A DNA stretch of 64,000 nt. Origin: an alpha proteobacterium IMCC14465 (GTDB taxonomy: Bacteria > Pseudomonadota > Alphaproteobacteria > RS24). Both the position numbers and the translations under genes were made by a program. The DNA lies in assembly GCA_000293845.2 (NCBI GenBank), contig ALYF01000003.1, forward strand, positions 310,001-374,000, written 5' to 3'. The notes under the pieces were generated by a model, which was not told the origin of the DNA, did no database searches, and worked only from the letters and a program-made list of their open reading frames with translations. The first letter of the stretch is position 1. Each line of letters starts with the position of its first letter. Positions 1 to 64,000 of the stretch are shown here, piece by piece.

Positions 1-119
1 TCAACGTCACTGGGGCAAATATCAAAATCGACACCTGCACCGCTTAGAATATCAGCGCGCACCTTGCTGGCGGAAGCCAAGACCAGGCGCGGAGCATCCG
101 CATTTGTTGTCACCATCAT
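1..119 (-). CDS. maf: Maf-like nucleotide pyrophosphatase, N-terminal part (cut by window edge)
   Basis: Reading the minus strand from the ATG at 119 gives MMVTTNADAPRLVLASAS followed by KVRADILSGAGVDFD, the start of the Maf/YhdE family with its LxLASxSxxR motif. Maf proteins hydrolyse non-canonical nucleoside triphosphates in the cytoplasm and have been linked to septum inhibition. Only the first ~39 codons are in the window. The start overlaps the ppsR stop in an ATGA arrangement (116–119), so the two genes are probably translationally coupled; the second ATG (116) is an alternative start. ppsR–maf next to the origin is a known alphaproteobacterial order. Confidence 0.85.
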   Translation of the reverse strand, partial: MMVTTNADAPRLVLASASKVRADILSGAGVDFDICPSDV

Positions 120-955
120 TGAGCGCCCTTTTCTTGCTCATTGCGACTTTGATAAATATTCAATATCTCAGCAGATGTTTCCTCAATAGAACGCCGCGTG
201 ACATCAATCACGTGCCAATTTTTGCGCGCAAATAATCGCCGCGCTTCAGTTGTTTCTTCTTTAACAACACTCGGGTCAATATAATCTGTTTCACCCGTCT
301 CCTTCAAGGACAGCAGGCGGTTTTTTCTGATTTGTACCAACCTATCAGGGCTTGCCGTTAAACCAATCACCAGTGGTTTGGTAAGCGACAGCAAATCGTC
401 TGTCGGGCTAACGCCCGGCACAAGCGGGACATTGGCGGCCCTAATACCGCGATTAGCCAGATACATACAGGTTGGCGTTTTCGAAGTGCGGCTCACCCCA
501 ACCAAAACAATGTCGGCCTCTTCCAAATCATGCTGGTTTTGACCGTCATCATGAGAGACGGTGTAATTAAGCGCCGCGATGCGCTCGAAATATTCTTTAT
601 TCATCGGGTTTTGTCGACCGGGCTGTCCTCGCAAGCCAACCCCAAGATAGGACCCTAAAATCGTGACAAATGGGTCTAAGACTGAAATGCAGGGAATATC
701 ATAATTGAGGCAGGCCTCTTCAAGCCGTGTCGATAATTCAGGCTGAACAATACTATAGAGAACCGGGCCCGGCGCAGACTCAATGGCTTTGAGTGCGCGA
801 TCAAGCTGTTTGCTTGAACGGATAAGACCATAACTATGCTCAATCGCGCGGGCGTCTTCAAACCGCGCACAAACCGCTTTAGCTACGGCATTGATTGTCT
901 CACCCGTGCTGTCAGATATCAGATATAAATGAAATAGTTTTTCCGTCTCGCTCAC
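116..955 (-). CDS. ppsR: Pyruvate, phosphate dikinase / PEP synthase regulatory protein (DUF299)
   Basis: The 279-residue protein has the family's full length. N-terminal LYLISDSTGET and the P-loop-like GVSRTSKT (about residues 153–160) are the signatures of DUF299 bifunctional serine/threonine kinases–phosphorylases, which inactivate and reactivate pyruvate phosphate dikinase or PEP synthase in the cytoplasm. The gene runs leftward away from the putative origin and is coupled to maf. The target enzyme is not in this window, so whether it acts on PPDK or PEP synthase is not shown. In Caulobacter the gene beside the origin opposite hemE is, as I recall, a homologue, which supports the synteny argument. 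Confidence 0.9.
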   Translation of the reverse strand: MSETEKLFHLYLISDSTGETINAVAKAVCARFEDARAIEHSYGLIRSSKQLDRALKAIESAPGPVLYSIVQPELSTRLEEACLNYDIPCISVLDPFVTILGSYLGVGLRGQPGRQNPMNKEYFERIAALNYTVSHDDGQNQHDLEEADIVLVGVSRTSKTPTCMYLANRGIRAANVPLVPGVSPTDDLLSLTKPLVIGLTASPDRLVQIRKNRLLSLKETGETDYIDPSVVKEETTEARRLFARKNWHVIDVTRRSIEETSAEILNIYQSRNEQEKGAQ

Positions 956-1501
956 TTTTTATCTCTCTCATTTATCCCTTATATCATTCGTTCATCATTA
1001 CTTTATTGGTGCAAAACCTGCGCGCACAAACCCCGATCAAATTGTGAATCATGTGAATAACGAGGATAAGGGGCTTATTTTGTAAACCCAAGATATTTTA
1101 TGCCCGTCTTTCGTTTTTTGTTCGGCGGCTTATGCATGATTTAATAAATCGCTTTAAGGTAAACTGAATAGTTGGGAAAAACCGACTGAGATGCACACAC
1201 CATATTTGTCCCCATAGTTACCGTTATTCACAACAGAAAAAGAGACATAAAAAACCCAGATTAATTATTGTATTCAGACTGTTAGATTAAAGGTCTGAAT
1301 AAAATGTTTGTATCTTTATTGAGATGAGACATATATCCACCAAACTGTAATAGCCGTCAGATTCTTGATAAGTCTGTGGGGAAAATCTTATACACAGCTG
1401 AACAGGCACACTAATACATCTACATTCTTTTATATATATAATAAAAGGAAGTAAGTTAGTTTCAAACTTACTCTCTAAAAAGGCGTTATGCGTTTCAACT
1501 C
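956..1501. other. Putative chromosomal replication origin (oriC) between ppsR and hemE
   Basis: This is the longest gene-free stretch of the window and separates divergent ppsR and hemE, the position of the mapped origin in Caulobacter. I see DnaA-box-like 9-mers matching TTATNCACA at 1224–1232 (TTATTCACA), 1388–1396 (TTATACACA) and, on the minus strand, 1052–1060; a one-mismatch copy lies at 1043–1051 (minus). A weaker TGTGGGGAA is at 1375–1383. GANTC (CcrM-type) sites occur at 1046–1050 and 1360–1364. An AT-only run at about 1429–1445 could be the unwinding element. No convincing ORF is present. Function is inferred from synteny and boxes, not shown. Confidence 0.72.
1271..1301. repeat. Inverted repeat in the putative origin
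   Basis: TATTCAGAC at 1271–1279 is exactly complementary to GTCTGAATA at 1293–1301, with a 13-base loop. No T-run follows, so it is unlikely to be an intrinsic terminator. It may bind a protein or be a structural element of the origin. A second inverted repeat, GTAAGTT (1451–1457) and AACTTAC (1465–1471), lies just upstream of hemE. Confidence 0.55.
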
Positions 1502-2527
1502 ATGCAAAAAACAATGCTCTCAATGTTTGAAAATTTAGAGGTTCCTCAAACACCTCCCATTTGGCTTATGCGACAAGCCGGCAGATATTTACCTGAATAT
1601 AAAGAGGTCAGAAAACAAGCGGGTAGTTTTTTAAATCTTTGTTATACATCTGAGCTGGCATGTGAAGTTACGCTTCAACCGATACGCAAATATCAATTCG
1701 ATGCCTCCATTCTATTTGCAGATATTCTGCTCATTCCGGATGCCCTCGGTCAAAAAGTTTGGTTTGTTGAAGGGGAAGGGCCACGCCTTGAACCAGTAAA
1801 ATCACCTGATAGCTTGACGCTTGATAATGTCTCCAGCCATATGCAGCCCGTTTATAAAACCTTATCCTTATTAAAACAGCGCCTTCCGGAAGAGACGACA
1901 TTAATTGGCTTTGCCGGGTCACCTTGGACAGTTGCAACTTATATGATTGCAGGGCAGGGAACAGCTGATCAAGAACCTGCACACAGCTTAAAACAAAATG
2001 ATGTGAGTGCCTTTCAAGCTTTATTAGACCTTATTGTTGAAGCAACGATTGAATATCTGGCCGGCCAAGTCGCGCATGGGGCAGAAGTTTTACAGCTTTT
2101 TGACAGTTGGGCAGGAAGTCTCTCGGGAGATGATTTCGACCGTTTTTGTATTCAGCCAAATAAGGCAGTTATTGATGGTTTGCGTTTGCGGGGCATAACC
2201 ACACCAATTATCGGGTTTCCACGTGGCGCAAAATCTCGATATGTTGATTTTGCCATTCAAACAAATGTTCAGGGGCTGAGTATTGATCAGGATATGTCTT
2301 TGACATCAGTTCTTGAGGATTTACCTGATACAATTATAAGTCAGGGGAACCTTGACCCTTTATGCTTGTTGGATGGTGGGCAACAAATGTTCTCAAAAAT
2401 AGATCACATACTGGATGTTACCAAAGGGCGACCGCATATTTTTAATCTTGGGCATGGTATTACGCAACTTACCCCCCCGCATCATGTGACAGATTTAGTT
2501 AATTGCATTCGAAATAGAGAGAAATAA
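1502..2527 (+). CDS. hemE: Uroporphyrinogen decarboxylase
   Basis: The enzyme decarboxylates uroporphyrinogen III to coproporphyrinogen III in haem synthesis. The 341-residue product matches the usual size and carries both URO-D signatures: PIWLMRQAGRYLPEY (about 19–33) with the catalytic-site arginines, and GFAGSPWT in the first half. HemJ follows after one base, so the two haem genes form an operon pointing away from the putative origin. The ATG at 1502 gives the conserved N-terminus; a second in-frame ATG five codons in is possible. Confidence 0.95.
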   Translation: MQKTMLSMFENLEVPQTPPIWLMRQAGRYLPEYKEVRKQAGSFLNLCYTSELACEVTLQPIRKYQFDASILFADILLIPDALGQKVWFVEGEGPRLEPVKSPDSLTLDNVSSHMQPVYKTLSLLKQRLPEETTLIGFAGSPWTVATYMIAGQGTADQEPAHSLKQNDVSAFQALLDLIVEATIEYLAGQVAHGAEVLQLFDSWAGSLSGDDFDRFCIQPNKAVIDGLRLRGITTPIIGFPRGAKSRYVDFAIQTNVQGLSIDQDMSLTSVLEDLPDTIISQGNLDPLCLLDGGQQMFSKIDHILDVTKGRPHIFNLGHGITQLTPPHHVTDLVNCIRNREK

Positions 2528-2528
2528 T

Positions 2529-2990
2529 ATGGGTGATATTTTATCGAACCTCCTCACTAACGCTTACACCTGGTTGCTCTCGCTCCACCTTATTTCTGTT
2601 ATGTTCTGGATGGCGGGTATGTATTATCTGCCGCGGCTATTTGTTTATCATGCAGAAGCGATGGAAAATAACGAACCGTTTAAGGTTTTTGAGCGCATGG
2701 AGCTTAATTTGCTCCGCATTATTATCAATCCAGCTATGATTGCAGCTTGGATATTTGGTTTACTTCTTCTTTTTTCACCCGGGCAAATTGAAAGTGCGGG
2801 ATATTGGCTCCCGATAAAACTGTCTGCGGTGGTTATTCTATCGGCGTATCACGGCATGTTATCAGGATGGCGCAAAAAGTTTCTCTTAGAAAAACCGCCT
2901 AAGAGCAGTAAATTTTTCCGTATGATTAATGAAATACCGCCAATATTAACGGTTTTGATTGTTATTATGGTCATTGTTAAGCCATTTTAA
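2529..2990 (+). CDS. hemJ: Protoporphyrinogen IX oxidase HemJ (UPF0093)
   Basis: HemJ is the membrane protoporphyrinogen oxidase of many bacteria without HemG or HemY. The 153-residue protein has about four hydrophobic segments and the hallmark MAGMYYLPRLFVYH (about 28–41), with the conserved histidine at about residue 20 (SLHLISV). It starts one base after the hemE stop, and an ATG two bases later confirms tight coupling. It catalyses the next-to-last step of the same pathway, acting in the inner membrane. Confidence 0.92.
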   Translation: MGDILSNLLTNAYTWLLSLHLISVMFWMAGMYYLPRLFVYHAEAMENNEPFKVFERMELNLLRIIINPAMIAAWIFGLLLLFSPGQIESAGYWLPIKLSAVVILSAYHGMLSGWRKKFLLEKPPKSSKFFRMINEIPPILTVLIVIMVIVKPF

Positions 2991-3177
2991 ACGCATGCGG
3001 TCACTTTAAGCTTGAACTCTCATAGATTTAAGCGCATTCTATAAACGTATCTTCTCTTCTGTCTCGTTTATAAATATTTCTAGGGTAAACATTCCCGGGC
3101 GCCTGCCATAACTTGCCATAAACGGATATTTATTCTCTTTCTAATTTGACAGAACACCCCCTTCAAAGAGTTAACCT

Positions 3178-4443
3178 ATGGAACAAATTAAGCTTCAGGA
3201 CTTAAAGTCTAAATCTCCAACCGAACTTTTGGCTTTGGCTGAAGAAAACGATATTGAAAACGCTTCAACGATGCGCAAACAGGATATGATGTTTGCTATT
3301 TTGAAAGAGCTTGCTGAACAAGGTATTTTCATTATTGGTGAAGGCGTGGTTGAAGTTTTACCGGATGGTTTTGGCTTTTTGCGCTCACCGGATGCAAATT
3401 ATCTTCCTGGGCCGGATGATATATATGTAAGCCCTTCACAAATAAGGCGTTTTTCACTTCGGACGGGAGATACGGTTGAAGGTGATATTCGTAGCCCAAA
3501 AGACGGTGAGAGATATTTTGCTCTTTTAAAAGTGAATAGCATTAATTTTGAAGACCCTGATAAAATTCGTCACAAGGTGAATTTCGACAACTTAACACCG
3601 CTCTATCCAGAAGAGCGCATATTGATGGAATTTGATAACCCTGCTGAAAAAGATCGCTCCTCCCGCATTATTGATATTGTTGCACCACTTGGTAAAGGCC
3701 AGCGGGCGCTGATTGTTGCCCCGCCCAGAACAGGTAAAACCGTCCTATTGCAAAATATTGCTAAATCAATTGCGGCTAATCACCCCGAATGTTACCTCAT
3801 CGTACTTTTGATTGATGAGCGTCCCGAAGAAGTGACAGATATGCAGCGTTCTGTTAGCGGCGAAGTGGTTTCATCAACCTTTGATGAACCGGCTGCACGC
3901 CATGTTCAAGTCGCTGAAATGGTGATTGAAAAAGCCAAAAGGCTGGTGGAGCACGGCCGTGACGTTGTTATTCTATTGGATAGCATCACACGCCTTGGGC
4001 GAGCTTATAACACGGTCGTGCCATCTTCTGGTAAGGTGCTTACTGGCGGTGTTGATGCGAACGCACTTCAAAGACCGAAGAGATTTTTCGGGGCGGCCAG
4101 AAACATTGAGCAGGGTGGGTCTTTGACCATTATTTCAACAGCCCTGATTGATACTGGTAGCCGGATGGATGAGGTTATCTTTGAAGAATTTAAAGGGACG
4201 GGTAACTCTGAAATTGTGCTGGACCGTAAGATATCCGACAAGCGTGTCTTTCCTTCCATCGATATAATGAAATCCGGTACACGCAAAGAGGAGCTTCTCA
4301 TTGATAAAGAAACCCTCTCAAAAATCTATGTGTTGCGTCGTATTCTTAATCCAATGGGAACGGTGGATGCTATTGAGTTCTTGCTCGACAAGCTCAAGCA
4401 AACCAAGACCAATGATGATTTCTTTGACTCTATGAATACCTAA
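3178..4443 (+). CDS. rho: Transcription termination factor Rho
   Basis: Rho is the hexameric RNA helicase that terminates transcription. The 421-residue protein shows, in order, the Rho N-terminal domain ([18 protein letters not shown]), the cold-shock-type RNA-binding domain ([22 protein letters not shown], about 64–86), Walker A APPRTGKT (181–188) and Walker B DVVILLDS followed by ITRLGRAYN. Length is standard. hemE–hemJ–rho is a conserved alphaproteobacterial order. The 187 bases upstream carry a TTGACA at about 3146 but no clear leader peptide or attenuator that I can support. Confidence 0.97.
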
Positions 4444-4463
4444 TTAAGGTAAATTCTTAAAAA

Positions 4464-5162
4464 TTAAAGCACGCTGTTTAAAAGCGATAGTGAACGCTCA
4501 TTTGCAAGATTGGCCGCAGCTTCATCATAATGCATGCCTGTGAAGCGGGCGAAGCCGTGGTCAACGCCTGGATAAATACGAACATCAAAATTATCTGCTG
4601 TGAGCCCGGCCTTAATAGCGGCTTGGGCTTCGGGTGGGACAAACCCATCTTCTTCGGCAATATGCAGAAGTGTTGGAATTTTAATGTCACTAGCTTGATC
4701 AAGCATTGTTTCAATACCCACACCGTAATAGCTGACAGCCACATCGGCATCCGTCCCTAGCGCCGCCATATAAGCGAGACGACCACCTAGACAAAAACCC
4801 AACACACCAACTTTACCGTTACAGGCTGGGTGATTACGCAATGCGGTGATGGTGGCTTGAATGTCTTTAATGCCTGTTGGCTGGTCAAACTGTCCCATAA
4901 GTTCAATGCCGCGGTTAAATTCGGCCTCCACATTTGGGTTAAGCTTAACGCCTGGCTCGAGACGCCAGAAAACATCTGGTGCGGCTGTCACAAAACCTTT
5001 ATCCGCATAAGCTTCAACGGTGGCTTGGATAAAATCATTAACACCGAAAACCTCTTGGATAATGACCAGACCCGGCGCGCCTTCACTTTCAGGTGCTGCC
5101 ATATAGGCGCCCATTTTTCCTGTTCCGCCAGCTGTTTCAATCGAAATCATGTTTCCGGTCAT
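4464..5162 (-). CDS. Dienelactone hydrolase family protein
   Basis: An alpha/beta hydrolase of 232 residues with the dienelactone hydrolase (carboxymethylenebutenolidase) catalytic set in register: Glu37 (IIQEVFG), nucleophile Cys124 (GFCLGG), Asp172 (AEEDGFV) and His202 (VDHGFAR). The family hydrolyses dienelactones from chlorocatechol breakdown, but many members have other substrates, and no catechol pathway genes are nearby, so the substrate is open. It is followed upstream, 20 bases away, by the YyaL-like gene on the same strand. The ATG at 5162 has a GAGGA-type ribosome site. Confidence 0.88.
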   Translation of the reverse strand: MTGNMISIETAGGTGKMGAYMAAPESEGAPGLVIIQEVFGVNDFIQATVEAYADKGFVTAAPDVFWRLEPGVKLNPNVEAEFNRGIELMGQFDQPTGIKDIQATITALRNHPACNGKVGVLGFCLGGRLAYMAALGTDADVAVSYYGVGIETMLDQASDIKIPTLLHIAEEDGFVPPEAQAAIKAGLTADNFDVRIYPGVDHGFARFTGMHYDEAAANLANERSLSLLNSVL

Positions 5163-5182
5163 GTGTGATTTTCCTCTTCGTC

Positions 5183-7450
5183 CTAAGCAGTTTCTAAAAC
5201 AGCTTTATGCAAAAAGCTGTCTAGATGTGTTGTGAGCTCATCCACAGAATTTGCCGGTGGTAAGCACGTATTATGGGTACAAACATATGCCGTGGGTTGG
5301 TCAAAGGCAAATGGCATTTTATCGTCAGTGGCATTTTTTGTAGGGTTTGCCGGTGTTTCATGAATTGGTATATGTGTCGGCAAATCCTGCCCTAAGCCGA
5401 CTGGATGCACAATCAGACCCGGGCATGGGTGCGCATGTGCTGTTTCCAATAAAAGTTTAAAATCATTATCTGACGGGTCGCCCACAATCACACAGCTTGC
5501 CTGATGGCGCGTGTTTTCTGTTTCTGTCAGATAGCGCGGCATTTGGGGATAATGCTTTATGGCAGCAATGGCGTGTGTCTTGATAAGCGCTTCCAGACTA
5601 TCGCGGTAATCTTGTTTGCCTGTGAAAACGGCAAGTCGTCGATATACCCCAATCATTGTGCCATTGGCATTGGGGGTTGCGCCATCATAGCTGGTATGGG
5701 GTCGGGTGATAAGCGTCTCAGCTTGTGATGAGGTCATGTAAAACCCGCCAACGTCATCGGTGTAAAACTGCTCAAGCGTTTTGGTTAAAGCCTCGGCAGA
5801 GGCGAGATATGATGCTGTGCCGGTGGCGCTAAATAAAGCCAGCGCCGCATCAGCCATATTTGAATAATCTTCGGCCATACTTATGTTAAGTTTGCTTTCA
5901 CCCCGCGCGGCATGCGCTAACTTCAAACACCCGCCTTCTTCATATGACATTGTCTGCATGACATCGCGATAAGCGCGTTCCGCTGTTTCTAGCCATTTCT
6001 TATTTTGAAAAACAGGGGAGAGCCGCGCCAGTGCGGCAATGACCAAACCGTTCCAATCTGCTAAAATTTTATCATCGCGCTCTGGTCGGGTGCGCAAGGC
6101 TTGTGCTTGAGCAAGTATATTAAGCGATTGAGCGTGTCGGGCTTCTTCATCAAAACCTTCATTATGCAGTGACGGTGGCAGGCGGTTCAAGATGTTGACG
6201 TTATCACCAGCACCCCCTCCTTCAGGAAAATTCCCCGCATCTGTCACTCGGTATGTGCGGGCAAAGTCTGGAAAATTCTCACCCAGAAGGGAGGTGAGTT
6301 CTGCGACCGTCCAGACATAATATTTACCTTCTTCCCCTTCGCTATCGGCATCCAAGCTCGCGGCAAATGCCGCCGGAGGCTTGGGCGTATCATCTTTTGA
6401 AAGCGCTGCTGCGCCATCTGTCGAGTTGTTTGTTGCATTCGTCAGCATGTCGTCTAACAGCCAGTCGACTGTTTTGCTAATGCGGTCTGTGAGCATCGGG
6501 TCGCGCGTAGACTTCCAGACATTCCCCATCAGATCCAATATGAGACCATTATCATAAATCATTTTTTCAAAATGTGGCACCAGCCATTCCTCATCAACGG
6601 AATAGCGGCTAAAACCGCCGCGAATATGGTCAAAAATCCCGCCATGGCAAAGCCCGCTAAGGGTTATCAGCACAGCCTCGCGGCTGACATCTCGCCCATT
6701 ACGAAGCCAGTCCTGCCAGAGCAATTCGTAAATAAGGGGCTGTGGAAATTTAGGCGCGCCTTGCATGCCGCCATAGGTCAGGTCAATTTGTCTGGCAAGG
6801 TTTTCCGAGGCCTCACTTGCTAAATCTTCCGGCAAGCCAAGCGGAAGATTTGGAGAAAGCTGCTCAAGCGCGGTCTTCTGGTTGGCAGCTTTGAAGGCGG
6901 CATTATTTTTGTTCTGTAACGCTTGGGTCAGCTTGTCGGCGTTTTCTTGAACCTTGTCGGTTTCCTCGGTGCATATTCTGGCGATTTCGCGGCAAATATC
7001 GGGAAACCCGGGGCGTCCGAATTTGGCGATTGGTGGGAAATAAGTGCCCCCCCAGAAAGGCCGGCCATCGGGCAGTAAAAACATGGTTAAGGGCCAGCCG
7101 CCCTGTTCCCCCATCATATGCAGGGCTGACATATAAATATCATCAATATCAGGTCGTTCTTCCCTATCCACCTTGATATTGACAAAGAGGTCATTCATGA
7201 CGCTGGCAATGTCTTCATTTTCGAAGCTTTCATGCGCCATAACATGACACCAGTGGCAGGCCGAATAACCAATAGACAGCAAAATCGGCTTGTTTTGCTC
7301 CTGTGCGCTTGCCAAAGCTTTTGCATCCCATGGCTGCCAGTGAACCGGATTGTCTTTATGTTGTTGTAAATAGGGGCTGGCTTCATGGCTCAACCTGTTT
7401 TCAAGAACTATGTGAGAGTTTGTCGTGTCTTGAACCATTGCTGCGCTCAT
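5183..7450 (-). CDS. YyaL/SSP411-like protein with N-terminal thioredoxin fold (DUF255)
   Basis: The 755-residue protein starts with the highly conserved block NRLxxExSPYLxxHxxNPVxW (about 18–38) and the thioredoxin-like CHWCHVM (Cys65, Cys68), followed by a long alpha/alpha-barrel region ([28 protein letters not shown]) typical of the family. Bacterial YyaL and mammalian spermatogenesis-associated protein 20 belong here; the biochemical role is not firmly known. Length matches a full member. The start may instead be Met5. It precedes the dienelactone hydrolase on the same strand. Confidence 0.9.
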
Positions 7451-7603
7451 TGAAATCTGTTGACGAAGGAAATACCATCATATACGCCCATAATGATTCA
7501 GCAAATGCATGACCTATGCACAACTGAGGCACGACCTATGCACGACTAAGGCGTGACTTTGGGTAAGATTTTAATCAGGTTTTAAGATGAAGGGGGTTAG
7601 AGA

Positions 7604-8938
7604 ATGACTATTTTTGCTTTATCCACCTCGCCGGGGCGCGGCGCGATTGCGATTATTCGTTTATCGGGCGACCAGACAGCCCCCATTCTTGAAAAGCTGA
7701 CCGGCAAGCCTGCCCCCGAAGCGCGTCAGGCATCACTGCGAATAATCACCGAACCAGAGACAGGTGATCCGATTGACTCCGGCCTTGTGCTGTATTTCCA
7801 AGCCCCGCATTCTTATACGGGTGAAGATATGGCAGAGCTGCATATTCATGGCGGCGTTGCGATTGTTGACCGCCTGCTTGACGTATTATCCGGCCTTGAA
7901 GGTCTCAGGCCTGCCGAGCCGGGGGAGTTCACCCGCCTTGCGGTGTTGAACGGGCGTATGGATCTTACTCAGGCTGAGGCTGTTGCAGATATGATTGATG
8001 CCGAAACAATGGCGCAGCAAAAGCAGGCTTTTCGCCAGATGCAGGGCGCGCTGGGCGTGCTTTATGAGAGCTGGCGACAAAAGCTCGCTACATCACTGGC
8101 GCATTTGGAGGCGGATATAGAGTTTGCCGATGAGGATTTGCCTGGTGGCATTGGGCAGGCGGTTCTGGGGGAGGTCGCCGCGCTCAGTGACGAGATAGCG
8201 GCGCATATACACGATGATAGAGGGCGAACACTGCGCCACGGCGTGGAAATTGCTATTATCGGCGCGCCGAATGTAGGTAAGTCGAGCTTGCTGAATCATA
8301 TCGCAGGGCGCGAGGCGGCGATCGTTTCTGCCCGTGCGGGTACAACCAGAGATATTGTTGAGGTGTCTTTAACACTTGGGGGTGTGCCCGCTTTGCTCGC
8401 AGATACAGCCGGCATCCGTGCGGCAGGTGACGAAATAGAAAGAGAGGGCGTACGCCGGGCGCTTAATAAGGCGTCGGAGGCGGATATCCGCCTTCATGTG
8501 ACAGCCTTTGGGGTGGCCGGAGATGAAACCACCTCTGATGAGGCGCGTTTTCAGGAGGGTGATTTATATATTGCCAATAAGCAAGATTTGGGCGAGACAT
8601 CGCGCCCGAACACGCTGAACGAGACAGACTTTTTTTGCGTTTCCGCGGAAACAGGTGCGGGCATGTCTCATCTTGTCGCGGCTCTGAATACAAGAGTTCA
8701 GACAAGCTTCGGCCTGACGGAACGCCCAGCCTTAACCCGAACCCGCCACCGCATTGCATTGCAGGCGGCGGATATTGCGCTAAAGCGGGGGCTTGAACGC
8801 GCTGAAACAGGCGCAGAGCTTGAATTGGTGGCAGAAGATTTACGCCTTGCCATGCGCGAAATCGGGCGTATCACCGGTGCGGTAGATGTTGAAAGCCTAC
8901 TCGATATTGTTTTTCGGGACTTCTGTATCGGTAAATAA
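7604..8938 (+). CDS. mnmE: tRNA uridine-5-carboxymethylaminomethyl(34) synthesis GTPase MnmE
   Basis: MnmE with MnmG modifies the wobble uridine of several tRNAs. The 444-residue protein has the N-terminal tetrahydrofolate-binding domain (TSPGRGAIAIIRLSG), helical domain, and an inserted G domain with G1 GAPNVGKS (220–227), RAGTTRD and DTAG (267–270), ending in the essential CIGK motif (441–444), where the catalytic cysteine sits. mnmG follows after 91 bases that contain a parS site. Upstream (7511–7554) lies a short imperfect 22-base tandem repeat. Confidence 0.96.
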   Translation: MTIFALSTSPGRGAIAIIRLSGDQTAPILEKLTGKPAPEARQASLRIITEPETGDPIDSGLVLYFQAPHSYTGEDMAELHIHGGVAIVDRLLDVLSGLEGLRPAEPGEFTRLAVLNGRMDLTQAEAVADMIDAETMAQQKQAFRQMQGALGVLYESWRQKLATSLAHLEADIEFADEDLPGGIGQAVLGEVAALSDEIAAHIHDDRGRTLRHGVEIAIIGAPNVGKSSLLNHIAGREAAIVSARAGTTRDIVEVSLTLGGVPALLADTAGIRAAGDEIEREGVRRALNKASEADIRLHVTAFGVAGDETTSDEARFQEGDLYIANKQDLGETSRPNTLNETDFFCVSAETGAGMSHLVAALNTRVQTSFGLTERPALTRTRHRIALQAADIALKRGLERAETGAELELVAEDLRLAMREIGRITGAVDVESLLDIVFRDFCIGK

Positions 8939-8976
8939 CGGGGAAATAATAAGGCACCACCCGTTGAGACTTTCAT

Positions 8977-8992
8977 TGTTTCACGTGAAACA
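8977..8992. promoter_or_regulatory. parS centromere-like site 1
   Basis: TGTTTCACGTGAAACA is a perfect 16-base palindrome matching the universal chromosomal parS consensus bound by ParB. It lies in the mnmE–mnmG gap, about 3.6 kb from parB and about 7.6 kb from the putative origin, the expected location for ParABS segregation. Confidence 0.95.
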
Positions 8993-9029
8993 TCTTGCCG
9001 AGGGGCGGGTGTTTGTATAAAAACGGCGC

Positions 9030-10931
9030 ATGAATATGGATACAAAAGCATATGATGTGATTGTGATTGGCGGCGGCCATGCAGGGTGTGAGGCGGCGGC
9101 GGCATCTGCGCGCCTTGGTGCGCAAACCCTACTTGTCACACATAAGCTTGAAACTATTGGCGAGATGTCCTGCAACCCGGCCATTGGCGGTGTTGGCAAG
9201 GGGCATTTGGTGCGTGAAATTGATGCGATGGATGGCCTAATGGCGCGAGTTGCTGACCGTGGTGGCATTCAATTCCGCGTCTTGAACCGGCGAAAAGGCC
9301 CTGCTGTGCGCGGCCCGAGGGCGCAGGCCGACAGGAAGCTTTACCGCGAGGCTATGCAGGCCGAGCTGGCTGCCGTTGAGGGGTTGGATATTGTTGCCGC
9401 GGCGGTGGCAGATATTCTCACCGATAATGGAAGCGCGAGCGGTGTGGTTTGTGAAGATGGCCGACAGTTTTCTGCCCCTGCCATTGTGTTGACGACCGGA
9501 ACGTTTCTGGACGGCCTTATTCACATTGGTGAAAAGCGGATACCTGCGGGGCGGCATGGCGAGGCGCCGGCAAAAAAGCTTTCTGAACGGCTCTATGCTC
9601 ACGGGTTTAAAATGGGGCGGTTAAAAACCGGCACACCAGCACGCTTAGACGGCAGAACAATTAATTATGATAAATGTGAGCCGCAACCGGGCGATATGCC
9701 AGCTGAGCCGTTTTCGTTTCTGACTGAGCGCATCACAACACCTCAAACCATGTGTCACATTACCGGCACGACCCCTGAGACGCATAAAATTATTGCTGAT
9801 AATCTTAAGCTGTCGCCGGTTTTCTCTGGTCAGATTGATGGTGTTGGGCCACGCTACTGCCCGTCCGTTGAGGACAAGATTCACCGCTTTGCTGACCGCG
9901 GGCGGCATCAGATATTTCTGGAGCCTGAAGGCCTTGATGACCACACGGTTTACCCAAACGGTATCTCGACGGCGCTGCCGGAAAATATTCAGGAAGCTTT
10001 TGTGCGCACCATTCCCGGGCTGGAGGATGTCACGATTTTGCGCCCCGGTTATGCCATCGAATATGATTACATAGATCCGCGCGAATTATTCCCCAGCCTT
10101 GAGGCAAAAACGTTCCCCGGGTTGTTCTTGGCGGGTCAGATTAATGGCACGACAGGCTATGAAGAGGCGGCGGGACAAGGCTTGGTCGCCGGGCTAAATG
10201 CCGCGCGTAAGGCTGGCGGTGGTGACATTTTCGTGCCCGACCGCGCTGAGGCTTATATCGGCGTGATGATTGATGATTTGGTTACGAAGGGTGTGAGCGA
10301 GCCTTACCGCATGTTCACGGCGCGCGCGGAATACAGACTTTCCTTGCGTGCCGACAATGCAGACCAAAGACTAACCCCGACGGGCATTGCGCTTGGCTGT
10401 GTTGGCTCTGCAAGGCGAAAGGCTTGGGAAGAGAAGCGAGATGCGCTGGCTGTTGCAAGAGGTTTTGCTGCCGAAACAAATATGACGCCAAACGAGGCTC
10501 AGAAGCACGGGCTGCCTGTTAATGCTGACGGTATTCGCCGGAGCATATCGGACTTGCTGGCGCACCCGGATATTGAGTGGGCGCAGTTGCAGGCAATATG
10601 GCCTGAAATGTCTGAATGGTCGCCGGCGGTGCGGCTTCAAGTTGAGACAGACGCGCAATATGCGGGTTATCTCGACAGGCAAAAAGCTGATATTGCCGCC
10701 TTCCGACGGGATGAACGACTTCATCTTCCTAAAAACATGGATTTTCTGTCTCTCGAAGGAATGTCAAATGAGGTCAGGCAGAAGCTTGCGGCGGCTCAGC
10801 CGACCACATTGGGACAGGCGGCGCGTGTCGATGGCATTACCCCTGCGGCATTGACGCTTTTGTTGCACCTCGCCAAGCGCGATGCTAGTGCGACATCACC
10901 CAAGCGCATGCCGGAGGGGGCAGATGCTTAA
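9030..10931 (+). CDS. mnmG: tRNA uridine-5-carboxymethylaminomethyl(34) synthesis enzyme MnmG
   Basis: The FAD-dependent partner of MnmE (GidA). The 633-residue protein has the N-terminal dinucleotide-binding motif [12 protein letters not shown] (about 12–23), [21 protein letters not shown], the FAD-binding second glycine motif TGTFLDG and [20 protein letters not shown], all GidA signatures. The stop overlaps the rsmG start (10924–10931). Met3 is a possible alternative start. mnmE–mnmG–rsmG–parA–parB is the common origin-proximal gene string. Confidence 0.96.
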
Positions 10932-11604
10932 GGCTGACGCCAATCCTGATGTTGAAAACCTTGTTCAGGCATTCAATGTTTCACGTGAAACAATTGAACA
11001 ATTAGCTGTCTATCAAACCCTTCTAAAAAAATGGCAGAATTCGATTAATCTCGTTGGCCCTGCCACACTCGATCAGTTCTGGACACGCCACGTCGCGGAC
11101 TCTGCTCAGCTCGCCTCATTGGTGTCGCCACTGGCGCGAAAATGGGTTGACCTTGGAAGTGGGGGCGGGTTTCCCGGCCTTGTGATTGCACTCATATGGG
11201 CGGGTCGCCCGGCTGAAGACGGTGCGGTTGTGCATTTGATTGAAAGCGACGGCAGGAAATGTGCATTTTTGAAAACTGTTATTCGAGAGACCGGCGCACC
11301 TGCGGAGGTGCATGAGGGGCGAATTGGGGATATGCGCCAACAAAAACCGGATATATTTGCAAATATTGATGTTATCAGCGCGCGTGCGCTTGCGCCGATG
11401 GATAAACTCCTCGCCATGTCCGCACCATATTTTGATATCCACACAATAGGCCTGTTTATGAAGGGGCGCGGGTGGCAAGAGGAATTGACGGCGTGCGAAG
11501 TTTCGTGGAAGATGCCGTTAGAGGTTGTGCCCAGCAAGACGGATCAGGAGGCTAAAATTTTGGTTTGCCGCCAGCCCGAATTGCGCCAATCTGGTTTACA
11601 TTAG
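10924..11604 (+). CDS. rsmG: 16S rRNA (guanine(527)-N7)-methyltransferase RsmG
   Basis: RsmG (GidB) methylates G527 of 16S rRNA using S-adenosylmethionine. I choose the ATG at 10924, inside the mnmG stop region, which gives 226 residues beginning MLKADANPD; a longer frame exists but its extra residues are mnmG coding sequence. The SAM-binding loop [14 protein letters not shown] and [13 protein letters not shown] are family signatures. The N-terminal [11 protein letters not shown] is encoded partly by a parS palindrome, a known coincidence of centromere and coding sequence in this gene. Confidence 0.94.
10977..10992. promoter_or_regulatory. parS centromere-like site 2, inside rsmG
   Basis: A second exact TGTTTCACGTGAAACA palindrome lies within the rsmG coding sequence, where it encodes part of the VSRET motif. 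It is identical to site 1 and exactly 2,000 bases from it. Confidence 0.95.
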
Positions 11605-11687
11605 TTTGGTTGTTGGTTTTGCCTCTAAGACCCTGTTTTGTTGATTTTGGCAAGTATATAAATAGAGTTAATAACGAGGAATAGATT

Positions 11688-12599
11688 TTGTCAGTTCAGC
11701 CCGTCACATCGCAAGCCCCCACCTCTGATAAGGGTGCCGCCGATAAAGCCGCCTCTGTTGCCCCTGCTGGGCCGCGCATTTTGGCGGTTGCTAATCAAAA
11801 AGGTGGGGTGGGCAAGACAACAACAACCATCAACCTTGGCACGGCGCTGGCGGCAATTGGTGAGCGTGTTTTGTTAATAGATCTCGACCCGCAGGGCAAT
11901 GCCAGCACCGGGCTGGGTGTTAATCCAACAGAACGCGAGGCTTCGGCCTATGAGCTGTTATTGGATGAAACAAATCTGGAAAATGCGGTTGTGAAAACTG
12001 TTGTTCCAAATTGTGACCTTGTGGCGTCTAGTATGGATTTGCTGGGTATCGAGGTCGCTCTGGCAGATAATCCGCGGCGTTTGCACCGCCTCAAAGAGGT
12101 GCTTGAGGCGTGTGCGGTGCATTATAATTATGTGCTGATTGATTGTCCGCCGTCGTTGAATATGCTGACGCTCAACGCTATGACGGCGGCAAATGCTGTG
12201 CTGGTTCCCATGCAATGTGAATTTTTTGCGCTTGAGGGGTTAAGCCAACTGCTTAAAACAATCGAACAGGTGCGCACGGCGCTCAATCCGGGGTTGGAAA
12301 TTCAGGGCGTGGTTCTGACCATGTATGATCCGCGCAATAACCTGTCGGGTCAGGTTGAAGAGGATGTGCGCACACATCTTGGGGAGCGGGTCTATAAGAC
12401 TGTAATACCCAGAAATGTGCGTATTTCAGAGGCGCCATCATTTGGACAGCCGGCGCTTCTATATGATCATAAATGTGCCGGAAGCCAGGCTTATATGCGG
12501 CTGGCCTCTGAGCTTATTCAGCGCGAGCGGCAACTAAACGCCGCCTCTAATAATGAGGGTAGCGCTGTGATTGAAAAGGGAGAGCATCATGGCGGATAA
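11688..12599 (+). CDS. parA: Chromosome partitioning ATPase ParA (TTG start)
   Basis: ParA is the Walker-type ATPase that, with ParB–parS, segregates origins. The 303-residue protein has the deviant Walker A KGGVGKTTT (38–46), LIDLDPQGNAS, and YVLIDCPPSLNMLT. The chosen TTG start at 11688 follows GAGGA at 11676–11680 with a seven-base gap; no better ATG precedes the Walker motif. About 30 low-complexity Ala/Ser/Pro residues precede the ATPase domain. It overlaps parB by 11 bases. Confidence 0.95.
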   Translation: MSVQPVTSQAPTSDKGAADKAASVAPAGPRILAVANQKGGVGKTTTTINLGTALAAIGERVLLIDLDPQGNASTGLGVNPTEREASAYELLLDETNLENAVVKTVVPNCDLVASSMDLLGIEVALADNPRRLHRLKEVLEACAVHYNYVLIDCPPSLNMLTLNAMTAANAVLVPMQCEFFALEGLSQLLKTIEQVRTALNPGLEIQGVVLTMYDPRNNLSGQVEEDVRTHLGERVYKTVIPRNVRISEAPSFGQPALLYDHKCAGSQAYMRLASELIQRERQLNAASNNEGSAVIEKGEHHGG

Positions 12600-13533
12600 A
12601 AAAAGAGGTTTGGGGCGCGGCTTGTCGGCGCTAATCGGCGATGTTGATATCGGGTTGGCTGCAACAGCTAAAGACCAGCCAAAGGACCAAAATGAGCTAA
12701 AGACTAAAAAGAATAGCAATCTATCGCAGGACAAGTCTGCCCAAGGCCTCAACACTGTTGGGGTGGAGGCTCTTGTGCCGGGCAAGTTCCAGCCACGGCG
12801 TGAATTTGATAAAGACGCGCTCAAAGATTTGGCGAATTCTATCCGCGAAAAGGGCATATTACAGCCGATTTTGGTGCGCTCAAACCCAGATGAAGGCGCT
12901 AAAGCTCCCTATGAAATCGTAGCTGGCGAGCGGCGTTGGCGTGCGGCGCAAATCGCGCAGCTTCATGATGTTCCTGTCATTGTGCGGGAGATGACTGATA
13001 ATGAAGCTCTTCAAATTGGCATTATCGAGAATGTTCAGCGCTCTGACCTTAATCCGATTGAAGAGGCTGAGGCTTTTCAAAGATTGATTGATGAGTTCAG
13101 CTATACGCAGGAGGTGCTGGCAAAGACGCTAGGTAAGAGCAGAAGTCATATTGCCAATACGCTGCGCCTCGTTGGCGCATCTAACAAAGTGCGCGATTAT
13201 CTTGTGGCGGGCAAACTCTCCGCCGGCCATGCGCGCGCCCTATTGGGGCACCCCCGCGCGGATAGTTTGGCTTCAGATATTGTCAAAAAAGGCTTAAGTG
13301 TTCGTGAGGTTGAGAGGCTTGTTGCTGTTAAAAATACAAGTAAAAGTGGGTCTAAGAGCAAAAAATCGTCGGAAAAGGATACCGATACACGCGCTCTGGA
13401 AAAGTCAATTGCCGATAAGCTTGGTCTGAGTGTTGCGATACAACACGAAAAAGATGGCGGTCATGTGCGGGTCGCTTATAAGACGCTCGAACAGCTTGAT
13501 GAGGTGGTTCGGCGTTTAATGTCAACATCTTGA
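12589..13533 (+). CDS. parB: Chromosome partitioning protein ParB
   Basis: ParB is the CTPase clamp that loads at parS. I use the ATG at 12589 (MADKKRGLGRGLSALIGD), preceded by AAAGGGAGAG, rather than an ATG six codons upstream; it overlaps the parA end. Visible elements are the RGLGRGLSALI N-terminus that contacts ParA, the ParB/Srx box with GERRWRAAQ, the ENVQRSDLNPIEEAEAF motif, a helix-turn-helix (LAKTLGKSRSHIANTLRL) and a Lys/Ser-rich linker before the dimerisation domain. Two cognate parS sites lie upstream. Confidence 0.96.
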   Translation: MADKKRGLGRGLSALIGDVDIGLAATAKDQPKDQNELKTKKNSNLSQDKSAQGLNTVGVEALVPGKFQPRREFDKDALKDLANSIREKGILQPILVRSNPDEGAKAPYEIVAGERRWRAAQIAQLHDVPVIVREMTDNEALQIGIIENVQRSDLNPIEEAEAFQRLIDEFSYTQEVLAKTLGKSRSHIANTLRLVGASNKVRDYLVAGKLSAGHARALLGHPRADSLASDIVKKGLSVREVERLVAVKNTSKSGSKSKKSSEKDTDTRALEKSIADKLGLSVAIQHEKDGGHVRVAYKTLEQLDEVVRRLMSTS

Positions 13534-13539
13534 ATTAAT

Positions 13540-14628
13540 TTATCTTTTAGCCGCGCGCGCGAGACGTAACATGGCGTAAGCCGCAAGCGTCACATCGGGG
13601 CTTCCTGTTTCCCGACAGCTGGTCTCTGTTTCATGGATAATATTCAGGGCGGTTGAGATTTTGGCTTTCGGCCAGAGGCTGATTTGCCGCTCAACGGTTG
13701 ACACTCTTTTAAAATGTAAAGAGGGGCGGAAGGCGGCGCGCATCGCTTCATTGCGTGACATGCCATTTTCAATATGCCCTTGTGCGAGATGTAGGTTCTG
13801 AAAATGTGTCCGCAAGCGGTTCAGCACGGCAGGTGCTGGCGTCCCCGCCAAGGACAAGCGGGTTAGCGCTTGGTCGGCATCATTCAGCATGCCGCCGGCG
13901 ACAGCATCAATCATGTTTTCCACGGAGGCCGCAGCCCCATCACCAATCATTTGCTCGACATCATCCAGCGTAATCATCACGACATCACGTCCGGCTCTTT
14001 TTTCTGAGCCGCGCGGTCCGACAAAAAGCGCTAGCCTTTCCAGTTCTTGGCGTGTCACCCCTCTGTCAGCGCCAAGCCGTTGGCTCAGTCGGTCCATCGC
14101 GGCGGCTTCGATGCGGAAACCTTCGGCTTCCAACCATGCGCGTGCCAATCTTTGGATGGTGCCGGGGTCATCTTCGAAACATGGCAGCGCCATAGAGTTT
14201 TTGTCACTTTCAACGGCTTTACGCAGTTTTGATGCGGGTGTCAGCTTGCTGGCCTCAATAATGACAAGTGCTTCAGCTACCGGGTCAGCCAGATAATCCT
14301 TAACAATTTGGGCGTTTTGATCGCCATTCGTTCGGAGCATGACGACCCGTCGGTTCTGGCTGTTAGGGTCAGCAAACATGGAGACGGAGGCAGCCTCATT
14401 GCGTAAAAGCCCTGGATCACGGGCAAGTGTGGCAGCATCCAGATCAACACGCTCTATTGCGCCGGCCATCGGGTCTGCGTCCTGTGTGCCGCCGCTTAAA
14501 GCATGATTGGCAAGCGTTCTGGCATGCTCGCGTATCATGCCGAGATCACTTCCATAAATCAGAACAAGTAAAATGTTCGGGTCTGGTGACTTTATAAAGC
14601 CCTCAACCTGATGCGCTTTCAATTTCAT
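13540..14628 (-). CDS. holA: DNA polymerase III subunit delta
   Basis: The delta subunit opens the beta clamp in the clamp loader. I start at the ATG at 14628 ([16 protein letters not shown]), which overlaps the lptE stop as ATGA (14625–14628); 362 residues. Family features include LIYGSDLGMIREHARTL, the RFC-like ATPase fold and the C-terminal helical region (RLRTHFQNLHLAQ). It faces parB, with convergent ends only six bases apart. holA with lptE and leuS is a standard operon. Confidence 0.9.
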   Translation of the reverse strand: MKLKAHQVEGFIKSPDPNILLVLIYGSDLGMIREHARTLANHALSGGTQDADPMAGAIERVDLDAATLARDPGLLRNEAASVSMFADPNSQNRRVVMLRTNGDQNAQIVKDYLADPVAEALVIIEASKLTPASKLRKAVESDKNSMALPCFEDDPGTIQRLARAWLEAEGFRIEAAAMDRLSQRLGADRGVTRQELERLALFVGPRGSEKRAGRDVVMITLDDVEQMIGDGAAASVENMIDAVAGGMLNDADQALTRLSLAGTPAPAVLNRLRTHFQNLHLAQGHIENGMSRNEAMRAAFRPSLHFKRVSTVERQISLWPKAKISTALNIIHETETSCRETGSPDVTLAAYAMLRLARAAKR

Positions 14629-15200
14629 TTTTGCGCCTGAAGCCCGTACCAATTACTCAGTTTCAGCACGATTTTTTGGGCGGCACTTTGGGCGGTTCGG
14701 GATTGGGCGCTTTCCAGCGCAATCAGATTGGCATATTCGTTAACATCGACATTGAAAGATGTCGTGGCGGAAGCCGTCCCGCCCGTCACATTTTTGCCAG
14801 CCTCAACATCATATAGTGTGTAGCGCAGATTGAGTGTGAATCGTGTGCGTGCTTCACGGCTATTCGCATCCATAAGCGCGCCAATGTCGTTGCCTTCGGC
14901 GATAATATCGAGACGATAGGCTGGCGTGCCTCTTGATTTGAGGGTTTTGGCGAGGGCGTTATAAACCTCGCGGCTTAAATCATTATCGGCCCCCGCCCCG
15001 GATGGGTGCTGGATTTGTATTTTTGAGAAAAGTGACGACTGCCCCGGTGTGTTACCTTCGGCATAAAGCGGCTTAAAACCGCATGCGGATAGGCCAAGAC
15101 CTATAAAACTCACAGCGCAAAGAACAAGAAGCCCGCGCCCGCATTTTTGCCGAGCTTCGTGAAAAGACTGTGCGGCATATTTTGGCGCGGTCTTAAACAA
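14625..15200 (-). CDS. lptE: LPS-assembly lipoprotein LptE (probable TTG start)
   Basis: LptE plugs the LptD outer-membrane barrel that delivers lipopolysaccharide. The N-terminus has a hydrophobic stretch followed by the lipobox LSACGF with the lipidated cysteine, then KPLYAEG, a typical LptE start. No ATG occurs between the leuS stop and the lipobox; the in-frame TTG codons at 15203 and 15200 overlap the leuS end and are the best starts, giving about 191 residues. A longer frame to 15341 is leuS antisense-frame sequence and is unlikely to be used. Later [16 protein letters not shown] fits the family. Confidence 0.85.
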
Positions 15201-17790
15201 CAAAATTGATAATTTTCCCGGGAACAAAAATAAATTTCCTAATATCTTTATCTGCAATCGCCTTAATGACGCGTTCATCGGCAAGTGCAAGCGTCTTGAT
15301 GTCGTCTTCACCGGCATCGGCGGGTGCTTCAATTTCCGCACGTTTTTTACCGTTAACCTGAACCGGCAATGTTATCACATCATCCATAAGAACGGCGTCA
15401 TCTGCAACAGGCCATTTCGTTTTAGCGAGAATTTGTTGGTGCCCAAGGCGTTGCCAGCACGTCTCTGCCAGATGCGGTATCATCGGTCCCGCCATAATGA
15501 TGAGGTAGCTAAGCCCTTGAAACAATACGGGTTTGCTGATGCCATCATTGGTTGCGGCAGAAGAGAGCGCGTTACTTAATTCGTAAATGCGTGCTACCGC
15601 CTTGTTAAATGCCAGCCTGTTCAGGTCATCCGTGGTTGCGGCCAAAGCCTGATGAACGGTTTTATAAAGCGCCTTGTCTGCCTCGCTTTGGGGGTGAACC
15701 GCCTGTTCATGTTTATCGGCTAAATTTGCAAGGGTGGAAAGTTGGTCAGCGTGACTGTCAACCAGACGCCAAAGTCGTTGAATGAAGCGATAAGCTCCTT
15801 CGACGCCTGCATCTGTCCAATGCACATCGCGTTCGGGGGGGCTGTCGGACAGCATGAACCAGCGCGCCGTGTCTGCGCCATATTTGGCGATGATATTTGT
15901 CGGGTCGACGACATTCTTTTTCGACTTCGACATTTTTTCTACCGGCCCAACATTAATCGCAACAGACATATCGGATTTTAAAACATGCTGGCCGTCTTCA
16001 GTCTGGGTCACCTCGTCAGGTGTCACAAATATTTTATCTGGTGTGCTGAAAGTCTCGTGGATCACCATGCCTTGCGTAAATAGACCGGCGAATGGTTCTT
16101 TCAGGTGTAAATGCCCTGTTTTTTCCATGGCGCGCGCGTAGAAGCGGGAATACAGCAAATGCAAAATGGCATGTTCAATACCGCCAATATACTGGTCAAC
16201 GGGGAGCCAATAAGCGACGGATTTTGCATCCGTTGCACTGTTTTCGCATAGCTCTGTAAAGCGCGCATAATACCAAGAGCTGTCGATAAAGGTGTCAAAC
16301 GTGTCTGTTTCGCGTTGCGCATCTCCCCCGCATGACGGGCAGGTGGTGGTCTTCCAATCAATGTCTCTATCTAGCGGATTGCCTGGCTTGTCAAAACTTA
16401 CATCCTCTGGCAGCGTCACCGGCAAATCGGATTTTGCCACCGGCACGACACCACATGAACCGCAATGAACGATAGGTATCGGGCAGCCCCAATATCGTTG
16501 ACGCGAGACGCCCCAATCGCGCAGGCGATAATTGGTTTTCCGTTTGCCGCGCCCGAGCGTTTCAAGTTTCTCGGCAACAGCCTGAAATGCCGCCGCCGGA
16601 GTGAGGCCATTCATAAAATCAGAATTAATCATCTTGCCATCACCAATAAAGGCGTCGTTTTCAATCTCATAATCTTCGGCAGCTGCGCCTTCTGGTAACA
16701 CAACGGGGATGACGGGCAGGTCATATTTACGCGCAAAATCGAGGTCACGCTGGTCATGTGCCGGACAGGCATAAACAGCACCCGTCCCATATTCCATCAA
16801 AACAAAATTGGCGACATAGACGGGCAGCATCCAGCTATCATCCAGCGGGTGGGAGGCTTGAATATTTGTGAACACACCTTTCTTTTCGGCGGCTTCAATA
16901 TCGGCCTCGCTTGTCCCGCGCTGTGCGCATTCCGTCAGAAATGCCGCCATCTCTTCATTGGTTTCTGCGAGCTTGCGTGCGAGTGGGTGGTCAGGCGAGA
17001 TGGCGCAGAAGCTTGCGCCATAAAGTGTGTCGGGTCGTGTGGTATAAATATCGAGATGCTCAAATCCCTCTGGCGCGCCCTTTAGGTCAAAGCGCAACTC
17101 CATCCCCTCAGAGCGGCCAATCCAGTTTTTCTGCATAAGGCGCACATTTTCAGGCCAGCGCGTGAGACCCTCCAAATCGTTAAGCAATTCTTCGGAATAA
17201 TCAGAAATTTTAAGAAACCATTGCGTCAGGTTTTTTTGCTCAACTGGCGCGCCTGAGCGCCAACCTCGCCCATCTATAACTTGCTCATTTGCGAGCACCG
17301 TTTGATCTACCGGATCCCAATTAACAATACTTTCGCGGCGCTCGACAAGTCCGGCCTCAAGAAAATCCAGAAACATGGCCTGTTCATGTTTGTAATAGGT
17401 CGGGTCGCACGTCGCGAATTCACGCGACCAATCAATCGCCAGCCCCATGGATTTTAGCTGGTCGCGCATTGTGTCTATATTTTGATATGTCCAGTCCCGC
17501 GGATGCACATTTTTTTCCATGGCGGCATTTTCTGCCGGCATGCCGAAAGCGTCCCATCCCATAGGGTGCAAAACATTATAACCCTGTGCCATGCGAAAAC
17601 GGGCAATAACATCGCCCATTGTATAATTCCTGACATGCCCCATATGAATCCGCCCGGATGGATAGGGAAACATTTCGAGGACATAATATTTTTCACGGCC
17701 GTCATCAGCCGCACCTGCCGCAAAACAGTTTTCGGCATCCCAGATTTTTTGCCAATTCGGCTCGTGTGTCTGAGGTTCGTAAGAAGACAT
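15193..17790 (-). CDS. leuS: Leucyl-tRNA synthetase
   Basis: This class I synthetase charges tRNA-Leu. The 865-residue protein contains the HIGH-equivalent HMGH (in [20 protein letters not shown]), the editing (CP1) domain with TTRPDTLYG, the zinc-type insert CGSCGVVP, and [12 protein letters not shown]. The C-terminal domain ends [11 protein letters not shown]. It is the first gene of a leuS–lptE–holA operon. A DUF3576 lipoprotein gene lies 25 bases upstream on the same strand. Confidence 0.97.
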
Positions 17791-17815
17791 AATACCGTTC
17801 TAATGAGAGAGGAGG

Positions 17816-18328
17816 CTAATTTCCGGCTTCAAGGGTCAGAATATGAAGCTCACGGGCGCGCGATAGGATGGCGTTTTCAAGCTTGATGGCAATTTCGGGG
17901 CTCAGCGTGGCATCTTGCCAGCCATTAGATGTACGCTCTTGCTTGAAGGCTGAAACACGAAGACCGTCAGCACGAAGGTTTTTATCCAATATATAGACAG
18001 TCACCTTAAACCGCTCCTTTGGGGCGCTACGGCTTTGATACCAGTCGGTAATCACAATACCGCCAATCGGATCGGCTGAGGTCATCGGCATGAAAGAAAG
18101 CGCATCAAGCGTTGCCTGCCAGATAAACCCATTTACACCAAGTTCGGTCTCTGAATTAGAGATTTGGGCGTCGCCCCCGCCGAACAGCCCCTTTGGACCT
18201 TTTTCGAGCTTAAACGAGCTACACCCGGCCACAAACACTGTGATGAGCGTGACGAGAAGCGCGTTTTGTAAAAGCGTATATGCAGAGAGAAAGTGTGATT
18301 TTTTTGGACGGTGTATGTTTTGAGTCAT
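17816..18328 (-). CDS. DUF3576 domain lipoprotein
   Basis: A 170-residue protein with a basic N-terminus, one hydrophobic segment and a lipobox ending VAGCSS, so probably outer- or inner-membrane anchored in the periplasm. The remainder (NGFIWQATLDALSFMP, DPIGGIVITDWY) matches DUF3576, a family almost confined to alphaproteobacteria and regularly placed beside leuS. The function is unknown; placement upstream of leuS–lptE suggests a cell-envelope role, which is inference only. Confidence 0.85.
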   Translation of the reverse strand: MTQNIHRPKKSHFLSAYTLLQNALLVTLITVFVAGCSSFKLEKGPKGLFGGGDAQISNSETELGVNGFIWQATLDALSFMPMTSADPIGGIVITDWYQSRSAPKERFKVTVYILDKNLRADGLRVSAFKQERTSNGWQDATLSPEIAIKLENAILSRARELHILTLEAGN

Positions 18329-18470
18329 TAAATAGCCTGTATCGTCTCATCAAATTTTTAAAACAATAACATATCCGCCAATGACTTAAACCTTAAATTT
18401 GCCAAGCAGAAAAGAAGCCATCAGAACATTAAATTCAGCGCGTTAGACTCAAAGTGTTAAATTATGAGTG

Positions 18471-19022
18471 TTAAATGGCGAAGCTTTCAATTGCCGCATA
18501 ACCGATAATATTTGTTGGTATCATACCCAGTCTCTTCAGCCTTGTTTCGGACATGCCCCCTAACGCATAAACCGGACAAGGGCTATTTTGTGCCAGCGCA
18601 GCAAATCGTGTCGGCCCGAGTGCGGGGGCGTCTGGATGGCTCTTGGTTGGGAAAACTGGTGATATCAGAACGGCATCAACGCGCATGCGCCCCGCAACAG
18701 ACAGCCCGCGCGCACCATGAACGGAAAGCGTCACCGGCGCTGCGGCTGGCAGGCGGGAAAGATGACGATATAAAGACGGGGCTTGTTTTTCCGGCATATG
18801 CAGACCGGCGTTAAGCGCAATCGCCAGATTTGGGTCTCCCGCAATGCTGAGAATGAGGCCTTGCTCGGCGCAGATGGTCGCGGCATGTTCTGCCATTTTT
18901 TGTCGATTAGGTGCGTCGTAATCACGCAAAATCACGCCCGTCCCCTGCGGCAGCGCGGTCAGCACCTCTTCCCAGTTTGGCAGGCGATGACGATCGGTCA
19001 TGAAAAATCTTGGCGGTAGCAT
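18471..19022 (-). CDS. Thiamine phosphate synthase-like protein (TenI/ThiE fold)
   Basis: A short 183-residue TIM-barrel protein resembling ThiE/TenI: HGARGLS near the middle, DAVLISPVFPTKSHP and PVYALGGM followed by SETRLKRL correspond to the substrate phosphate-binding loops. It is shorter than canonical ThiE (about 210 residues), and no other thi genes are near, so catalytic thiamine synthesis is doubtful; TenI-like or regulatory roles are possible. Such a gene is often found near yggS in alphaproteobacteria. Met8 is an alternative start. Confidence 0.75.
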   Translation of the reverse strand: MLPPRFFMTDRHRLPNWEEVLTALPQGTGVILRDYDAPNRQKMAEHAATICAEQGLILSIAGDPNLAIALNAGLHMPEKQAPSLYRHLSRLPAAAPVTLSVHGARGLSVAGRMRVDAVLISPVFPTKSHPDAPALGPTRFAALAQNSPCPVYALGGMSETRLKRLGMIPTNIIGYAAIESFAI

Positions 19023-19179
19023 ATGTCTTTTCTTTATGGTCTATTCAGTGAGACTTGTCTTCGAGGCTTGCCTCATTAAGACTGGCCTTCGAGACTTATT
19101 TGTCGGCTGTGATCACAATACCTGCTTATGATAAGGTAAGACGATTTGAAAATCTGCATTACATATAAGAATTTATATT

Positions 19180-19872
19180 ATGACCGAGACACGCGATCAA
19201 GATAATCAAGAGAATGATGGCATGACCGCTCCTGAAAGGCTGGCTAAAATCCGGCATGAGGTTGCGGGCTTGTCGGCGCGCGTCGAGCTTATTGCGGTTT
19301 CCAAAACTTTTCCCGCCACAGCCATAACGCCCGTGCTGGCGGCTGGGCATCGTGTATTTGGTGAAAACCGCGTTCAGGAGGCGGCAGAAAAGTGGCCCGA
19401 TTTGAAGTCTTCCTTTCCCGATACTGAATTGCATTTGATTGGTCCCTTGCAAAGCAATAAGGCCGCCCAGGCGGTTGCGTTATTTGATGTCATACACAGC
19501 CTTGACCGCATGAAGCTGGCGCGGGTCTTGGCTGATGAAATGACACGCCAAGACCGCCACCCTAAAATTTTGGTGCAAGTTAATACGGGTCAAGAGGATC
19601 AAAAGTCAGGCATTTCGCCGGAGGAAACAGCTGATTTTATTCGCGACTGCCGCGAGATATTAAACCTCAACATTGCAGGTCTTATGTGTCTGCCCCCGCA
19701 GCAAGATGTTGCCGGTCCTCATTTTGCGCTTTTACAGAAACTTTCTCAGCAATGTGATGTGCCACTTTTGAGCATGGGGATGAGCGGGGACTATGAAGAA
19801 GCCATTAAATTTGGCGCGACGCATATTCGGCTCGGGACTGCGATTTTTGGCCCTCGCACCGCAAAGCTTTAA
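19180..19872 (+). CDS. yggS: YggS family pyridoxal phosphate homeostasis protein
   Basis: A 230-residue single-domain PLP-binding TIM-barrel. The PLP lysine lies in AVSKTFPA, followed by FGENRVQEAAEKW, LIGPLQSNKAAQA and LSMGMSGDYEEAI, all family landmarks. YggS proteins buffer the pyridoxal phosphate pool in the cytoplasm. It is divergent from the ThiE-like gene with a 157-base gap. The start at 19180 has no strong ribosome site; an in-frame ATG fourteen codons later (19222) is an alternative. Confidence 0.9.
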   Translation: MTETRDQDNQENDGMTAPERLAKIRHEVAGLSARVELIAVSKTFPATAITPVLAAGHRVFGENRVQEAAEKWPDLKSSFPDTELHLIGPLQSNKAAQAVALFDVIHSLDRMKLARVLADEMTRQDRHPKILVQVNTGQEDQKSGISPEETADFIRDCREILNLNIAGLMCLPPQQDVAGPHFALLQKLSQQCDVPLLSMGMSGDYEEAIKFGATHIRLGTAIFGPRTAKL

Positions 19873-19898
19873 AGAGTATTTATTTCAGCTTGTGATGA

Positions 19899-20462
19899 TT
19901 ACGCGCGGATAATCATGCGTGTTTGGGGGGTAAGCAGAGGTAAAATTGCTTCCATATCTGCATGTGAAACAGCAACACAGCCCTCAGTAGGGCCGTAATC
20001 AGGCTTTGCAAGATGAAAAAATATGGCACTGCCTGCGCCGGGCACTACGGGTGCAAAATTATAGTTTAGCGGAATAATAACATCATATTGATTATCTGTC
20101 CGCCAAAGCGATTCGTGTGAATAGCCATGTGGCAGTGTCACGGGGCGGTTATAATCGGGGTCAGTCGGGTCATCTGACCAGCCGCTATTGGGCGTAATTT
20201 CAAGGGTTTTTAGTGTCTGGATTGGTGTTTGCCATTTATCAGGTCGAAACCAACAATCGCCTATTTGCCAGTTGCCTGCAGGCGTCCCGCCATCCCCTTC
20301 TTTCTTGTCAGTAAGGATGCCGCTTCTGCCAAGCGCGCAGGGATAAACGGTCTCGCCGAGGCGAAGCCGCCCCCTATGAATATCAGTTTTACTATCAGGG
20401 TGGCTCTCAGGGTGACTAGCAGGGTGACTAGTAGGGCCATGCTGTTCAACAATCATATCCAT
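19899..20462 (-). CDS. L,D-transpeptidase (YkuD-type) family protein
   Basis: The C-terminal region IFFHLAKPDYGPTEGCVAVS holds the HxxxxxxGxxGCxx pattern of the YkuD/ErfK catalytic site (His then Cys). Such enzymes form 3-3 peptidoglycan cross-links or attach lipoproteins in the periplasm. At 187 residues it is a compact member; no signal peptide is visible, so export is uncertain. The N-terminus has a short tandem run (HPASHPESHPDS) coded by near-identical 12-base repeats, which may mean the true start is downstream. Confidence 0.8.
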   Translation of the reverse strand: MDMIVEQHGPTSHPASHPESHPDSKTDIHRGRLRLGETVYPCALGRSGILTDKKEGDGGTPAGNWQIGDCWFRPDKWQTPIQTLKTLEITPNSGWSDDPTDPDYNRPVTLPHGYSHESLWRTDNQYDVIIPLNYNFAPVVPGAGSAIFFHLAKPDYGPTEGCVAVSHADMEAILPLLTPQTRMIIRA

Positions 20463-20594
20463 GAGGCGAGAGTGATAAACATCGCCTTATTTGTCGAGAT
20501 AAATATCACGCGCGTTCACATTTTCGTTATGTCCTAATAAAACACTGTCAATTTAAGCATGAAAACGCATAATGGTTTTGGTAAGAGTTGAGTT

Positions 20595-21281
20595 ATGAGT
20601 CAAAACAGAAAAATTTTAATTATTGAAGATGACACGTTGCTGGTTGAAGAACTGAGCGAGCAACTCCTTATGCATGAGGAGTTTGATGTCATATCTGCCG
20701 AAACTGCGAGCACCGGACTTGCCGCTGCTAAAAGCGAGGCACCCGATCTTATTTTGCTGGATGTTGGCCTCCCCGACCAAGATGGCCGCGAAACATGCAA
20801 GCTGATGCGCAAGGCTGGCATTACTGCACCGATTGTTATTCTGACAGGCGCGGATTCCGACGCTGATACTATTTTAGGTCTTGAAGCCGGCGCGAGTGAT
20901 TATGTCACTAAGCCCTTCAGATTTGGGGTTTTGCTGGCGCGCATTCGAACAAGGTTGCGTCAGTATGAAATGACTGAGTCTGCGCAATTCAATCTCGGCA
21001 ATTATCAATTTAAGCCATCCGTGAAAACGCTCATCCGAGAAGATGAAAGCAAAATAAGGCTGACGGAGAAGGAAACCAATATCCTCAGATTGTTATTGCG
21101 TGCAGGCGGCGAAACTGTGGCGCGGGATAAATTGCTCGAAGAGGTTTGGGGCTATAATGCGCAAGTGACCACGCATACGCTGGAAACCCATGTTTATCGC
21201 TTACGCCAAAAGATTGAAGACGACCCGTCAAATTCGGAATTGCTGATTACTGAAGCGGGTGGCTATAGATTAAATATCTGA
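20595..21281 (+). CDS. OmpR/PhoB-type response regulator
   Basis: A 228-residue two-domain regulator. The receiver domain has the acidic cluster EDD (11–13), phosphoacceptor Asp56 (LLDVGLP), Thr84 and Lys106 (YVTKPF). The C-terminal winged helix (LTEKETNILRLLLR to the THTLETHVYRLRQKIE recognition region) binds DNA. No histidine kinase gene is adjacent, so its partner is encoded elsewhere. It converges with the exonuclease III gene across 10 bases. Confidence 0.92.
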   Translation: MSQNRKILIIEDDTLLVEELSEQLLMHEEFDVISAETASTGLAAAKSEAPDLILLDVGLPDQDGRETCKLMRKAGITAPIVILTGADSDADTILGLEAGASDYVTKPFRFGVLLARIRTRLRQYEMTESAQFNLGNYQFKPSVKTLIREDESKIRLTEKETNILRLLLRAGGETVARDKLLEEVWGYNAQVTTHTLETHVYRLRQKIEDDPSNSELLITEAGGYRLNI

Positions 21282-21291
21282 TGTCGGGTGT

Positions 21292-22092
21292 CTAGGCTAA
21301 GTCAATCACCACCGGCACATGGTCAGAGGGTCTCTCCCAACCCCGCGCTTCGCGCAAAACTTTATAGCTTGTCACCTTGGGGCCAAGCGCTGGCGTGACC
21401 CAAATATGGTCAAGCCGCCGCCCACGATTGGAAACATCCCAGTCTTTGGCGCGGTAGCTCCACCACGAATAAAGCTTCTCCTCCAAAGGCACAAAACTGC
21501 GCGCGACGTCAATCCAGCTATGGGATTTCCTGACTTTTTCAAGAAGCTCAACTTCTTGTGGCGTGTGGCTAATAACATTAAGCAATTGCTTATGTGACCA
21601 GACATCATGCTCATAAGGCGCGATGTTTAAATCACCGACCAGAACACGTTGCGCGGTGGTTTTTTGTTTGGCCTTTGTGAAGCGGCTTTGCATCTCACCG
21701 AGGAAGTCAAGCTTATGCCCAAATTTCTCGTTTATGCTGCGATCCGGCTCATCGCCTCCGGCAGGAACATAAAAATTATGAAGTGACAGAGGTGCGCCGT
21801 TATAATCGAGAATGGTCTCAATATGCCGCCCGTCTTTCTGGTTGCAATAATCAATGATATTTATTTTTTCAATCGGAAGTTTGCTCAGCGTTGCCACGCC
21901 GTGATAGCCCTTTATGCCGTTAATTGCGACATGTTCAAATCCCATCTTGTTAACGGCTTTGGTTGGAAAGCTGTCATTCGGGCATTTTGTTTCCTGCAAA
22001 CAGATAACATCCGGCTTCAGTTTTTTAGCCATTTTGGCGACCAGCTCAATTCGAAGCCTTACAGAATTAATATTCCATGTCACGATGCGCAT
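21292..22092 (-). CDS. xth: Exodeoxyribonuclease III
   Basis: AP endonuclease/3'-5' exonuclease for base excision repair. The 266-residue protein starts MRIVTWNINSVR with the metal-site Asn7, then CLQETKC (Glu34), GDLNIAP and the C-terminal SDHVPVVIDL with the catalytic Asp-His pair. Length is usual. It is downstream of lolA and the unknown gene on the same strand; ftsK–lolA–xth is a common alphaproteobacterial neighbourhood. Confidence 0.94.
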   Translation of the reverse strand: MRIVTWNINSVRLRIELVAKMAKKLKPDVICLQETKCPNDSFPTKAVNKMGFEHVAINGIKGYHGVATLSKLPIEKINIIDYCNQKDGRHIETILDYNGAPLSLHNFYVPAGGDEPDRSINEKFGHKLDFLGEMQSRFTKAKQKTTAQRVLVGDLNIAPYEHDVWSHKQLLNVISHTPQEVELLEKVRKSHSWIDVARSFVPLEEKLYSWWSYRAKDWDVSNRGRRLDHIWVTPALGPKVTSYKVLREARGWERPSDHVPVVIDLA

Positions 22093-22119
22093 CGTTTTGT
22101 CTCGCTTTAAAAAAATTAA

Positions 22120-22872
22120 TTAAAAAAGATTAAGGCTGTTGCCGATAAGGGAGACAGGCCAACGCCCCATCTCGAAAAGTCTGAACCTCAGCATAAGTGG
22201 GTGATTGGCGATTTCCTCATCATCCAGTTCGAGCGTTTCCATATGCGGGTCGGCTTTAAAAGCTTGCGCCGCATAGGCGGCAAGGCTGAGCGCCGCGCCG
22301 TGGACAGCTTGTTGGGCAGCGCCTGCGGCGAGGTTTGTCAACGCTTCCGAGGATGCTTCGTCAGCCATATAAAGCGCCTCTTCCACGCAATTTGCCACAT
22401 CTTCGGATAGGCTGGAGGCAAGATGCGTTAACATAATCCCAAGACCTTCTTCACTGATAAGGGTGAGCGCATCTGTTGCGGCGGCGGCACGGAACTGCTC
22501 TTCAATTTCCCATGCCTCACTATTAATATCCATGCTTTGGGCGGCGTCTGCGGCATCGCGCCAATCGAGCAGGGGCGCGGCGGCGGCTTCAGGCAATCCC
22601 AGCCCTTCCAGATAAAGCGTAACAAGGTCAAGACACGCATCATCCAAAGGTTCGCCAAGCGCTGAAAACCAACTTACACGTGCCGCACGATTAGCGAAGT
22701 CACGCAAAACGGTGAGGGCTGGCAATTCGGCCTCGAGTGCCTCAAGTGCGATATCGGAAATAGCATTTTCTTCGGGGTCTTCAGGTCCAAATGGGGGTCC
22801 AACTGGTGCTCCAGGTGGGGTTTCGGATATGGTCAAAGGGGACTCCTGTGAAGAGGATTTAAAATTTTCCAT
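22120..22872 (-). CDS. Uncharacterised acidic Ala-rich protein between lolA and xth
   Basis: I do not recognise this 250-residue protein. I set the start at the ATG at 22872, which overlaps the last codons of lolA (stop at 22859–22861); longer starts lie inside lolA. It is strongly acidic and rich in Ala, Leu and Glu, with a Pro/Gly-rich stretch (APVGPPFGPEDPEE) near the N-terminus and long predicted helices; no signal peptide or membrane segment is visible. The ending MGRWPVSLIGNSLNLF is distinctive. Coupling to lolA suggests co-expression only. Codon usage looks like the neighbours. Confidence 0.7.
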   Translation of the reverse strand: MENFKSSSQESPLTISETPPGAPVGPPFGPEDPEENAISDIALEALEAELPALTVLRDFANRAARVSWFSALGEPLDDACLDLVTLYLEGLGLPEAAAAPLLDWRDAADAAQSMDINSEAWEIEEQFRAAAATDALTLISEEGLGIMLTHLASSLSEDVANCVEEALYMADEASSEALTNLAAGAAQQAVHGAALSLAAYAAQAFKADPHMETLELDDEEIANHPLMLRFRLFEMGRWPVSLIGNSLNLF

Positions 22873-23539
22873 AAGGGCGGCGGCGCGGCTCATCGAGTCT
22901 GAAATCATTTCTATCAATATTTTCGCGCTTTTGTAAGTCGTTCAGAATAATTGTAATCGCCTGACCTTGCGCATCGACCACATGCCAGCTTCGAAGGTTT
23001 ACGGTATCTGGTGTGCCTTGATAGTCAAATGTTAAACGGGCATAGCCGGGGAAATCACCCTGCGGGTCTTGTAACAGCATCTCGGCGGCGGCATCAAAAA
23101 CATCGAGCCTGGCAATATAGTCGGCTTTATCGGATAGCGACGTCTCGCCCCAAAAAATCGGCAGAGGTGTTTGGCTGAGCGGATAGCGATCCGCTTTCTC
23201 GCCAGGGGTCTCTTGAACCGCCAGCCATTTGCCATCTGCGACAACTTTCAGCTTTTGCGGCGGGTCATAATCAAAGCGCATCAAGCCGGGTCTCTTCATC
23301 AGAAATTGACCCGTGGAGGCGTTGCCCTGCTGATCAATTTGCAGAAAAGTGCCTGCCATATTATCCAGCTGGTCCAGATAGGTGGATATGTGCTTGAGGG
23401 CGGCTCTATTTTCGGTGTTTTCAACTCTGTTTTCGGCTGTGTTTTCGGCTGTGTTTTCGGCTGTGGTTTGTGCCGCACCGCCCTGTGATAAAAGCAACAG
23501 GGCAAAGCAGGCCTGCAGAAGAACTTTATGTAATCTCAT
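22859..23539 (-). CDS. lolA: Outer-membrane lipoprotein carrier protein LolA
   Basis: LolA ferries lipoproteins across the periplasm. The 226-residue protein has a signal peptide (MRLHKVLLQACFALLLLS to GGAAQ), then the LolA core GTFLQIDQQG, GQFLMKRPGLMRFDYD and VADGKWL. Between signal and core is a low-complexity (TAEN)n segment encoded by three exact 12-base repeats. The end overlaps the start of the unknown acidic-protein gene. ftsK is immediately upstream on the same strand. Confidence 0.9.
   Translation of the reverse strand: MRLHKVLLQACFALLLLSQGGAAQTTAENTAENTAENRVENTENRAALKHISTYLDQLDNMAGTFLQIDQQGNASTGQFLMKRPGLMRFDYDPPQKLKVVADGKWLAVQETPGEKADRYPLSQTPLPIFWGETSLSDKADYIARLDVFDAAAEMLLQDPQGDFPGYARLTFDYQGTPDTVNLRSWHVVDAQGQAITIILNDLQKRENIDRNDFRLDEPRRRPYGKF
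23428..23463. repeat. Three 12-base tandem repeats within lolA
   Basis: The unit TGTTTTCGGCTG occurs three times without change (23428–23439, 23440–23451, 23452–23463), with degenerate flanking copies. It codes for repeated Thr-Ala-Glu-Asn just after the LolA signal peptide. Being a multiple of three, copy-number change would keep the frame. Confidence 0.85.
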
Positions 23540-23590
23540 TAACGGGCCCCTCTCATGCTTTCCTTTTAGTATTTTGCTTTAATGCTTGCC

Positions 23591-26059
23591 TTAATGCTTA
23601 CCGGCTAGGACTTCACGTTTGCCGGCATGATTGGGAGGGCTAATGACGCCTTCATCTTCCATTTTTTCAATCAGGCTTGCCGCACGGTTATACCCGATTT
23701 GCAAGCGCCGTTGAACATAGCTGGTCGAGGCGCGATTATCGCGGGTGACAATCGCCACCGCTTGGTCATAAAGACTGTCGCCTGAACTCTCGCCCTCCAG
23801 AGAACCCATTTCGGCAGGGTCGCTATCTTCCGTGACCGCATCAATGTAAACGGGCTGACCCTGTTTTTTCAGAAATGAGACAAGACCTTCGACTTCATTA
23901 TCCGATACAAATGGACCATGCACACGCTGGATGCGCCCCCCGCCTTCCATAAAGAGCATATCACCCATACCAAGTAATTGTTCCGCGCCCATATCACCAA
24001 GCACGGTTCGGCTGTCAATTTTCGAGGTCACTTGAAAGGCAATTCGGCTCGGGAAATTCGCTTTAATCGTCCCCGTGATCACATCAACTGATGGGCGTTG
24101 GGTCGCGGTGATGAGATGCACACCCGCCGCGCGTGCCATCTGAGCCAGCCGTTGAACGGCGGCTTCAATCTCTTTACCGGCGACGAGCATCAAATCTGCC
24201 ATCTCGTCAATAACAACGACAATATAAGGCAGTTTTTCGAGGTTGATTTCTTCGGTCTCAAACATGGCCTCGCCACTTTCAGGGTCGAAGCCTGTTTGTA
24301 TCTCACGGGTCAGCTTCTCGCCCTTTTGCATCGCTTCCACCATGCGCGCATTATAGCCTTCAATATTGCGCACTTTGATTTTCGACATTTTCCGATATCT
24401 GTTTTCCATCTCCTGCACTGCCCATTTTAGTGCGGCGACGGCTTTTTTGGGTTCGGTCACGACGGGCGCGAGCAAATGCGGAATGCCGTCATAAATTGAT
24501 AATTCCAGCATTTTAGGGTCGACGAGTATCATGCGGCACTCTTCAGGTGTGAGGCGATACAAGATTGATAAAATCATGGTGTTAATGCCAACCGACTTAC
24601 CCGAACCAGTCGTTCCCGCGACAAGCAAGTGGGGCATTTTTGTCAAATCACTCAGCACGGGCTCACCGCCAATATCTTTACCAAGCGTAAGGGGAAGTTT
24701 GGCGTTACTTTTCTCGAAGGCTTCGCTGGATAGTATTTCCCTTAGAAAGACTGTTTCCCGATTGCTATTTGGCAGTTCAATGCCAATCACATTATGACCG
24801 GGGACTGTCGCGACACGGCAGGATATTGCACTCATGGCGCGGGCAATGTCATCTGCCAGGCCGACCACGCGAGATGATCGGATGCCCGCCGCGGGCTCGA
24901 GTTCATAGAGCGTGACAACAGGGCCGGGACGTACGCGTCCAATCTCACCCTTAATGCCAAAATCCTGTAAGACAGTTTCCAATAATCGCGCATTGGACTC
25001 CAAAGCATCCATACTGACTTTTTGTGGCGCACGACCGCGTGGCTCTGACAGCAACCGTAAGGGCGGCAGGGTAAAATCGCTATCTGTTTCAAGAGCAGGC
25101 TCAAGGGGGAGGTTATCCTGCGCTTCTTTCGAGGCGCGGCGACCTTGGCGCGGTGTGCTTTTTTTCTCAACAGGTATCGGTTTGCGAGCGTCTGGTTTTG
25201 TCGTTTTCGCCGTGCCTGTTTCAGACGTTCTGTCTGCGGTCGTTGAGGTGCCAGCCTCGCCGTTTTGACGTCTAAATCTAAGCCCTAAATTTCCAAAATG
25301 CTGCTTGGCGCTCTGAATAAGGTTTCTGAAAAATTCAAGCGCGGGTGCAAAGGCTGATATTTCAGTCTCTCTGGATGTTTCGGGCTTCTTGTTGGTTAAA
25401 AGCGTCTTCAGGAAACGCAAGACTGTGGCGAGCATATAAAGGGTTGTTTTGATAAACAGCCCAAACCAACCGGCGGACATGAGCGCACAAGCAAAGCCAA
25501 TCATGCCTATGATCGCCGCCACAACCCAGAGCCAGATTGCGATGGAGGGCAGGAAATTATTGAGCGCGTCGCCGAATAAAAGCGTGAGCCAACCCCCAAG
25601 CGGCGTGACCAGCGTCTGCCCTAAAAGACCACCTGCATGAGGAGCGGATGCGTCTGGTAGGAGTGGTGCAATTGTTGCCGCCATTGACAAAAACAGGATG
25701 CCTGCCGCCCAGAGAAAAGATTTAAGAACCGGTCGCGTGGCCGAGGCGTGCCGAAGATACCGCCAGCCTAAAGCCGCCAAGCCGGGGATGATGCCCCAAG
25801 CCCCATATCCGGTAAACTGATAGAGCAAATCTGCAATCACGGCCCCATAGCTGCCAAACCAGTTTTGAATATTCATATTGCCATCTGTGTTAATGGCACG
25901 GTTAAGGCTCGGGTCGCCGGCGTGATAGCTGAATAATATCAGTGCAAGTGACAGGCTGGCTGTCATTAGAATAATGCCGATGACCTCCTGCCCACGAAAA
26001 ATAAGGAAGTTGCCCAGTCGCCCGCGGAGGTCGCTCAAACTGTTCAAGATTTTTGTCAT
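23591..26059 (-). CDS. ftsK: DNA translocase FtsK
   Basis: FtsK pumps DNA at the division septum and aids dimer resolution. The 822-residue protein has about four to five N-terminal membrane helices (residues 25–215), a short linker (to about 340), the alpha/beta motor with Walker A GTTGSGKS (482–489) and Walker [11 protein letters not shown], and the C-terminal gamma winged helix ([17 protein letters not shown]) that reads KOPS. It is followed downstream by lolA, and an aminotransferase gene ends one base upstream. Confidence 0.95.
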
Positions 26060-26060
26060 A

Positions 26061-27308
26061 TTATTTTATGCCTTCCGCCGACAAAATATCATGCATTCTG
26101 GGCAAAGCCAATTTCATCTCTGCCATATCGCCGACAAGCGCCACGCGAATATATCCAGCCCCCGGGTTTTCTCCCTTGGCTTCTGCTCCCAGATAGGCAC
26201 TCAGATAAGTGCCGGGCAGGACGCGGATGCCGCCTTTTTCCCATAGCAATTTCGTTACCGCCTCGCTGTCGCCGACATTAAGCCAGAGGAAAAAACCACC
26301 TTCGGGTCTGTAAAAGCCATAATTCGCGCCGAACACATTTTCAGCCAAATCTATTTTGGCTTGATAGAGTGACCGGTTTTCTTGCACATGGTCGTCATCT
26401 GCCCAGCAAAGTGCCGCCGCTTTTTGAGCCGCTATTGGGCTTTGGGGTGCGGCAAGCATTCTGAGTTTTAGAAATTGCGCCATTAAATTTTCACCCCCAA
26501 CGCTTAGACCGGAGCGCAGGCCGGGCAGGCTGGAGCGTTTTGATAAAGAGTGAAACACCATGAGGTTTTTAAGGCCTTCAGGCCTTTTGGCGGCGACATT
26601 TAGAGCCGATACGGGCGGGCTTGCCTCGTATATTCGGTCAAAAATATCAATGTAACATTCGTCCATGATGAGCAGAAAATTATGCTTTTCAGCGCGTGCT
26701 AACCACTGGTCGAGATACGCCCAATCGGCAATAGCACCTTGTGGGTTGGCGGGGCTGCACATAAAAACCGCGCGCATCTGGTCGAGCGTGTCGTCTGACA
26801 GTGAGGACGGGTCAGGGAGAAAGCCAGTTTCTGCCACTGCGTTCATATAAAGTGGTGTTGCCCCGGCGGATAGCGCGGCGGCGGCATAAAGTTGGTAAAA
26901 CGGGTTTGGCATGGCCATAAATTTTTTGTCGGGTCCGTCCGGTGCAATCTGTGCGGCTAGAAATAAGGCTTCGCGCGTGCCGGTGGCTGGCAGTACTTGA
27001 TGCGGTGCGCCATAAATCTCAGGCGCGAGGCCAAAGCGCCGCGCGAGCCAATCGCGCGCGGCAATCTGCCAGCTGTCGATGCCATTAATCGGCGGGTAAT
27101 CGCCATAGCTCGCCAGATTGTCGGTCAGGCAATCCAGTGCGAATTGCGGGGGCTTGTGTCGCGGCGAGCCGACAGCAAGAGATATATGCTCGGACTGAGT
27201 GGATGGGGTGTCCAGCAAGGCGCGGAGGCGTGCAAAGGGGGACTCTGACAGCCCGGCGAGAACGGCGTTTTGAGCCGTGTCATCTGGCGTCATGTCATCT
27301 CCTTTCAC
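26061..27308 (-). CDS. Class I/II aminotransferase (succinyldiaminopimelate-type)
   Basis: A 415-residue fold-type I PLP enzyme. The PLP lysine sits in [24 protein letters not shown] and PANPQGAI match the cofactor site of the family. Homologues beside ftsK in alphaproteobacteria are usually annotated as N-succinyldiaminopimelate aminotransferase (DapC), which acts in lysine and peptidoglycan synthesis; the substrate cannot be read from sequence. Met6 is an alternative start. The stop is one base from the ftsK start. Confidence 0.85.
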
Positions 27309-27370
27309 GTCTTTTTCACAAACGGACTCTTGTAAAACTCATAAATAACTACACAAAAAAACCGCATATA

Positions 27371-27399
27371 AAAACCGGGGCAAGCATAACCCGCCCCGG
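27371..27399 (-). terminator. Intrinsic terminator downstream of amt
   Basis: CCGGGGC (27375–27381) pairs with GCCCCGG (27393–27399); read on the minus strand the hairpin is followed by a T-run (27374–27371, then more T further on). It lies 70 bases past the amt stop. Confidence 0.8.
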
Positions 27400-27468
27400 C
27401 TGATTTGGTCAAAACCAATTACGAAATGCTGCTTGAGACAGCCTAAACGATTTGATTTTTGCAATGAA

Positions 27469-28683
27469 CTAATTCATGCGGCCTTCCGGCTCAGATTGAA
27501 TGTTATGAATAGCAAGGTCTGCGCCCATAATTTCCTCTTCTTCGGTGAGGCGGATGCCAATGGTTTTCTTCAGCACACCATAAACAACGAGACCGCAAAT
27601 CAGGGCATAGCCACAGCCGACGACGGTGCCGACCAGTTGAGACATGAAGCTGACACCCCCAAGACCGCCAAACATTTCAAGCCCGAAAATACCGGCCGCA
27701 ATGCCGCCCCAAGCGCCTGCCAGCCCGTGCAAAGGCCACACACCCAGCACATCGTCAATTTGCCATTTTTCCTGACACAGGTTGAAAAATTGAACAAACA
27801 GAAAGCCGCCAATACCGCCAGTAATGAAAGAGCCTATCGGGTGCATGATATTCGACCCTGCACATACGGCGACAAGACCAGCCAGTGCGCCATTATGGAC
27901 AAAGCCTGGATCACCGCGTCCGATAACCAGCGCGGCGAGAATACCGCCGGTCATGGCGAGCAATGAATTCATGGCGACCAGACCCGTGACGCCCTCAAGC
28001 GACTGGGCGGACATAACATTAAAGCCGAACCAACCGACACAAAGCATCCATGACCCAAGAGCCAACCATGGAATGGATGATGGTGGGAAAGCTCTGCCTT
28101 TGTCGCCATATCTGCCGTGGCGTGCGCCGAGCATCAGGACGGCACCTAATGCCAACCAGCCGCCGACACCATGGACGACAACCGAACCGGCAAAGTCATT
28201 AAACGCATAGCCAAAGGTCGCTTCGAGCCATGATTGGAATCCAAATTGACCGTTCCAAATAATGCCTTCAAAAAACGGATAAATCAGCGCGACGATAATC
28301 GCCGATGCTACCAATTGAGAACCGAACTTCGCGCGCTCGGCAATACCACCGGAAATAATCGCGGGAATAGCAGCCGCAAATGTTAACAGGAAGAAAAACT
28401 TAACCAGCGAAAGGCCTTGCCCGTCAAAGCCAGTGCCTTCTCCACCTTGAATGGTGGCCGCGCTTGCGAAAAAGTCAATGCCGTATGCCACGCCGTAACC
28501 AATCAAGAAATAGGCAACTGTTGATATGGCAAAGTCTGAAATGATTTTCACCAGGGCGTTCACCTGGTTTTTTTTACGAACAGTTCCAACTTCAAGAAAT
28601 GCAAATCCGCCATGCATGGCAAAAACCAAAATAGCACCAATAAGCAAAAAGAAGACGTCACCACCCAATGGCGATTGAGACAT
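27469..28683 (-). CDS. amt: Ammonium transporter (Amt family)
   Basis: Inner-membrane ammonium channel of about eleven helices. I set the start at 28683 (MSQSPLGGDVFFLLIG), because GGAGGG lies just before it and the ATG at 28695 is part of that ribosome site; 404 residues. Family landmarks are FAFLEVGTVRKKNQVN near the N-terminus, FAGSVVVHGVGG, ALGSWMLCVGWFGFN and PLHGLAGAWGG, including the pore histidines. No glnK/glnB gene is adjacent, unlike the usual glnK–amtB pair. A sigma-54 promoter lies upstream. Confidence 0.95.
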   Translation of the reverse strand: MSQSPLGGDVFFLLIGAILVFAMHGGFAFLEVGTVRKKNQVNALVKIISDFAISTVAYFLIGYGVAYGIDFFASAATIQGGEGTGFDGQGLSLVKFFFLLTFAAAIPAIISGGIAERAKFGSQLVASAIIVALIYPFFEGIIWNGQFGFQSWLEATFGYAFNDFAGSVVVHGVGGWLALGAVLMLGARHGRYGDKGRAFPPSSIPWLALGSWMLCVGWFGFNVMSAQSLEGVTGLVAMNSLLAMTGGILAALVIGRGDPGFVHNGALAGLVAVCAGSNIMHPIGSFITGGIGGFLFVQFFNLCQEKWQIDDVLGVWPLHGLAGAWGGIAAGIFGLEMFGGLGGVSFMSQLVGTVVGCGYALICGLVVYGVLKKTIGIRLTEEEEIMGADLAIHNIQSEPEGRMN

Positions 28684-28719
28684 GTTTCCCTCCATTATAA
28701 TTATCTCTAGTTCAATACA

Positions 28720-28736
28720 AGCAAGATGTGTGCCAG
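28720..28736 (-). promoter_or_regulatory. Sigma-54 promoter for amt
   Basis: On the minus strand the sequence reads CTGGCACACATCTTGCT, matching the -24/-12 consensus TGGCAC-N5-TTGC exactly. It ends about 37 bases before the amt start, leaving a short leader. This implies nitrogen control through an NtrC-type activator, though I found no clear NtrC dyad in the 200 bases upstream. Confidence 0.85.
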
Positions 28737-28938
28737 AAATATGAACTAACCCATTGATATTATGCGTGTTTATATGCTGTTATTTATGCTCATACCGGTT
28801 TTGCACAAAATTTCATCATTTATGGACATTATGCGTGCAGACGCCTAAATAATGGTCAATTCTGTCAAGTAAGCTAATGCGTGACATGTCGCACTTCTCG
28901 AGCTGGACTTTGGTGTCTGGGTCGGTCACTTTAGGAGT

Positions 28939-30228
28939 ATGAGTTCTCAGATTTCTGAAAAATGTGAAATTGTCATTGTCGGCGCCGGTCTTGCGGGATA
29001 TGCGGCGGCAATTGCTCTTGCGGGGACGGGGGCGGATATTGTTCTTCTGGATCGCGCGTCAAAGGTATCAGAAGATGTCTCCACTACTGACCCGCGCACG
29101 ACGGCTCTATCGCCCTCTTCTTTTAAAATGCTGACCTGTCTTGATATAGTGGCGGCGTTGCACGAAGACCCCAAGCCCATTGCGGCTATGAAAATTACCG
29201 AGGCGGCATCAGTAACCAAATGGCCGGGCGGCGGCTTAGATTTTGAGGCCGCCAATAATGCTACCAATGGTGCCGAGGATGGTGATGAGGCGCTGGCATA
29301 TATGGTCCGCAATCATGATTTGCTGGCCGCTTTTGAAAAAGTCAGCCAAAGCCTCCCCAATCTTTCAATTCGAAAAGGCCAGTCTGTCACCGATGCGGTG
29401 CAGACCTCTCAGGGCATGCGCCTGACCGTGAACGGCGATGAAATGCTTTGTGATTTGGTGGTTGCCTGTGACGGGCGGCAATCGCTTGTCCGAGATTTTC
29501 TGGGTATACGCATGATAAATCGTGATTATCATCGCGCCGCTCTGGTTACTGATTTTTCTCATAGTCTGCCGCATAACAATATCGCCAGACAGATATTTAG
29601 AACCGATGGACCGCTAGCTTGTTTACCGCTTGGTCAAAACGCGGATGGAGAATATGTCAGCAGTTTGGTCTGGGTAGAAAAAACCAAAACAGCCAAAAAC
29701 CTTGCGGCTCTGTCACCAGAGAGATTTGCGCATGCTTTGTCTGAACAATTAGATGGCGCGCTGGGGGATATAGGTGTTCTCCATGCCCCGCATTGTTTCG
29801 CATTATCTTTAATACTGGCAGAAAACTATGCCGCCCCTCACGCGGTTCTGCTTGGGGATGCGGCACATGTTATTCATCCGCTGGCAGGGCAAGGATATAA
29901 TCTGACCCTGCGGGATGCCGCCATACTGGCAGAGCATGTTTTTGAGGCCAAGCGATTGGGATTGAAAGCCTGTGATATGAGTGTGACGGAGACTTATGAG
30001 TTGAACCGACGAGCCGATGCGTTTGCCATGGCAAGTTTAACAGACGGCCTTCATAGGTTATTCGGCGCCTCTTTCCTGCCCCTTTCTTGGGCGCGTCATG
30101 TTGGGATGGGGCTTTTAAATAACGCCCTTCCAAAATCAGTTGAAGGGGCGGCTCAGCGTTACGCCGATAGGGGTGTTTCTCAGCCGCCGCGCCTGTTACG
30201 AGGCACAAAGCTGGATGCCACACCTTAA
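28939..30228 (+). CDS. UbiH/UbiF-family FAD-dependent hydroxylase
   Basis: A 429-residue flavoprotein monooxygenase of the ubiquinone-biosynthesis type. The N-terminal dinucleotide motif is VGAGLAGYAAAIALAG (about 15–30), the middle DG motif is ACDGRQSLVRDFLG, and the C-terminal FAD site is LLGDAAHVIHPLAGQGYNLTLRD. These enzymes add ring hydroxyls to the ubiquinone head group on the inner face of the membrane. Which position (C6, C5 or C1) cannot be told. Trm112 and LON genes face it from downstream. Confidence 0.88.
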   Translation: MSSQISEKCEIVIVGAGLAGYAAAIALAGTGADIVLLDRASKVSEDVSTTDPRTTALSPSSFKMLTCLDIVAALHEDPKPIAAMKITEAASVTKWPGGGLDFEAANNATNGAEDGDEALAYMVRNHDLLAAFEKVSQSLPNLSIRKGQSVTDAVQTSQGMRLTVNGDEMLCDLVVACDGRQSLVRDFLGIRMINRDYHRAALVTDFSHSLPHNNIARQIFRTDGPLACLPLGQNADGEYVSSLVWVEKTKTAKNLAALSPERFAHALSEQLDGALGDIGVLHAPHCFALSLILAENYAAPHAVLLGDAAHVIHPLAGQGYNLTLRDAAILAEHVFEAKRLGLKACDMSVTETYELNRRADAFAMASLTDGLHRLFGASFLPLSWARHVGMGLLNNALPKSVEGAAQRYADRGVSQPPRLLRGTKLDATP

Positions 30229-30283
30229 TGATGTCGACGTATAATCGGCGTTTAATCTTTTATTGTTACGCTTACTTTTAAGC

Positions 30284-30493
30284 TTAGCTTGTGGAAATTT
30301 TGCGCGCTTCGCTTTCCAGCATCACCGGAATGCCCTGCCTTACAGGATAGGCCAGACCAGCCTCTTTGCTGATAAGTTCCTGATTGTCGTGGTCATATGT
30401 GAGCGGCCGCCGTGATACTGGACAGACTAAAATTTCCAGCAAGCGCGGATCTGGGCTTGCGGCTTCTGGTTTTTCATTCTTTTCTTTAGTCAT
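30284..30493 (-). CDS. Trm112 family protein (YcaR-like)
   Basis: A 69-residue protein with [17 protein letters not shown] and the [21 protein letters not shown] motif of the bacterial Trm112p-like family. Eukaryotic Trm112 activates methyltransferases; the bacterial role is little known. Only one cysteine of the zinc site is kept, as is common in bacterial members. It follows the LON-domain gene after nine bases on the same strand. Confidence 0.88.
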
Positions 30494-30502
30494 TTATCAA
30501 CC

Positions 30503-31159
30503 CTATTGAAGCGGTGTGTCTTCACTGTCGCCATGTGCGAGAACAACCTCAGTCATGGCAATCAGCATATCGGCGCGGTTTGCCAGTGTCTCCGCCTCGA
30601 GAAGCGCTTGTTTTTCTGGCGGGCCATAGGGGCTGACAACACTCAAAGAATTGACCAGCTCTTCAGTAGGCGAGCCTTCGATAGATGGCCAATCTCCTTG
30701 AAGCTGATTGGCATCCAGATAATCTTTCAGCACATCGAGAAGCCCTTTGCGGTCGACATCGTCAACGCCATAATCTTTAACAAGGTCATGTGCGAAAGGC
30801 TCATAGCCTGCCTTTACCTGACGGTAGGCGGTCGTGACATCCATTTCTTCAAGTACCTGAAAACGGCACAAGCCAGTTAAGGTCACGAGAACCCGCCCAT
30901 CCTCAGTTTCATTATAGGTGGTGAGCCTGCCCGCGCATCCGGCACCATAAAGGCCGTAAGGCCCTGACTGACTGCTATTGCGCGGCTGAATAATGCCGAT
31001 AATGCGGGAACTGCTCATCGCATCATTGACCATTGAGAGATAGCGCGGCTCAAAAATATTGAGGGGCAATAAAACGCGCGGAAGCAATAAAGCACCAGAA
31101 AGCGGGAATACCGGAATAACGCTCGGCAAATCTGCCGGAAGTTTATAATCAACAAGCAT
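30503..31159 (-). CDS. LON substrate-binding domain protein
   Basis: A 218-residue protein made only of the N-terminal substrate-binding domain of Lon (VIPVFPLSGALLLPRVLLPLNIFEPRYLSMV), without ATPase or protease parts. The family (YcaP/LON-like) is of unknown function. I use the ATG at 31159, one base past the end of the thioredoxin-TPR gene; the longer frame runs into that gene. trx–LON–Trm112 is a regularly linked set in alphaproteobacteria. Confidence 0.88.
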   Translation of the reverse strand: MLVDYKLPADLPSVIPVFPLSGALLLPRVLLPLNIFEPRYLSMVNDAMSSSRIIGIIQPRNSSQSGPYGLYGAGCAGRLTTYNETEDGRVLVTLTGLCRFQVLEEMDVTTAYRQVKAGYEPFAHDLVKDYGVDDVDRKGLLDVLKDYLDANQLQGDWPSIEGSPTEELVNSLSVVSPYGPPEKQALLEAETLANRADMLIAMTEVVLAHGDSEDTPLQ

Positions 31160-31160
31160 A

Positions 31161-32120
31161 TTAACTAAACAGCAGAGAAGACAATTTGCGTCTTCCCTCA
31201 ACCGTTACCTCATCTGTTGGGCCATAGGCTTCAAAAAGCTCGAGCAATTGTTTGCGCGCAGCATCATCTTCCCATTGGCGGTTACGCTGGATAATGTCCA
31301 GCAAGGCGTCAATCGCCCCCTCTTTTTGACCGGCGGCGTGATAGGCAAGCGCCAAATCATAGCGCGACTGGTGGTCATCAGGATTGCTGTTAAGCGCGGA
31401 AAGCAATGCATCAATCGCCCCCTCTTTTTGGTCGGCTGTTTCGCCAAGTGATGCTGACTTTTTTGCCAATCCAAGCCCTGCCACTGCCGCGCTATAAAGC
31501 GCATCCGGGGTTGCGGGGTCCTCAATCATGGCAAGGGTTTGCTCTGCCGCCTCACTATTGCCCGCTGCCAGATAGCACTGCGCCAACCCGCCAAGGGCTG
31601 CCGTGTTGGTGTTATCTTGCTGAGCGATGGCGCCGAAGATTTGCATGGCGTTAGTATAGTCTTCTTGCTCAAGCGCAGCCTTACCGGCGGCGAGCATTTC
31701 TTCAATCGGGTCGGGCGCAAGGCCTTCGCCAAGATTTTTTTCAATAAAAGCCTTGAGCTGGCTTTCGGGCAAGGCACCCGCAAAACCGTCAACTGGCTGA
31801 CCGTTCTTAAAGGCAAAAACAGCGGGTATGGACTGAACCTGTAATTGCTGAGCAATCTGTGGATGTTCGTCAATATTCATCTTCGCCAGACGAACCGCGC
31901 CATTACTTTGCGTGGCCAGCTTTTCTAAAAGCGGCGTTAGTTGCTTGCAAGGCCCGCACCATGGCGCCCAGAAATCAAGTAGAACCAGCATATGCTGCGA
32001 GGCTTCAATCACATCAGCCATAAAGCTTTGTGTGGTCGTCTCCACAATACTTGCGTCCGACTGAGCGTGAGTTGCGCCCATCGCTGGAGCACCTTGTTGA
32101 ATATCCGGTGTTTCGTCCAT
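31161..32120 (-). CDS. Thioredoxin-domain co-chaperone with TPR tail (YbbN-like)
   Basis: The 319-residue protein has a thioredoxin domain (about 25–135) with the active-site pair in WAPWCGPCKQL (Cys55, Cys58), followed by tetratricopeptide repeats (ALEQEDYTNAMQIFGAIAQ and onward) in the C-terminal half. This layout is that of YbbN (CnoX), a holdase that hands clients to DnaK and GroEL; unlike E. coli YbbN it keeps both cysteines. First gene of a three-gene leftward operon. Confidence 0.88.
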   Translation of the reverse strand: MDETPDIQQGAPAMGATHAQSDASIVETTTQSFMADVIEASQHMLVLLDFWAPWCGPCKQLTPLLEKLATQSNGAVRLAKMNIDEHPQIAQQLQVQSIPAVFAFKNGQPVDGFAGALPESQLKAFIEKNLGEGLAPDPIEEMLAAGKAALEQEDYTNAMQIFGAIAQQDNTNTAALGGLAQCYLAAGNSEAAEQTLAMIEDPATPDALYSAAVAGLGLAKKSASLGETADQKEGAIDALLSALNSNPDDHQSRYDLALAYHAAGQKEGAIDALLDIIQRNRQWEDDAARKQLLELFEAYGPTDEVTVEGRRKLSSLLFS

Positions 32121-32305
32121 AATTTATCCCGTTTTAGCTTCCTTGCAGGAAGTTCATATCCTTATATGTGTAAAGTGGGGTCTCTGAGAGGTTTTGCCAA
32201 GGCCTATTGGTGATTTTCCTGTTTGGCCTTTGTTATTTAGGCGCACTTTCTGTGAGAGTTATTGGCTGGGCGAGTTAATGTCTAGGCGAGTTATTGGCCT
32301 GTTGT

Positions 32306-33262
32306 TTAATCGGGTGTGTCGCCAAGCAGCGCGGCGACCATGGCAACATCAATAATATCCTGCACAGCACAGCCACGGGATAAATCCATCCAGGGTTTGG
32401 GAAACCCGCCTAAAATAGGCCCGATTGCGCGTGCGCCCCCCAATTCCTGTGTAATTTTGTAGCCAATATTACCGGCATTGAGATCTGGAAAAATAAACAC
32501 ATTGGCTTTGCCTGCTACGGGGGAGTTTGGCGCTTTCTTAGCGCCAATATCAGGATTAATCGCCGCATCAAATTGTAACTCGCCATCAATGGTGAGCTGG
32601 GGGTTTTTTTGTTTCACCAGCGCCATGGCCTCAGTTACATTATCTATATCAGCATGTGCGGCAGAGCCTTTGGTAGAGAAAGAAAGCATGGCCACTTGTG
32701 GCACTTCACTGGTTAAGCGTTCATATGTTTCAGCTGTAAAGAGTGTAATATCCGCTAATTGCGTGGCGGTTGGATTGGGAATGACAGCGCAATCTCCATA
32801 GCCCCAAACACGTCCATCCGGCAGAACCATTAAAACCATGCTGGAAATGGTTTTTGTCCCATCTTTAACACCAAGGCCTTTAAAACCGGCCTTTAGGACA
32901 TTGGCAGTCGTTGCAATAGAACCTGCGACACCACCATCCACATAGCCCGTCGCTAGCAGGTAACAGCTCAGTAATAACGGGTTTGTTAGGGATTGCTCAA
33001 CTCGGTTGCGCTCAAGGCCTCTTTTGTTTTTCACATATTCATAGACCCGGTCTAGCCAGAGATTTTTATCAGAGTGGTCGTCAAATATTTCCGTGCCATT
33101 CGGTAGACCCGCATCTGATGTCAGAGCAACGGGTATCACCTCGCCACTTTGAAGTAACTGTTTGATTGCTTCTTGAATGCGTGGGTCGGATGTCTCAGGG
33201 AAAAGGATGCGCTTTTTACGCTTCTTAGCGCGCACATAAAGATTATTGATGATGTCAGTCAT
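32306..33262 (-). CDS. pta: Phosphate acetyl/butyryl transferase-like enzyme
   Basis: A 318-residue protein of the phosphotransacetylase fold: RILFPETSDPRIQEAI near the N-terminus, VDGGVAGSIATTANVLKA, MLSFSTKGSA, ELQFDAAINPD and the C-terminal VFIFPDLNAGNIGYK. It would interconvert acetyl-CoA and acetyl phosphate in the cytoplasm. The protein is the short, single-domain type. No acetate kinase is adjacent, so flux direction and the acyl substrate are open. The AtuA-type genes are 15 bases upstream on the same strand, suggesting co-transcription. Confidence 0.85.
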   Translation of the reverse strand: MTDIINNLYVRAKKRKKRILFPETSDPRIQEAIKQLLQSGEVIPVALTSDAGLPNGTEIFDDHSDKNLWLDRVYEYVKNKRGLERNRVEQSLTNPLLLSCYLLATGYVDGGVAGSIATTANVLKAGFKGLGVKDGTKTISSMVLMVLPDGRVWGYGDCAVIPNPTATQLADITLFTAETYERLTSEVPQVAMLSFSTKGSAAHADIDNVTEAMALVKQKNPQLTIDGELQFDAAINPDIGAKKAPNSPVAGKANVFIFPDLNAGNIGYKITQELGGARAIGPILGGFPKPWMDLSRGCAVQDIIDVAMVAALLGDTPD

Positions 33263-33277
33263 ATTTTATTGTCGAAA

Positions 33278-33631
33278 CTAGGTTTTTTTTATTGTTGTAA
33301 TTAGGCTTTCCTCAATATCAATGACCATATGCAAAATTGCAAGTCCATGCACCTTACCTTGCGCATCGGTAATGAGAGTTTCTGTGCCGCCGCCGCCAAG
33401 CGACTCCTCAAGAATAAAGTTAAATGCGTTTAAATTTGGCAGTTCATAACGTGTCACACCACCTAGCGCAATTTCGCTAAAATGCGCCGCAACGCGCGCG
33501 GCGGTCAATTCTTTGTCCAGATAGGCGTAAATTTCCGGTGATCTTGCAATGACCCCGACATTACTGCCATTGCCCTTATCACCTGAACGTGCAAGGGCAA
33601 TATCCATCAGCTTTATTTGCTTCGTCGCCAT
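33278..33631 (-). CDS. AtuA-like C-terminal ferredoxin-fold protein
   Basis: A 117-residue protein with IALARSGDKGNGSNVGVIARSPE and LPNLNAFNFILEESLGGG, the C-terminal domain normally fused to or following AtuA/DUF1446 proteins. Here it is a separate gene one base after the larger AtuA gene. The pair functions in degradation of acyclic terpenoid or related branched acids in Pseudomonas; the substrate here is unknown. Confidence 0.88.
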   Translation of the reverse strand: MATKQIKLMDIALARSGDKGNGSNVGVIARSPEIYAYLDKELTAARVAAHFSEIALGGVTRYELPNLNAFNFILEESLGGGGTETLITDAQGKVHGLAILHMVIDIEESLITTIKKT

Positions 33632-33632
33632 G

Positions 33633-35006
33633 CTATGCCTCCTCCACTTTTACAGCTGTTTTGATTTTGTCTTTGCCGATGAGCGCAGGCCAATAGCCAA
33701 CAACTTCTGAGGCGCGTGACCGCCCTGCCGCAAATCCAGTAATACCGGGCGGGCCGGAGGTCAAAACAGGTGCAATCTCGCTCGACATCACATTAAGCTT
33801 ATTGGCGTCCATGCCTTTAGCGCCAAGCCGCATCAGAATTTCATGAGGCTGGTCGGCACGTTCGACAATGCCCTTATAAAGAACATTGGAGCCGAATAAT
33901 TCTAAAAAGCGGTCTTCCTCGGGGATGTCCGCGCCGAGCATTTTCATGCGGGAAAACACCATGTCGGAGACAATATGCGCTTTTTCAATCGCATCCGGGC
34001 CACTAATGCTTAATGTTGCCAGTATTTTATAACCATTGGCATAGGACATGGAGACTTTGAAACTGTCTGTGGGCGGCAGACCTTTGATGCTATGAACCCG
34101 CACGCGGTCAGGGCCATCTTGCTCCATCTGAATGGTCGTAAAATCAGCAACACAATCAGGGCTGAGATAGCGCGATGGATCGCCAAGTTCATAAAGCAGT
34201 TGTGAGGTCACGCTTTCGACATTTATTAACCCGCCCGTGCCATCATGCTTGGTGACAATAAACGAGCCGTCCTCATAGGCCTCAACAACTGGAAAGCCGA
34301 TAGTGGCAAAATCTTTAACATCCCGCCAATCCGTATAATTGCCGCCCGTGCATTGGGGGCCACACTCAATAATATGTCCTAATACCGTGGCGGCGGCGAT
34401 TTTGTCGTAATCTTCAAAAGACCATCCAAACTCATAGGCGAGCGGCGCAACAGCAAGTGACGGGTCACTCGCGCGACCGGTGATGACAATATCTGCGCCC
34501 TGCTGAAGTGCCTCAACAATGGATTCAGCACCAATATAAACATTGGCACTGATAATATCACTTTTCACAGTATCTAAGGCCGCGCCGGTATCCATATTTA
34601 CCAGTGCTTCGCCCGCATTGTTCAATTCGTCCAACCTGTCGAGAATATTGTCACCTTCGACAATGCCGATGCGGACGCCCGATAGGCCGATTTCTGCAAG
34701 CGCTTGTTTTGTAGCCGCTAGGCAGGCCGGTGCATTGACGCCCGCCGCATTGGCAATGAGCTTGATGCCTTTATCTCTGCACTGGGGCATAATCATTTTG
34801 AGCATTTTGATAAAATCACGCGCATAGCCGGACTCAGGGTCACGCATTCTTTGTTTCTGCATGATGCTCATTGTTATTTCGGAGAGATAGTCGAAAGTCA
34901 GGTAATCGACGGGGCCTTCTTCTACAAGCCTTTTCGGGCCGAGGAGACTATCGCCCCAAAACCCCTGAGCATTAGCAACTCTTATCATTTTTTTGGGTGT
35001 ATTCAC
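33633..35006 (-). CDS. Acyclic terpene utilisation AtuA family protein (DUF1446)
   Basis: The 457-residue protein begins IRVANAQGFWGDSLLGPKRLVEEG and contains DYLTFDYLSEITMSIMQ and DIVITGRASDPSLAVAPLAYEFGW, hallmarks of DUF1446/AtuA. In Pseudomonas AtuA is needed for citronellol/geraniol catabolism; homologues are widespread in marine alphaproteobacteria with unproven substrates. It is the first gene of an apparent AtuA–AtuA-C–Pta operon, divergent from an MFS transporter across 131 bases, which may import its substrate. Confidence 0.9.
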   Translation of the reverse strand: MNTPKKMIRVANAQGFWGDSLLGPKRLVEEGPVDYLTFDYLSEITMSIMQKQRMRDPESGYARDFIKMLKMIMPQCRDKGIKLIANAAGVNAPACLAATKQALAEIGLSGVRIGIVEGDNILDRLDELNNAGEALVNMDTGAALDTVKSDIISANVYIGAESIVEALQQGADIVITGRASDPSLAVAPLAYEFGWSFEDYDKIAAATVLGHIIECGPQCTGGNYTDWRDVKDFATIGFPVVEAYEDGSFIVTKHDGTGGLINVESVTSQLLYELGDPSRYLSPDCVADFTTIQMEQDGPDRVRVHSIKGLPPTDSFKVSMSYANGYKILATLSISGPDAIEKAHIVSDMVFSRMKMLGADIPEEDRFLELFGSNVLYKGIVERADQPHEILMRLGAKGMDANKLNVMSSEIAPVLTSGPPGITGFAAGRSRASEVVGYWPALIGKDKIKTAVKVEEA

Positions 35007-35137
35007 GTATGTCTCCTGCCCTCAATAAGCCCACAATGTAAAAGCCCGCCCTTCAATGTCAATTATAAGTTTTCTGGGACGTGGCTGGCAGATTAAAGTA
35101 GGCTGGTGATGAATTCTAATTATAACATGGGTGAAAA

Positions 35138-36415
35138 ATGACTGGCGCACTTCCTCATCAGGGGAAAATATATTCTGGATGGATTGTTTTATCGGCCTGT
35201 TTCGTTTCAGCCATGCTGATTGTTGGCGCGACGATTTACAGCTTCCAGCTATTTGTGATTCCGGTAACGGAAGAGTTCGGCATTTCTCGGGCAACAGCCA
35301 ATAATGCCTATATTTCTATGCTGGTTGGGTTGGCGCTTTGGTCACCTTTGGTCGGGCGCTTGCTGGACAAATTTAACGCTAAATATGTGATTATGTTTGG
35401 CGCATTGTGTTTTGGCGGCGCTTTTACGCTTGTCGCTGTCGCGCAAAATCTGCTGGTTATGCTGGTTGGTATTTTTGTGATGCTGAGCATTGCGGTATGT
35501 TCTTGTGGGGGGCTTGCTGGTAACGCCGTGACCGTGCGTTGGTTTCAAAAACGCCGTGGACGCGCCCTGGGGATTATGTCTGTGACGTCCTCGGTTGGCG
35601 GCGCGATGATGGTGCCGATTGTTTCTTATCTTATTACGGCCTATGGCTGGCGAATGGCGATGATCATCACGGGTTGGTCAGTGGCGGTGATAATTTTTAT
35701 CTTGGTTGGGCTATTTGTCAGAGGCCGCCCCGTGCAGACTGATATTGATAATTTTGATGAATTTGACGTGCCTGAAGGTGGTCAAGAAAGTAGTCAGGAA
35801 AGTGGTGACGATAAAACCATGACCCTCAAGCAGATTGTCACCACCCGAAATTATTGGCTGGTGGCGATGGGGTGCGGCTTGTTGCTGGCGAGTGACCAAG
35901 CTGTCCTGACCTCAAAATTTCCGTTTCTGGTGGATAGCGGCCTGACGGTCTTGCAGGCCACCACAATTATTTCAACCATGACAATTTCTGCTGTTGCCGG
36001 AAAGTTGATTATCGGCTTCATGGCAGATTATTTTGACGTCAGGCATTTATTCGCCTTAGTCGCCTTATTTCATTTCCTTTTGCTTGCCGTGTTTTTAATG
36101 CGGCCAGACTATTGGAGCTTGTTGATTTTCGTCTCGATTTTCGGCGCGGCGGTTGGCGGGATTTATCCCGTCTGGTCATCACTAACGGCATCGGCCTTTG
36201 GCCCTGCCAGTATTGGGTCTGTTTTGGGCTTTATGGCGCCGGTCATGCAGGGGCTGTCTATTATTTTCGTCGGCTTTATCGGCGAGGTGCATAGCCAAAC
36301 AGGGGCTTATGACGTTGCGTTTCAAGGTTTTATGGTAACCGTTGTGCTGTCTGTTTTCTTTATCTATGCCATGCGGGTGCCGCCAAAATCATTTGGCGTG
36401 CCAATCAAAGGATAA
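35138..36415 (+). CDS. MFS transporter (oxalate/formate-antiporter-like)
   Basis: A 425-residue inner-membrane protein with about twelve hydrophobic segments and the loop motif RRGRALGIMSVTSSVGGA, seen in the oxalate:formate and monocarboxylate subfamily. A Gln/Ser/Glu-rich hydrophilic loop (EGGQESSQESGDD) lies between the two six-helix halves. Divergent from the AtuA operon, so the substrate may be an organic acid used by it; this is inference from position. Confidence 0.85.
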   Translation: MTGALPHQGKIYSGWIVLSACFVSAMLIVGATIYSFQLFVIPVTEEFGISRATANNAYISMLVGLALWSPLVGRLLDKFNAKYVIMFGALCFGGAFTLVAVAQNLLVMLVGIFVMLSIAVCSCGGLAGNAVTVRWFQKRRGRALGIMSVTSSVGGAMMVPIVSYLITAYGWRMAMIITGWSVAVIIFILVGLFVRGRPVQTDIDNFDEFDVPEGGQESSQESGDDKTMTLKQIVTTRNYWLVAMGCGLLLASDQAVLTSKFPFLVDSGLTVLQATTIISTMTISAVAGKLIIGFMADYFDVRHLFALVALFHFLLLAVFLMRPDYWSLLIFVSIFGAAVGGIYPVWSSLTASAFGPASIGSVLGFMAPVMQGLSIIFVGFIGEVHSQTGAYDVAFQGFMVTVVLSVFFIYAMRVPPKSFGVPIKG

Positions 36416-36489
36416 ACCTAAAAGCAAGCTAAAGGGCTTGCAATCGCTTTTGCTTTGGGGCATAACCCGCTATGCTGTTTGACAGTAAT

Positions 36490-36564
36490 GCGGGCGTAGC
36501 TCAGGGGTAGAGCGCAACCTTGCCAAGGTTGATGTCGTGAGTTCGAATCTCATCGCCCGCTCCA
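36490..36564 (+). tRNA. tRNA-Gly (GCC anticodon)
   Basis: A complete cloverleaf: acceptor GCGGGCG pairs with CGCCCGC (36554–36560), D arm GCTC/GAGC, anticodon stem CAACC/GGTTG with loop TTGCCAA (anticodon GCC at 36522–36524), T arm GTGAG-TTCGAAT-CTCAT, discriminator T and encoded CCA (36562–36564). Its 3' part is duplicated at 43156–43209, marking it as the attachment site of the island. Confidence 0.97.
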
Positions 36565-36570
36565 TTTCTT
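36517..36570 (+). repeat. attL: 54-base core repeat in the tRNA-Gly 3' end
   Basis: The repeat starts in the 5' side of the anticodon stem and continues through the T arm, CCA and TTTCTT. It equals 43156–43209 base for base. Insertion in the anticodon region with the intact tRNA kept on the integrase side is typical of tyrosine-recombinase islands. Confidence 0.93.
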
Positions 36571-36673
36571 TCCAGAAATCTCTATAAATTGTTCAGGATT
36601 TTCAATGTCTTGTGGGATGTTGAGTGCTTGGCCTAATTTGGCGGCATCCTGTCGGCCCTTCTGAAATCCAACA

Positions 36674-36694
36674 TTGGCACAGTTATGTCACAGT
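36674..36694 (+). repeat. Copy 1 of a 21-base repeat upstream of the integrase
   Basis: The 21-mer holds two CACAGT hexamers 11 bases apart (36679–36684 and 36690–36695 region), one helical turn. It ends just before the integrase ribosome site GTGGAG. An exact copy lies at 43012–43032 near attR, and a diverged copy at 41944–41964. Candidate integrase arm-type binding site or operator. Confidence 0.75.
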
Positions 36695-36704
36695 GGAGAT
36701 TAAG

Positions 36705-37658
36705 ATGGCGACAATCAGAAACAGAAATGGCAGATGGCATGTCCAAATTCGCAAGGCCAATGCAAGACCCATTAGCCGCACTTTTACGCTTAGAAAAGAT
36801 GCAGAGATATGGGCAAGAGAAACAGAGAGGCACATAGAGCTGGAGGGCTGCGTGGTGTCCAAAAGAGAAATGCTGGCAGACACACTGTCAGTTCTTATTT
36901 CTCGATATGTAAAAGAAGAAGGCCGGTACAACAGGTCATATAAAGTAGAGAAATACTATCTCAATCAAATCTGTAATGAGCCGTTTGCAAACATCCCCCT
37001 ATCCCAGCTTGGCCCCCAAGACATTCAAGACTGGGTGAGCCTATTAAGAAAAACACACAAGCCTTCCTCTATTGCTCGCCGCCTTGGTTTAATTTCAAGA
37101 GTTTTAAACATTGCGATAAAAAGATGGGGCTATTCAATTAACAATCATGCCGCTTATGTTTCAAAGCCTTCTGTGACCCCGCCTCGTATAGACAGAATAG
37201 ATAAAGACACACTCGAAATTCTTTATAACCCTGAAGGCGTGTTTGGCTGGATGGTCGTGCTTGCATTGGAAACAGGCATGAGAAGGGGGGAAATAATTGG
37301 GGTGCGATGGGCTGACTATTTCCCAGAAAAGCGGGTCTTACAGCTTCACATCACCAAGAATGGATACCCAAGGTTTATCCCCCTCTCCCCAAAGGCTGCA
37401 GAGGCAATTGAGAATGGTGACAGAACACAAGAATATATATTTCCTATGACAGGAAATGCGGTCTACCTGGCTTGGAGAAGTTTAAAGAAGAAACACAATA
37501 TTGAAGGTATTAGGTTTCATGACCTAAGACACGAAGCTATCAGTCGCATGTTTGACGAGGGGTTAACTGTGCCAGAAGTAGCAAGCATCAGCGGTCACAG
37601 AACAGTGAGTATGTTGTTTCGGTATGCTCACACTCAAAATATTAAGTTAGTTATTTAA
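36705..37658 (+). CDS. Tyrosine recombinase (island integrase)
   Basis: I start at the ATG at 36705 (MATIRNRNGRWHVQIRK), preceded by GTGGAG; 317 residues. The N-terminal arm-binding and core-binding (SAM-like) regions are followed by the catalytic domain with Arg in ETGMRRGEI, a Lys in ITKNGYPRFIPL, HDLRHEAIS (His, Arg), SGHR and the nucleophile Tyr in FRYAHT. It would excise and insert the island at tRNA-Gly. The catalytic set looks complete, so the enzyme may be active. A decayed copy of its first codons lies at 41975–42000. Confidence 0.93.
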   Translation: MATIRNRNGRWHVQIRKANARPISRTFTLRKDAEIWARETERHIELEGCVVSKREMLADTLSVLISRYVKEEGRYNRSYKVEKYYLNQICNEPFANIPLSQLGPQDIQDWVSLLRKTHKPSSIARRLGLISRVLNIAIKRWGYSINNHAAYVSKPSVTPPRIDRIDKDTLEILYNPEGVFGWMVVLALETGMRRGEIIGVRWADYFPEKRVLQLHITKNGYPRFIPLSPKAAEAIENGDRTQEYIFPMTGNAVYLAWRSLKKKHNIEGIRFHDLRHEAISRMFDEGLTVPEVASISGHRTVSMLFRYAHTQNIKLVI

Positions 37659-37690
37659 TCAAATGAACTTCAGCCGCTATTATGCTGCAT

Positions 37691-37710
37691 CCCCTTTATT
37701 TATAAAAGGG
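37691..37710 (+). terminator. Possible weak terminator after the integrase
   Basis: CCCTTT and AAAGGG (37692–37710) form a stem 33 bases past the integrase stop, but no clear T-run follows. The remaining bases up to 37942 hold another small dyad (AGCTTC…GAAGCT near 37837–37857) and no supported gene. Confidence 0.35.
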
Positions 37711-37942
37711 AATTATATGTAGTATAGAGATTTTCATGAGGAACTAAAAAAAATTTCATAAATGCCCATTCAAGCCACATATGACGCTCTAGAATGGCTT
37801 TCTTAACAGGTGGTGCGATTGTATATTTGACATAGAAAGCTTCTCACGAAGCTTCTGTGGCGTTCCTGACCATCATATAATTTTAATATTGCTCCGATAA
37901 ACTCTCATTGTTAAGATTTTTATTCATAAGGAGGGACACAAA

Positions 37943-38254
37943 ATGAGACTGAAATATTTCTTATCGCTCATAATTATAATTAGCTTAACTTCGCTAGCTT
38001 CTGCCCAATCTGATAGAGATTTGGATAACGATGGCATTTGGGACTATGGACGTGGTGGCACAGATAGAGACTTGGATAATGACGGCATGTGGGACTCCAA
38101 TCGAGGCGGGACAGATAGAGACATAGATAATGACGGCATGTGGGACTATGGCCGTGGCGGCACTGACAGAGACATGGACAACGATGGCATCTGGGACTCA
38201 AATAAAGGTGGAACAGATAGAGACTTAGATAACGATGGAATTTGGGATAGATAA
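37943..38254 (+). CDS. Secreted acidic repeat protein with DxDNDG units
   Basis: A 103-residue protein consisting of a signal peptide (MRLKYFLSLIIIISL to ASAQS, about 23 residues) and then only tandem repeats: four full 17-residue units of the form DRDxDNDGxWDxxxGGT and a fifth of 12 residues. The units alternate YGRGGT and SN(R/K)GGT endings. The DxDNDG core resembles calcium-binding thrombospondin type 3 and dockerin-like loops, so calcium-dependent folding outside the cytoplasm is plausible. A strong AGGAGGGA ribosome site precedes the ATG. I do not know a characterised homologue. Confidence 0.85.
   Translation: MRLKYFLSLIIIISLTSLASAQSDRDLDNDGIWDYGRGGTDRDLDNDGMWDSNRGGTDRDIDNDGMWDYGRGGTDRDMDNDGIWDSNKGGTDRDLDNDGIWDR
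38012..38251 (+). repeat. 51-base tandem repeat array coding the DxDNDG units
   Basis: Units at 38012–38062, 38063–38113, 38114–38164, 38165–38215 and partial 38216–38251. Odd and even units differ in their last third, so the array probably grew by duplicating a 102-base pair of units. Third-position differences between units show that it is not recent. Confidence 0.85.
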
Positions 38255-38295
38255 GTTTATTGGTTTCCTAAAATAAAAAAAGGTTAGGGCTAGAG

Positions 38296-39714
38296 GTGGA
38301 AAATATTTCACGCCCCTTAGATGTTCATAAGTGGTCCGACCATCCCGAAGCAAATAAGTTTGTGGATGTTGTCTTTGAAAGCTACTTCCCACAACAATTT
38401 AAAAGTAATCGCAGCTCACGTAAGAGTTTCAGAACAGACCTGAAGGTTCTACTACTAGACCTTTATGTGTCTTGGAATGAAGACCCAAAGCAAACTATTG
38501 GCGTTGGAATGTCGAACTCTTTTTACAAGATGGATAGCCGATATAACGCTCTACACATTTCTTATAAGTTAATATCTATCATCAAAGAACTCTCTAAGAC
38601 TGGTCTAATAGGCTTAAAACCTGGCTCAGAGTGGTCAGGTAAAGTTAGTCGTATTTGGCCAAAAGCAAAGCTTATAAAGCTATTTGAGGGCGTTAAGTTT
38701 GGTGTTGAAGACATCAAACCTCTGGTGGAACGTGAATGCATTATCCTCAGAAATAAAAATAAGAAGGATATTGAGTATGAAGAGGCGGATTATATTCACC
38801 AAATGAGAGAGCATTTAAGGGATTATAACGAACTTCTTCATAGAACCTTCATAGATATACCCTCCCTAGATAAACCAATTATTCAAAAGAAAGGGGATAA
38901 GAACAGTATTCGCATCACTCAGAATAATAAGTTTGTCAGGAGAATATTTCACAACAGCACCTTCAAAGAAGGTGGAAGATATTATGGAGGTTGGTGGCAA
39001 AATATACCTAAAGAATTTAGGAGAGAGATTTACATCAATGACACACCAACCATTGAGGATGATTACTCAGCTCTGCATCTGATGTTGGTCTACAGTAAAT
39101 TGGGTCTAGAATATGACTGGAAAGAAGACCCTTATCATATCCCAATTGAGTTTATTAATTCTGAAGAAGAAGAAAGACTGGTTGGTAAACTATTCCTACT
39201 TACAGCACTTAATGCAAAGACAAAGCAATCAGGCTTCAAGGCTGCTAGAAGTGAATTCACAGACAACGACATAAGATATCCTGGTAAATTTACAGATAAG
39301 TTCCTAAATAATTATCTAAACAAAGTAATCAACAAACACCCACCATTAGAAGAATACTTATGATCAAATGCTGGTGTTGAGTTAATGAATATTGACAGTC
39401 AAATTACAGAGAAGATTGTAAAGAGATTTACCAAGAAGAAGATACCAATACTTTGCTTACATGATAGTTTTATAGTTCCAGTTGAATATGATGACGAACT
39501 AAGAACACAAATGCTTAAGTCAATTAAAGAGGTAAGCGGTAACAACAACATACAAATTAAAAGAAAGAATATAGGTCTAAATCAAATAAATAAGTGGAAG
39601 TATATTGATAGAGAATATTACTTATCCAACATCAAAGAGGTAGGGAATAAAAAAGTAAAAAGAACCAAAGGATATGAACTAAGAAAGAAGAAGTTCTATA
39701 ATCTAAAATCGTAA
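38296..39714 (+). pseudogene. Polymerase-like / replication-type protein gene interrupted by one in-frame TGA
   Basis: A 473-codon frame starting at GTG 38296 is open except for a single TGA at 39361–39363; the downstream part (ATG at 39385) continues in the same frame. The upstream part has RRIFHNSTFKEGGRYYGGWW followed by QNIPKEFRR, then EDDYSALHLMLVYSKLG; the downstream part has NIDSQITEKIV and CLHDSFIVP. The DYSALH and LHDSF motifs resemble motifs A and C (DYSxIELR, VHDE) of family A polymerase palms, and similar proteins occur as uncharacterised plasmid/phage genes. The likely job is replication of the mobile island. Either a nonsense mutation, readthrough or two-subunit expression is possible. 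Confidence 0.7.
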
Positions 39715-39767
39715 GTAGAAGATGTATGTACTATTCCATTACCAGTAAATTTATATGGCATTAATTG

Positions 39768-39998
39768 ATGAAACCTGAAGACATTAAAATATACTTCATG
39801 CTTGGTTTGATTGTTGTCATTGTATGGACACTGGCTTTTGTAACATTGTTAGTTATTCCTTGGTTCATTATCTACGCTAATGAGAACTTTTTTAGGTCTC
39901 TGGGTTTTATTGGTTCTGATTTAAATGACATCAAAGTATTTGCAGGAATTATTGTCTCAGCTTTGGTCGCCGCAGCAGTCTCAAGATTTGTTAATTGA
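39768..39998 (+). CDS. Small two-helix membrane protein, unknown
   Basis: A 76-residue protein with two hydrophobic segments: about residues 10–35 (MLGLIVVIVWTLAFVTLLVI) and about 55–74 (FAGIIVSALVAAAVSRF). I prefer the ATG at 39768 over a TTG one codon earlier. No known family recognised. Its stop (TGA, 39996–39998) is one base from the start of the MORN-like gene, so the two are likely co-translated. Confidence 0.6.
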   Translation: MKPEDIKIYFMLGLIVVIVWTLAFVTLLVIPWFIIYANENFFRSLGFIGSDLNDIKVFAGIIVSALVAAAVSRFVN

Positions 39999-39999
39999 T

Positions 40000-41130
40000 A
40001 TGAAAATGAAACAACTACTCCTCACCATCGCACTGCTTTTCTCGACGCCAGCACTTGCTTTAGGCAATGGTTTGCAAGGCCGAGTTGATGGCAATAAAGA
40101 AGTCATAGCAAATTTCGTTAATGGAAAAATGAATGGCTGGTCGGCAACTTATGATGGTGATGACACCTATTATATTAAATATCTAAATGGCTCGAGACTT
40201 GAAGGCGTAATCATTCGAAATGGTTTCGTAAAGATTAGGTTCAAGCAAAATAATGGCAATAATGTTTTAGGAGCAATTTATCTATCTGACGGGAGGGTTT
40301 TCAAAGGTAAGTTCGACCTCGGAGAGAATAGCAAGTTCGGTTTATGGAAATTATCAAATCAAAAACTTAATGGAGTAATCACCTATCCCACCCAATTCAA
40401 AGAAAGAAAATATTACGGCAAAGTAGAGTTTTGGAGAGGCAAAGAAGTTGATAGGGATGGTTTTGGAGTAGTTGAATACGAAGACGGCAAATTAGAGTCT
40501 GGTGATTACCTAAGAGAATTTGTTGGTAAGTCTCAGAAAATGAGTCCAGCTACAAGCGCAATTGTAGGGGTGCTTACTCTGGGATTAACGGCGGCAAGTC
40601 AGGCCTCGGATAGGCTTTCACAAGAAAAATTAATACGTGAGATGAAAGCCATTGAGAATGAAGTGAATGTCTTTTTAGATAGCTTTACCTATGAAGACGA
40701 AGTTAAGAAACTTGAAGTAGCTTATTACGAAAAGTCCTCAAAAGAAGAGGAGAAAAAAACAAACCTAGAAATGAAAAAATACAAATCTCAATGCAAGGCA
40801 TTTGGATACGTTGAATTTAATAAGGATGGTAGCCCATCATCAGATTTCAATGCATGTGTTAAGGAGGCTTATTTTAAGGCTGAAGAGTTAAGGGTTTTAA
40901 AGAGTGAATTGCAAAATAAAAAGAACTCACAAGCTAGTGGTTTAAATAACTTAGTAGTATCAGGTAACAAAGAAAATAAAACAAAACCCACATTATCAAA
41001 TAAAGAACTTAGGGACTTAGGCTCAAAAATGATGGGTTATGAAAACTTTAATGACTTAATAGATACACGCCCCAGAAGGACGCCTCCTGGAACCAGCAGA
41101 CTTCCTCCAGGAGCATACAGATTAGATTAG
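40000..41130 (+). CDS. Secreted MORN-like repeat protein
   Basis: I start at ATG 40000, giving 376 residues with a signal peptide (MKMKQLLLTIALLFS to PALALG); an upstream extension in the same frame overlaps the membrane-protein gene. The N-terminal half has MORN-like stretches (YLNGSRLEGVIIRNG, LSDGRVFKGKFDLG, YYGKVEFWRG, GFGVVEYEDGKLESGDYL). A hydrophobic stretch (AIVGVLTLGLTAAS) and a coiled-coil Lys/Glu region follow, and the tail is Pro/Arg rich (RPRRTPPGTSRLPPG). The function is unknown; surface or periplasmic location is likely. Confidence 0.7.
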   Translation: MKMKQLLLTIALLFSTPALALGNGLQGRVDGNKEVIANFVNGKMNGWSATYDGDDTYYIKYLNGSRLEGVIIRNGFVKIRFKQNNGNNVLGAIYLSDGRVFKGKFDLGENSKFGLWKLSNQKLNGVITYPTQFKERKYYGKVEFWRGKEVDRDGFGVVEYEDGKLESGDYLREFVGKSQKMSPATSAIVGVLTLGLTAASQASDRLSQEKLIREMKAIENEVNVFLDSFTYEDEVKKLEVAYYEKSSKEEEKKTNLEMKKYKSQCKAFGYVEFNKDGSPSSDFNACVKEAYFKAEELRVLKSELQNKKNSQASGLNNLVVSGNKENKTKPTLSNKELRDLGSKMMGYENFNDLIDTRPRRTPPGTSRLPPGAYRLD

Positions 41131-41164
41131 TCGCAGTTCGTTGTGTCTATATATTTATCAGAGT

Positions 41165-41422
41165 TTAACTATCACCCGCTTCATCAGACTTATCGTCATC
41201 AGCTTCTTCATCGCTCTCTTCATGATGACCAATAGGTGTGAACTTAGGGTCTAACTCTTCAATATTGTTTCCATGACAATGTCTTGCACCCTCAACTTCG
41301 CCCCATTGAGCACAGTTAGTCCAACAATAGTGGCATCCATCTGCAGCTGTTCCGCCAGGATGAGCGTTAACAAGATTGACTGAACCAATTAAAAGTAAAA
41401 ATACAAAAGCAGCTCTTAGCAT
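41165..41422 (-). CDS. Small secreted Cys/His-rich protein (YHYH-like)
   Basis: An 85-residue protein with a signal peptide (MLRAAFVFLLLIGSVNLVNA), then HPGGTAADGCHYCWTNCAQW and EGARHCHG, a short Cys/His cluster resembling the YHYH domain of small exported proteins, and an acidic tail rich in Asp and Glu. A metal-binding role is plausible from the residues. A GGAGG ribosome site precedes the ATG at 41422. Its leader contains repeat A. Confidence 0.7.
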   Translation of the reverse strand: MLRAAFVFLLLIGSVNLVNAHPGGTAADGCHYCWTNCAQWGEVEGARHCHGNNIEELDPKFTPIGHHEESDEEADDDKSDEAGDS

Positions 41423-41430
41423 ATCTATAC

Positions 41431-41510
41431 CTCCAAACTATGAGAAACCTCATTATTAGCTGATAATGTGTCAGGCTCAATATTTATAAATCTATCTGGC
41501 TGTGTTTTTT
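41431..41510 (-). repeat. Repeat A: promoter-like 80-base segment (copy 1)
   Basis: Starts CTCCAAACTATGAGAAAC and matches 42329–42407 at all but about six positions and one gap. On the minus strand it holds TTGAGC, about 16 bases, then TAATAAT, a plausible promoter, placed directly upstream of the YHYH-like gene. Confidence 0.75.
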
Positions 41511-41561
41511 TGGGTGGGTGTTGGTTTGTTTTAACATGAGATGAGGTGTATACAGGTGGGT

Positions 41562-41912
41562 ATGCCGAGACTTATTGCACTAATTTGTAAAAAACCTTCA
41601 ATCTCTGAAGAAGACTTTAAATCTTATTACGAAAGCAATCACGCTCCTTTGATTGAGAGTTTATTTCCTACCTTAACAGGATACAGAAGAACCTACCTTC
41701 TTAAATCTAATATGCTTAATGATACGTTACCGCTGGAGTCCGATGGTGTTCCTAGCCAATATAACGTCATAACAGAGCTTACTTTTGATGATGAGGAAGG
41801 TTTAAATCAATTTTTTGAAATGGGAAAAAATAAAGAAGTTATTGAAGCTATCAGGAATGATGAAGCAAACTTCTTAGATGGTGAGCAGACCATTATGTAT
41901 CGTGTCGACTAA
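41562..41912 (+). CDS. EthD domain protein
   Basis: A 116-residue protein starting MPRLIALICKKPSISEEDF, with SYYESNHAPLIESLFPTLTGYRR, the pattern of the EthD dimeric alpha/beta-barrel family; some members help degrade ethers or act as monooxygenase-like accessory proteins. I use the ATG at 41562 after AGGTGGG; an ATG seven codons upstream is possible. It lies between repeat A and the integrase remnant. The substrate is unknown. Confidence 0.78.
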   Translation: MPRLIALICKKPSISEEDFKSYYESNHAPLIESLFPTLTGYRRTYLLKSNMLNDTLPLESDGVPSQYNVITELTFDDEEGLNQFFEMGKNKEVIEAIRNDEANFLDGEQTIMYRVD

Positions 41913-41919
41913 TCCTTTT

Positions 41920-42000
41920 TGTCAGCCCTTCTGAAATCCAGCATTGGCATAGCTGTCTCACAGTGGAGACTAAGGTGGCGACAATAAGTAACAGAAATAG
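41920..42000 (+). pseudogene. Decayed copy of the integrase 5' end
   Basis: These 81 bases align without gaps to 36650–36730 with 70 identities, covering the integrase upstream region and the first nine codons. The start is GTG here (41975) and the frame closes after 14 codons, running into the DUF1330 gene end. It shows a second integrase gene once existed or that this segment was copied. Confidence 0.8.
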
Positions 42001-42002
42001 GC

Positions 42003-42290
42003 TTATAAGCCTTCAATAATCATTAAGTCTGTATCCACACCATTATCTCTTATTGCTTTTGCAGCCTGGTACTCGTCACTAAAATAGAATTTTTCAGCGG
42101 CGGCTTTGCTTTCAAACTCAAGCAAGGTTACCAAGCCTGTTAGACTCCCTTCATGTCTGTCAGCACCAGGCCCTCGTGCCAATATTTTTCCACCAAACTT
42201 TTCTATAAGTGGAACTGCGGCTTCGCTAAATTCTTTGAAACAATTTTCGTCCTGCACTCTGAGGTTGGCAACCAAATACCCTTTAGACAT
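42003..42290 (-). CDS. DUF1330 family protein
   Basis: A 95-residue protein starting MSKGYLVANLRVQDENCF, with GGKILARGPGADRHEGS and LLEFESKAAAEKFYFSDEYQAAK, matching DUF1330, a dimeric ferredoxin-like fold of unknown role. The start at 42290 follows GGGAGACACTT; a longer frame to 42377 would cross the duplicated leader. Its promoter would lie in repeat A'. Confidence 0.82.
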   Translation of the reverse strand: MSKGYLVANLRVQDENCFKEFSEAAVPLIEKFGGKILARGPGADRHEGSLTGLVTLLEFESKAAAEKFYFSDEYQAAKAIRDNGVDTDLMIIEGL

Positions 42291-42328
42291 AAGTGTCTCC
42301 CAAAAAAATAAAGTTATCGCCAAGTTTT

Positions 42329-42407
42329 CTCCAACTATGAGAAACCCCATTATTAGCTGACTATGTGTCAGGCTCAATATTTATATATCTATCTGTCTGT
42401 GTTTTTT
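42329..42407 (-). repeat. Repeat A': promoter-like segment (copy 2)
   Basis: Second copy of the 41431–41510 segment, keeping the minus-strand TTGAGC and TAATAAT elements. It is upstream of the leftward DUF1330 gene, just as copy 1 is upstream of the YHYH-like gene. Confidence 0.75.
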
Positions 42408-42468
42408 GTGGAGGGGGGGCAGGCTTGGCCCAGCAATTTGGCATTGGCATATATAAATTCGGGAACGC

Positions 42469-42888
42469 TTAAATTGCGTCTGGCGGTCTATTTTCTGACT
42501 GAATAACTTCCGAGGCTGTCTGGACTGTTTCAGTAATAACCTCGGCGACGACTTCGGCGGCTTTGCTAACCACCTCTGTCGCAACAAGAGGGGCTGTTTC
42601 TGGTTTTGAAGCCTGGTAAATGTTTTGGTGAGAAAGAAGCCACCAGCCTCTTACACTCGACAAAAACCAAAAGCCATTGGCAAAAGACAAGACTAAAAGC
42701 CCTGCTGACGCTGTTGCAAGAAGTGAAAACATGCTGCCAATGGCCATACATATAAAGCCATATCTGCGGCGAATTGGGGACAGGCTTGACAATAGCGGGG
42801 CTGCCAAGGCTGTCCCAAAAATGACCGAACCCAGTTGGATTATTATAATAATGTTAGAGAGCAGCGACCATTCCATTTTGGCAACCAT
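42469..42888 (-). CDS. Unknown membrane protein with Val/Glu-rich tail
   Basis: A 139-residue protein of no family I recognise. Hydrophobic segments lie at about 9–32, 45–70 and possibly 69–82, followed by a soluble tail rich in Ala, Val and Glu (EVVSKAAEVVAEVITETVQTA) that could form an amphipathic helix. Last gene of the island before attR. Met5 is an alternative start. Confidence 0.55.
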   Translation of the reverse strand: MVAKMEWSLLSNIIIIIQLGSVIFGTALAAPLLSSLSPIRRRYGFICMAIGSMFSLLATASAGLLVLSFANGFWFLSSVRGWWLLSHQNIYQASKPETAPLVATEVVSKAAEVVAEVITETVQTASEVIQSENRPPDAI

Positions 42889-43011
42889 CAGGCATCTTGA
42901 TTGAGCCTATGAAAGCTATATGCTCCTAAAATTTTTATTTTTCAATACTAATTTTCGGTTCAAGTAATTATTTTTATTTGGGCTGTGGGGAGGAAGGGTC
43001 GGCGGCAAGAT

Positions 43012-43032
43012 TTGGCACAGTTATGTCACAGT
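43012..43032 (+). repeat. Copy 2 of the 21-base repeat, near attR
   Basis: Identical to 36674–36694, with the same two CACAGT hexamers 11 bases apart, in the same orientation and 123 bases before the attR core. No integrase sequence follows it. Confidence 0.75.
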
Positions 43033-43155
43033 TGCTTCAGCAAATAATGTTTTCATTTAAACTCTGGGCAAATTTTGCTAGTCTGTAATTGTTGGATTTC
43101 TGCGGGTTAGAGCGCATTCCGCTTTAGCGGATGGTGAGCCGGGTACCGGCGAACG

Positions 43156-43209
43156 ACCTTGCCAAGGTTGATGTCGTGAGTTCGAATCTCATCGCCCGCT
43201 CCATTTCTT
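43156..43209 (+). repeat. attR: second copy of the tRNA-Gly 3' end
   Basis: Exact 54-base copy of 36517–36570. The sequence left of it is island DNA with a GCCGG-GTA-CCGGC hairpin (43138–43150), so no functional second tRNA is formed. Bases 43210–43438 to its right carry no supported gene. Confidence 0.92.
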
Positions 43210-43438
43210 GATTTAGAAATGGAGCTGTTACAGCCCACTTTCCGTGACAATTGAAAAACCATCCTATTTTGAATAACTTCCAACCTGACGTTGCATTATA
43301 CAATGGATGAATTTAGCATTTCAAAGGGTTGGCGGTTTAATAGTAATCAAAGGTAGGTTTTAAAATGCGTTCAGTCATACCAGTTATAATAGCCTTATTT
43401 TTCTCAAAGCCTGCTTGAACTAGAGTTGTTAAGCTGAC

Positions 43439-44446
43439 ATGGACCCAATATCTCAAGGAACAGTTGCAGCAGCTTTTGCGCAATCAGCGGCAAATAAAAA
43501 TAATATTGCAAAGATAAGTATCGTCGGTTTTCTCGCTGGATTGGCTCCTGATTTAGACGTATTAATTCAGTCGTCGACTGACCCCGTTTTATTTCTTGAG
43601 TACCACAGGCAATTCACTCACTCCCTAATCTTTATTCCCTTTGGGGCGTTAATCGTCTCCACCCTTATTTTTCCACTGGTTAGAAAATCTCTCAGTTTTA
43701 AAACGACCTATGTGGCAAGTTTTTTGGGCTATGCGACCCATGGTTTGCTGGATGCATGCACGTCTTACGGTACGCTTCTTTTTTGGCCCTTCTCCAATGA
43801 GCGCATAACTTGGAATAATATATCTATTGTTGACCCGCTCCTTACAATTCCCGCCATCATTTTTCTGGCCGTGGCAGTCAAAACAAGTCGGCGGCGATTT
43901 AGTTTTCTTGCGGTTGGGTGGATTGTCTCATATCTGGCGTTAGGTCTTGTTCAGTACGAGAGGGCATTGTCATCTGGTATCAAACTGGCCCAGTCAAGGG
44001 GGCATAGTGCAGAGCGTATGACGCTTAAACCGTCTTTTGGAAACCTAATTCTCTGGAAGTCCATTTATCAGTATGAAGATAGTTTCTATGTTGACGCTAT
44101 TCGCGCTGGACGCACCCTAACTTGGTGTCCTGGCGAAACTATTAAAATATTTGACTATCAATCCCACTTACCTGATTTAGAAAAAAATAGTCAGCAGATG
44201 AAGGACATTGAAAGATTTCGTTGGTTTTCACAGGATTATTTGGGCTTTGACGATGATAAAAATCTTGTCACGGATGTACGTTATTCGATGGTTCCAAATC
44301 AGATTGCGCCTATGTGGGGGCTGGTTATTGATGAACGGCAGGGCACTCATGAGCACGCGGTTTGGTGGGCAAGCCGCGATTTAGATGATGAAAGTTTGAC
44401 TTTATTTAAGGAAATGTTGCTTAGTGATAACTATACACTAAGATAA
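43439..44446 (+). CDS. Membrane-bound metal-dependent hydrolase (YdjM-like)
   Basis: A 335-residue protein with MDPISQGTVAAAFAQ, GLAPDLDVL, EYHRQFTHSLIFIPFG and HGLLDACTSYGT, the metal-binding His/Asp pattern of the YdjM/YfhP inner-membrane hydrolase family, plus four or five membrane helices in the first half. The C-terminal half is soluble. The substrate is not known. It lies just outside the island, on the host side of attR. Confidence 0.85.
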   Translation: MDPISQGTVAAAFAQSAANKNNIAKISIVGFLAGLAPDLDVLIQSSTDPVLFLEYHRQFTHSLIFIPFGALIVSTLIFPLVRKSLSFKTTYVASFLGYATHGLLDACTSYGTLLFWPFSNERITWNNISIVDPLLTIPAIIFLAVAVKTSRRRFSFLAVGWIVSYLALGLVQYERALSSGIKLAQSRGHSAERMTLKPSFGNLILWKSIYQYEDSFYVDAIRAGRTLTWCPGETIKIFDYQSHLPDLEKNSQQMKDIERFRWFSQDYLGFDDDKNLVTDVRYSMVPNQIAPMWGLVIDERQGTHEHAVWWASRDLDDESLTLFKEMLLSDNYTLR

Positions 44447-44598
44447 TTATGCTTGCCTTATGCCGCAGGTTTGACCAACAGGTAGTTATCGTTTCTGAGC
44501 CCGAAAAAGTTCGACCAAGCTCTAACCTTGGTGAGCCATTTATTGACTTTAGCCGTGTCCCAAAAAATACCCCCCACTCATGAAAGGGAGGAACTGAA

Positions 44599-44901
44599 AT
44601 GAGATCTCTTATCTTAATCATCATCGGCGTGACGGTGCTGTTCGCCCTGTTTTTTTGGTTAGACGCAGATTTGGGTATTTCCCTCAGGCAGTCTCCACCT
44701 CCCGCGCCGCCCGCTAAAACATCAACACAAGATCGCCTTTTGGTCTGCAATCTTGTCAGCGCGCCTATTGTTGAGCTGGGATATACGCCGGAAGGTAAGG
44801 TTAATAAGCAACGCCAATGCAATTTCCTTTGTCAGGATAAATCTGAGATCACTGTGCACACCAATACGGAATATGACTGCCCGCAAACGCTTTATGATTG
44901 A
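44599..44901 (+). CDS. Small membrane-anchored protein, unknown
   Basis: A 100-residue protein with one N-terminal hydrophobic helix (LILIIIGVTVLFALFFWL), a Pro-rich linker (SPPPAPPAK) and four cysteines in the C-terminal part (VCNLV, QCNFLC, DCPQ) that could form disulphides in the periplasm. GGGAGGAA precedes the ATG. No family recognised; could be a conserved hypothetical of this lineage. Confidence 0.6.
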   Translation: MRSLILIIIGVTVLFALFFWLDADLGISLRQSPPPAPPAKTSTQDRLLVCNLVSAPIVELGYTPEGKVNKQRQCNFLCQDKSEITVHTNTEYDCPQTLYD

Positions 44902-44933
44902 TTGTCGTGCTTCTGGTTGCCCGGCCCGCTATC

Positions 44934-45266
44934 CTAAAAATTTGTTGGGGTTTTAAACAGATTGACAATGATAACGCCCAACACAATCAGAGATAATCCC
45001 AATATGACTTGCCAGTTGAGGCTTTGCTTGTAAAAAAAATAGCTGAGCAAGGTGACAGAAAAAACACCTAGCCCCGCCCAAGATGCATAGACAATAGATA
45101 AGGGGAGCTTCTGGGCTAGATAGGCGAGTAGATAAAAAGAAATCCCATAGGCAACAAGTGTGATGGAGCTTGGTAGCGGCTTTGTGAAATTTTGTGTCAC
45201 CGGCAAAAGCATCGTTCCAAGAACCTCACAGCTAATGGCGATGCACAGAAGAAGGTATAAATTCAT
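44934..45266 (-). CDS. Small multidrug resistance (SMR) family transporter
   Basis: A 110-residue four-helix inner-membrane protein. Glu14 (AISCEVLGTM) is the conserved proton/drug-coupling residue, and YASWAGLGVFSVTLLSYFFYKQSLNWQVILG is the typical third-to-fourth-helix region. SMR proteins export cationic compounds or guanidinium as antiparallel dimers. Substrate class cannot be assigned. Confidence 0.9.
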   Translation of the reverse strand: MNLYLLLCIAISCEVLGTMLLPVTQNFTKPLPSSITLVAYGISFYLLAYLAQKLPLSIVYASWAGLGVFSVTLLSYFFYKQSLNWQVILGLSLIVLGVIIVNLFKTPTNF

Positions 45267-45503
45267 TGAAATAGCTTACATGATTGCACCGCCACAGTGC
45301 AAAATTATGGCTGAAAATGCGAGCTATGCATTATTGTAATAAAAATTTAATCTAAAATATCCGCATTTAGCTGTAGCAATTTTGCCCGTCCCCTGTTAGC
45401 AATATCGTGACGGGTGATTTTTAAGGCATGTTTTAGCCCGTTCCCAACTCTTGTTGTTCAAGTTTTTGGTAAACTCACAAATTTTGCCCAACTTGGAATT
45501 ATT

Positions 45504-45707
45504 ATGACTACAGGAACTGTTAAGTGGTTTAACGCCACAAAAGGATATGGATTTATTGCTGTTGAAGGTGAAAACGACGTATTCGTGCATATCTCAGAAG
45601 TACAAAAAAGCGGCATTACCCTCGATGAGGGCACAGTTGTTTCTTTCGAGAAGCAGGTCGGGAATAACGGCAAGCAATCAGCCGCCAATCTGGAACTCGC
45701 TGACTAA
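45504..45707 (+). CDS. cspA: Cold-shock domain protein
   Basis: A 67-residue single OB-fold protein with RNP1 KGYGFIAV and RNP2 VFVHIS motifs; it binds single-stranded RNA/DNA in the cytoplasm. I use the ATG at 45504 ([14 protein letters not shown]); an upstream frame extension is not homologous. The 237 bases upstream, without a gene, may include the long 5' leader typical of cold-shock genes. An intrinsic terminator follows. Confidence 0.93.
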
Positions 45708-45727
45708 AACCTAATTATCAGGCTTTA

Positions 45728-45775
45728 ATATATCCAGCCATTGAGTGTAAAGCACTCTTTGAGCGCTGGATATAT
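45728..45775 (+). repeat. Large inverted repeat 3' of cspA
   Basis: ATATATCCAGC (45728–45738) is exactly complementary to GCTGGATATAT (45765–45775), with a nested GAGTG/CACTC pair inside. It is 21 bases past the cspA stop and lacks a T-run, so it may stabilise the transcript 3' end rather than terminate it. Confidence 0.6.
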
Positions 45776-45807
45776 GCGCCTGTTTATTACGCTTTAAATC
45801 ATTAAAG

Positions 45808-45839
45808 ACACGCCTCTTTTGTAGGGGGCGTGTTTTTTT
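45808..45839 (+). terminator. Intrinsic terminator downstream of cspA
   Basis: ACACGCC (45808–45814) pairs with GGCGTGT (45827–45833), followed by a run of seven T. Confidence 0.85.
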
Positions 45840-45996
45840 ATATCTGATAGGGGCGCCATCGTGACGCCTCTAGTTGCGAATGGTAATGCTTATCAGTTGC
45901 AAGTTATTGTTTTTAAACGATTTTTCCTTTCCTTTTTGCGAATATGGCGTATATATAGATTTAATTGACATCTATTTTTAAAATGAGGAGAGCATT

Positions 45997-46473
45997 ATGA
46001 AGGGTAGTCCGGAGGTTATTAAGCACCTCAATACTATTTTGAAAAACGAGCTAACCGCGATTAACCAGTATTTCCTGCATGCACGCATGCTCAAGGATTG
46101 GGGTTTTAATGTGCTTGGCGATAAGGTCTATCACGAAAGTATCGGCGAAATGAAACATGCCGATATGATTATTGGTCGCGTCTTAATGCTTGAAGGCTTA
46201 CCAAATCTGCAAGATTTGGGGCTGTTGAAAATTGGTCAAAATGTGCCGGAAATGTTTGCGGCGGATCTCTCGGTTGAAATGCTTAACCAAGAGTGCCTGA
46301 AAGAGGCAATTGTCTTGTGTGAAAGTGAAAGAGATTTCATCACCCGTGATATTTTTGACAAAATTCTGGATGATACCGAAGAGCATATTGACTGGATTGA
46401 AACCCAGCAGGGTCTGATTGAAAAAACCGGCCTTCAAAACTACCTGCAAGAGCAGATTGGTGCAGAAGCTTAG
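45997..46473 (+). CDS. bfr: Bacterioferritin
   Basis: A 158-residue haem-containing ferritin subunit that stores iron as a 24-mer. The ferroxidase ligands Glu18, Glu50, His53 are present ([21 protein letters not shown]), with the haem-ligand Met51, and [11 protein letters not shown] is the family pattern. Glutamates in [11 protein letters not shown] and [10 protein letters not shown] complete the site. ATGAGGAG-type ribosome site precedes the ATG. It converges with bfd. Confidence 0.95.
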
Positions 46474-46520
46474 CCCAAGGCTATAAAACGATTATTGCTG
46501 GCATTAAACGGTAGTGCCGA

Positions 46521-46709
46521 TTAGGCCTGAATGGCAGCTGAGCGAGGCATATCTGTTGCGTTCAGCATCTCTTTCATGCGTTCGGCGCAACGCCCGCATT
46601 GAGGTTTTGTACCACATTGAGAGTAAATATCGTCAGGCCGCCGGCAACCGCTGGTGATGGCGGCGTCAACTTGTTTATCGGTTAAGGCGTTGCAGACACA
46701 GATATACAT
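46521..46709 (-). CDS. bfd: Bacterioferritin-associated ferredoxin
   Basis: A 62-residue [2Fe-2S] protein with the Cys pattern CVCNALT … CGTKPQCGRC (Cys4, Cys6 and the CxxxxxCxxC pair), which donates electrons to bacterioferritin to release iron. It faces bfr across 47 bases. GGAG precedes the start, and a Fur-box-like element lies just upstream, consistent with expression when iron is scarce. Confidence 0.93.
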   Translation of the reverse strand: MYICVCNALTDKQVDAAITSGCRRPDDIYSQCGTKPQCGRCAERMKEMLNATDMPRSAAIQA

Positions 46710-46725
46710 AAATTCTCCGTTAGTT

Positions 46726-46744
46726 GCTAATGATTATCAAAAAC
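46726..46744 (-). promoter_or_regulatory. Fur-box-like operator upstream of bfd
   Basis: GCTAATGATTATCAAAAAC agrees with the 19-base Fur consensus GATAATGATTATCATTATC at 15 of 19 positions. It starts 17 bases before the bfd ATG. The organism's main iron regulator is not known from this window. Confidence 0.65.
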
Positions 46745-46802
46745 ACCTAATGTCTGCAAGTTTTTTTTCTTATCTCGCATTTGAATATGTGCATAACTGG
46801 TT

Positions 46803-47219
46803 TTAAGCAGGCATGACCTGTAGATAGGTAATCACGATATTGGCGGTCTTCTCGCTGGCTGAGAGGGAAATCTGGTGATACACCTCGCCGCCTGCGACGG
46901 GAATAACGGCATCATTTAAAATCTCGAAGCCATTCGCGAGCAGATAATCCCGCGTGTCATTAATATCTTCCACCTCATAGACAATAGTTAGAATACCCTG
47001 TCCGTTTGCTTCCAGAACCGGATCCAGCACGCCGCCTGGAACAGGTGCAACCAATTCCGTACCAAGGTCGATATTCATCAGTGATAAAGACCCAAATGGG
47101 CGTGTCTGCTCTTGGTGATCAATAAATCTTGTATTGAGCAGTTTCGAGAAATTTACCTCGGCCTCCTCAACATCATTGACAAAATATTCCACCCTATGAA
47201 GTCTGAGTATTTTCATCAT
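46803..47219 (-). CDS. VOC-family (glyoxalase-like) protein
   Basis: A 138-residue protein with two beta-alpha-beta-beta-beta units: RLHRVEYFVNDVEEAEVNFSKLL (start) and GILTIVYEVEDINDTRDYLLANGFE (second). The metal-site His and Glu are likely His8 and later Glu residues. VOC enzymes include glyoxalases, epimerases and extradiol dioxygenases; which applies is unknown. Upstream gene on the same strand is an SDR. Confidence 0.8.
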   Translation of the reverse strand: MMKILRLHRVEYFVNDVEEAEVNFSKLLNTRFIDHQEQTRPFGSLSLMNIDLGTELVAPVPGGVLDPVLEANGQGILTIVYEVEDINDTRDYLLANGFEILNDAVIPVAGGEVYHQISLSASEKTANIVITYLQVMPA

Positions 47220-47262
47220 TTCCCCCTATATATGACCTATAAATCACCTGAGATAATTGAAA

Positions 47263-48015
47263 TTAACCTGCCAATTGTCCGCCATCCATGGTGAAGAGCG
47301 ACCCTGTGACCTTGCTGGCTTCTTGACTGGCAAGATAGGCGAATAGGCTGGCTATATCTGATGGTTGGCACGTCCCATCCAGAAGCTTTGGCGCGTTCCG
47401 CATCACCAAATCAAAATCTATACCCTCTGGGACATTTTCCATCATTTGGGCTGCCAGTGGCGTGTCCACATGACCCGGGCAAATCGCATTCACACGCACG
47501 CCTTTCGCGCCATATTCAATGGCGAGGCTTTTGGTGATACCGGCGACGGCGTGTTTTGAGGCTGCATAAGCAATCGTGTAGGCGACGCCCTGCAAGGCGG
47601 CTGTTGATGCCGTGTTTATAATTGTGCCTTTGGTTTTTTCCAGATGCGGTAAGGCGGCCTGACAAATGGCAAACACACTTGTCGTGTTGATTTGCATAAT
47701 CCGTTCAAACTCGTCGAGGGAAAAACTCTCTGATGGCCCCCACCCGATTGTGCCTGAAATATTGCAGACAACATCCAACCCGCCTTTGGCGGCTTCATTT
47801 ACGAGTGCTTGGGAGGAGTCGTTATCGAGGGCATTATAGGGTCTAATCATTGGCGCATTTGCCATTTGCTCTGCAGTAGCTGCGAGGCCCGCTTCATTAA
47901 TATCGGCGATGACGACATGTGCGCCCTCTTCGGCAAAGCGAATTGCTGTTGCTTGTCCAATGCCGGATGCGGCGCCTGTAACCAAAACTTTTTTTCCGTC
48001 AAACCTGTTCATCAT
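47263..48015 (-). CDS. Short-chain dehydrogenase/reductase
   Basis: A 250-residue Rossmann enzyme with TGAASGIGQ (about 14–22), NISG motif, active-site YAASK (Tyr, Lys) and CPGHVDT. Asp in VVIADI suggests preference for NAD. Start Met2 is possible. It lies downstream of a DUF3604 gene and upstream of the VOC gene, all leftward, so may belong to one catabolic operon. Substrate unknown. Confidence 0.9.
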   Translation of the reverse strand: MMNRFDGKKVLVTGAASGIGQATAIRFAEEGAHVVIADINEAGLAATAEQMANAPMIRPYNALDNDSSQALVNEAAKGGLDVVCNISGTIGWGPSESFSLDEFERIMQINTTSVFAICQAALPHLEKTKGTIINTASTAALQGVAYTIAYAASKHAVAGITKSLAIEYGAKGVRVNAICPGHVDTPLAAQMMENVPEGIDFDLVMRNAPKLLDGTCQPSDIASLFAYLASQEASKVTGSLFTMDGGQLAG

Positions 48016-48047
48016 ATCTCCGTGATTTGTTTTAAGTGTTGAAGAGT

Positions 48048-50105
48048 TTATTGAGATGCATCCGTTTTATGATGCGGTGAAAACCAAATCGGTGACGTCC
48101 ATGCCATTTCGTGAATGTAATCATCAACCGGTAAATCCTTACATTTTTCCTCACGCACATTGGCGGGCAGACCGTCACAATAGGTTTTGTGCCAGCGTGG
48201 TGATATTTTTTCAACGACACGCATATAATAATAGCTGTCCATGTCTGGCTGATAATCAGTGTCAGTGAACACGGCGCATAGCCTGTTTTTGCCTTGAGGA
48301 TTATCGGCAATCGCAACATCCATGACGCGGTTATGTTTCTGGCCAGAAGCATCAACCCAACCCTTCACAAGTTGTAAGCGTTCAAGTGGCTTTGACATAG
48401 GGTCGGACTTGGCTTCGAGTAAAAAGTTAAAAGGGGCTTCTTGCGGCGGTAAATGCGCGCCCATGGGCGTGCCGTTGGCATAGGCATGGTCGAGCCAGTC
48501 AGACTGGGTGCAGATATTTTCATCATATCGCCCGGCAAAGAAGCGGGGTGCGATGCGGGTGCCGGACGTGCCAAAAGTCTCGCGGCGCTTCATGGAATGA
48601 AAGAGCGCATCACGGGAATTTTCAATGGCCCAGACCCCTGCCAACCCACCCGGATTGGTGCGAATGGCATCCGTGTGACCAACATCTGCTGTGCTGAAAC
48701 GACCTGACAAGCCCAATTCCGTTTTCTTATGCCCCGGCCAGCGGCTTTCTTCTGTACTGCCGGAGGTTGAGATATGTGTATCGGTGCTGCCAATAAAGCC
48801 AAATTCATGCGGGTTAACCCCGCGCTCTTGTTGTACCTGCATGCCCTCAAGCAATGCGCCGCGCGCGAAATCTCGGCTAGATAAGCAACCATCCCTATAG
48901 AAGCCTGTTTTAGGGTCACGGTGGTCATCGGTGCATTCCGGCGTGTTGGTGGTGCCGAATTTTGGTACAAGCCTGTTCAAAGCAAAGTCTAATTCCTTAT
49001 TGCCAAAATCACGGCGTTTCTCAATATCGCAAAGCTCGTCCACATCACCCAAAATATCCGTCACCCTATTTAGGCATTCCGAGAAACCCTTATGCTGGGC
49101 TATCTCGTAAAGCCGTTCGTAACTTCGTGTCAGCGTATAGGCGGCAAAGCGGGAAGCGTCCGACATGTTTTCGATTTCACGCGGGTTGAACATATTCCCC
49201 CCCGATAAATTGGCATTATGCGGGATAACGATGACGTCACATTTGTCACGTCCGCCGCGACAGTCTTCCTCAAGATGATTGAAAAGCTGATAAGGCATAG
49301 GAAACATGTGATGTGATGGCGGCAAATCCGGCACATCAGTATTGCGGAAAATCAAATTACGGTGCGTATGTTTCGCGTCTGGACTGCGGGTGTATTCTAG
49401 CCCGACAAAAGACGTGAAGCGGCATGCCTCGGTTTTATCGTCAGCTGTTTCGGCGGCTTGAATTATGTCCCGCCAGACAATCTTATCAGCTGCGATGCAA
49501 TCTTTGTTATCAGCGCCGCAAACGGCTTCGCGTCTCTCTGGTGTTAAATCGGCATTAATCTGGTTGAAGACCCGCACACCTTCAAATCCGCCGCCACGGA
49601 AAGTATCGCAAGCTTTTGTATCATGTCCCGGAAATTCGCCTGGATTACGGCAGATATAACCCTCGCCCAATGCCTCGGCATGGTCGGTGACAGCGGCGAA
49701 ATCAAGTGGCTGGAGGAGTTGAAATCTTTGCGGGGCGTCAGATGGTGGGGCGGGAAGGTCTATCGCCTCTCCTTTGGCAAAACGGTAAGCGGCCTCGGGA
49801 AATGTGCGCGTGCCTTCAGGGAAGGCATCGGCGGATAATGCCGTATGAATATGCAGGTCGCCATAATAAGGGTTTTTGAGTGCGTTACGCGTGACGCAGT
49901 TCTTGGATGGCTCAGTGTAGGCCGGTGCCGGGTCATAGCCGAAGGCATAAATTTCAGGATTAGATTTGGGAGATTGTGGCAGGTTGATAATTGTTGTGGC
50001 GTCAATCTCGTAATTTGGAATGCCAGATAAAATTTTATAGGCAACAAACAGCAAGACGATGACAGCGACGAAGCCCGTCAAAACACGCGTGATATTTTTA
50101 AGCAT
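48048..50105 (-). CDS. DUF3604 protein with N-terminal membrane anchor
   Basis: A 685-residue protein. One hydrophobic segment (VLTGFVAVIVLLFVAYKIL, about 8–28) anchors or exports it. The body has YYGDLHIHTALSADAF, FAAVTDHAEALGEG, VIPHNANLSGGNMF and FGFIGSTDTHIS, a PHP-like metal-binding set that typifies DUF3604. The function is not established. A second, different member (52803–54761) points the opposite way nearby. Length and motifs are complete. Confidence 0.88.
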   Translation of the reverse strand: MLKNITRVLTGFVAVIVLLFVAYKILSGIPNYEIDATTIINLPQSPKSNPEIYAFGYDPAPAYTEPSKNCVTRNALKNPYYGDLHIHTALSADAFPEGTRTFPEAAYRFAKGEAIDLPAPPSDAPQRFQLLQPLDFAAVTDHAEALGEGYICRNPGEFPGHDTKACDTFRGGGFEGVRVFNQINADLTPERREAVCGADNKDCIAADKIVWRDIIQAAETADDKTEACRFTSFVGLEYTRSPDAKHTHRNLIFRNTDVPDLPPSHHMFPMPYQLFNHLEEDCRGGRDKCDVIVIPHNANLSGGNMFNPREIENMSDASRFAAYTLTRSYERLYEIAQHKGFSECLNRVTDILGDVDELCDIEKRRDFGNKELDFALNRLVPKFGTTNTPECTDDHRDPKTGFYRDGCLSSRDFARGALLEGMQVQQERGVNPHEFGFIGSTDTHISTSGSTEESRWPGHKKTELGLSGRFSTADVGHTDAIRTNPGGLAGVWAIENSRDALFHSMKRRETFGTSGTRIAPRFFAGRYDENICTQSDWLDHAYANGTPMGAHLPPQEAPFNFLLEAKSDPMSKPLERLQLVKGWVDASGQKHNRVMDVAIADNPQGKNRLCAVFTDTDYQPDMDSYYYMRVVEKISPRWHKTYCDGLPANVREEKCKDLPVDDYIHEMAWTSPIWFSPHHKTDASQ

Positions 50106-50218
50106 GAGCCCCCCTCATCTTCTCACACCCTAGCTGTCGTGCTTGGTGCTTAACAGGAGGTGCCGGCTAAAGTTAACCATTTCTGATGCCGCATCTAAAC
50201 AAGTTTTTTCAGATTCTT

Positions 50219-50269
50219 AAAATTGTTAACTTTTTCATCTATGCTAGACTAAATATGAAAATTGTTAAT
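50219..50269. promoter_or_regulatory. Direct repeat upstream of enoyl-CoA hydratase (possible operator)
   Basis: AAAATTGTTAA occurs at 50219–50229 and 50258–50268, 39 bases apart, in the 181-base gap between the divergent DUF3604 and enoyl-CoA hydratase genes. No known regulator site is matched; the repeat is only suggestive. Confidence 0.4.
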
Positions 50270-50286
50270 ATTTAGGGGGTGACGGC

Positions 50287-51186
50287 GTGAGCTACGAGCA
50301 TATTTTAACCGATTTAGATGATGATGGTATTTTGACTGTGACGCTGCACCGTCCTGAAGCCATGAATGCTTGGACAATGACCATGACCAAAGAACTGGTC
50401 GATATGGTCGAAAAGGCTGATGCAAATGATGATGTTCGTGCGGTCATCGTCACCGGCTCTGGCGAGCGCGCATTTTGTGCGGGTGCGGATTTATCGAGCG
50501 GGGTGGAAACATTTCAGTCGGCCCTTATGGAAGATACAGATGGCTTACATAAGGCAGACGGAAGCGTTAACTGGTCGCATCCTGGTATTCGTGACACGGC
50601 AGGGCTTTTTGTCCTGAAAGTCTATAATTCGGTCAAACCCTATATTGGCGCAATTAATGGCGTAGCGGTTGGCGTCGGCGTGACCATGACCTTGCCGATG
50701 GATATTCGAATTGCGTCCGATAATGCTCGTTTTGGTCTTGTTTTCAGTCGACGCGGCATTGTGCCGGAAGGTTGTTCCGCATGGTTCCTGCCAAGACTTG
50801 TGGGCATCTCAAAGGCGCTGGAATGGTGCTATAAGGGGGATGTTTTCCCCGTACAGGAGGCGCTTGATGGCGGCTTGATTAATGAAGTTGTGCCCCAAGA
50901 CCAGCTGCTTAATCGTGCCAAGGAAATTGCGCGCTCCTTTACGAGTGAAAGCGCACAAGTATCGATTGCCCTCACACGCCAGATGATGTGGAAAATGATG
51001 GCTGCGGATCACCCGATGGAAGCACATAAAATCGACAGCCGCGCTGTATATGCTAGGGGGCAGCAGAGTGATGCCAAGGAAGGCATTGACTCATTTCTTG
51101 AAAAACGCCCAGCGGTATATACCGATAAGCCGAGCGAACATATGCCGGAATTTTATCCATGGTGGGATGAGCCGGATTACGGTTAG
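50287..51186 (+). CDS. Enoyl-CoA hydratase/isomerase family protein (GTG start)
   Basis: A 299-residue crotonase-fold enzyme: DDDGILTVTLHRPEAMNAWT, AFCAGADLSSG (oxyanion hole), GVAVGVGVTMTLPMDIRIAS and FSRRGIVPEGCSAWFLPRLVG. It would hydrate or isomerise an acyl-CoA in fatty or related acid breakdown. The GTG at 50287 follows AGGGGGTGACGG; no ATG fits better. The 3' end overlaps the convergent MaoC gene by four bases. Confidence 0.9.
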   Translation: MSYEHILTDLDDDGILTVTLHRPEAMNAWTMTMTKELVDMVEKADANDDVRAVIVTGSGERAFCAGADLSSGVETFQSALMEDTDGLHKADGSVNWSHPGIRDTAGLFVLKVYNSVKPYIGAINGVAVGVGVTMTLPMDIRIASDNARFGLVFSRRGIVPEGCSAWFLPRLVGISKALEWCYKGDVFPVQEALDGGLINEVVPQDQLLNRAKEIARSFTSESAQVSIALTRQMMWKMMAADHPMEAHKIDSRAVYARGQQSDAKEGIDSFLEKRPAVYTDKPSEHMPEFYPWWDEPDYG

Positions 51187-51632
51187 TTCAAGCGCCTGTT
51201 GATAAGCGCGATACTGCGGAACTCAAAAACCGTGGTGCCGCAGGGTTTTTCCAAGCGACAAATATAGGTAATAACGCCGCGTGTCGGGTCAGAGGATGAT
51301 GGTCTCATCTCCACCACCTCACTGGTCGCGCGAAGCGTGTCCCCCGCCCGTACGGCAAGTTTCCATTCTGCTTTCTCCCAGCAGACCCCGCAAATATAAT
51401 CGACATCACCATTCAATTCGTGGTCGAGTTTGCGCCACAGCGCGGCAACATAAATACCACTTGCGATAACCTCGCCAAATCGAGTGGAATTTGTATCCTG
51501 CACTTCGACGTGAAACCATTGCGGGTCATAATTCTTGGCAAAGGCAATCATGTCATTGCCATCAACAACGAGTTCTGAAGAGGTTAGATATTCACCAACC
51601 TCAATATCCTCAAAGCACCGCATATTTTCCAT
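51183..51632 (-). CDS. MaoC-like acyl dehydratase
   Basis: A 149-residue hot-dog-fold protein: CFEDIEVGEYLTSSELVV, FAKNYDPQWFHVE and AGDTLRATSEVVEMRPS are MaoC dehydratase landmarks, with the Asp/His hydratase pair in DPQWFH. It probably handles an enoyl-CoA. Tail-to-tail overlap with the enoyl-CoA hydratase and 21 bases from the oxidoreductase suggest a shared pathway. Confidence 0.85.
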   Translation of the reverse strand: MENMRCFEDIEVGEYLTSSELVVDGNDMIAFAKNYDPQWFHVEVQDTNSTRFGEVIASGIYVAALWRKLDHELNGDVDYICGVCWEKAEWKLAVRAGDTLRATSEVVEMRPSSSDPTRGVITYICRLEKPCGTTVFEFRSIALINRRLN

Positions 51633-51653
51633 AATGACAAACCGTATGATTTA

Positions 51654-52679
51654 TTAAAGATCTACGACGGTTTTACCAAAATTCTGTCCTTCGAACATCT
51701 GGCAAAAGGCCACACCGACATTTTCAATACCCGTTAGTTTATGCTCAAAGCTTTTAAGCTTGCCCTCTGCGAGCCAGCTTTCAAGTTGTTGGCGAACGGC
51801 TTCATATTCATCATGCCTGAAATGTGTCATGAAACCCTGCGCCGTTATTTCCTTCGAAACCAGTTCAAATAGATTATTCGGCGCGCTTGGCGCGCCTTTG
51901 GCTGTATAGTGCGTGACCGCCCCAATCATGGCGATGCGCCCACGATGGTTCATATTGGTGATGGCCGCTTGCAAGGTTTCGCCGCCTACATTATCGAGGA
52001 ATATATCAACGCCGTCTGGGCATGCGGCTTTTATTGCTTCTGCCTGGCCCTCCGGGGCTTTGCGGTTAACGGCGGCGTCATAGCCAAGCTCATTAACAAG
52101 GAAATCACATTTTTCAGGACTGCTGGAAATGCCAACGGCACGGGCGCCATAAATCTTGGCGATTTGACCGGCGATAGAACCAACCGCGCCGCCTGCGGCG
52201 CTGATAAGCACGGTTTCGCCCTCTTTGGGTGGGGCAATTTCGGTAAGGGCAAAGTAAGCCGACATGCCAGTATCGCCAAGCACGCCGAGATAATAGCTAT
52301 ATGGGAATTCAAGGTCTTTAGGCAATTTGGCAATAAAATCACCGGGCTTGCCGATGGAATATTCCTGCCATGCGAAGCGCGCCATTAATTTATCACCGAC
52401 TTCATATTCGGGGTTTTTAGTCGCCAGCACTTCACAAAGGGAAAGCCCCATAACAGGCTCACCTAGCGGCATGGCAGGTAAAACCTCGTCGCCTGCATCT
52501 TCATCCATCCAGTTGCGGAAGCCGGCATCTAGAGAAATAGCAAAGTTTTTGACAAGTATCTCATTGTCTTGAATGCATGAGTCTTGAATATCTGGCAATT
52601 CTCCCACATGTAAAGCAAAGTCATCGGGTTTCGGATTGCCCACCGGCCTTTTCGCCAGAATAATACTACGATTTTTCAT
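51654..52679 (-). CDS. NADP-dependent medium-chain oxidoreductase (CurA/PTGR-like)
   Basis: A 341-residue zinc-free MDR enzyme. VLISAAGGAVGSIAGQIAK is the dinucleotide motif, GISSSPEKCDFLV follows, and FLDNVGGETLQAA and HRGRIAMIGAV are characteristic of the leukotriene B4 dehydrogenase/curcumin reductase (PTGR) group, which reduce alpha,beta-unsaturated carbonyls with NADPH. A GGAGGGGA ribosome site precedes the ATG. Confidence 0.9.
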   Translation of the reverse strand: MKNRSIILAKRPVGNPKPDDFALHVGELPDIQDSCIQDNEILVKNFAISLDAGFRNWMDEDAGDEVLPAMPLGEPVMGLSLCEVLATKNPEYEVGDKLMARFAWQEYSIGKPGDFIAKLPKDLEFPYSYYLGVLGDTGMSAYFALTEIAPPKEGETVLISAAGGAVGSIAGQIAKIYGARAVGISSSPEKCDFLVNELGYDAAVNRKAPEGQAEAIKAACPDGVDIFLDNVGGETLQAAITNMNHRGRIAMIGAVTHYTAKGAPSAPNNLFELVSKEITAQGFMTHFRHDEYEAVRQQLESWLAEGKLKSFEHKLTGIENVGVAFCQMFEGQNFGKTVVDL

Positions 52680-52802
52680 GCTATCCCCTCCAAAATAAGG
52701 TTAAAGCTTATCAAGAGCGGGGCTGTTTAAAACAAGCTTTTTTGATAGGATGAAAAAAAATATTAAAGGTTAAAATAGACATAAATTTGGAGGGATAATC
52801 AT

Positions 52803-54761
52803 ATGTCGATTTCGAAGTTCAGCCGTGTTGGCCTTTTTCTTGTGTCTATGGTCTTTATAAGTGCAAGTCTTGTGGCTTGTGGTGACCAGCAAGATGCGCA
52901 AAATAATACCAATAATAATGATGCTTCCGCTTCAAATTCGGAAAGATTAAAAAGTGATACGCCCGATGGTGTGTATTGGGGGGATTTGCATATTCACTCA
53001 CGGCTTTCCATGGACTCTTTTTCATTCGGGAATCGCATGCTGTCGGCGGATGACGCCTTTAAGTTTGCTAAGGGCGAGCCGATTGAAGCGCATACAGGTG
53101 ATATGGCCCAATTAAAAAAGCCTTTGGACTTTTTGCTGGTATCGGATCACGCCGAATTTCTCGGTGTTGTCGCAAGTATTATGGATCGGAAACACGGCAT
53201 TGATGAAACCGAGCTGGGCAAACGTTGGATGGGATGGTTAGAAGAAAATAACATTCAAGCCATTTTGAACGAATGGGTGGGCATGCTGGATGAGGCTTCC
53301 AGCCCCGTTGGTGCTGAAGCACAAAAGATCGAATATCCACCTGATTCATTTTTTAATGAAGTCTGGCAGGATATGGTTGATACGGCAGAAAGACATAATG
53401 ACCCCGGCAAGTTCTCTGCTTTTTCAGGCTATGAATGGACGTCAATGATTGAAGGCGATAATTTGCATCGCGTTGTGATTTTCAGAGATGGGCCGGAAAA
53501 AACATCTGGTATTATTCCCGTTTCTTCAATTGAAAGTAATGACCCTGAATATCTTTGGGCGCGGCTTGACGATTATGAGCAAAAAACCGGCGGTCAGGTT
53601 TTGGCAATACCGCATAATAGTAATTTGTCAGAGGGCCGCATGTTTTCAGAAGAGCGCATATCGGGCGCAATGATTGATACGGCTTATGCAAATACCCGCA
53701 TCAGATGGGAGCCGGTGCTTGAGATGACCCAAGTAAAGGGTGACTCGGAAACGCATCCTCTTGTCTCACCCGATGATGTTTTTGCAGATTTTGAAAACTG
53801 GGATGAAACGGATATTAACCGGAACGAAATTCCTGAGGATAAAAAGAAAGAGGTGTTTACGGGGAGCTATGCGCGGCCAGCACTTAAAACTGGTTTGGCG
53901 TTGGAGGAGAGACTGGGTGTGAACCCGTTTAAATTCGGGATGATTGGCAGCACGGACTCGCATACGGTGATGGCGACAGCTGATAGTGACAACTATTACG
54001 GCAAATTTGTCGACTCTGAGCCATCGCCCGAACGCCTGATGAGCAAAATGGGCGGCATTTTGTGGAATAACAGAATGCTGACTGCTGCGGGATATGCGGC
54101 TGTTTGGGCGGAAGAAAATTCTCGTGAAGCTATTTTTGACGCCATTAAGCGTAAGGAAGTTTATGCCACAACAGGGCCACGTATTGTTTTGCGCTTTTTC
54201 GGTGGTTGGGATTTTGACGCTGATGATTTGGCGCAGGCTGATTATGCCGCGCGCGGTTATCAAAAAGGCGTCCCAATGGGTGGGGACTTACTAGGCGGGG
54301 ACTTAAAGGGTGCTGATGCAAAAAATACCGCGCCGCGTTTCATGATAACGGCGAGTAAAGACCCTGATGGTGCAAATCTTGACAGGGTGCAAGTCGTGAA
54401 GGGCTGGTTAAATGCTGACGGCGCCTTACAAGAAAAAGTCTTTGATGTCGCCTGGTCGGATGCGCGTGTTATTGACCCCGAAACAGGCGTCTTGCCGCTT
54501 GTCGGATCAACCGTCAATGTTGAAAAGGCGACATATACCAACACAATAGGGGCGGAAAATTTCGCTACAGTCTGGACAGACCCTGAATTTGACTCGTCTT
54601 TGAGGGCTTTTTACTATGTCCGCGTTCTAGAAATACCAACCCCACGCTGGACAACCTATGATGCCCAAAGATTTAATCTTGACCTGCCCGATGATGTTGT
54701 GGCTTCCATTCAGGAGAGAGTTTATTCATCGCCAATCTGGTTTACACCGCTTGATGAATAA
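52803..54761 (+). CDS. DUF3604 lipoprotein
   Basis: A 652-residue protein with a lipobox signal peptide (FISASLVACGD; Cys26) and an Asn-rich linker, so lipidated and exported. The body has YWGDLHIHSRLSMDSF, LLVSDHAEFLG, AIPHNSNLSEGRMF and FGMIGSTDSHTV, like the DUF3604 member at 48048–50105, from which it differs greatly elsewhere. The metal-binding His/Asp set suggests a hydrolase; the substrate is unknown. GGAGGGATAATC precedes the start. Confidence 0.9.
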   Translation: MSISKFSRVGLFLVSMVFISASLVACGDQQDAQNNTNNNDASASNSERLKSDTPDGVYWGDLHIHSRLSMDSFSFGNRMLSADDAFKFAKGEPIEAHTGDMAQLKKPLDFLLVSDHAEFLGVVASIMDRKHGIDETELGKRWMGWLEENNIQAILNEWVGMLDEASSPVGAEAQKIEYPPDSFFNEVWQDMVDTAERHNDPGKFSAFSGYEWTSMIEGDNLHRVVIFRDGPEKTSGIIPVSSIESNDPEYLWARLDDYEQKTGGQVLAIPHNSNLSEGRMFSEERISGAMIDTAYANTRIRWEPVLEMTQVKGDSETHPLVSPDDVFADFENWDETDINRNEIPEDKKKEVFTGSYARPALKTGLALEERLGVNPFKFGMIGSTDSHTVMATADSDNYYGKFVDSEPSPERLMSKMGGILWNNRMLTAAGYAAVWAEENSREAIFDAIKRKEVYATTGPRIVLRFFGGWDFDADDLAQADYAARGYQKGVPMGGDLLGGDLKGADAKNTAPRFMITASKDPDGANLDRVQVVKGWLNADGALQEKVFDVAWSDARVIDPETGVLPLVGSTVNVEKATYTNTIGAENFATVWTDPEFDSSLRAFYYVRVLEIPTPRWTTYDAQRFNLDLPDDVVASIQERVYSSPIWFTPLDE

Positions 54762-54830
54762 GAGGCTGCCAAAAAAAGCAGTGCTGAATAATGCGGAAAA
54801 TATCCTGTCACACAACAGGTTGATATCTGC

Positions 54831-55706
54831 ATGAGCCTCTTTAGCCAAGCATGGCGCGGATTAAGTGTTTTCATAAGAGAGCCGCTTGCTGTTTTTATTA
54901 TTTTTTCAGCAGGGCTGTATGGTGTTTTTCTTGTGCAAAAACCCGCAGATGAGACACTGATTATTGTGTCAGAAGCAAGGTTGCAGGAATTTTATCAATA
55001 TAAGCGCCAGAGCTTTGGCCTGCCCGCAATTGCAAATAAGCTTGAGGTCATGTCCACTGGGGAACGCGATGCGCTCATTGAAGACTTTATTCGTGAGGAA
55101 GTGCTGGTTCGGGAGGCGCGCCGCATGGGGTTGGATGCAGGTGATTTCATCATCCGCCAGCGTTTAATTCAAAAGCTTGAATTCCTTGCGGATACGCAGG
55201 CCGATACGGCACAAAAAGCCGAGGCACTTTTGCCGGACTGGTATGGCACGCATCAGGAAAACTACCGTCAGCCTGCCGAGATCAGTTTTACACATATTTA
55301 TTTTGCAAAGCCGGATGAAACAACTGACGCCAATGTAGAGGCCGCGCGTGTTTTATCAGCCCTGAAACGCGACCCTTCTTTACCTATTGCGGGGCTGGGT
55401 GACCGCTTTCTCTATCACAAATCCTATCAGCGCAAATCTCAGGCAGATATTGCAGGTCATTTTGGGGATGACTTCGCCTTGGCCGTGTTCGAGCTTTCTG
55501 AAAATGAAGCCTGGCAAGGGCCTTTGGCGTCGCGCCATGGCCATCATCTGGTGCGGGTTGTTGATAAAGCTGAATCCAAAATACCAAGGCTGGCGGACGT
55601 TCGGGAAAAGGTACTTTTTGATTTGAAGTTATCGCTGAGCGAGGCGGCACGTCAGGCGCATGCAGAGCGCCTACAAAAAAAATACACTGTTATTTATAAT
55701 CAATGA
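54831..55706 (+). CDS. Membrane-anchored parvulin-type peptidyl-prolyl isomerase
   Basis: A 291-residue protein with one N-terminal transmembrane helix (about 18–36), a SurA-N-like helical region (LIEDFIREEVLVREARRMGLD) and a C-terminal parvulin-like domain (ISFTHIYFAKPDE to the GHHLVRVVDK end). Such periplasmic isomerases assist envelope protein folding. Its stop overlaps the HupE-like gene start (ATGA), so the two are coupled. Confidence 0.83.
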   Translation: MSLFSQAWRGLSVFIREPLAVFIIFSAGLYGVFLVQKPADETLIIVSEARLQEFYQYKRQSFGLPAIANKLEVMSTGERDALIEDFIREEVLVREARRMGLDAGDFIIRQRLIQKLEFLADTQADTAQKAEALLPDWYGTHQENYRQPAEISFTHIYFAKPDETTDANVEAARVLSALKRDPSLPIAGLGDRFLYHKSYQRKSQADIAGHFGDDFALAVFELSENEAWQGPLASRHGHHLVRVVDKAESKIPRLADVREKVLFDLKLSLSEAARQAHAERLQKKYTVIYNQ

Positions 55707-56773
55707 TGCCTCGATTTAGACAGTTTGCTTTTTTTCTCTTACTCGGCGTGATTATGGGTCAGGCAGGGGGAGAAGTGTCGGTTATTTCGTCGGCCTCAGC
55801 GCATGACCCGCGCCCGGTATTGATTGATATTTATCAGGATGAGGCGCGCCCCGGTGAGATGAAGCTTGAATGGAAAATTCCCGGCTCACTATCGCGGCAA
55901 AAGCATCCGATAATTGATTTTGCAAAGGCCTGTACCCTCACAACATCCTATCCGGTGCGTTTTACTGGCGCGGCCTATTATGGCGGTGCTGAGTTTCTTT
56001 GTTCGCGAAGTGCACAGCATTTGGCGCCTGTTTTGATGCTGACCTATCCGTTTGGCAATCCGTCTCTATCGAGTTTTGTTCGCTTGCACAAAGCTAGTCT
56101 GGAGAGCGATGAGACGACAGCCATGTTCCTGCTGAAGCCGGATGAACTTTCCTGGGCGATACCTCAGGCCTTGGCGCCGGCGTCTGCCCCCTCGTCTCTC
56201 ATGGCGCAGGCTTATTTGGAGCTTGGCTTCAGTCATATTTTACAGGGTTGGGATCATCTTTTATTTCTCATTTGCCTTATGGCACTGGCGAGAATGCCCA
56301 AGAAAATATTTTGGGCCGTCACCGGTTTCACGATTGGCCATAGTTTCACATTGGCGGCGGCGTCTTTGAAAATTCTCACCTTGCCGGTTATTTATGTGGA
56401 AACGCTTATTTCGTTAAGCATTATTCTGGTTTGCGTTGAGCTGTTGCACACTGGCAGAAAGACCGTTGCGCGAACCTACCCTGTTTTGATTTCTTTGTTT
56501 TTCGGGCTGGTGCATGGGCTGGGCTTTGCCAATGAGCTTATCAGTATTGGCTTCCCTGAAGATGGGCTTATTGCAGCACTCCTGTTTTTTAATCTGGGGG
56601 TCGAGGCCGGACAACTCGCTTTTGTTGTGCCGGTTATGCTGCTCGCTTTTGCGGTGCAGAGATATATTGGTTCGGCGCGTCATCTGTCTGAGACGATAGG
56701 CTATAAATATGTGTTTTACACAATCGGTTTTGTTGCTTGTTTTTGGTTTGTCGAACGCAGCCTACAATTTTAA
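55703..56773 (+). CDS. HupE/UreJ-type membrane protein
   Basis: A 356-residue protein with a signal segment, a periplasmic domain of about 160 residues, and a C-terminal six-helix HupE/UreJ domain beginning ELGFSHILQGWDHLLFL with the conserved His/Asp-His signature and FTIGHSFTLAAASL. HupE/UreJ members are proposed nickel or cobalt permeases, but this long form beside a parvulin is often found in marine bacteria and its role is not established. The start is ATGATG at 55703. Confidence 0.82.
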   Translation: MMPRFRQFAFFLLLGVIMGQAGGEVSVISSASAHDPRPVLIDIYQDEARPGEMKLEWKIPGSLSRQKHPIIDFAKACTLTTSYPVRFTGAAYYGGAEFLCSRSAQHLAPVLMLTYPFGNPSLSSFVRLHKASLESDETTAMFLLKPDELSWAIPQALAPASAPSSLMAQAYLELGFSHILQGWDHLLFLICLMALARMPKKIFWAVTGFTIGHSFTLAAASLKILTLPVIYVETLISLSIILVCVELLHTGRKTVARTYPVLISLFFGLVHGLGFANELISIGFPEDGLIAALLFFNLGVEAGQLAFVVPVMLLAFAVQRYIGSARHLSETIGYKYVFYTIGFVACFWFVERSLQF

Positions 56774-56796
56774 GCATATAATTTTAGGCATAAAAA

Positions 56797-56822
56797 AACC
56801 CCCACCCAAGGGCGGGGGTTTT
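56797..56822. terminator. Bidirectional terminator between hupE-like and TonB receptor genes
   Basis: AACCCCCACCC pairs with GGGCGGGGGTT (one A·C mismatch), flanked by an A-run on the left and TTTT on the right, so it can end both convergent transcripts. Confidence 0.85.
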
Positions 56823-56844
56823 AATCTTGTGAAAACCTTAAGGC

Positions 56845-59109
56845 TTAGAATTCATATCCGATTTTCATACCGAAATGCTGTCTCTTTGCAGGGGCAGCAA
56901 ATGCGAACGCACCGGCGTCAAATGGGCGTGCAATACGGCCACCTTCTTCCAGAATATCGTTACCGAATACAATAATTCTGATTTGATTACCATTTGCGGT
57001 TTCAGAGCGGAATGTTGCTGACAGGTCAAGAGACTCATATGAGTCAACTTTAACGTCTGACCCATTTACGAAATCAAAAGTTTTCCAGTTAGCTTGTCCC
57101 CAATACTCATCACGACCACTGAAGGTACCCGCAAGAGTAAGGTCACCACCTGAGAGCTCGACATCATAATCGAAACCAAGGCTAAAGGTGTATTCAGGTG
57201 CCATTCTAAGCTTTGCAATGTCAGAAATATCGACACCACCATCATCGTAACTATCATATTCAGCTTCGAGAACACCGATTGCTGTATTAAAGCTCAGATT
57301 TTCTGATGCGTAGTAACGGCTTTCAATCTCTATACCGGAAATAGAAACCTCAGCAGCATTTAGGCTGAAGGTACAAGTAACCGAAGCTGCCTGACCACAA
57401 AGGTTACCATTTGTAGTTACCTGCTCTTGTTTATCTTTATAATCTGCTATGAAAGCGGTGAGATTAAAGATAAGAGAGTCAGATGGCTCAAGTCTAAGAC
57501 CTGCTTCGTAGTTAATGACTTCCTCAGTACCGAATGGTGTGCAAGTTGCTGGATCCGTACAACGGGCAAAAACACCACCACTTCTAAAGCCATTAGATGC
57601 AGAAATGTAAACCATGCCATTGTCGAAGTTTCTTTCAATGATAAGTCTATGCTGGAGATAATCATCTTCGTAGATTTCATTGACTGAGTTAGCAAAACCA
57701 CCAGCGGGTGTTGTCCCATTAGCAGCGAATGCATTTTTTTCGGCAAGGGTGGTGAAGTTTCTGACGAAGAAATCTTTTTCTTCTTCAGTATATCTCATAC
57801 CCACTGTCGCAGACCATTCATTGCTAAAATCATATGAAAGTTCACCGAAAATAGCTGTAGCTTCAAGCTCTTGACCTGAAACAAAGTTTTGAATAGGGCC
57901 TGAGTCTTGGTCGAAACTTGCATCTAGATAGTAGTAGCCGAGCACATAGCTAAGAGGTCCATCGAAATCAGAAAGGAGCTGAAATTCTTGAGAGAATTGC
58001 TCAAATTTGATATCCCGTACCACAGGGAAAACAATAGTGGGCGAACCCCATGAGCTGATTGTAAACAGCTCTTCAGAGTCTTGATTACCTGTGATTGATT
58101 TTAGTGTATGATTGTTTAAATCAACATCAACATTAAGCGTCAGATTCTCGGTTTCATATGTCATGCCAAATGGCGCTGCATCATATGTTGTTTCGTAATC
58201 ATTGGCCTCTGACAAATCTGCAGATGCACTCGCACATTTAAGTGGGTCAGCTGGGACTGCAGCGCCGATACCGGTGCAGAAGTTAAATGAACCTGTATCA
58301 GGTGTAATCGCCAGATTGTTACGATTAGATTGGTCATCAACATTATCGTAAATGACGTTTACATAGACTTTATCAGTTAAATCAAAGTCCAAGGAAACAG
58401 TGTGTGACTCAACGTCTTTGAGTTTGTCTCTACGTTGTGTCGTCACGTTATACATCCAGTTGTCGGCTTCTAATTGGCGCATGCCGACTTTGAGGCCAGC
58501 TTTGTCACCAAGCGGGAAGTTCACAATAGCTTGCAAGTCTTGTGTTGCATCTTCTTCGATACCAACCTGCATTTTAAAGCCAAGCTCTCTTGTTGGTTTA
58601 GAACGTTTGATATTGATAACACCACCGATTGTGTTACGGCCGTACAATGTGCCTTGAGGTCCACGAAGAACTTCGATTGACTCAACATCAAACAGATCCA
58701 GGTTAACGCCGCCATTATTTGCAGCAAAAACGCCATCAATCGTGACACCAACAGCAGGGTCGTTTGATTTTTCGGTATCATCATAGTTCAAACCACGAAT
58801 TGATGCAGCAAGACCCGCACCTGCATAAGCCATATCGTGAAAAGCAACGTTTGGAACAAGCTTACCCAAATCTTGAGTCATGGGGATATTACCCTTGTCA
58901 AGTTGAGCAGCTGACAGTGCGGACACAGCAACCGGCACATCTTGAATAGACTCTGAACGCTTACGCGCTGTCACGATGATTTCATCCGTCGCCTGGGCCT
59001 GAGCCTTGGAGACGAGCGACAAACTGGTTTGCGTGCCAACCATTGACACTACAAATGCACCTGCCGCAAAACCTGCCAATAATTTTGGCAGTTTTTTAGT
59101 GAATTGCAT
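56845..59109 (-). CDS. TonB-dependent outer-membrane receptor
   Basis: A 754-residue receptor with a signal peptide ending AQAQA, TonB box-like DEIIVTARKR, plug domain (ESIQDVPVAVSALSAAQL to LRGPQGTLYGRNTIGGVINI) and a 22-strand-type barrel ending in aromatic Phe (GMKIGYEF). The LYGRNTIGGVINIKRSKP motif and long extracellular loops are of the broad substrate (polymer/terpenoid/iron) class often called Fe siderophore-like; no siderophore genes are near, so organic substrate uptake is possible. AGGAGG precedes the ATG. Confidence 0.93.
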   Translation of the reverse strand: MQFTKKLPKLLAGFAAGAFVVSMVGTQTSLSLVSKAQAQATDEIIVTARKRSESIQDVPVAVSALSAAQLDKGNIPMTQDLGKLVPNVAFHDMAYAGAGLAASIRGLNYDDTEKSNDPAVGVTIDGVFAANNGGVNLDLFDVESIEVLRGPQGTLYGRNTIGGVINIKRSKPTRELGFKMQVGIEEDATQDLQAIVNFPLGDKAGLKVGMRQLEADNWMYNVTTQRRDKLKDVESHTVSLDFDLTDKVYVNVIYDNVDDQSNRNNLAITPDTGSFNFCTGIGAAVPADPLKCASASADLSEANDYETTYDAAPFGMTYETENLTLNVDVDLNNHTLKSITGNQDSEELFTISSWGSPTIVFPVVRDIKFEQFSQEFQLLSDFDGPLSYVLGYYYLDASFDQDSGPIQNFVSGQELEATAIFGELSYDFSNEWSATVGMRYTEEEKDFFVRNFTTLAEKNAFAANGTTPAGGFANSVNEIYEDDYLQHRLIIERNFDNGMVYISASNGFRSGGVFARCTDPATCTPFGTEEVINYEAGLRLEPSDSLIFNLTAFIADYKDKQEQVTTNGNLCGQAASVTCTFSLNAAEVSISGIEIESRYYASENLSFNTAIGVLEAEYDSYDDGGVDISDIAKLRMAPEYTFSLGFDYDVELSGGDLTLAGTFSGRDEYWGQANWKTFDFVNGSDVKVDSYESLDLSATFRSETANGNQIRIIVFGNDILEEGGRIARPFDAGAFAFAAPAKRQHFGMKIGYEF

Positions 59110-59137
59110 AATTTCACCCTCCTAAAATAAATATTTA

Positions 59138-59181
59138 AAGTCAAAGCACTAAATAATAAATTTGACTTGGTAACATGTTAC
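59138..59181. promoter_or_regulatory. Palindromic operator-like elements upstream of TonB receptor
   Basis: A perfect palindrome GTAACATGTTAC (59170–59181) lies 61 bases upstream of the receptor start, and AAGTCAAA (59138–59145) with TTTGACTT (59161–59168) form a perfect inverted repeat beside it. These suggest a repressor or activator site; the regulator is unknown. Confidence 0.5.
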
Positions 59182-59309
59182 AAATTTGGAGGGTCAGCAA
59201 ACCTGAAAAATAGACTAGTTTAGGCTTTATTGGCATTTCCAAACACATTTGTTGCAAATATGCATCATATATGTTTGGTTTTGAGTCCAAGAAGCCATAT
59301 TTTGGGGGG

Positions 59310-60275
59310 CTAGCCGAAAATATCTGTCAGAAAAATCTCAATTTCTTGCTTGCACCGCTGGGCTGGCGCTGAGGTCGGTGCAATGCCGTCAAAGCCGTGA
59401 CAAACCCCTGAATAAACATGCAAATCCGTCGGCACGCCGGCCTTTATGAGGTTGCCGGCATATAGAATATCTTCCCCGGCGAATAAATCGAGGTCGCCAA
59501 CCAGTACGAGGCTTTTGGGCAGGCCCGATAAATCCGCTGCGCGGGCCGCGGCGGCATAGATTTGTAAGTCTGGCTGACCAAAAAGCCCACCAAGATAGGA
59601 TTGCCAACCAAATAGGTTACTGGCGCGTTGCCAGATAAAAAAATCATCATCCGGATTGCTGGGGGGCGCGACATTCGTATCGTCTAGCATGGGGTAAACA
59701 AGAACCTGCCCGCATAAATTATGCCCGGCCTCGTCTCTGTTAAGAAGGCTAAGGCCCGCGGCAAGCCCGCCACCTGCGCTGACACCGAGAATGGCAACTT
59801 TATTTTTATCAATCATCAGGCTTTCCGCATCGCTCATGATGAGGTTCAGTGCGGCGTAGCAGTCTTGCAGGGGAGCGGGATAAGAATATTCCGGCGCCAG
59901 GCGGTAATCGACAACAGCGACGGCACAGTTGAGTGTCAGAGCGATTTGTTTTGCCATATAACCGTCGCTTTCTGCCGAGCCAATAATATAGCCGCCGCCA
60001 TGAATCCATAAAAGACAAGGCAAGGGCGCGGTCGCATCGGTCGGGAAATGCAAAAATAACGGCACTTCAAAGCCATCTTGTGCATTTTTGGCGGTCAGTT
60101 CGCGTGTCTCTATTCCCTCAATGGGGGGGTGTTCTTTCGCCATTTCAGCCGCGATAACGCTATAGGCGACGCGCTTTTCCTGATAATTATCCGCTGTTAT
60201 AGGTTTGGACATCAGATCAGGGAGGTGTTCCAGTATAGATGTAATGTCATCAATAAGGTGTTTTGTGGAAGTCAT
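59310..60275 (-). CDS. Alpha/beta hydrolase of the hormone-sensitive lipase (GDXG) family
   Basis: I choose the ATG at 60275 (MTSTKHLIDDITSILEH), giving 321 residues and avoiding overlap with the upstream GFA gene. The HGGG oxyanion motif is in WIHGGGYIIGS, the nucleophile serine in GVSAGGGLA, Asp near DLDLFAGED and His in VCHGFDG. It hydrolyses short-chain esters or lactones; natural substrate unknown. It follows the GFA gene on the same strand. Confidence 0.88.
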   Translation of the reverse strand: MTSTKHLIDDITSILEHLPDLMSKPITADNYQEKRVAYSVIAAEMAKEHPPIEGIETRELTAKNAQDGFEVPLFLHFPTDATAPLPCLLWIHGGGYIIGSAESDGYMAKQIALTLNCAVAVVDYRLAPEYSYPAPLQDCYAALNLIMSDAESLMIDKNKVAILGVSAGGGLAAGLSLLNRDEAGHNLCGQVLVYPMLDDTNVAPPSNPDDDFFIWQRASNLFGWQSYLGGLFGQPDLQIYAAAARAADLSGLPKSLVLVGDLDLFAGEDILYAGNLIKAGVPTDLHVYSGVCHGFDGIAPTSAPAQRCKQEIEIFLTDIFG

Positions 60276-60309
60276 TTTGCCGCCTGTGCTTTCTGATTTG
60301 TTTGAGACT

Positions 60310-60717
60310 TTAGGCTGGTGGGTTTCTGCCGAAACTTGTGAGCGTTGCATCGACGGGCGACCAAGTGCTTTCTGACTCGTGCCAGCAATTTGCTTCCGGC
60401 TTCACCCAAGACGAGTCGTCCATTGTGCCAGCCTTAACAAAAACATAATCCGGGATTTCTTCAACAAAAGTCAGCATTTGCGAGCCGCATTCAGGGCAAA
60501 ATCCTCGCCCGACATGCGAGCCATCCGTCCCCCTGCTTTTATAAAGTTTGTGGTCACCTGAAAGCTTCACATTTTCGCGGGGCAACATCACAATTGTTGC
60601 TTTGCCGGAGCCGGTGACTTTCTGACAATCTTTGCAATGGCAATGAAGTGCCGTCTCGGTTTTGGTTTCGTCCAATTCATAAGACAACTGCCCACATAGG
60701 CATGACCCTGTAATCAT
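60310..60717 (-). CDS. GFA/CENP-V family zinc-binding protein
   Basis: A 135-residue protein with the GFA zinc ligands GSCLCGQLSYE, CHCKDCQKVTG and FCPECGSQM. Members include the glutathione-dependent formaldehyde-activating enzyme, but this short type often has other or unknown roles. It is divergent from the Rieske oxygenase gene. Confidence 0.88.
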   Translation of the reverse strand: MITGSCLCGQLSYELDETKTETALHCHCKDCQKVTGSGKATIVMLPRENVKLSGDHKLYKSRGTDGSHVGRGFCPECGSQMLTFVEEIPDYVFVKAGTMDDSSWVKPEANCWHESESTWSPVDATLTSFGRNPPA

Positions 60718-60845
60718 AATGCTCCCCTCATATGCTCCACATGCTCAAGCTTCAAAATTTAGCGCTTGTCTTGCTACTCCCACAAGTTCTAGGTGTTGTC
60801 ATAACAATGTTGGATTAAGCTTAAGCCAAAATTGAGGAGGTCACA

Positions 60846-62207
60846 ATGTCACTTACTATGGAAGAACGTAACATTACACCGTCAGAAGCCTATCCTGGCG
60901 ATAAGACAACCACCAAAGCTGCCGAGCCGGAATTGCTCAAAGTAGAGATTACCGGCGATAGATATACGAGCAAGGAATTTAAAGATCAGGAATGGGCGCA
61001 TATGTGGCGCCGCGTCTGGATGATTGCTGGCATGGCAGATGATTGCGCGGAGCCAGGCGATTTTTTCACCTGTGATTTGGGGCATGAGCCGCTCCTGTTT
61101 GTGCGTGGCAAGGATGGCATTAACGGCTTTTATAATATTTGCCAGCATCGTGGTGCTAAGCTTGTGCTGCAAGATAAAGGCACGATGGATAGTTTCTCTT
61201 GCATCTATCACGGTTGGAAATATGGCCTTGAAGGAGAGCTTGTCGAAGCGCAGGACCGCGATGATTTTGAAAGAGACCCGTGTGAGCATGTCCGGCTGGC
61301 GGATTTCAGAACAGAAATTTTTGCCGGTTTCGTTTGGTATTGTCTTGATGATGATGCCCCCGGTCTTGATGATTTTCTGGGCGATATGAAAGAGCAGCTT
61401 GAAAGCTGGCAGCTTAATGACGGATTTCGTGTGGAGCATTTTACCGTCGAATTACCGTGTAACTGGAAAGTCGTGATTGATAATTTTCAGGAGGGCTACC
61501 ACATACGCACGCTGCATCCACAACTCATGGAAACAGTGAATGAAAATAAAGAGTCCGTTCAATATGACCTTTATGATGGTGGTCATTCCCGCATGATTTT
61601 ATTGGGTTGTGACCCCAGCCCGAATTTTCAGCCGCAAAATACATTGCCGGATTCCATCACGCATATGCTCACGAAATGGGATATTAATCCTGAAGAGTAT
61701 AAAGACAGGCACGGTGAAATCCGCCCGGCTTTGCAGCAAACAAAACGGGAGAAATCTGCCGAACGCGGCAAGGATTTTAGCCATCTCTCGGATGCGCAAC
61801 TGACAGATAATTTTCTCTATGACCTTTTTCCGAGTTGCGCATTAAGCGTTTATCCTGAAGGGGAATATGTCTGGCTCCTGCGTTCCCGTCCCCATCCAGA
61901 TGATCCTGAAAAATGCCTGTTTGATTACTGGACAATTGCCAAATTCCCAGAAGGCGAAGACACTTTATATTGGGAGCATATGGATATGACGCTTACGCGT
62001 GATGCAGAAATTGAACATAAGCAGTTTAAATGGGGTGAGGAGTCCATCAGTTTTGGCATTGACCAAGACGTGGATATTGCGCCCATCGTGCAACAAGGCA
62101 TGCGCTCGCATGGTTTTAAGAAAGCCATTTTATGTCATCAGGAACGCCGTGTTCAATTTTTGCATGACAATATAGATCGCTACATCAAGGGTGATTTGGG
62201 GCGCTAG
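60846..62207 (+). CDS. Rieske-type aromatic ring-hydroxylating oxygenase large subunit
   Basis: A 453-residue alpha subunit. Rieske cluster ligands are Cys99/His101 (CQHRGAK) and Cys119/His122 (CIYHGWKYG); the mononuclear iron site includes His219 and His224 (FQEGYHIRTLHPQ). This would add oxygen to an aromatic or related substrate, but no reductase or ferredoxin gene is adjacent. AGGAGGTC precedes the ATG. Followed 34 bases later by an NTF2-like gene, as in two-subunit oxygenases. Confidence 0.92.
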   Translation: MSLTMEERNITPSEAYPGDKTTTKAAEPELLKVEITGDRYTSKEFKDQEWAHMWRRVWMIAGMADDCAEPGDFFTCDLGHEPLLFVRGKDGINGFYNICQHRGAKLVLQDKGTMDSFSCIYHGWKYGLEGELVEAQDRDDFERDPCEHVRLADFRTEIFAGFVWYCLDDDAPGLDDFLGDMKEQLESWQLNDGFRVEHFTVELPCNWKVVIDNFQEGYHIRTLHPQLMETVNENKESVQYDLYDGGHSRMILLGCDPSPNFQPQNTLPDSITHMLTKWDINPEEYKDRHGEIRPALQQTKREKSAERGKDFSHLSDAQLTDNFLYDLFPSCALSVYPEGEYVWLLRSRPHPDDPEKCLFDYWTIAKFPEGEDTLYWEHMDMTLTRDAEIEHKQFKWGEESISFGIDQDVDIAPIVQQGMRSHGFKKAILCHQERRVQFLHDNIDRYIKGDLGR

Positions 62208-62241
62208 CGTTCCACATCACTGGATTGAGTAGGAGGGAAAA

Positions 62242-62748
62242 ATGAAAACGCTGGATATGGAATTCATCCAAACCGAGGCCACATTAAAAAATCTGATTTA
62301 TTTATTCGCGCGATCAATCGACAGGGTTGATGAAGAATTAATGCGTGACTTGTTCTGGCTGGACGCGACGGACGACCATGGGTTGTTCACCGGAACGGCA
62401 GAGGATTATGTCGCTTGGGTTATTCCTCTGCTCAAGTCAATGAATGGCACGCAGCACACAATCAGTAATATTCTGGTTGAGCTTGACGGCGATAAGGCGA
62501 CTGCAGAGACGTATTTTGTTGCCTATCACCAGATTGGCGAAGGTGATGAAGCCATTGATATGATAGCGGCAGGGCGATATTTCGACAGATTTGAGAAGCG
62601 GGGTGATGAATGGAAATTCTCGCACCGCAAAGCTGTCTATGACTGGAACCGCAATGATCCGGCAACGGAGAATTGGAGTTCGCCTGAGATGAAGCCGTTA
62701 CTTGAGCGCGGCGCGCGCAAACCGGATGATTATCTCTATAAGAATTAA
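62242..62748 (+). CDS. NTF2-like (SnoaL-type) protein, possible beta subunit
   Basis: A 168-residue protein of the nuclear transport factor 2 fold: LIYLFARSIDRVDEELMRDLFW, HTISNILVELDGDKATAETYF and AAGRYFDRFEKRGDEWKFSHRKAVYDW are typical. It follows the Rieske oxygenase gene, so it may be the small subunit or an isomerase/dehydratase of the same pathway. GGAGGGAAAA precedes the ATG. Confidence 0.82.
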   Translation: MKTLDMEFIQTEATLKNLIYLFARSIDRVDEELMRDLFWLDATDDHGLFTGTAEDYVAWVIPLLKSMNGTQHTISNILVELDGDKATAETYFVAYHQIGEGDEAIDMIAAGRYFDRFEKRGDEWKFSHRKAVYDWNRNDPATENWSSPEMKPLLERGARKPDDYLYKN

Positions 62749-62767
62749 ACCTTACGCTGGTATTTGA

Positions 62768-64000
62768 CTAAAGGTGAATAACCTTGTCGTAAGCGTCCAG
62801 CACTGACTCATGCATCATTTCTGACAAGGTCGGGTGTGGGAAGACGGTTTGCATCAATTCTTCTTCTGTGGTTTCCAGCCCGATAGCGGTCGCAAATCCC
62901 TGAATAAGCTCGGTGACTTCCGCGCCAATCAGATGCGCGCCCAATAATTCGCCCGTCTCGTCACAGAAAACGACCTTCACAAGCCCCTCAGTTTCACCCA
63001 TGGCGAGTGCCTTGCCATTTCCTTGAAACGGGAAACGCCCGACGCGAATTTCATGACCTTCAGCGAGGGCTTTTTCTTCAGTCAGACCAATAGAGGCAAT
63101 TTGCGGCGTGCAATATGTGCAGGCCGGGATTTTGTTTTTATCCAATGCATGCGGTGAGAGGCCGGCAATCGCCTCTACACAGATGACGGCTTCATGCGAT
63201 GCCTTATGCGCGAGCCATGGCGGTGCGGTTACGTCGCCAATCGCATAGAGGCCTGAGATATTTGTCGCGCCATAGGCGTCTGTCTTGATCGCGCCTTTTT
63301 CCAACTCAACACCAAGCTCTTCGAGACCCATATCTTCGGTATTGGCGACCACGCCAATTGCTAAAATGACTTTATCAAAACTGAGCGTTTGAGGCGTGCC
63401 ATTCTGCATGATGGTGGCATCCACACCTTTCTTGGTTGGTGTCACAGCTTGTAATTCGGCGGCGGTCATAAAGTTAACCCCGCGCTTTTCAAAACTTTTC
63501 TGAGCAAGGGCGGCAATTTCTTCATCTTCTTGCAGCAGGATGCGGTCCATTACCTCAATGACGGTAACTTCTGAGCCAAGCCCGTTATAGAAGCTGGCGA
63601 ATTCCAGTCCGATGGCACCTGAGCCGACGACTAATAATTTTTCGGGCAGGGTTTCCGGCACCATGGCCTCGCGTGATGTCCAAATGGTTTTCCCGTCCGG
63701 CACAGCGCCGATGCTTTCAATCGTTCGCGCCCTTGCGCCAGTGGCAAGAATAATATGGTCGGCGCTATAGCTGTCATCACCTACTGTGACGAGAGGGGCG
63801 TTTGCGTCAGAAGCTTGCAGGCTGGCGGCGGCTTTAATGACGGTGATTTTATTTTTCTTCATCAAAAAATCAATGCCGCCAGAGAGTTTGCCTGCAATAT
63901 CACGGGAGCGTTTCACAATGGCGGAGAGGTCAAATTCTGGTTTGGCGGAAAGACCATAATGCTCGGCATTTTGCATATGGGCATACATTTCAGATGACCG
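62768..64000 (-). CDS. lpdA: Dihydrolipoamide dehydrogenase, C-terminal part (cut by window edge)
   Basis: The frame stays open to the last base of the window, so the N-terminal FAD part with the redox disulphide lies outside. Visible parts: RSSEMYAHMQ near the edge, the NAD-binding motif VVGSGAIGLEFASFYNGLG, GLYAIGDVTAPPWLAHKASHEA and the dimer interface with the active-site HPHPT-like FPHPTLSEMMHE. It is the flavoprotein E3 of 2-oxo-acid dehydrogenase complexes. About 410 residues are seen. Confidence 0.93.
   Translation of the reverse strand, partial: RSSEMYAHMQNAEHYGLSAKPEFDLSAIVKRSRDIAGKLSGGIDFLMKKNKITVIKAAASLQASDANAPLVTVGDDSYSADHIILATGARARTIESIGAVPDGKTIWTSREAMVPETLPEKLLVVGSGAIGLEFASFYNGLGSEVTVIEVMDRILLQEDEEIAALAQKSFEKRGVNFMTAAELQAVTPTKKGVDATIMQNGTPQTLSFDKVILAIGVVANTEDMGLEELGVELEKGAIKTDAYGATNISGLYAIGDVTAPPWLAHKASHEAVICVEAIAGLSPHALDKNKIPACTYCTPQIASIGLTEEKALAEGHEIRVGRFPFQGNGKALAMGETEGLVKVVFCDETGELLGAHLIGAEVTELIQGFATAIGLETTEEELMQTVFPHPTLSEMMHESVLDAYDKVIHL

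Follow-up and report, generated by a model that had tools for sequence, protein, structure and literature searches.

A tRNA-Gly-integrated element with a TV-Pol gene and signal-peptide-module cargo in a marine PS1-clade alphaproteobacterium

The genome of a marine PS1-clade alphaproteobacterium carries a 6.6-kb island at a tRNA-Gly gene that is likely to be a site-specific integrative element, combining a lambda-type integrase, probable replication by a TV-Pol polymerase and a secreted-protein gene headed by a signal-peptide module. As a mobile element it is clean, with an unoccupied site resolved at sequence level and defined integrase sites, and it comes from a streamlined marine lineage that has received little study; its module suggests a simple route by which captured genes become secreted and the exported repertoire is reshuffled between islands. 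Coordinates refer to the window, the whole 64,000-nucleotide stretch of DNA analysed, and features lie on the forward strand unless stated otherwise.

Integration site and integrase

The integration target is an intact tRNA-Gly (gcc) gene at 36490-36564 (ARAGORN; Rfam 68.9 bits), which is also present in five relatives of the genus. Two 54-bp cores, attL (36517-36570) and attR (43156-43209), are identical at 54 of 54 positions and lie 6639 bp apart from start to start. The DNA that they enclose is AT-rich, with 32-40% G+C over most of the island against about 47-51% in the left flank. No capsid, relaxase or secretion genes were found in it with Pfam, PHROGs or NCBIfam; a defence-gene library gave no match among the window proteins tested, and a search of the PDB by sequence returned none. 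The intact tRNA, exact repeats, complete integrase, AT-rich 6.6-kb cargo and lack of such genes had all been reported in the preliminary description, and each of them stands. At the right end a hybrid tRNA-like sequence spans 43127-43203; it was rejected as a functional gene, scoring 24.9 bits in Rfam against a cut-off of 29.

The same description had proposed a mobile unit in tRNA-Gly and a search for an empty site joining 36570 to 43210, and this junction is present in G005 (locus L040), a genome of the same genus. There, window segments 33008-36570 and 43156-43251 are contiguous, with 36570 joined to 43210-43251, the flank that abuts the tRNA-Gly in that genome; this right flank is defined by 42 bp only, because an array follows. 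The element is also absent from G003, where the DNA past the tRNA-Gly is unrelated to the window, and that genome was left unused for the junction. The ends of the element recur in two further genomes. An 830-bp remnant in G002 retains both of them, and G004 holds a small relative of the element whose right end matches. In the window the conserved right end encodes a membrane protein (42469-42888, reverse strand), and window positions 42425-43141 are 85% identical to the G002 remnant. Flanked by an att repeat derived from the 3' end of the tRNA, holding an intact integrase, and having an unoccupied counterpart in one relative and a reduced copy with matching ends in another, the island has the make-up of a tRNA-integrated mobile element.

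The integrase (36705-37658) is a complete tyrosine recombinase of 317 aa with an R...HxLRH...Y signature (PF00589, 1e-22). It is of phrog_1 type (1e-52), and the XerA-type NCBIfam model NF040815 ('site-specific tyrosine recombinase/integron integrase') gave only 44 bits, where its cut-off is 220. A 21-bp direct repeat flanks it, with one copy at 36674-36694, consisting of two CACAG half-sites 11 bp apart, and an exact second copy at 43012-43032, which recurs with one mismatch in the G002 remnant. The repeat scores 21 against a maximum of 10 in shuffled sequence. Three further islands at tRNA genes in the genus (L052, L050 and L048) have pairs with this layout and sequences of their own, and the 21-bp copies inside both ends are probably the arm-type sites that the integrase binds. 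For integration, a circular molecule would have recombined through the 54-bp core with the 3' half of tRNA-Gly, leaving the tRNA gene intact.

The TV-Pol gene and the state of the element

ORFs starting at 38296 and 39385 are the halves of one polymerase gene (38296-39714), split by a single in-frame TGA codon at 39361-39363, before motif C (H389 D390). Both halves match phrog_4756, at 5e-29 and 3e-13. When the window gene is read through the stop and aligned with seven relatives, D256, D278, R294xxxK298 and D390 are invariant. These comprise the palm metal-binding aspartates D256 and D390, between which the stop codon falls in the window gene, and the fingers aspartate D278 with the RxxxK motif (R294-K298). 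R228 is likewise invariant and may be the hairpin arginine of TV-Pol. An AlphaFold2 model, modest overall (pLDDT 66) and above 80 in the palm, was matched by Foldseek to family A polymerases with the Pol I fold (E 1e-4, probability 1.0). The gene belongs to the known TV-Pol family of mobile-element polymerase/primases with a Pol I fold, defined by Iyer et al. 2008 (PMC2579912), and polymerase/primase activity is predicted from that membership. In IMG/VR the polymerase alone found no match, and a query with the polymerase alignment found four distant relatives. Neither the single interrupted polymerase gene nor the 21-bp repeat inside both ends had featured in the preliminary description.

The arrangement resembles the elements described in PMC2579912, in which a standalone minimal Pol I core polymerase adjoins a lambda-type integrase in alphaproteobacteria, and the window gene has the catalytic Asp pair, the fingers Asp and RxxxK of that family. 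An integrase also lies in the same locus as TV-Pol homologues at L050, L101, L103, L109, L111 and L099. Unlike those elements, the window unit has a nonsense-mutated TV-Pol, secreted-protein cassette cargo and no D5 helicase; for this unit a tRNA-Gly att site and arm repeats are also defined. The excised form would probably be replicated by its own TV-Pol. The window copy of the enzyme is expected to be inactive because of the nonsense codon in its gene, so that the element could probably still excise but not replicate. The TGA could also be a sequencing error.

A rival reading, which we consider somewhat improbable, is that the island is a decayed remnant, an old integration that is now a stable, immobile genomic island. 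In addition to the broken TV-Pol, it would account for a remnant of the integrase 5' end at 41920-41998 (87% identical to 36650-36728), for the 83-bp duplication around the EthD and DUF1330 genes, in which a 5' region (41436-41518, reverse strand) recurs with 90% identity upstream of the DUF1330 gene, at 42333-42415, and for the reduction of the G002 copy to 830 bp. Against this reading, the window integrase is full length with its catalytic residues, and both the att cores and the arms are identical.

Sister islands and known satellites

A plausible alternative, though one we think rather unlikely, is the satellite suggested in the preliminary description: the unit would be an island induced by phage and packaged by a helper, with the secreted proteins as host-fitness cargo. 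Its size and absence of capsid genes would fit, and sister islands carry a DUF5681 gene that is terminase-small-subunit-like (phrog_2538, 7e-7); this match is weak and the packaging role putative. In the sister island L084 an arm-binding integrase is accompanied by a small HTH protein and an AAA ATPase, a set that resembles P4-type satellites and is shared with PICMI/P4-like satellites (PMC10803314). Against this, genes of terminase-like, capsid-remodelling or AlpA-like type are absent from the window unit, and no exact copy of the signal-peptide module was found in IMG/VR. Transfer of the integrative element may occur by phage.

As a small marine integrative island free of capsid genes, the unit is similar to the PICMI/P4-like satellites, but it lacks AlpA and a P4-like primase. 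PICMIs sit next to fis in Vibrionaceae (PMC10803314), whereas the window unit occupies tRNA-Gly in a PS1-clade alphaproteobacterium; being neither fis-adjacent nor in Vibrionaceae, it was not assigned to them. Its cargo, border tRNA, tyrosine recombinase and streamlined marine host, together with a size in the 4-200 kb range, match the broad description of tycheposons of marine bacteria in PMC10872708.

Cargo genes and the signal-peptide module

The preliminary description called most cargo products unfamiliar. This holds only in part: the central gene is the broken TV-Pol, and two further genes encode recognisable domains. These are an EthD-family protein (41562-41912; 3.5e-14), whose region (41529-41916) has a 92% identical counterpart at another locus of G004, and a DUF1330 protein (42003-42290, reverse strand; 4e-24). 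A predicted secreted protein with about five 17-residue D-x-D-N-D-G-type repeats (37943-38254) has no homologue in the 27 relatives searched. A small membrane protein (39768-39998) matched no family above cut-off, and a YHYH-domain secreted protein (41165-41422, reverse strand) matched NF033223 at 30.9 bits against a cut-off of 30. The remaining cargo gene (40000-41130) encodes a secreted protein with MORN-like repeats, assigned by eye. The suggestion of a surface-function module is only hinted at, by two secreted proteins, one of them from a genus-wide signal-peptide cassette family.

This family is defined by a 47-bp repeat (MKQLLLTIALLFSTPA; 40006-40052) at the start of the 40000-41130 gene. 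The repeat encodes MKxLLLTIALLFSTPA and marks the cassette junction. In loci of the genus 27 copies were found; the window has a single copy, besides a degenerate one beyond the island. Across five genomes of the genus the module heads about 20 otherwise mostly unrelated genes, arrayed on several tRNA islands. In sister islands these genes lie behind a shared P-box that is promoter-like. Of 33737 pairs of non-homologous ORFs, 58 have at least 34 of the 47 start bases in common, and every one of these pairs consists of module copies.

Time and again, homology between arrays breaks off precisely at the module. The window gene, for instance, is 95.7% identical in DNA to a gene of the G002 (L084) array, the match beginning at the module, and 11 of 44 block ends fall inside it, with two more within 6 nt, against about 7% expected. 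The block ends are not fully independent, and the p-value of this comparison serves as a guide only. That the module is no more than a signal peptide conserved within a single family of secreted paralogues seems improbable, for while its values of 0.70, 0.80 and 0.63 across the codon positions do indicate coding constraint, the third positions greatly exceed the flanks, which stand at 0.30, homology blocks terminate at it, the bodies behind it belong to unrelated families (Adhesin_E, Sel1, SOUL, TPR and MORN-like), and some copies (L040 7393, L040 8681 and L047 14879) do not serve as signal peptide, ending in a stop that lies within the junction to the next gene or immediately ahead of it.

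We take the module to be a likely handle for recombination through which captured genes acquire an export signal, and recombination at it would probably swap cassettes between islands. It could also have spread by ordinary homologous recombination or been kept by selection at the protein level. More tentatively, and with considerable doubt, the PS1-clade arrays made up of DUF5681, P-box and cassettes may form a gene-capture system distinct from integrons, in which a coding module is at once recombination junction, start codon and export signal, inserted genes become co-transcribed and secreted, and arrays travel from one tRNA site to another aboard integrase islands of several kinds. A literature search for a bacterial cassette junction that codes for a signal peptide brought up no match, and comparison of the module with the tRNA att core by eye gave nothing convincing.

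The genus arrays are similar to integron cassette arrays in having unrelated promoterless genes, a short repeat between them and one leader. Unlike in integrons, the repeat is coding and shows no excess of attC-like folding (z between +1.0 and -1.3), and the integrase is tied to tRNA att sites. The general family searches (Pfam, PHROGs and NCBIfam) identified no IntI. In the Mycoplasma vpma/vsp systems (PMC2268961), too, a shared 5' region of surface-protein genes acts as a recombination site, and a gene for a tyrosine recombinase lies close by. There, inversion switches expression at one locus, whereas the PS1 cassettes vary from island to island and from genome to genome, and inversion was not observed among them.

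Just outside the island, sequence comparison places at 43283-43329 the P-box repeat, which in relatives stands at the head of cassette arrays. It is followed at 43365-43418 by the degenerate terminal module (MRSVIPVIIALFFSKPA stop), which aligns to L040 8681-8730 and is evidently what remains of an emptied array.

The tRNA-Gly locus and its occupants

An intact tRNA-Gly(gcc) gene lies at 36490-36564. Its final 48 nt, together with the 6 nt that follow, recur exactly at 43156-43209. G+C falls to 32-40% across most of the interval, and the right core copy, preceded by unrelated DNA, forms only a weak tRNA-like hybrid. The preliminary description had taken this interval for an island in tRNA-Gly and looked to relatives for an unoccupied site; that site is present in a congeneric genome, G005, where window positions 33008-36570 and 43156-43251 align as one continuous stretch with both flanks contiguous (L040 3077-6632). 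The right flank common to the two genomes is only 42 bp, because a cassette array comes next in G005. In G002 the tRNA-Gly is followed by an 830-bp remnant that contains no integrase and consists of the left end of the window unit (to 36689) fused to the right end (42425-43141), plus a degenerate core. A small element in G004 (L085 7632-9459) contains a copy of the core, and its right end is 88% identical to that of the window unit. Arrays stand immediately 3' of the gene in G001 and G005, and unrelated DNA in G003. These differing occupants therefore mark tRNA-Gly as a hotspot, with the window unit one occupant among several.

Integrase and TV-Pol polymerase

The 317-residue integrase matches phrog_1 and PF00589 and retains the R, HxLRH and Y positions. 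The 21-bp sequence TTGGCACAGTTATGTCACAGT is present exactly inside each end of the unit, at 36674 and 43012 (score 21, against at most 10 in shuffles). The same layout recurs in three further tRNA-bounded islands from this genus, each with its own sequence (L052, 24.5 versus 11; L050, 20.5 versus 10; L048, 12 versus 10). In all four the repeats are direct half-site pairs spaced by about one helical turn, which we read as putative integrase arm sites.

Two ORFs that both match phrog_4756 (38296-39363 and 39385-39714) share a reading frame, interrupted by one TGA at 39361. With the TGA read through, the product can be aligned to homologues found in several families of alphaproteobacteria, and its invariant positions include R228, D256, D278, R294xxxK298 and D390, the residues that define TV-Pol, a mobile-element polymerase/primase family (PMC2579912). 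The AlphaFold2 model has a modest overall pLDDT of 66, with most of the palm and fingers exceeding 80; in a Foldseek search with this model, family A DNA polymerases came first. A TV-Pol homologue and a tyrosine integrase occur together in six fetched loci (L050, L101, L103, L109, L111 and L099), an arrangement described for the family (PMC2579912). Because truncation at the TGA removes the second catalytic aspartate, the window copy should not replicate by itself. The unit is a TV-Pol/lambda-integrase element residing in tRNA-Gly; it can probably be excised but is probably defective in replication.

The window's own genome has a second TV-Pol locus beside a tRNA-Leu (L099 1322-5309, G000 C7), where a further integrase gene and pieces of sequence resembling the window integrase (87% and 83%) also lie. 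An IMG/VR contig (L109) holds two TV-Pol-like genes (3087-4397 and 7816-8835); their neighbours are an integrase and a gene for a DNA methyltransferase.

A signal-peptide module heading cassettes

The MORN-like gene (40000-41130) begins with a 47-bp signal-peptide-coding module (40006-40052) that is present in five genomes from this genus (G000, 1 copy; G001, 13; G002, 2; G004, 3; G005, 4), with a partial match in one further genus. A profile search of the fetched loci returned 27 copies. In L047, seven copies punctuate a row of small genes that has tRNA-Val on one side and an integrase on the other. Identity between copies by thirds is 0.77, 0.77 and 0.59, falling to about 0.30 on either side, and is 0.63 at third codon positions. 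The proteins encoded downstream represent different families (Adhesin_E, Sel1, SOUL and TPR). As a control, ORFs of these loci that are not homologous to each other were compared pairwise over their first 47 nt (33737 pairs); at least 34 bases were shared in 58, all 58 of them module copies.

Homology between arrays repeatedly breaks at the module: 11 of 44 block ends fall within it and 2 more lie no further than 6 nt away, compared with an expectation of roughly 7%. The window MORN-like gene matches G002 at 95.7% from the module onwards, a SnoaL gene common to the G001 tRNA-Gly and G005 tRNA-Val arrays matches until just after the module, and G004 and G005 share a first cassette, then the module, then different genes. 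Some copies are not signal peptides, reaching a stop ahead of the next gene (L040 7393, L047 14879), and one stands alone at the end of an array (L040 8681), which favours a role as DNA over pure protein selection. We infer that recombination at the module, in the simplest case through RecA, would exchange cassettes and give each a start and an export signal. A site-specific integrase reaction is a possible alternative. Folding of the module like attC was looked for and not found. The module forms a second layer, carried by the window unit and by other islands.

The arrays of G001, G002, G004 and G005 begin at a 53-bp promoter-like repeat (P-box). On its far side lies a DUF5681 gene, which weakly matches terminase small subunit and is oriented away from the array. 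The window has a P-box just outside attR (43283-43329), directly followed by a degenerate terminal module (43365-43418); this is the locus of the G005 array without its cassettes, which have been emptied out.

Cargo, rearrangement and related islands

The cargo comprises a secreted protein of DxDNDG-type repeats, a small membrane protein, a secreted MORN-like protein, and YHYH, EthD and DUF1330 proteins; a further membrane protein is part of the right end. The DxDNDG-type protein had a homologue in 0 of the 27 relatives searched. Its motifs, encoded by four to five 51-bp tandem repeats (38012-38266), bear a weak resemblance to thrombospondin type 3 repeats (E 0.035). A locus elsewhere in G004 matches the EthD stretch at 92% identity. 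Past rearrangement of the unit is shown by the remnant of an integrase 5' end (41920-41998) and by an 83-bp duplication (41436-41518 and 42333-42415), whose copies flank the EthD stretch and are located upstream of the YHYH and DUF1330 genes.

A satellite lifestyle is suggested by DUF5681 and by a P4-like sister island, L084, although nothing within the window unit shows it. The L084 element (221-8371, G002 C6; 8.1 kb) is bounded by a 54-bp tRNA-Arg-like repeat, at which the contig stops. It encodes an arm-binding integrase, a small HTH protein, an AAA ATPase and T5orf172, and bears DUF5681, a P-box and cassettes, one of which is the MORN-like gene of the window. In G001, a 69-bp tRNA-Ser repeat delimits an island (L050 1658-13325, C3) that carries Cas9 and a CRISPR array of about 13 repeats, with no cas1 or cas2 seen. 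Signal-peptide cassettes, an integrase and a TV-Pol gene are found on the same island. Another island in the window's own genome (L049, G000 C3:803000-822000) has an integrase of the same family as the window's, a primase-helicase gene and a cluster resembling metal efflux.
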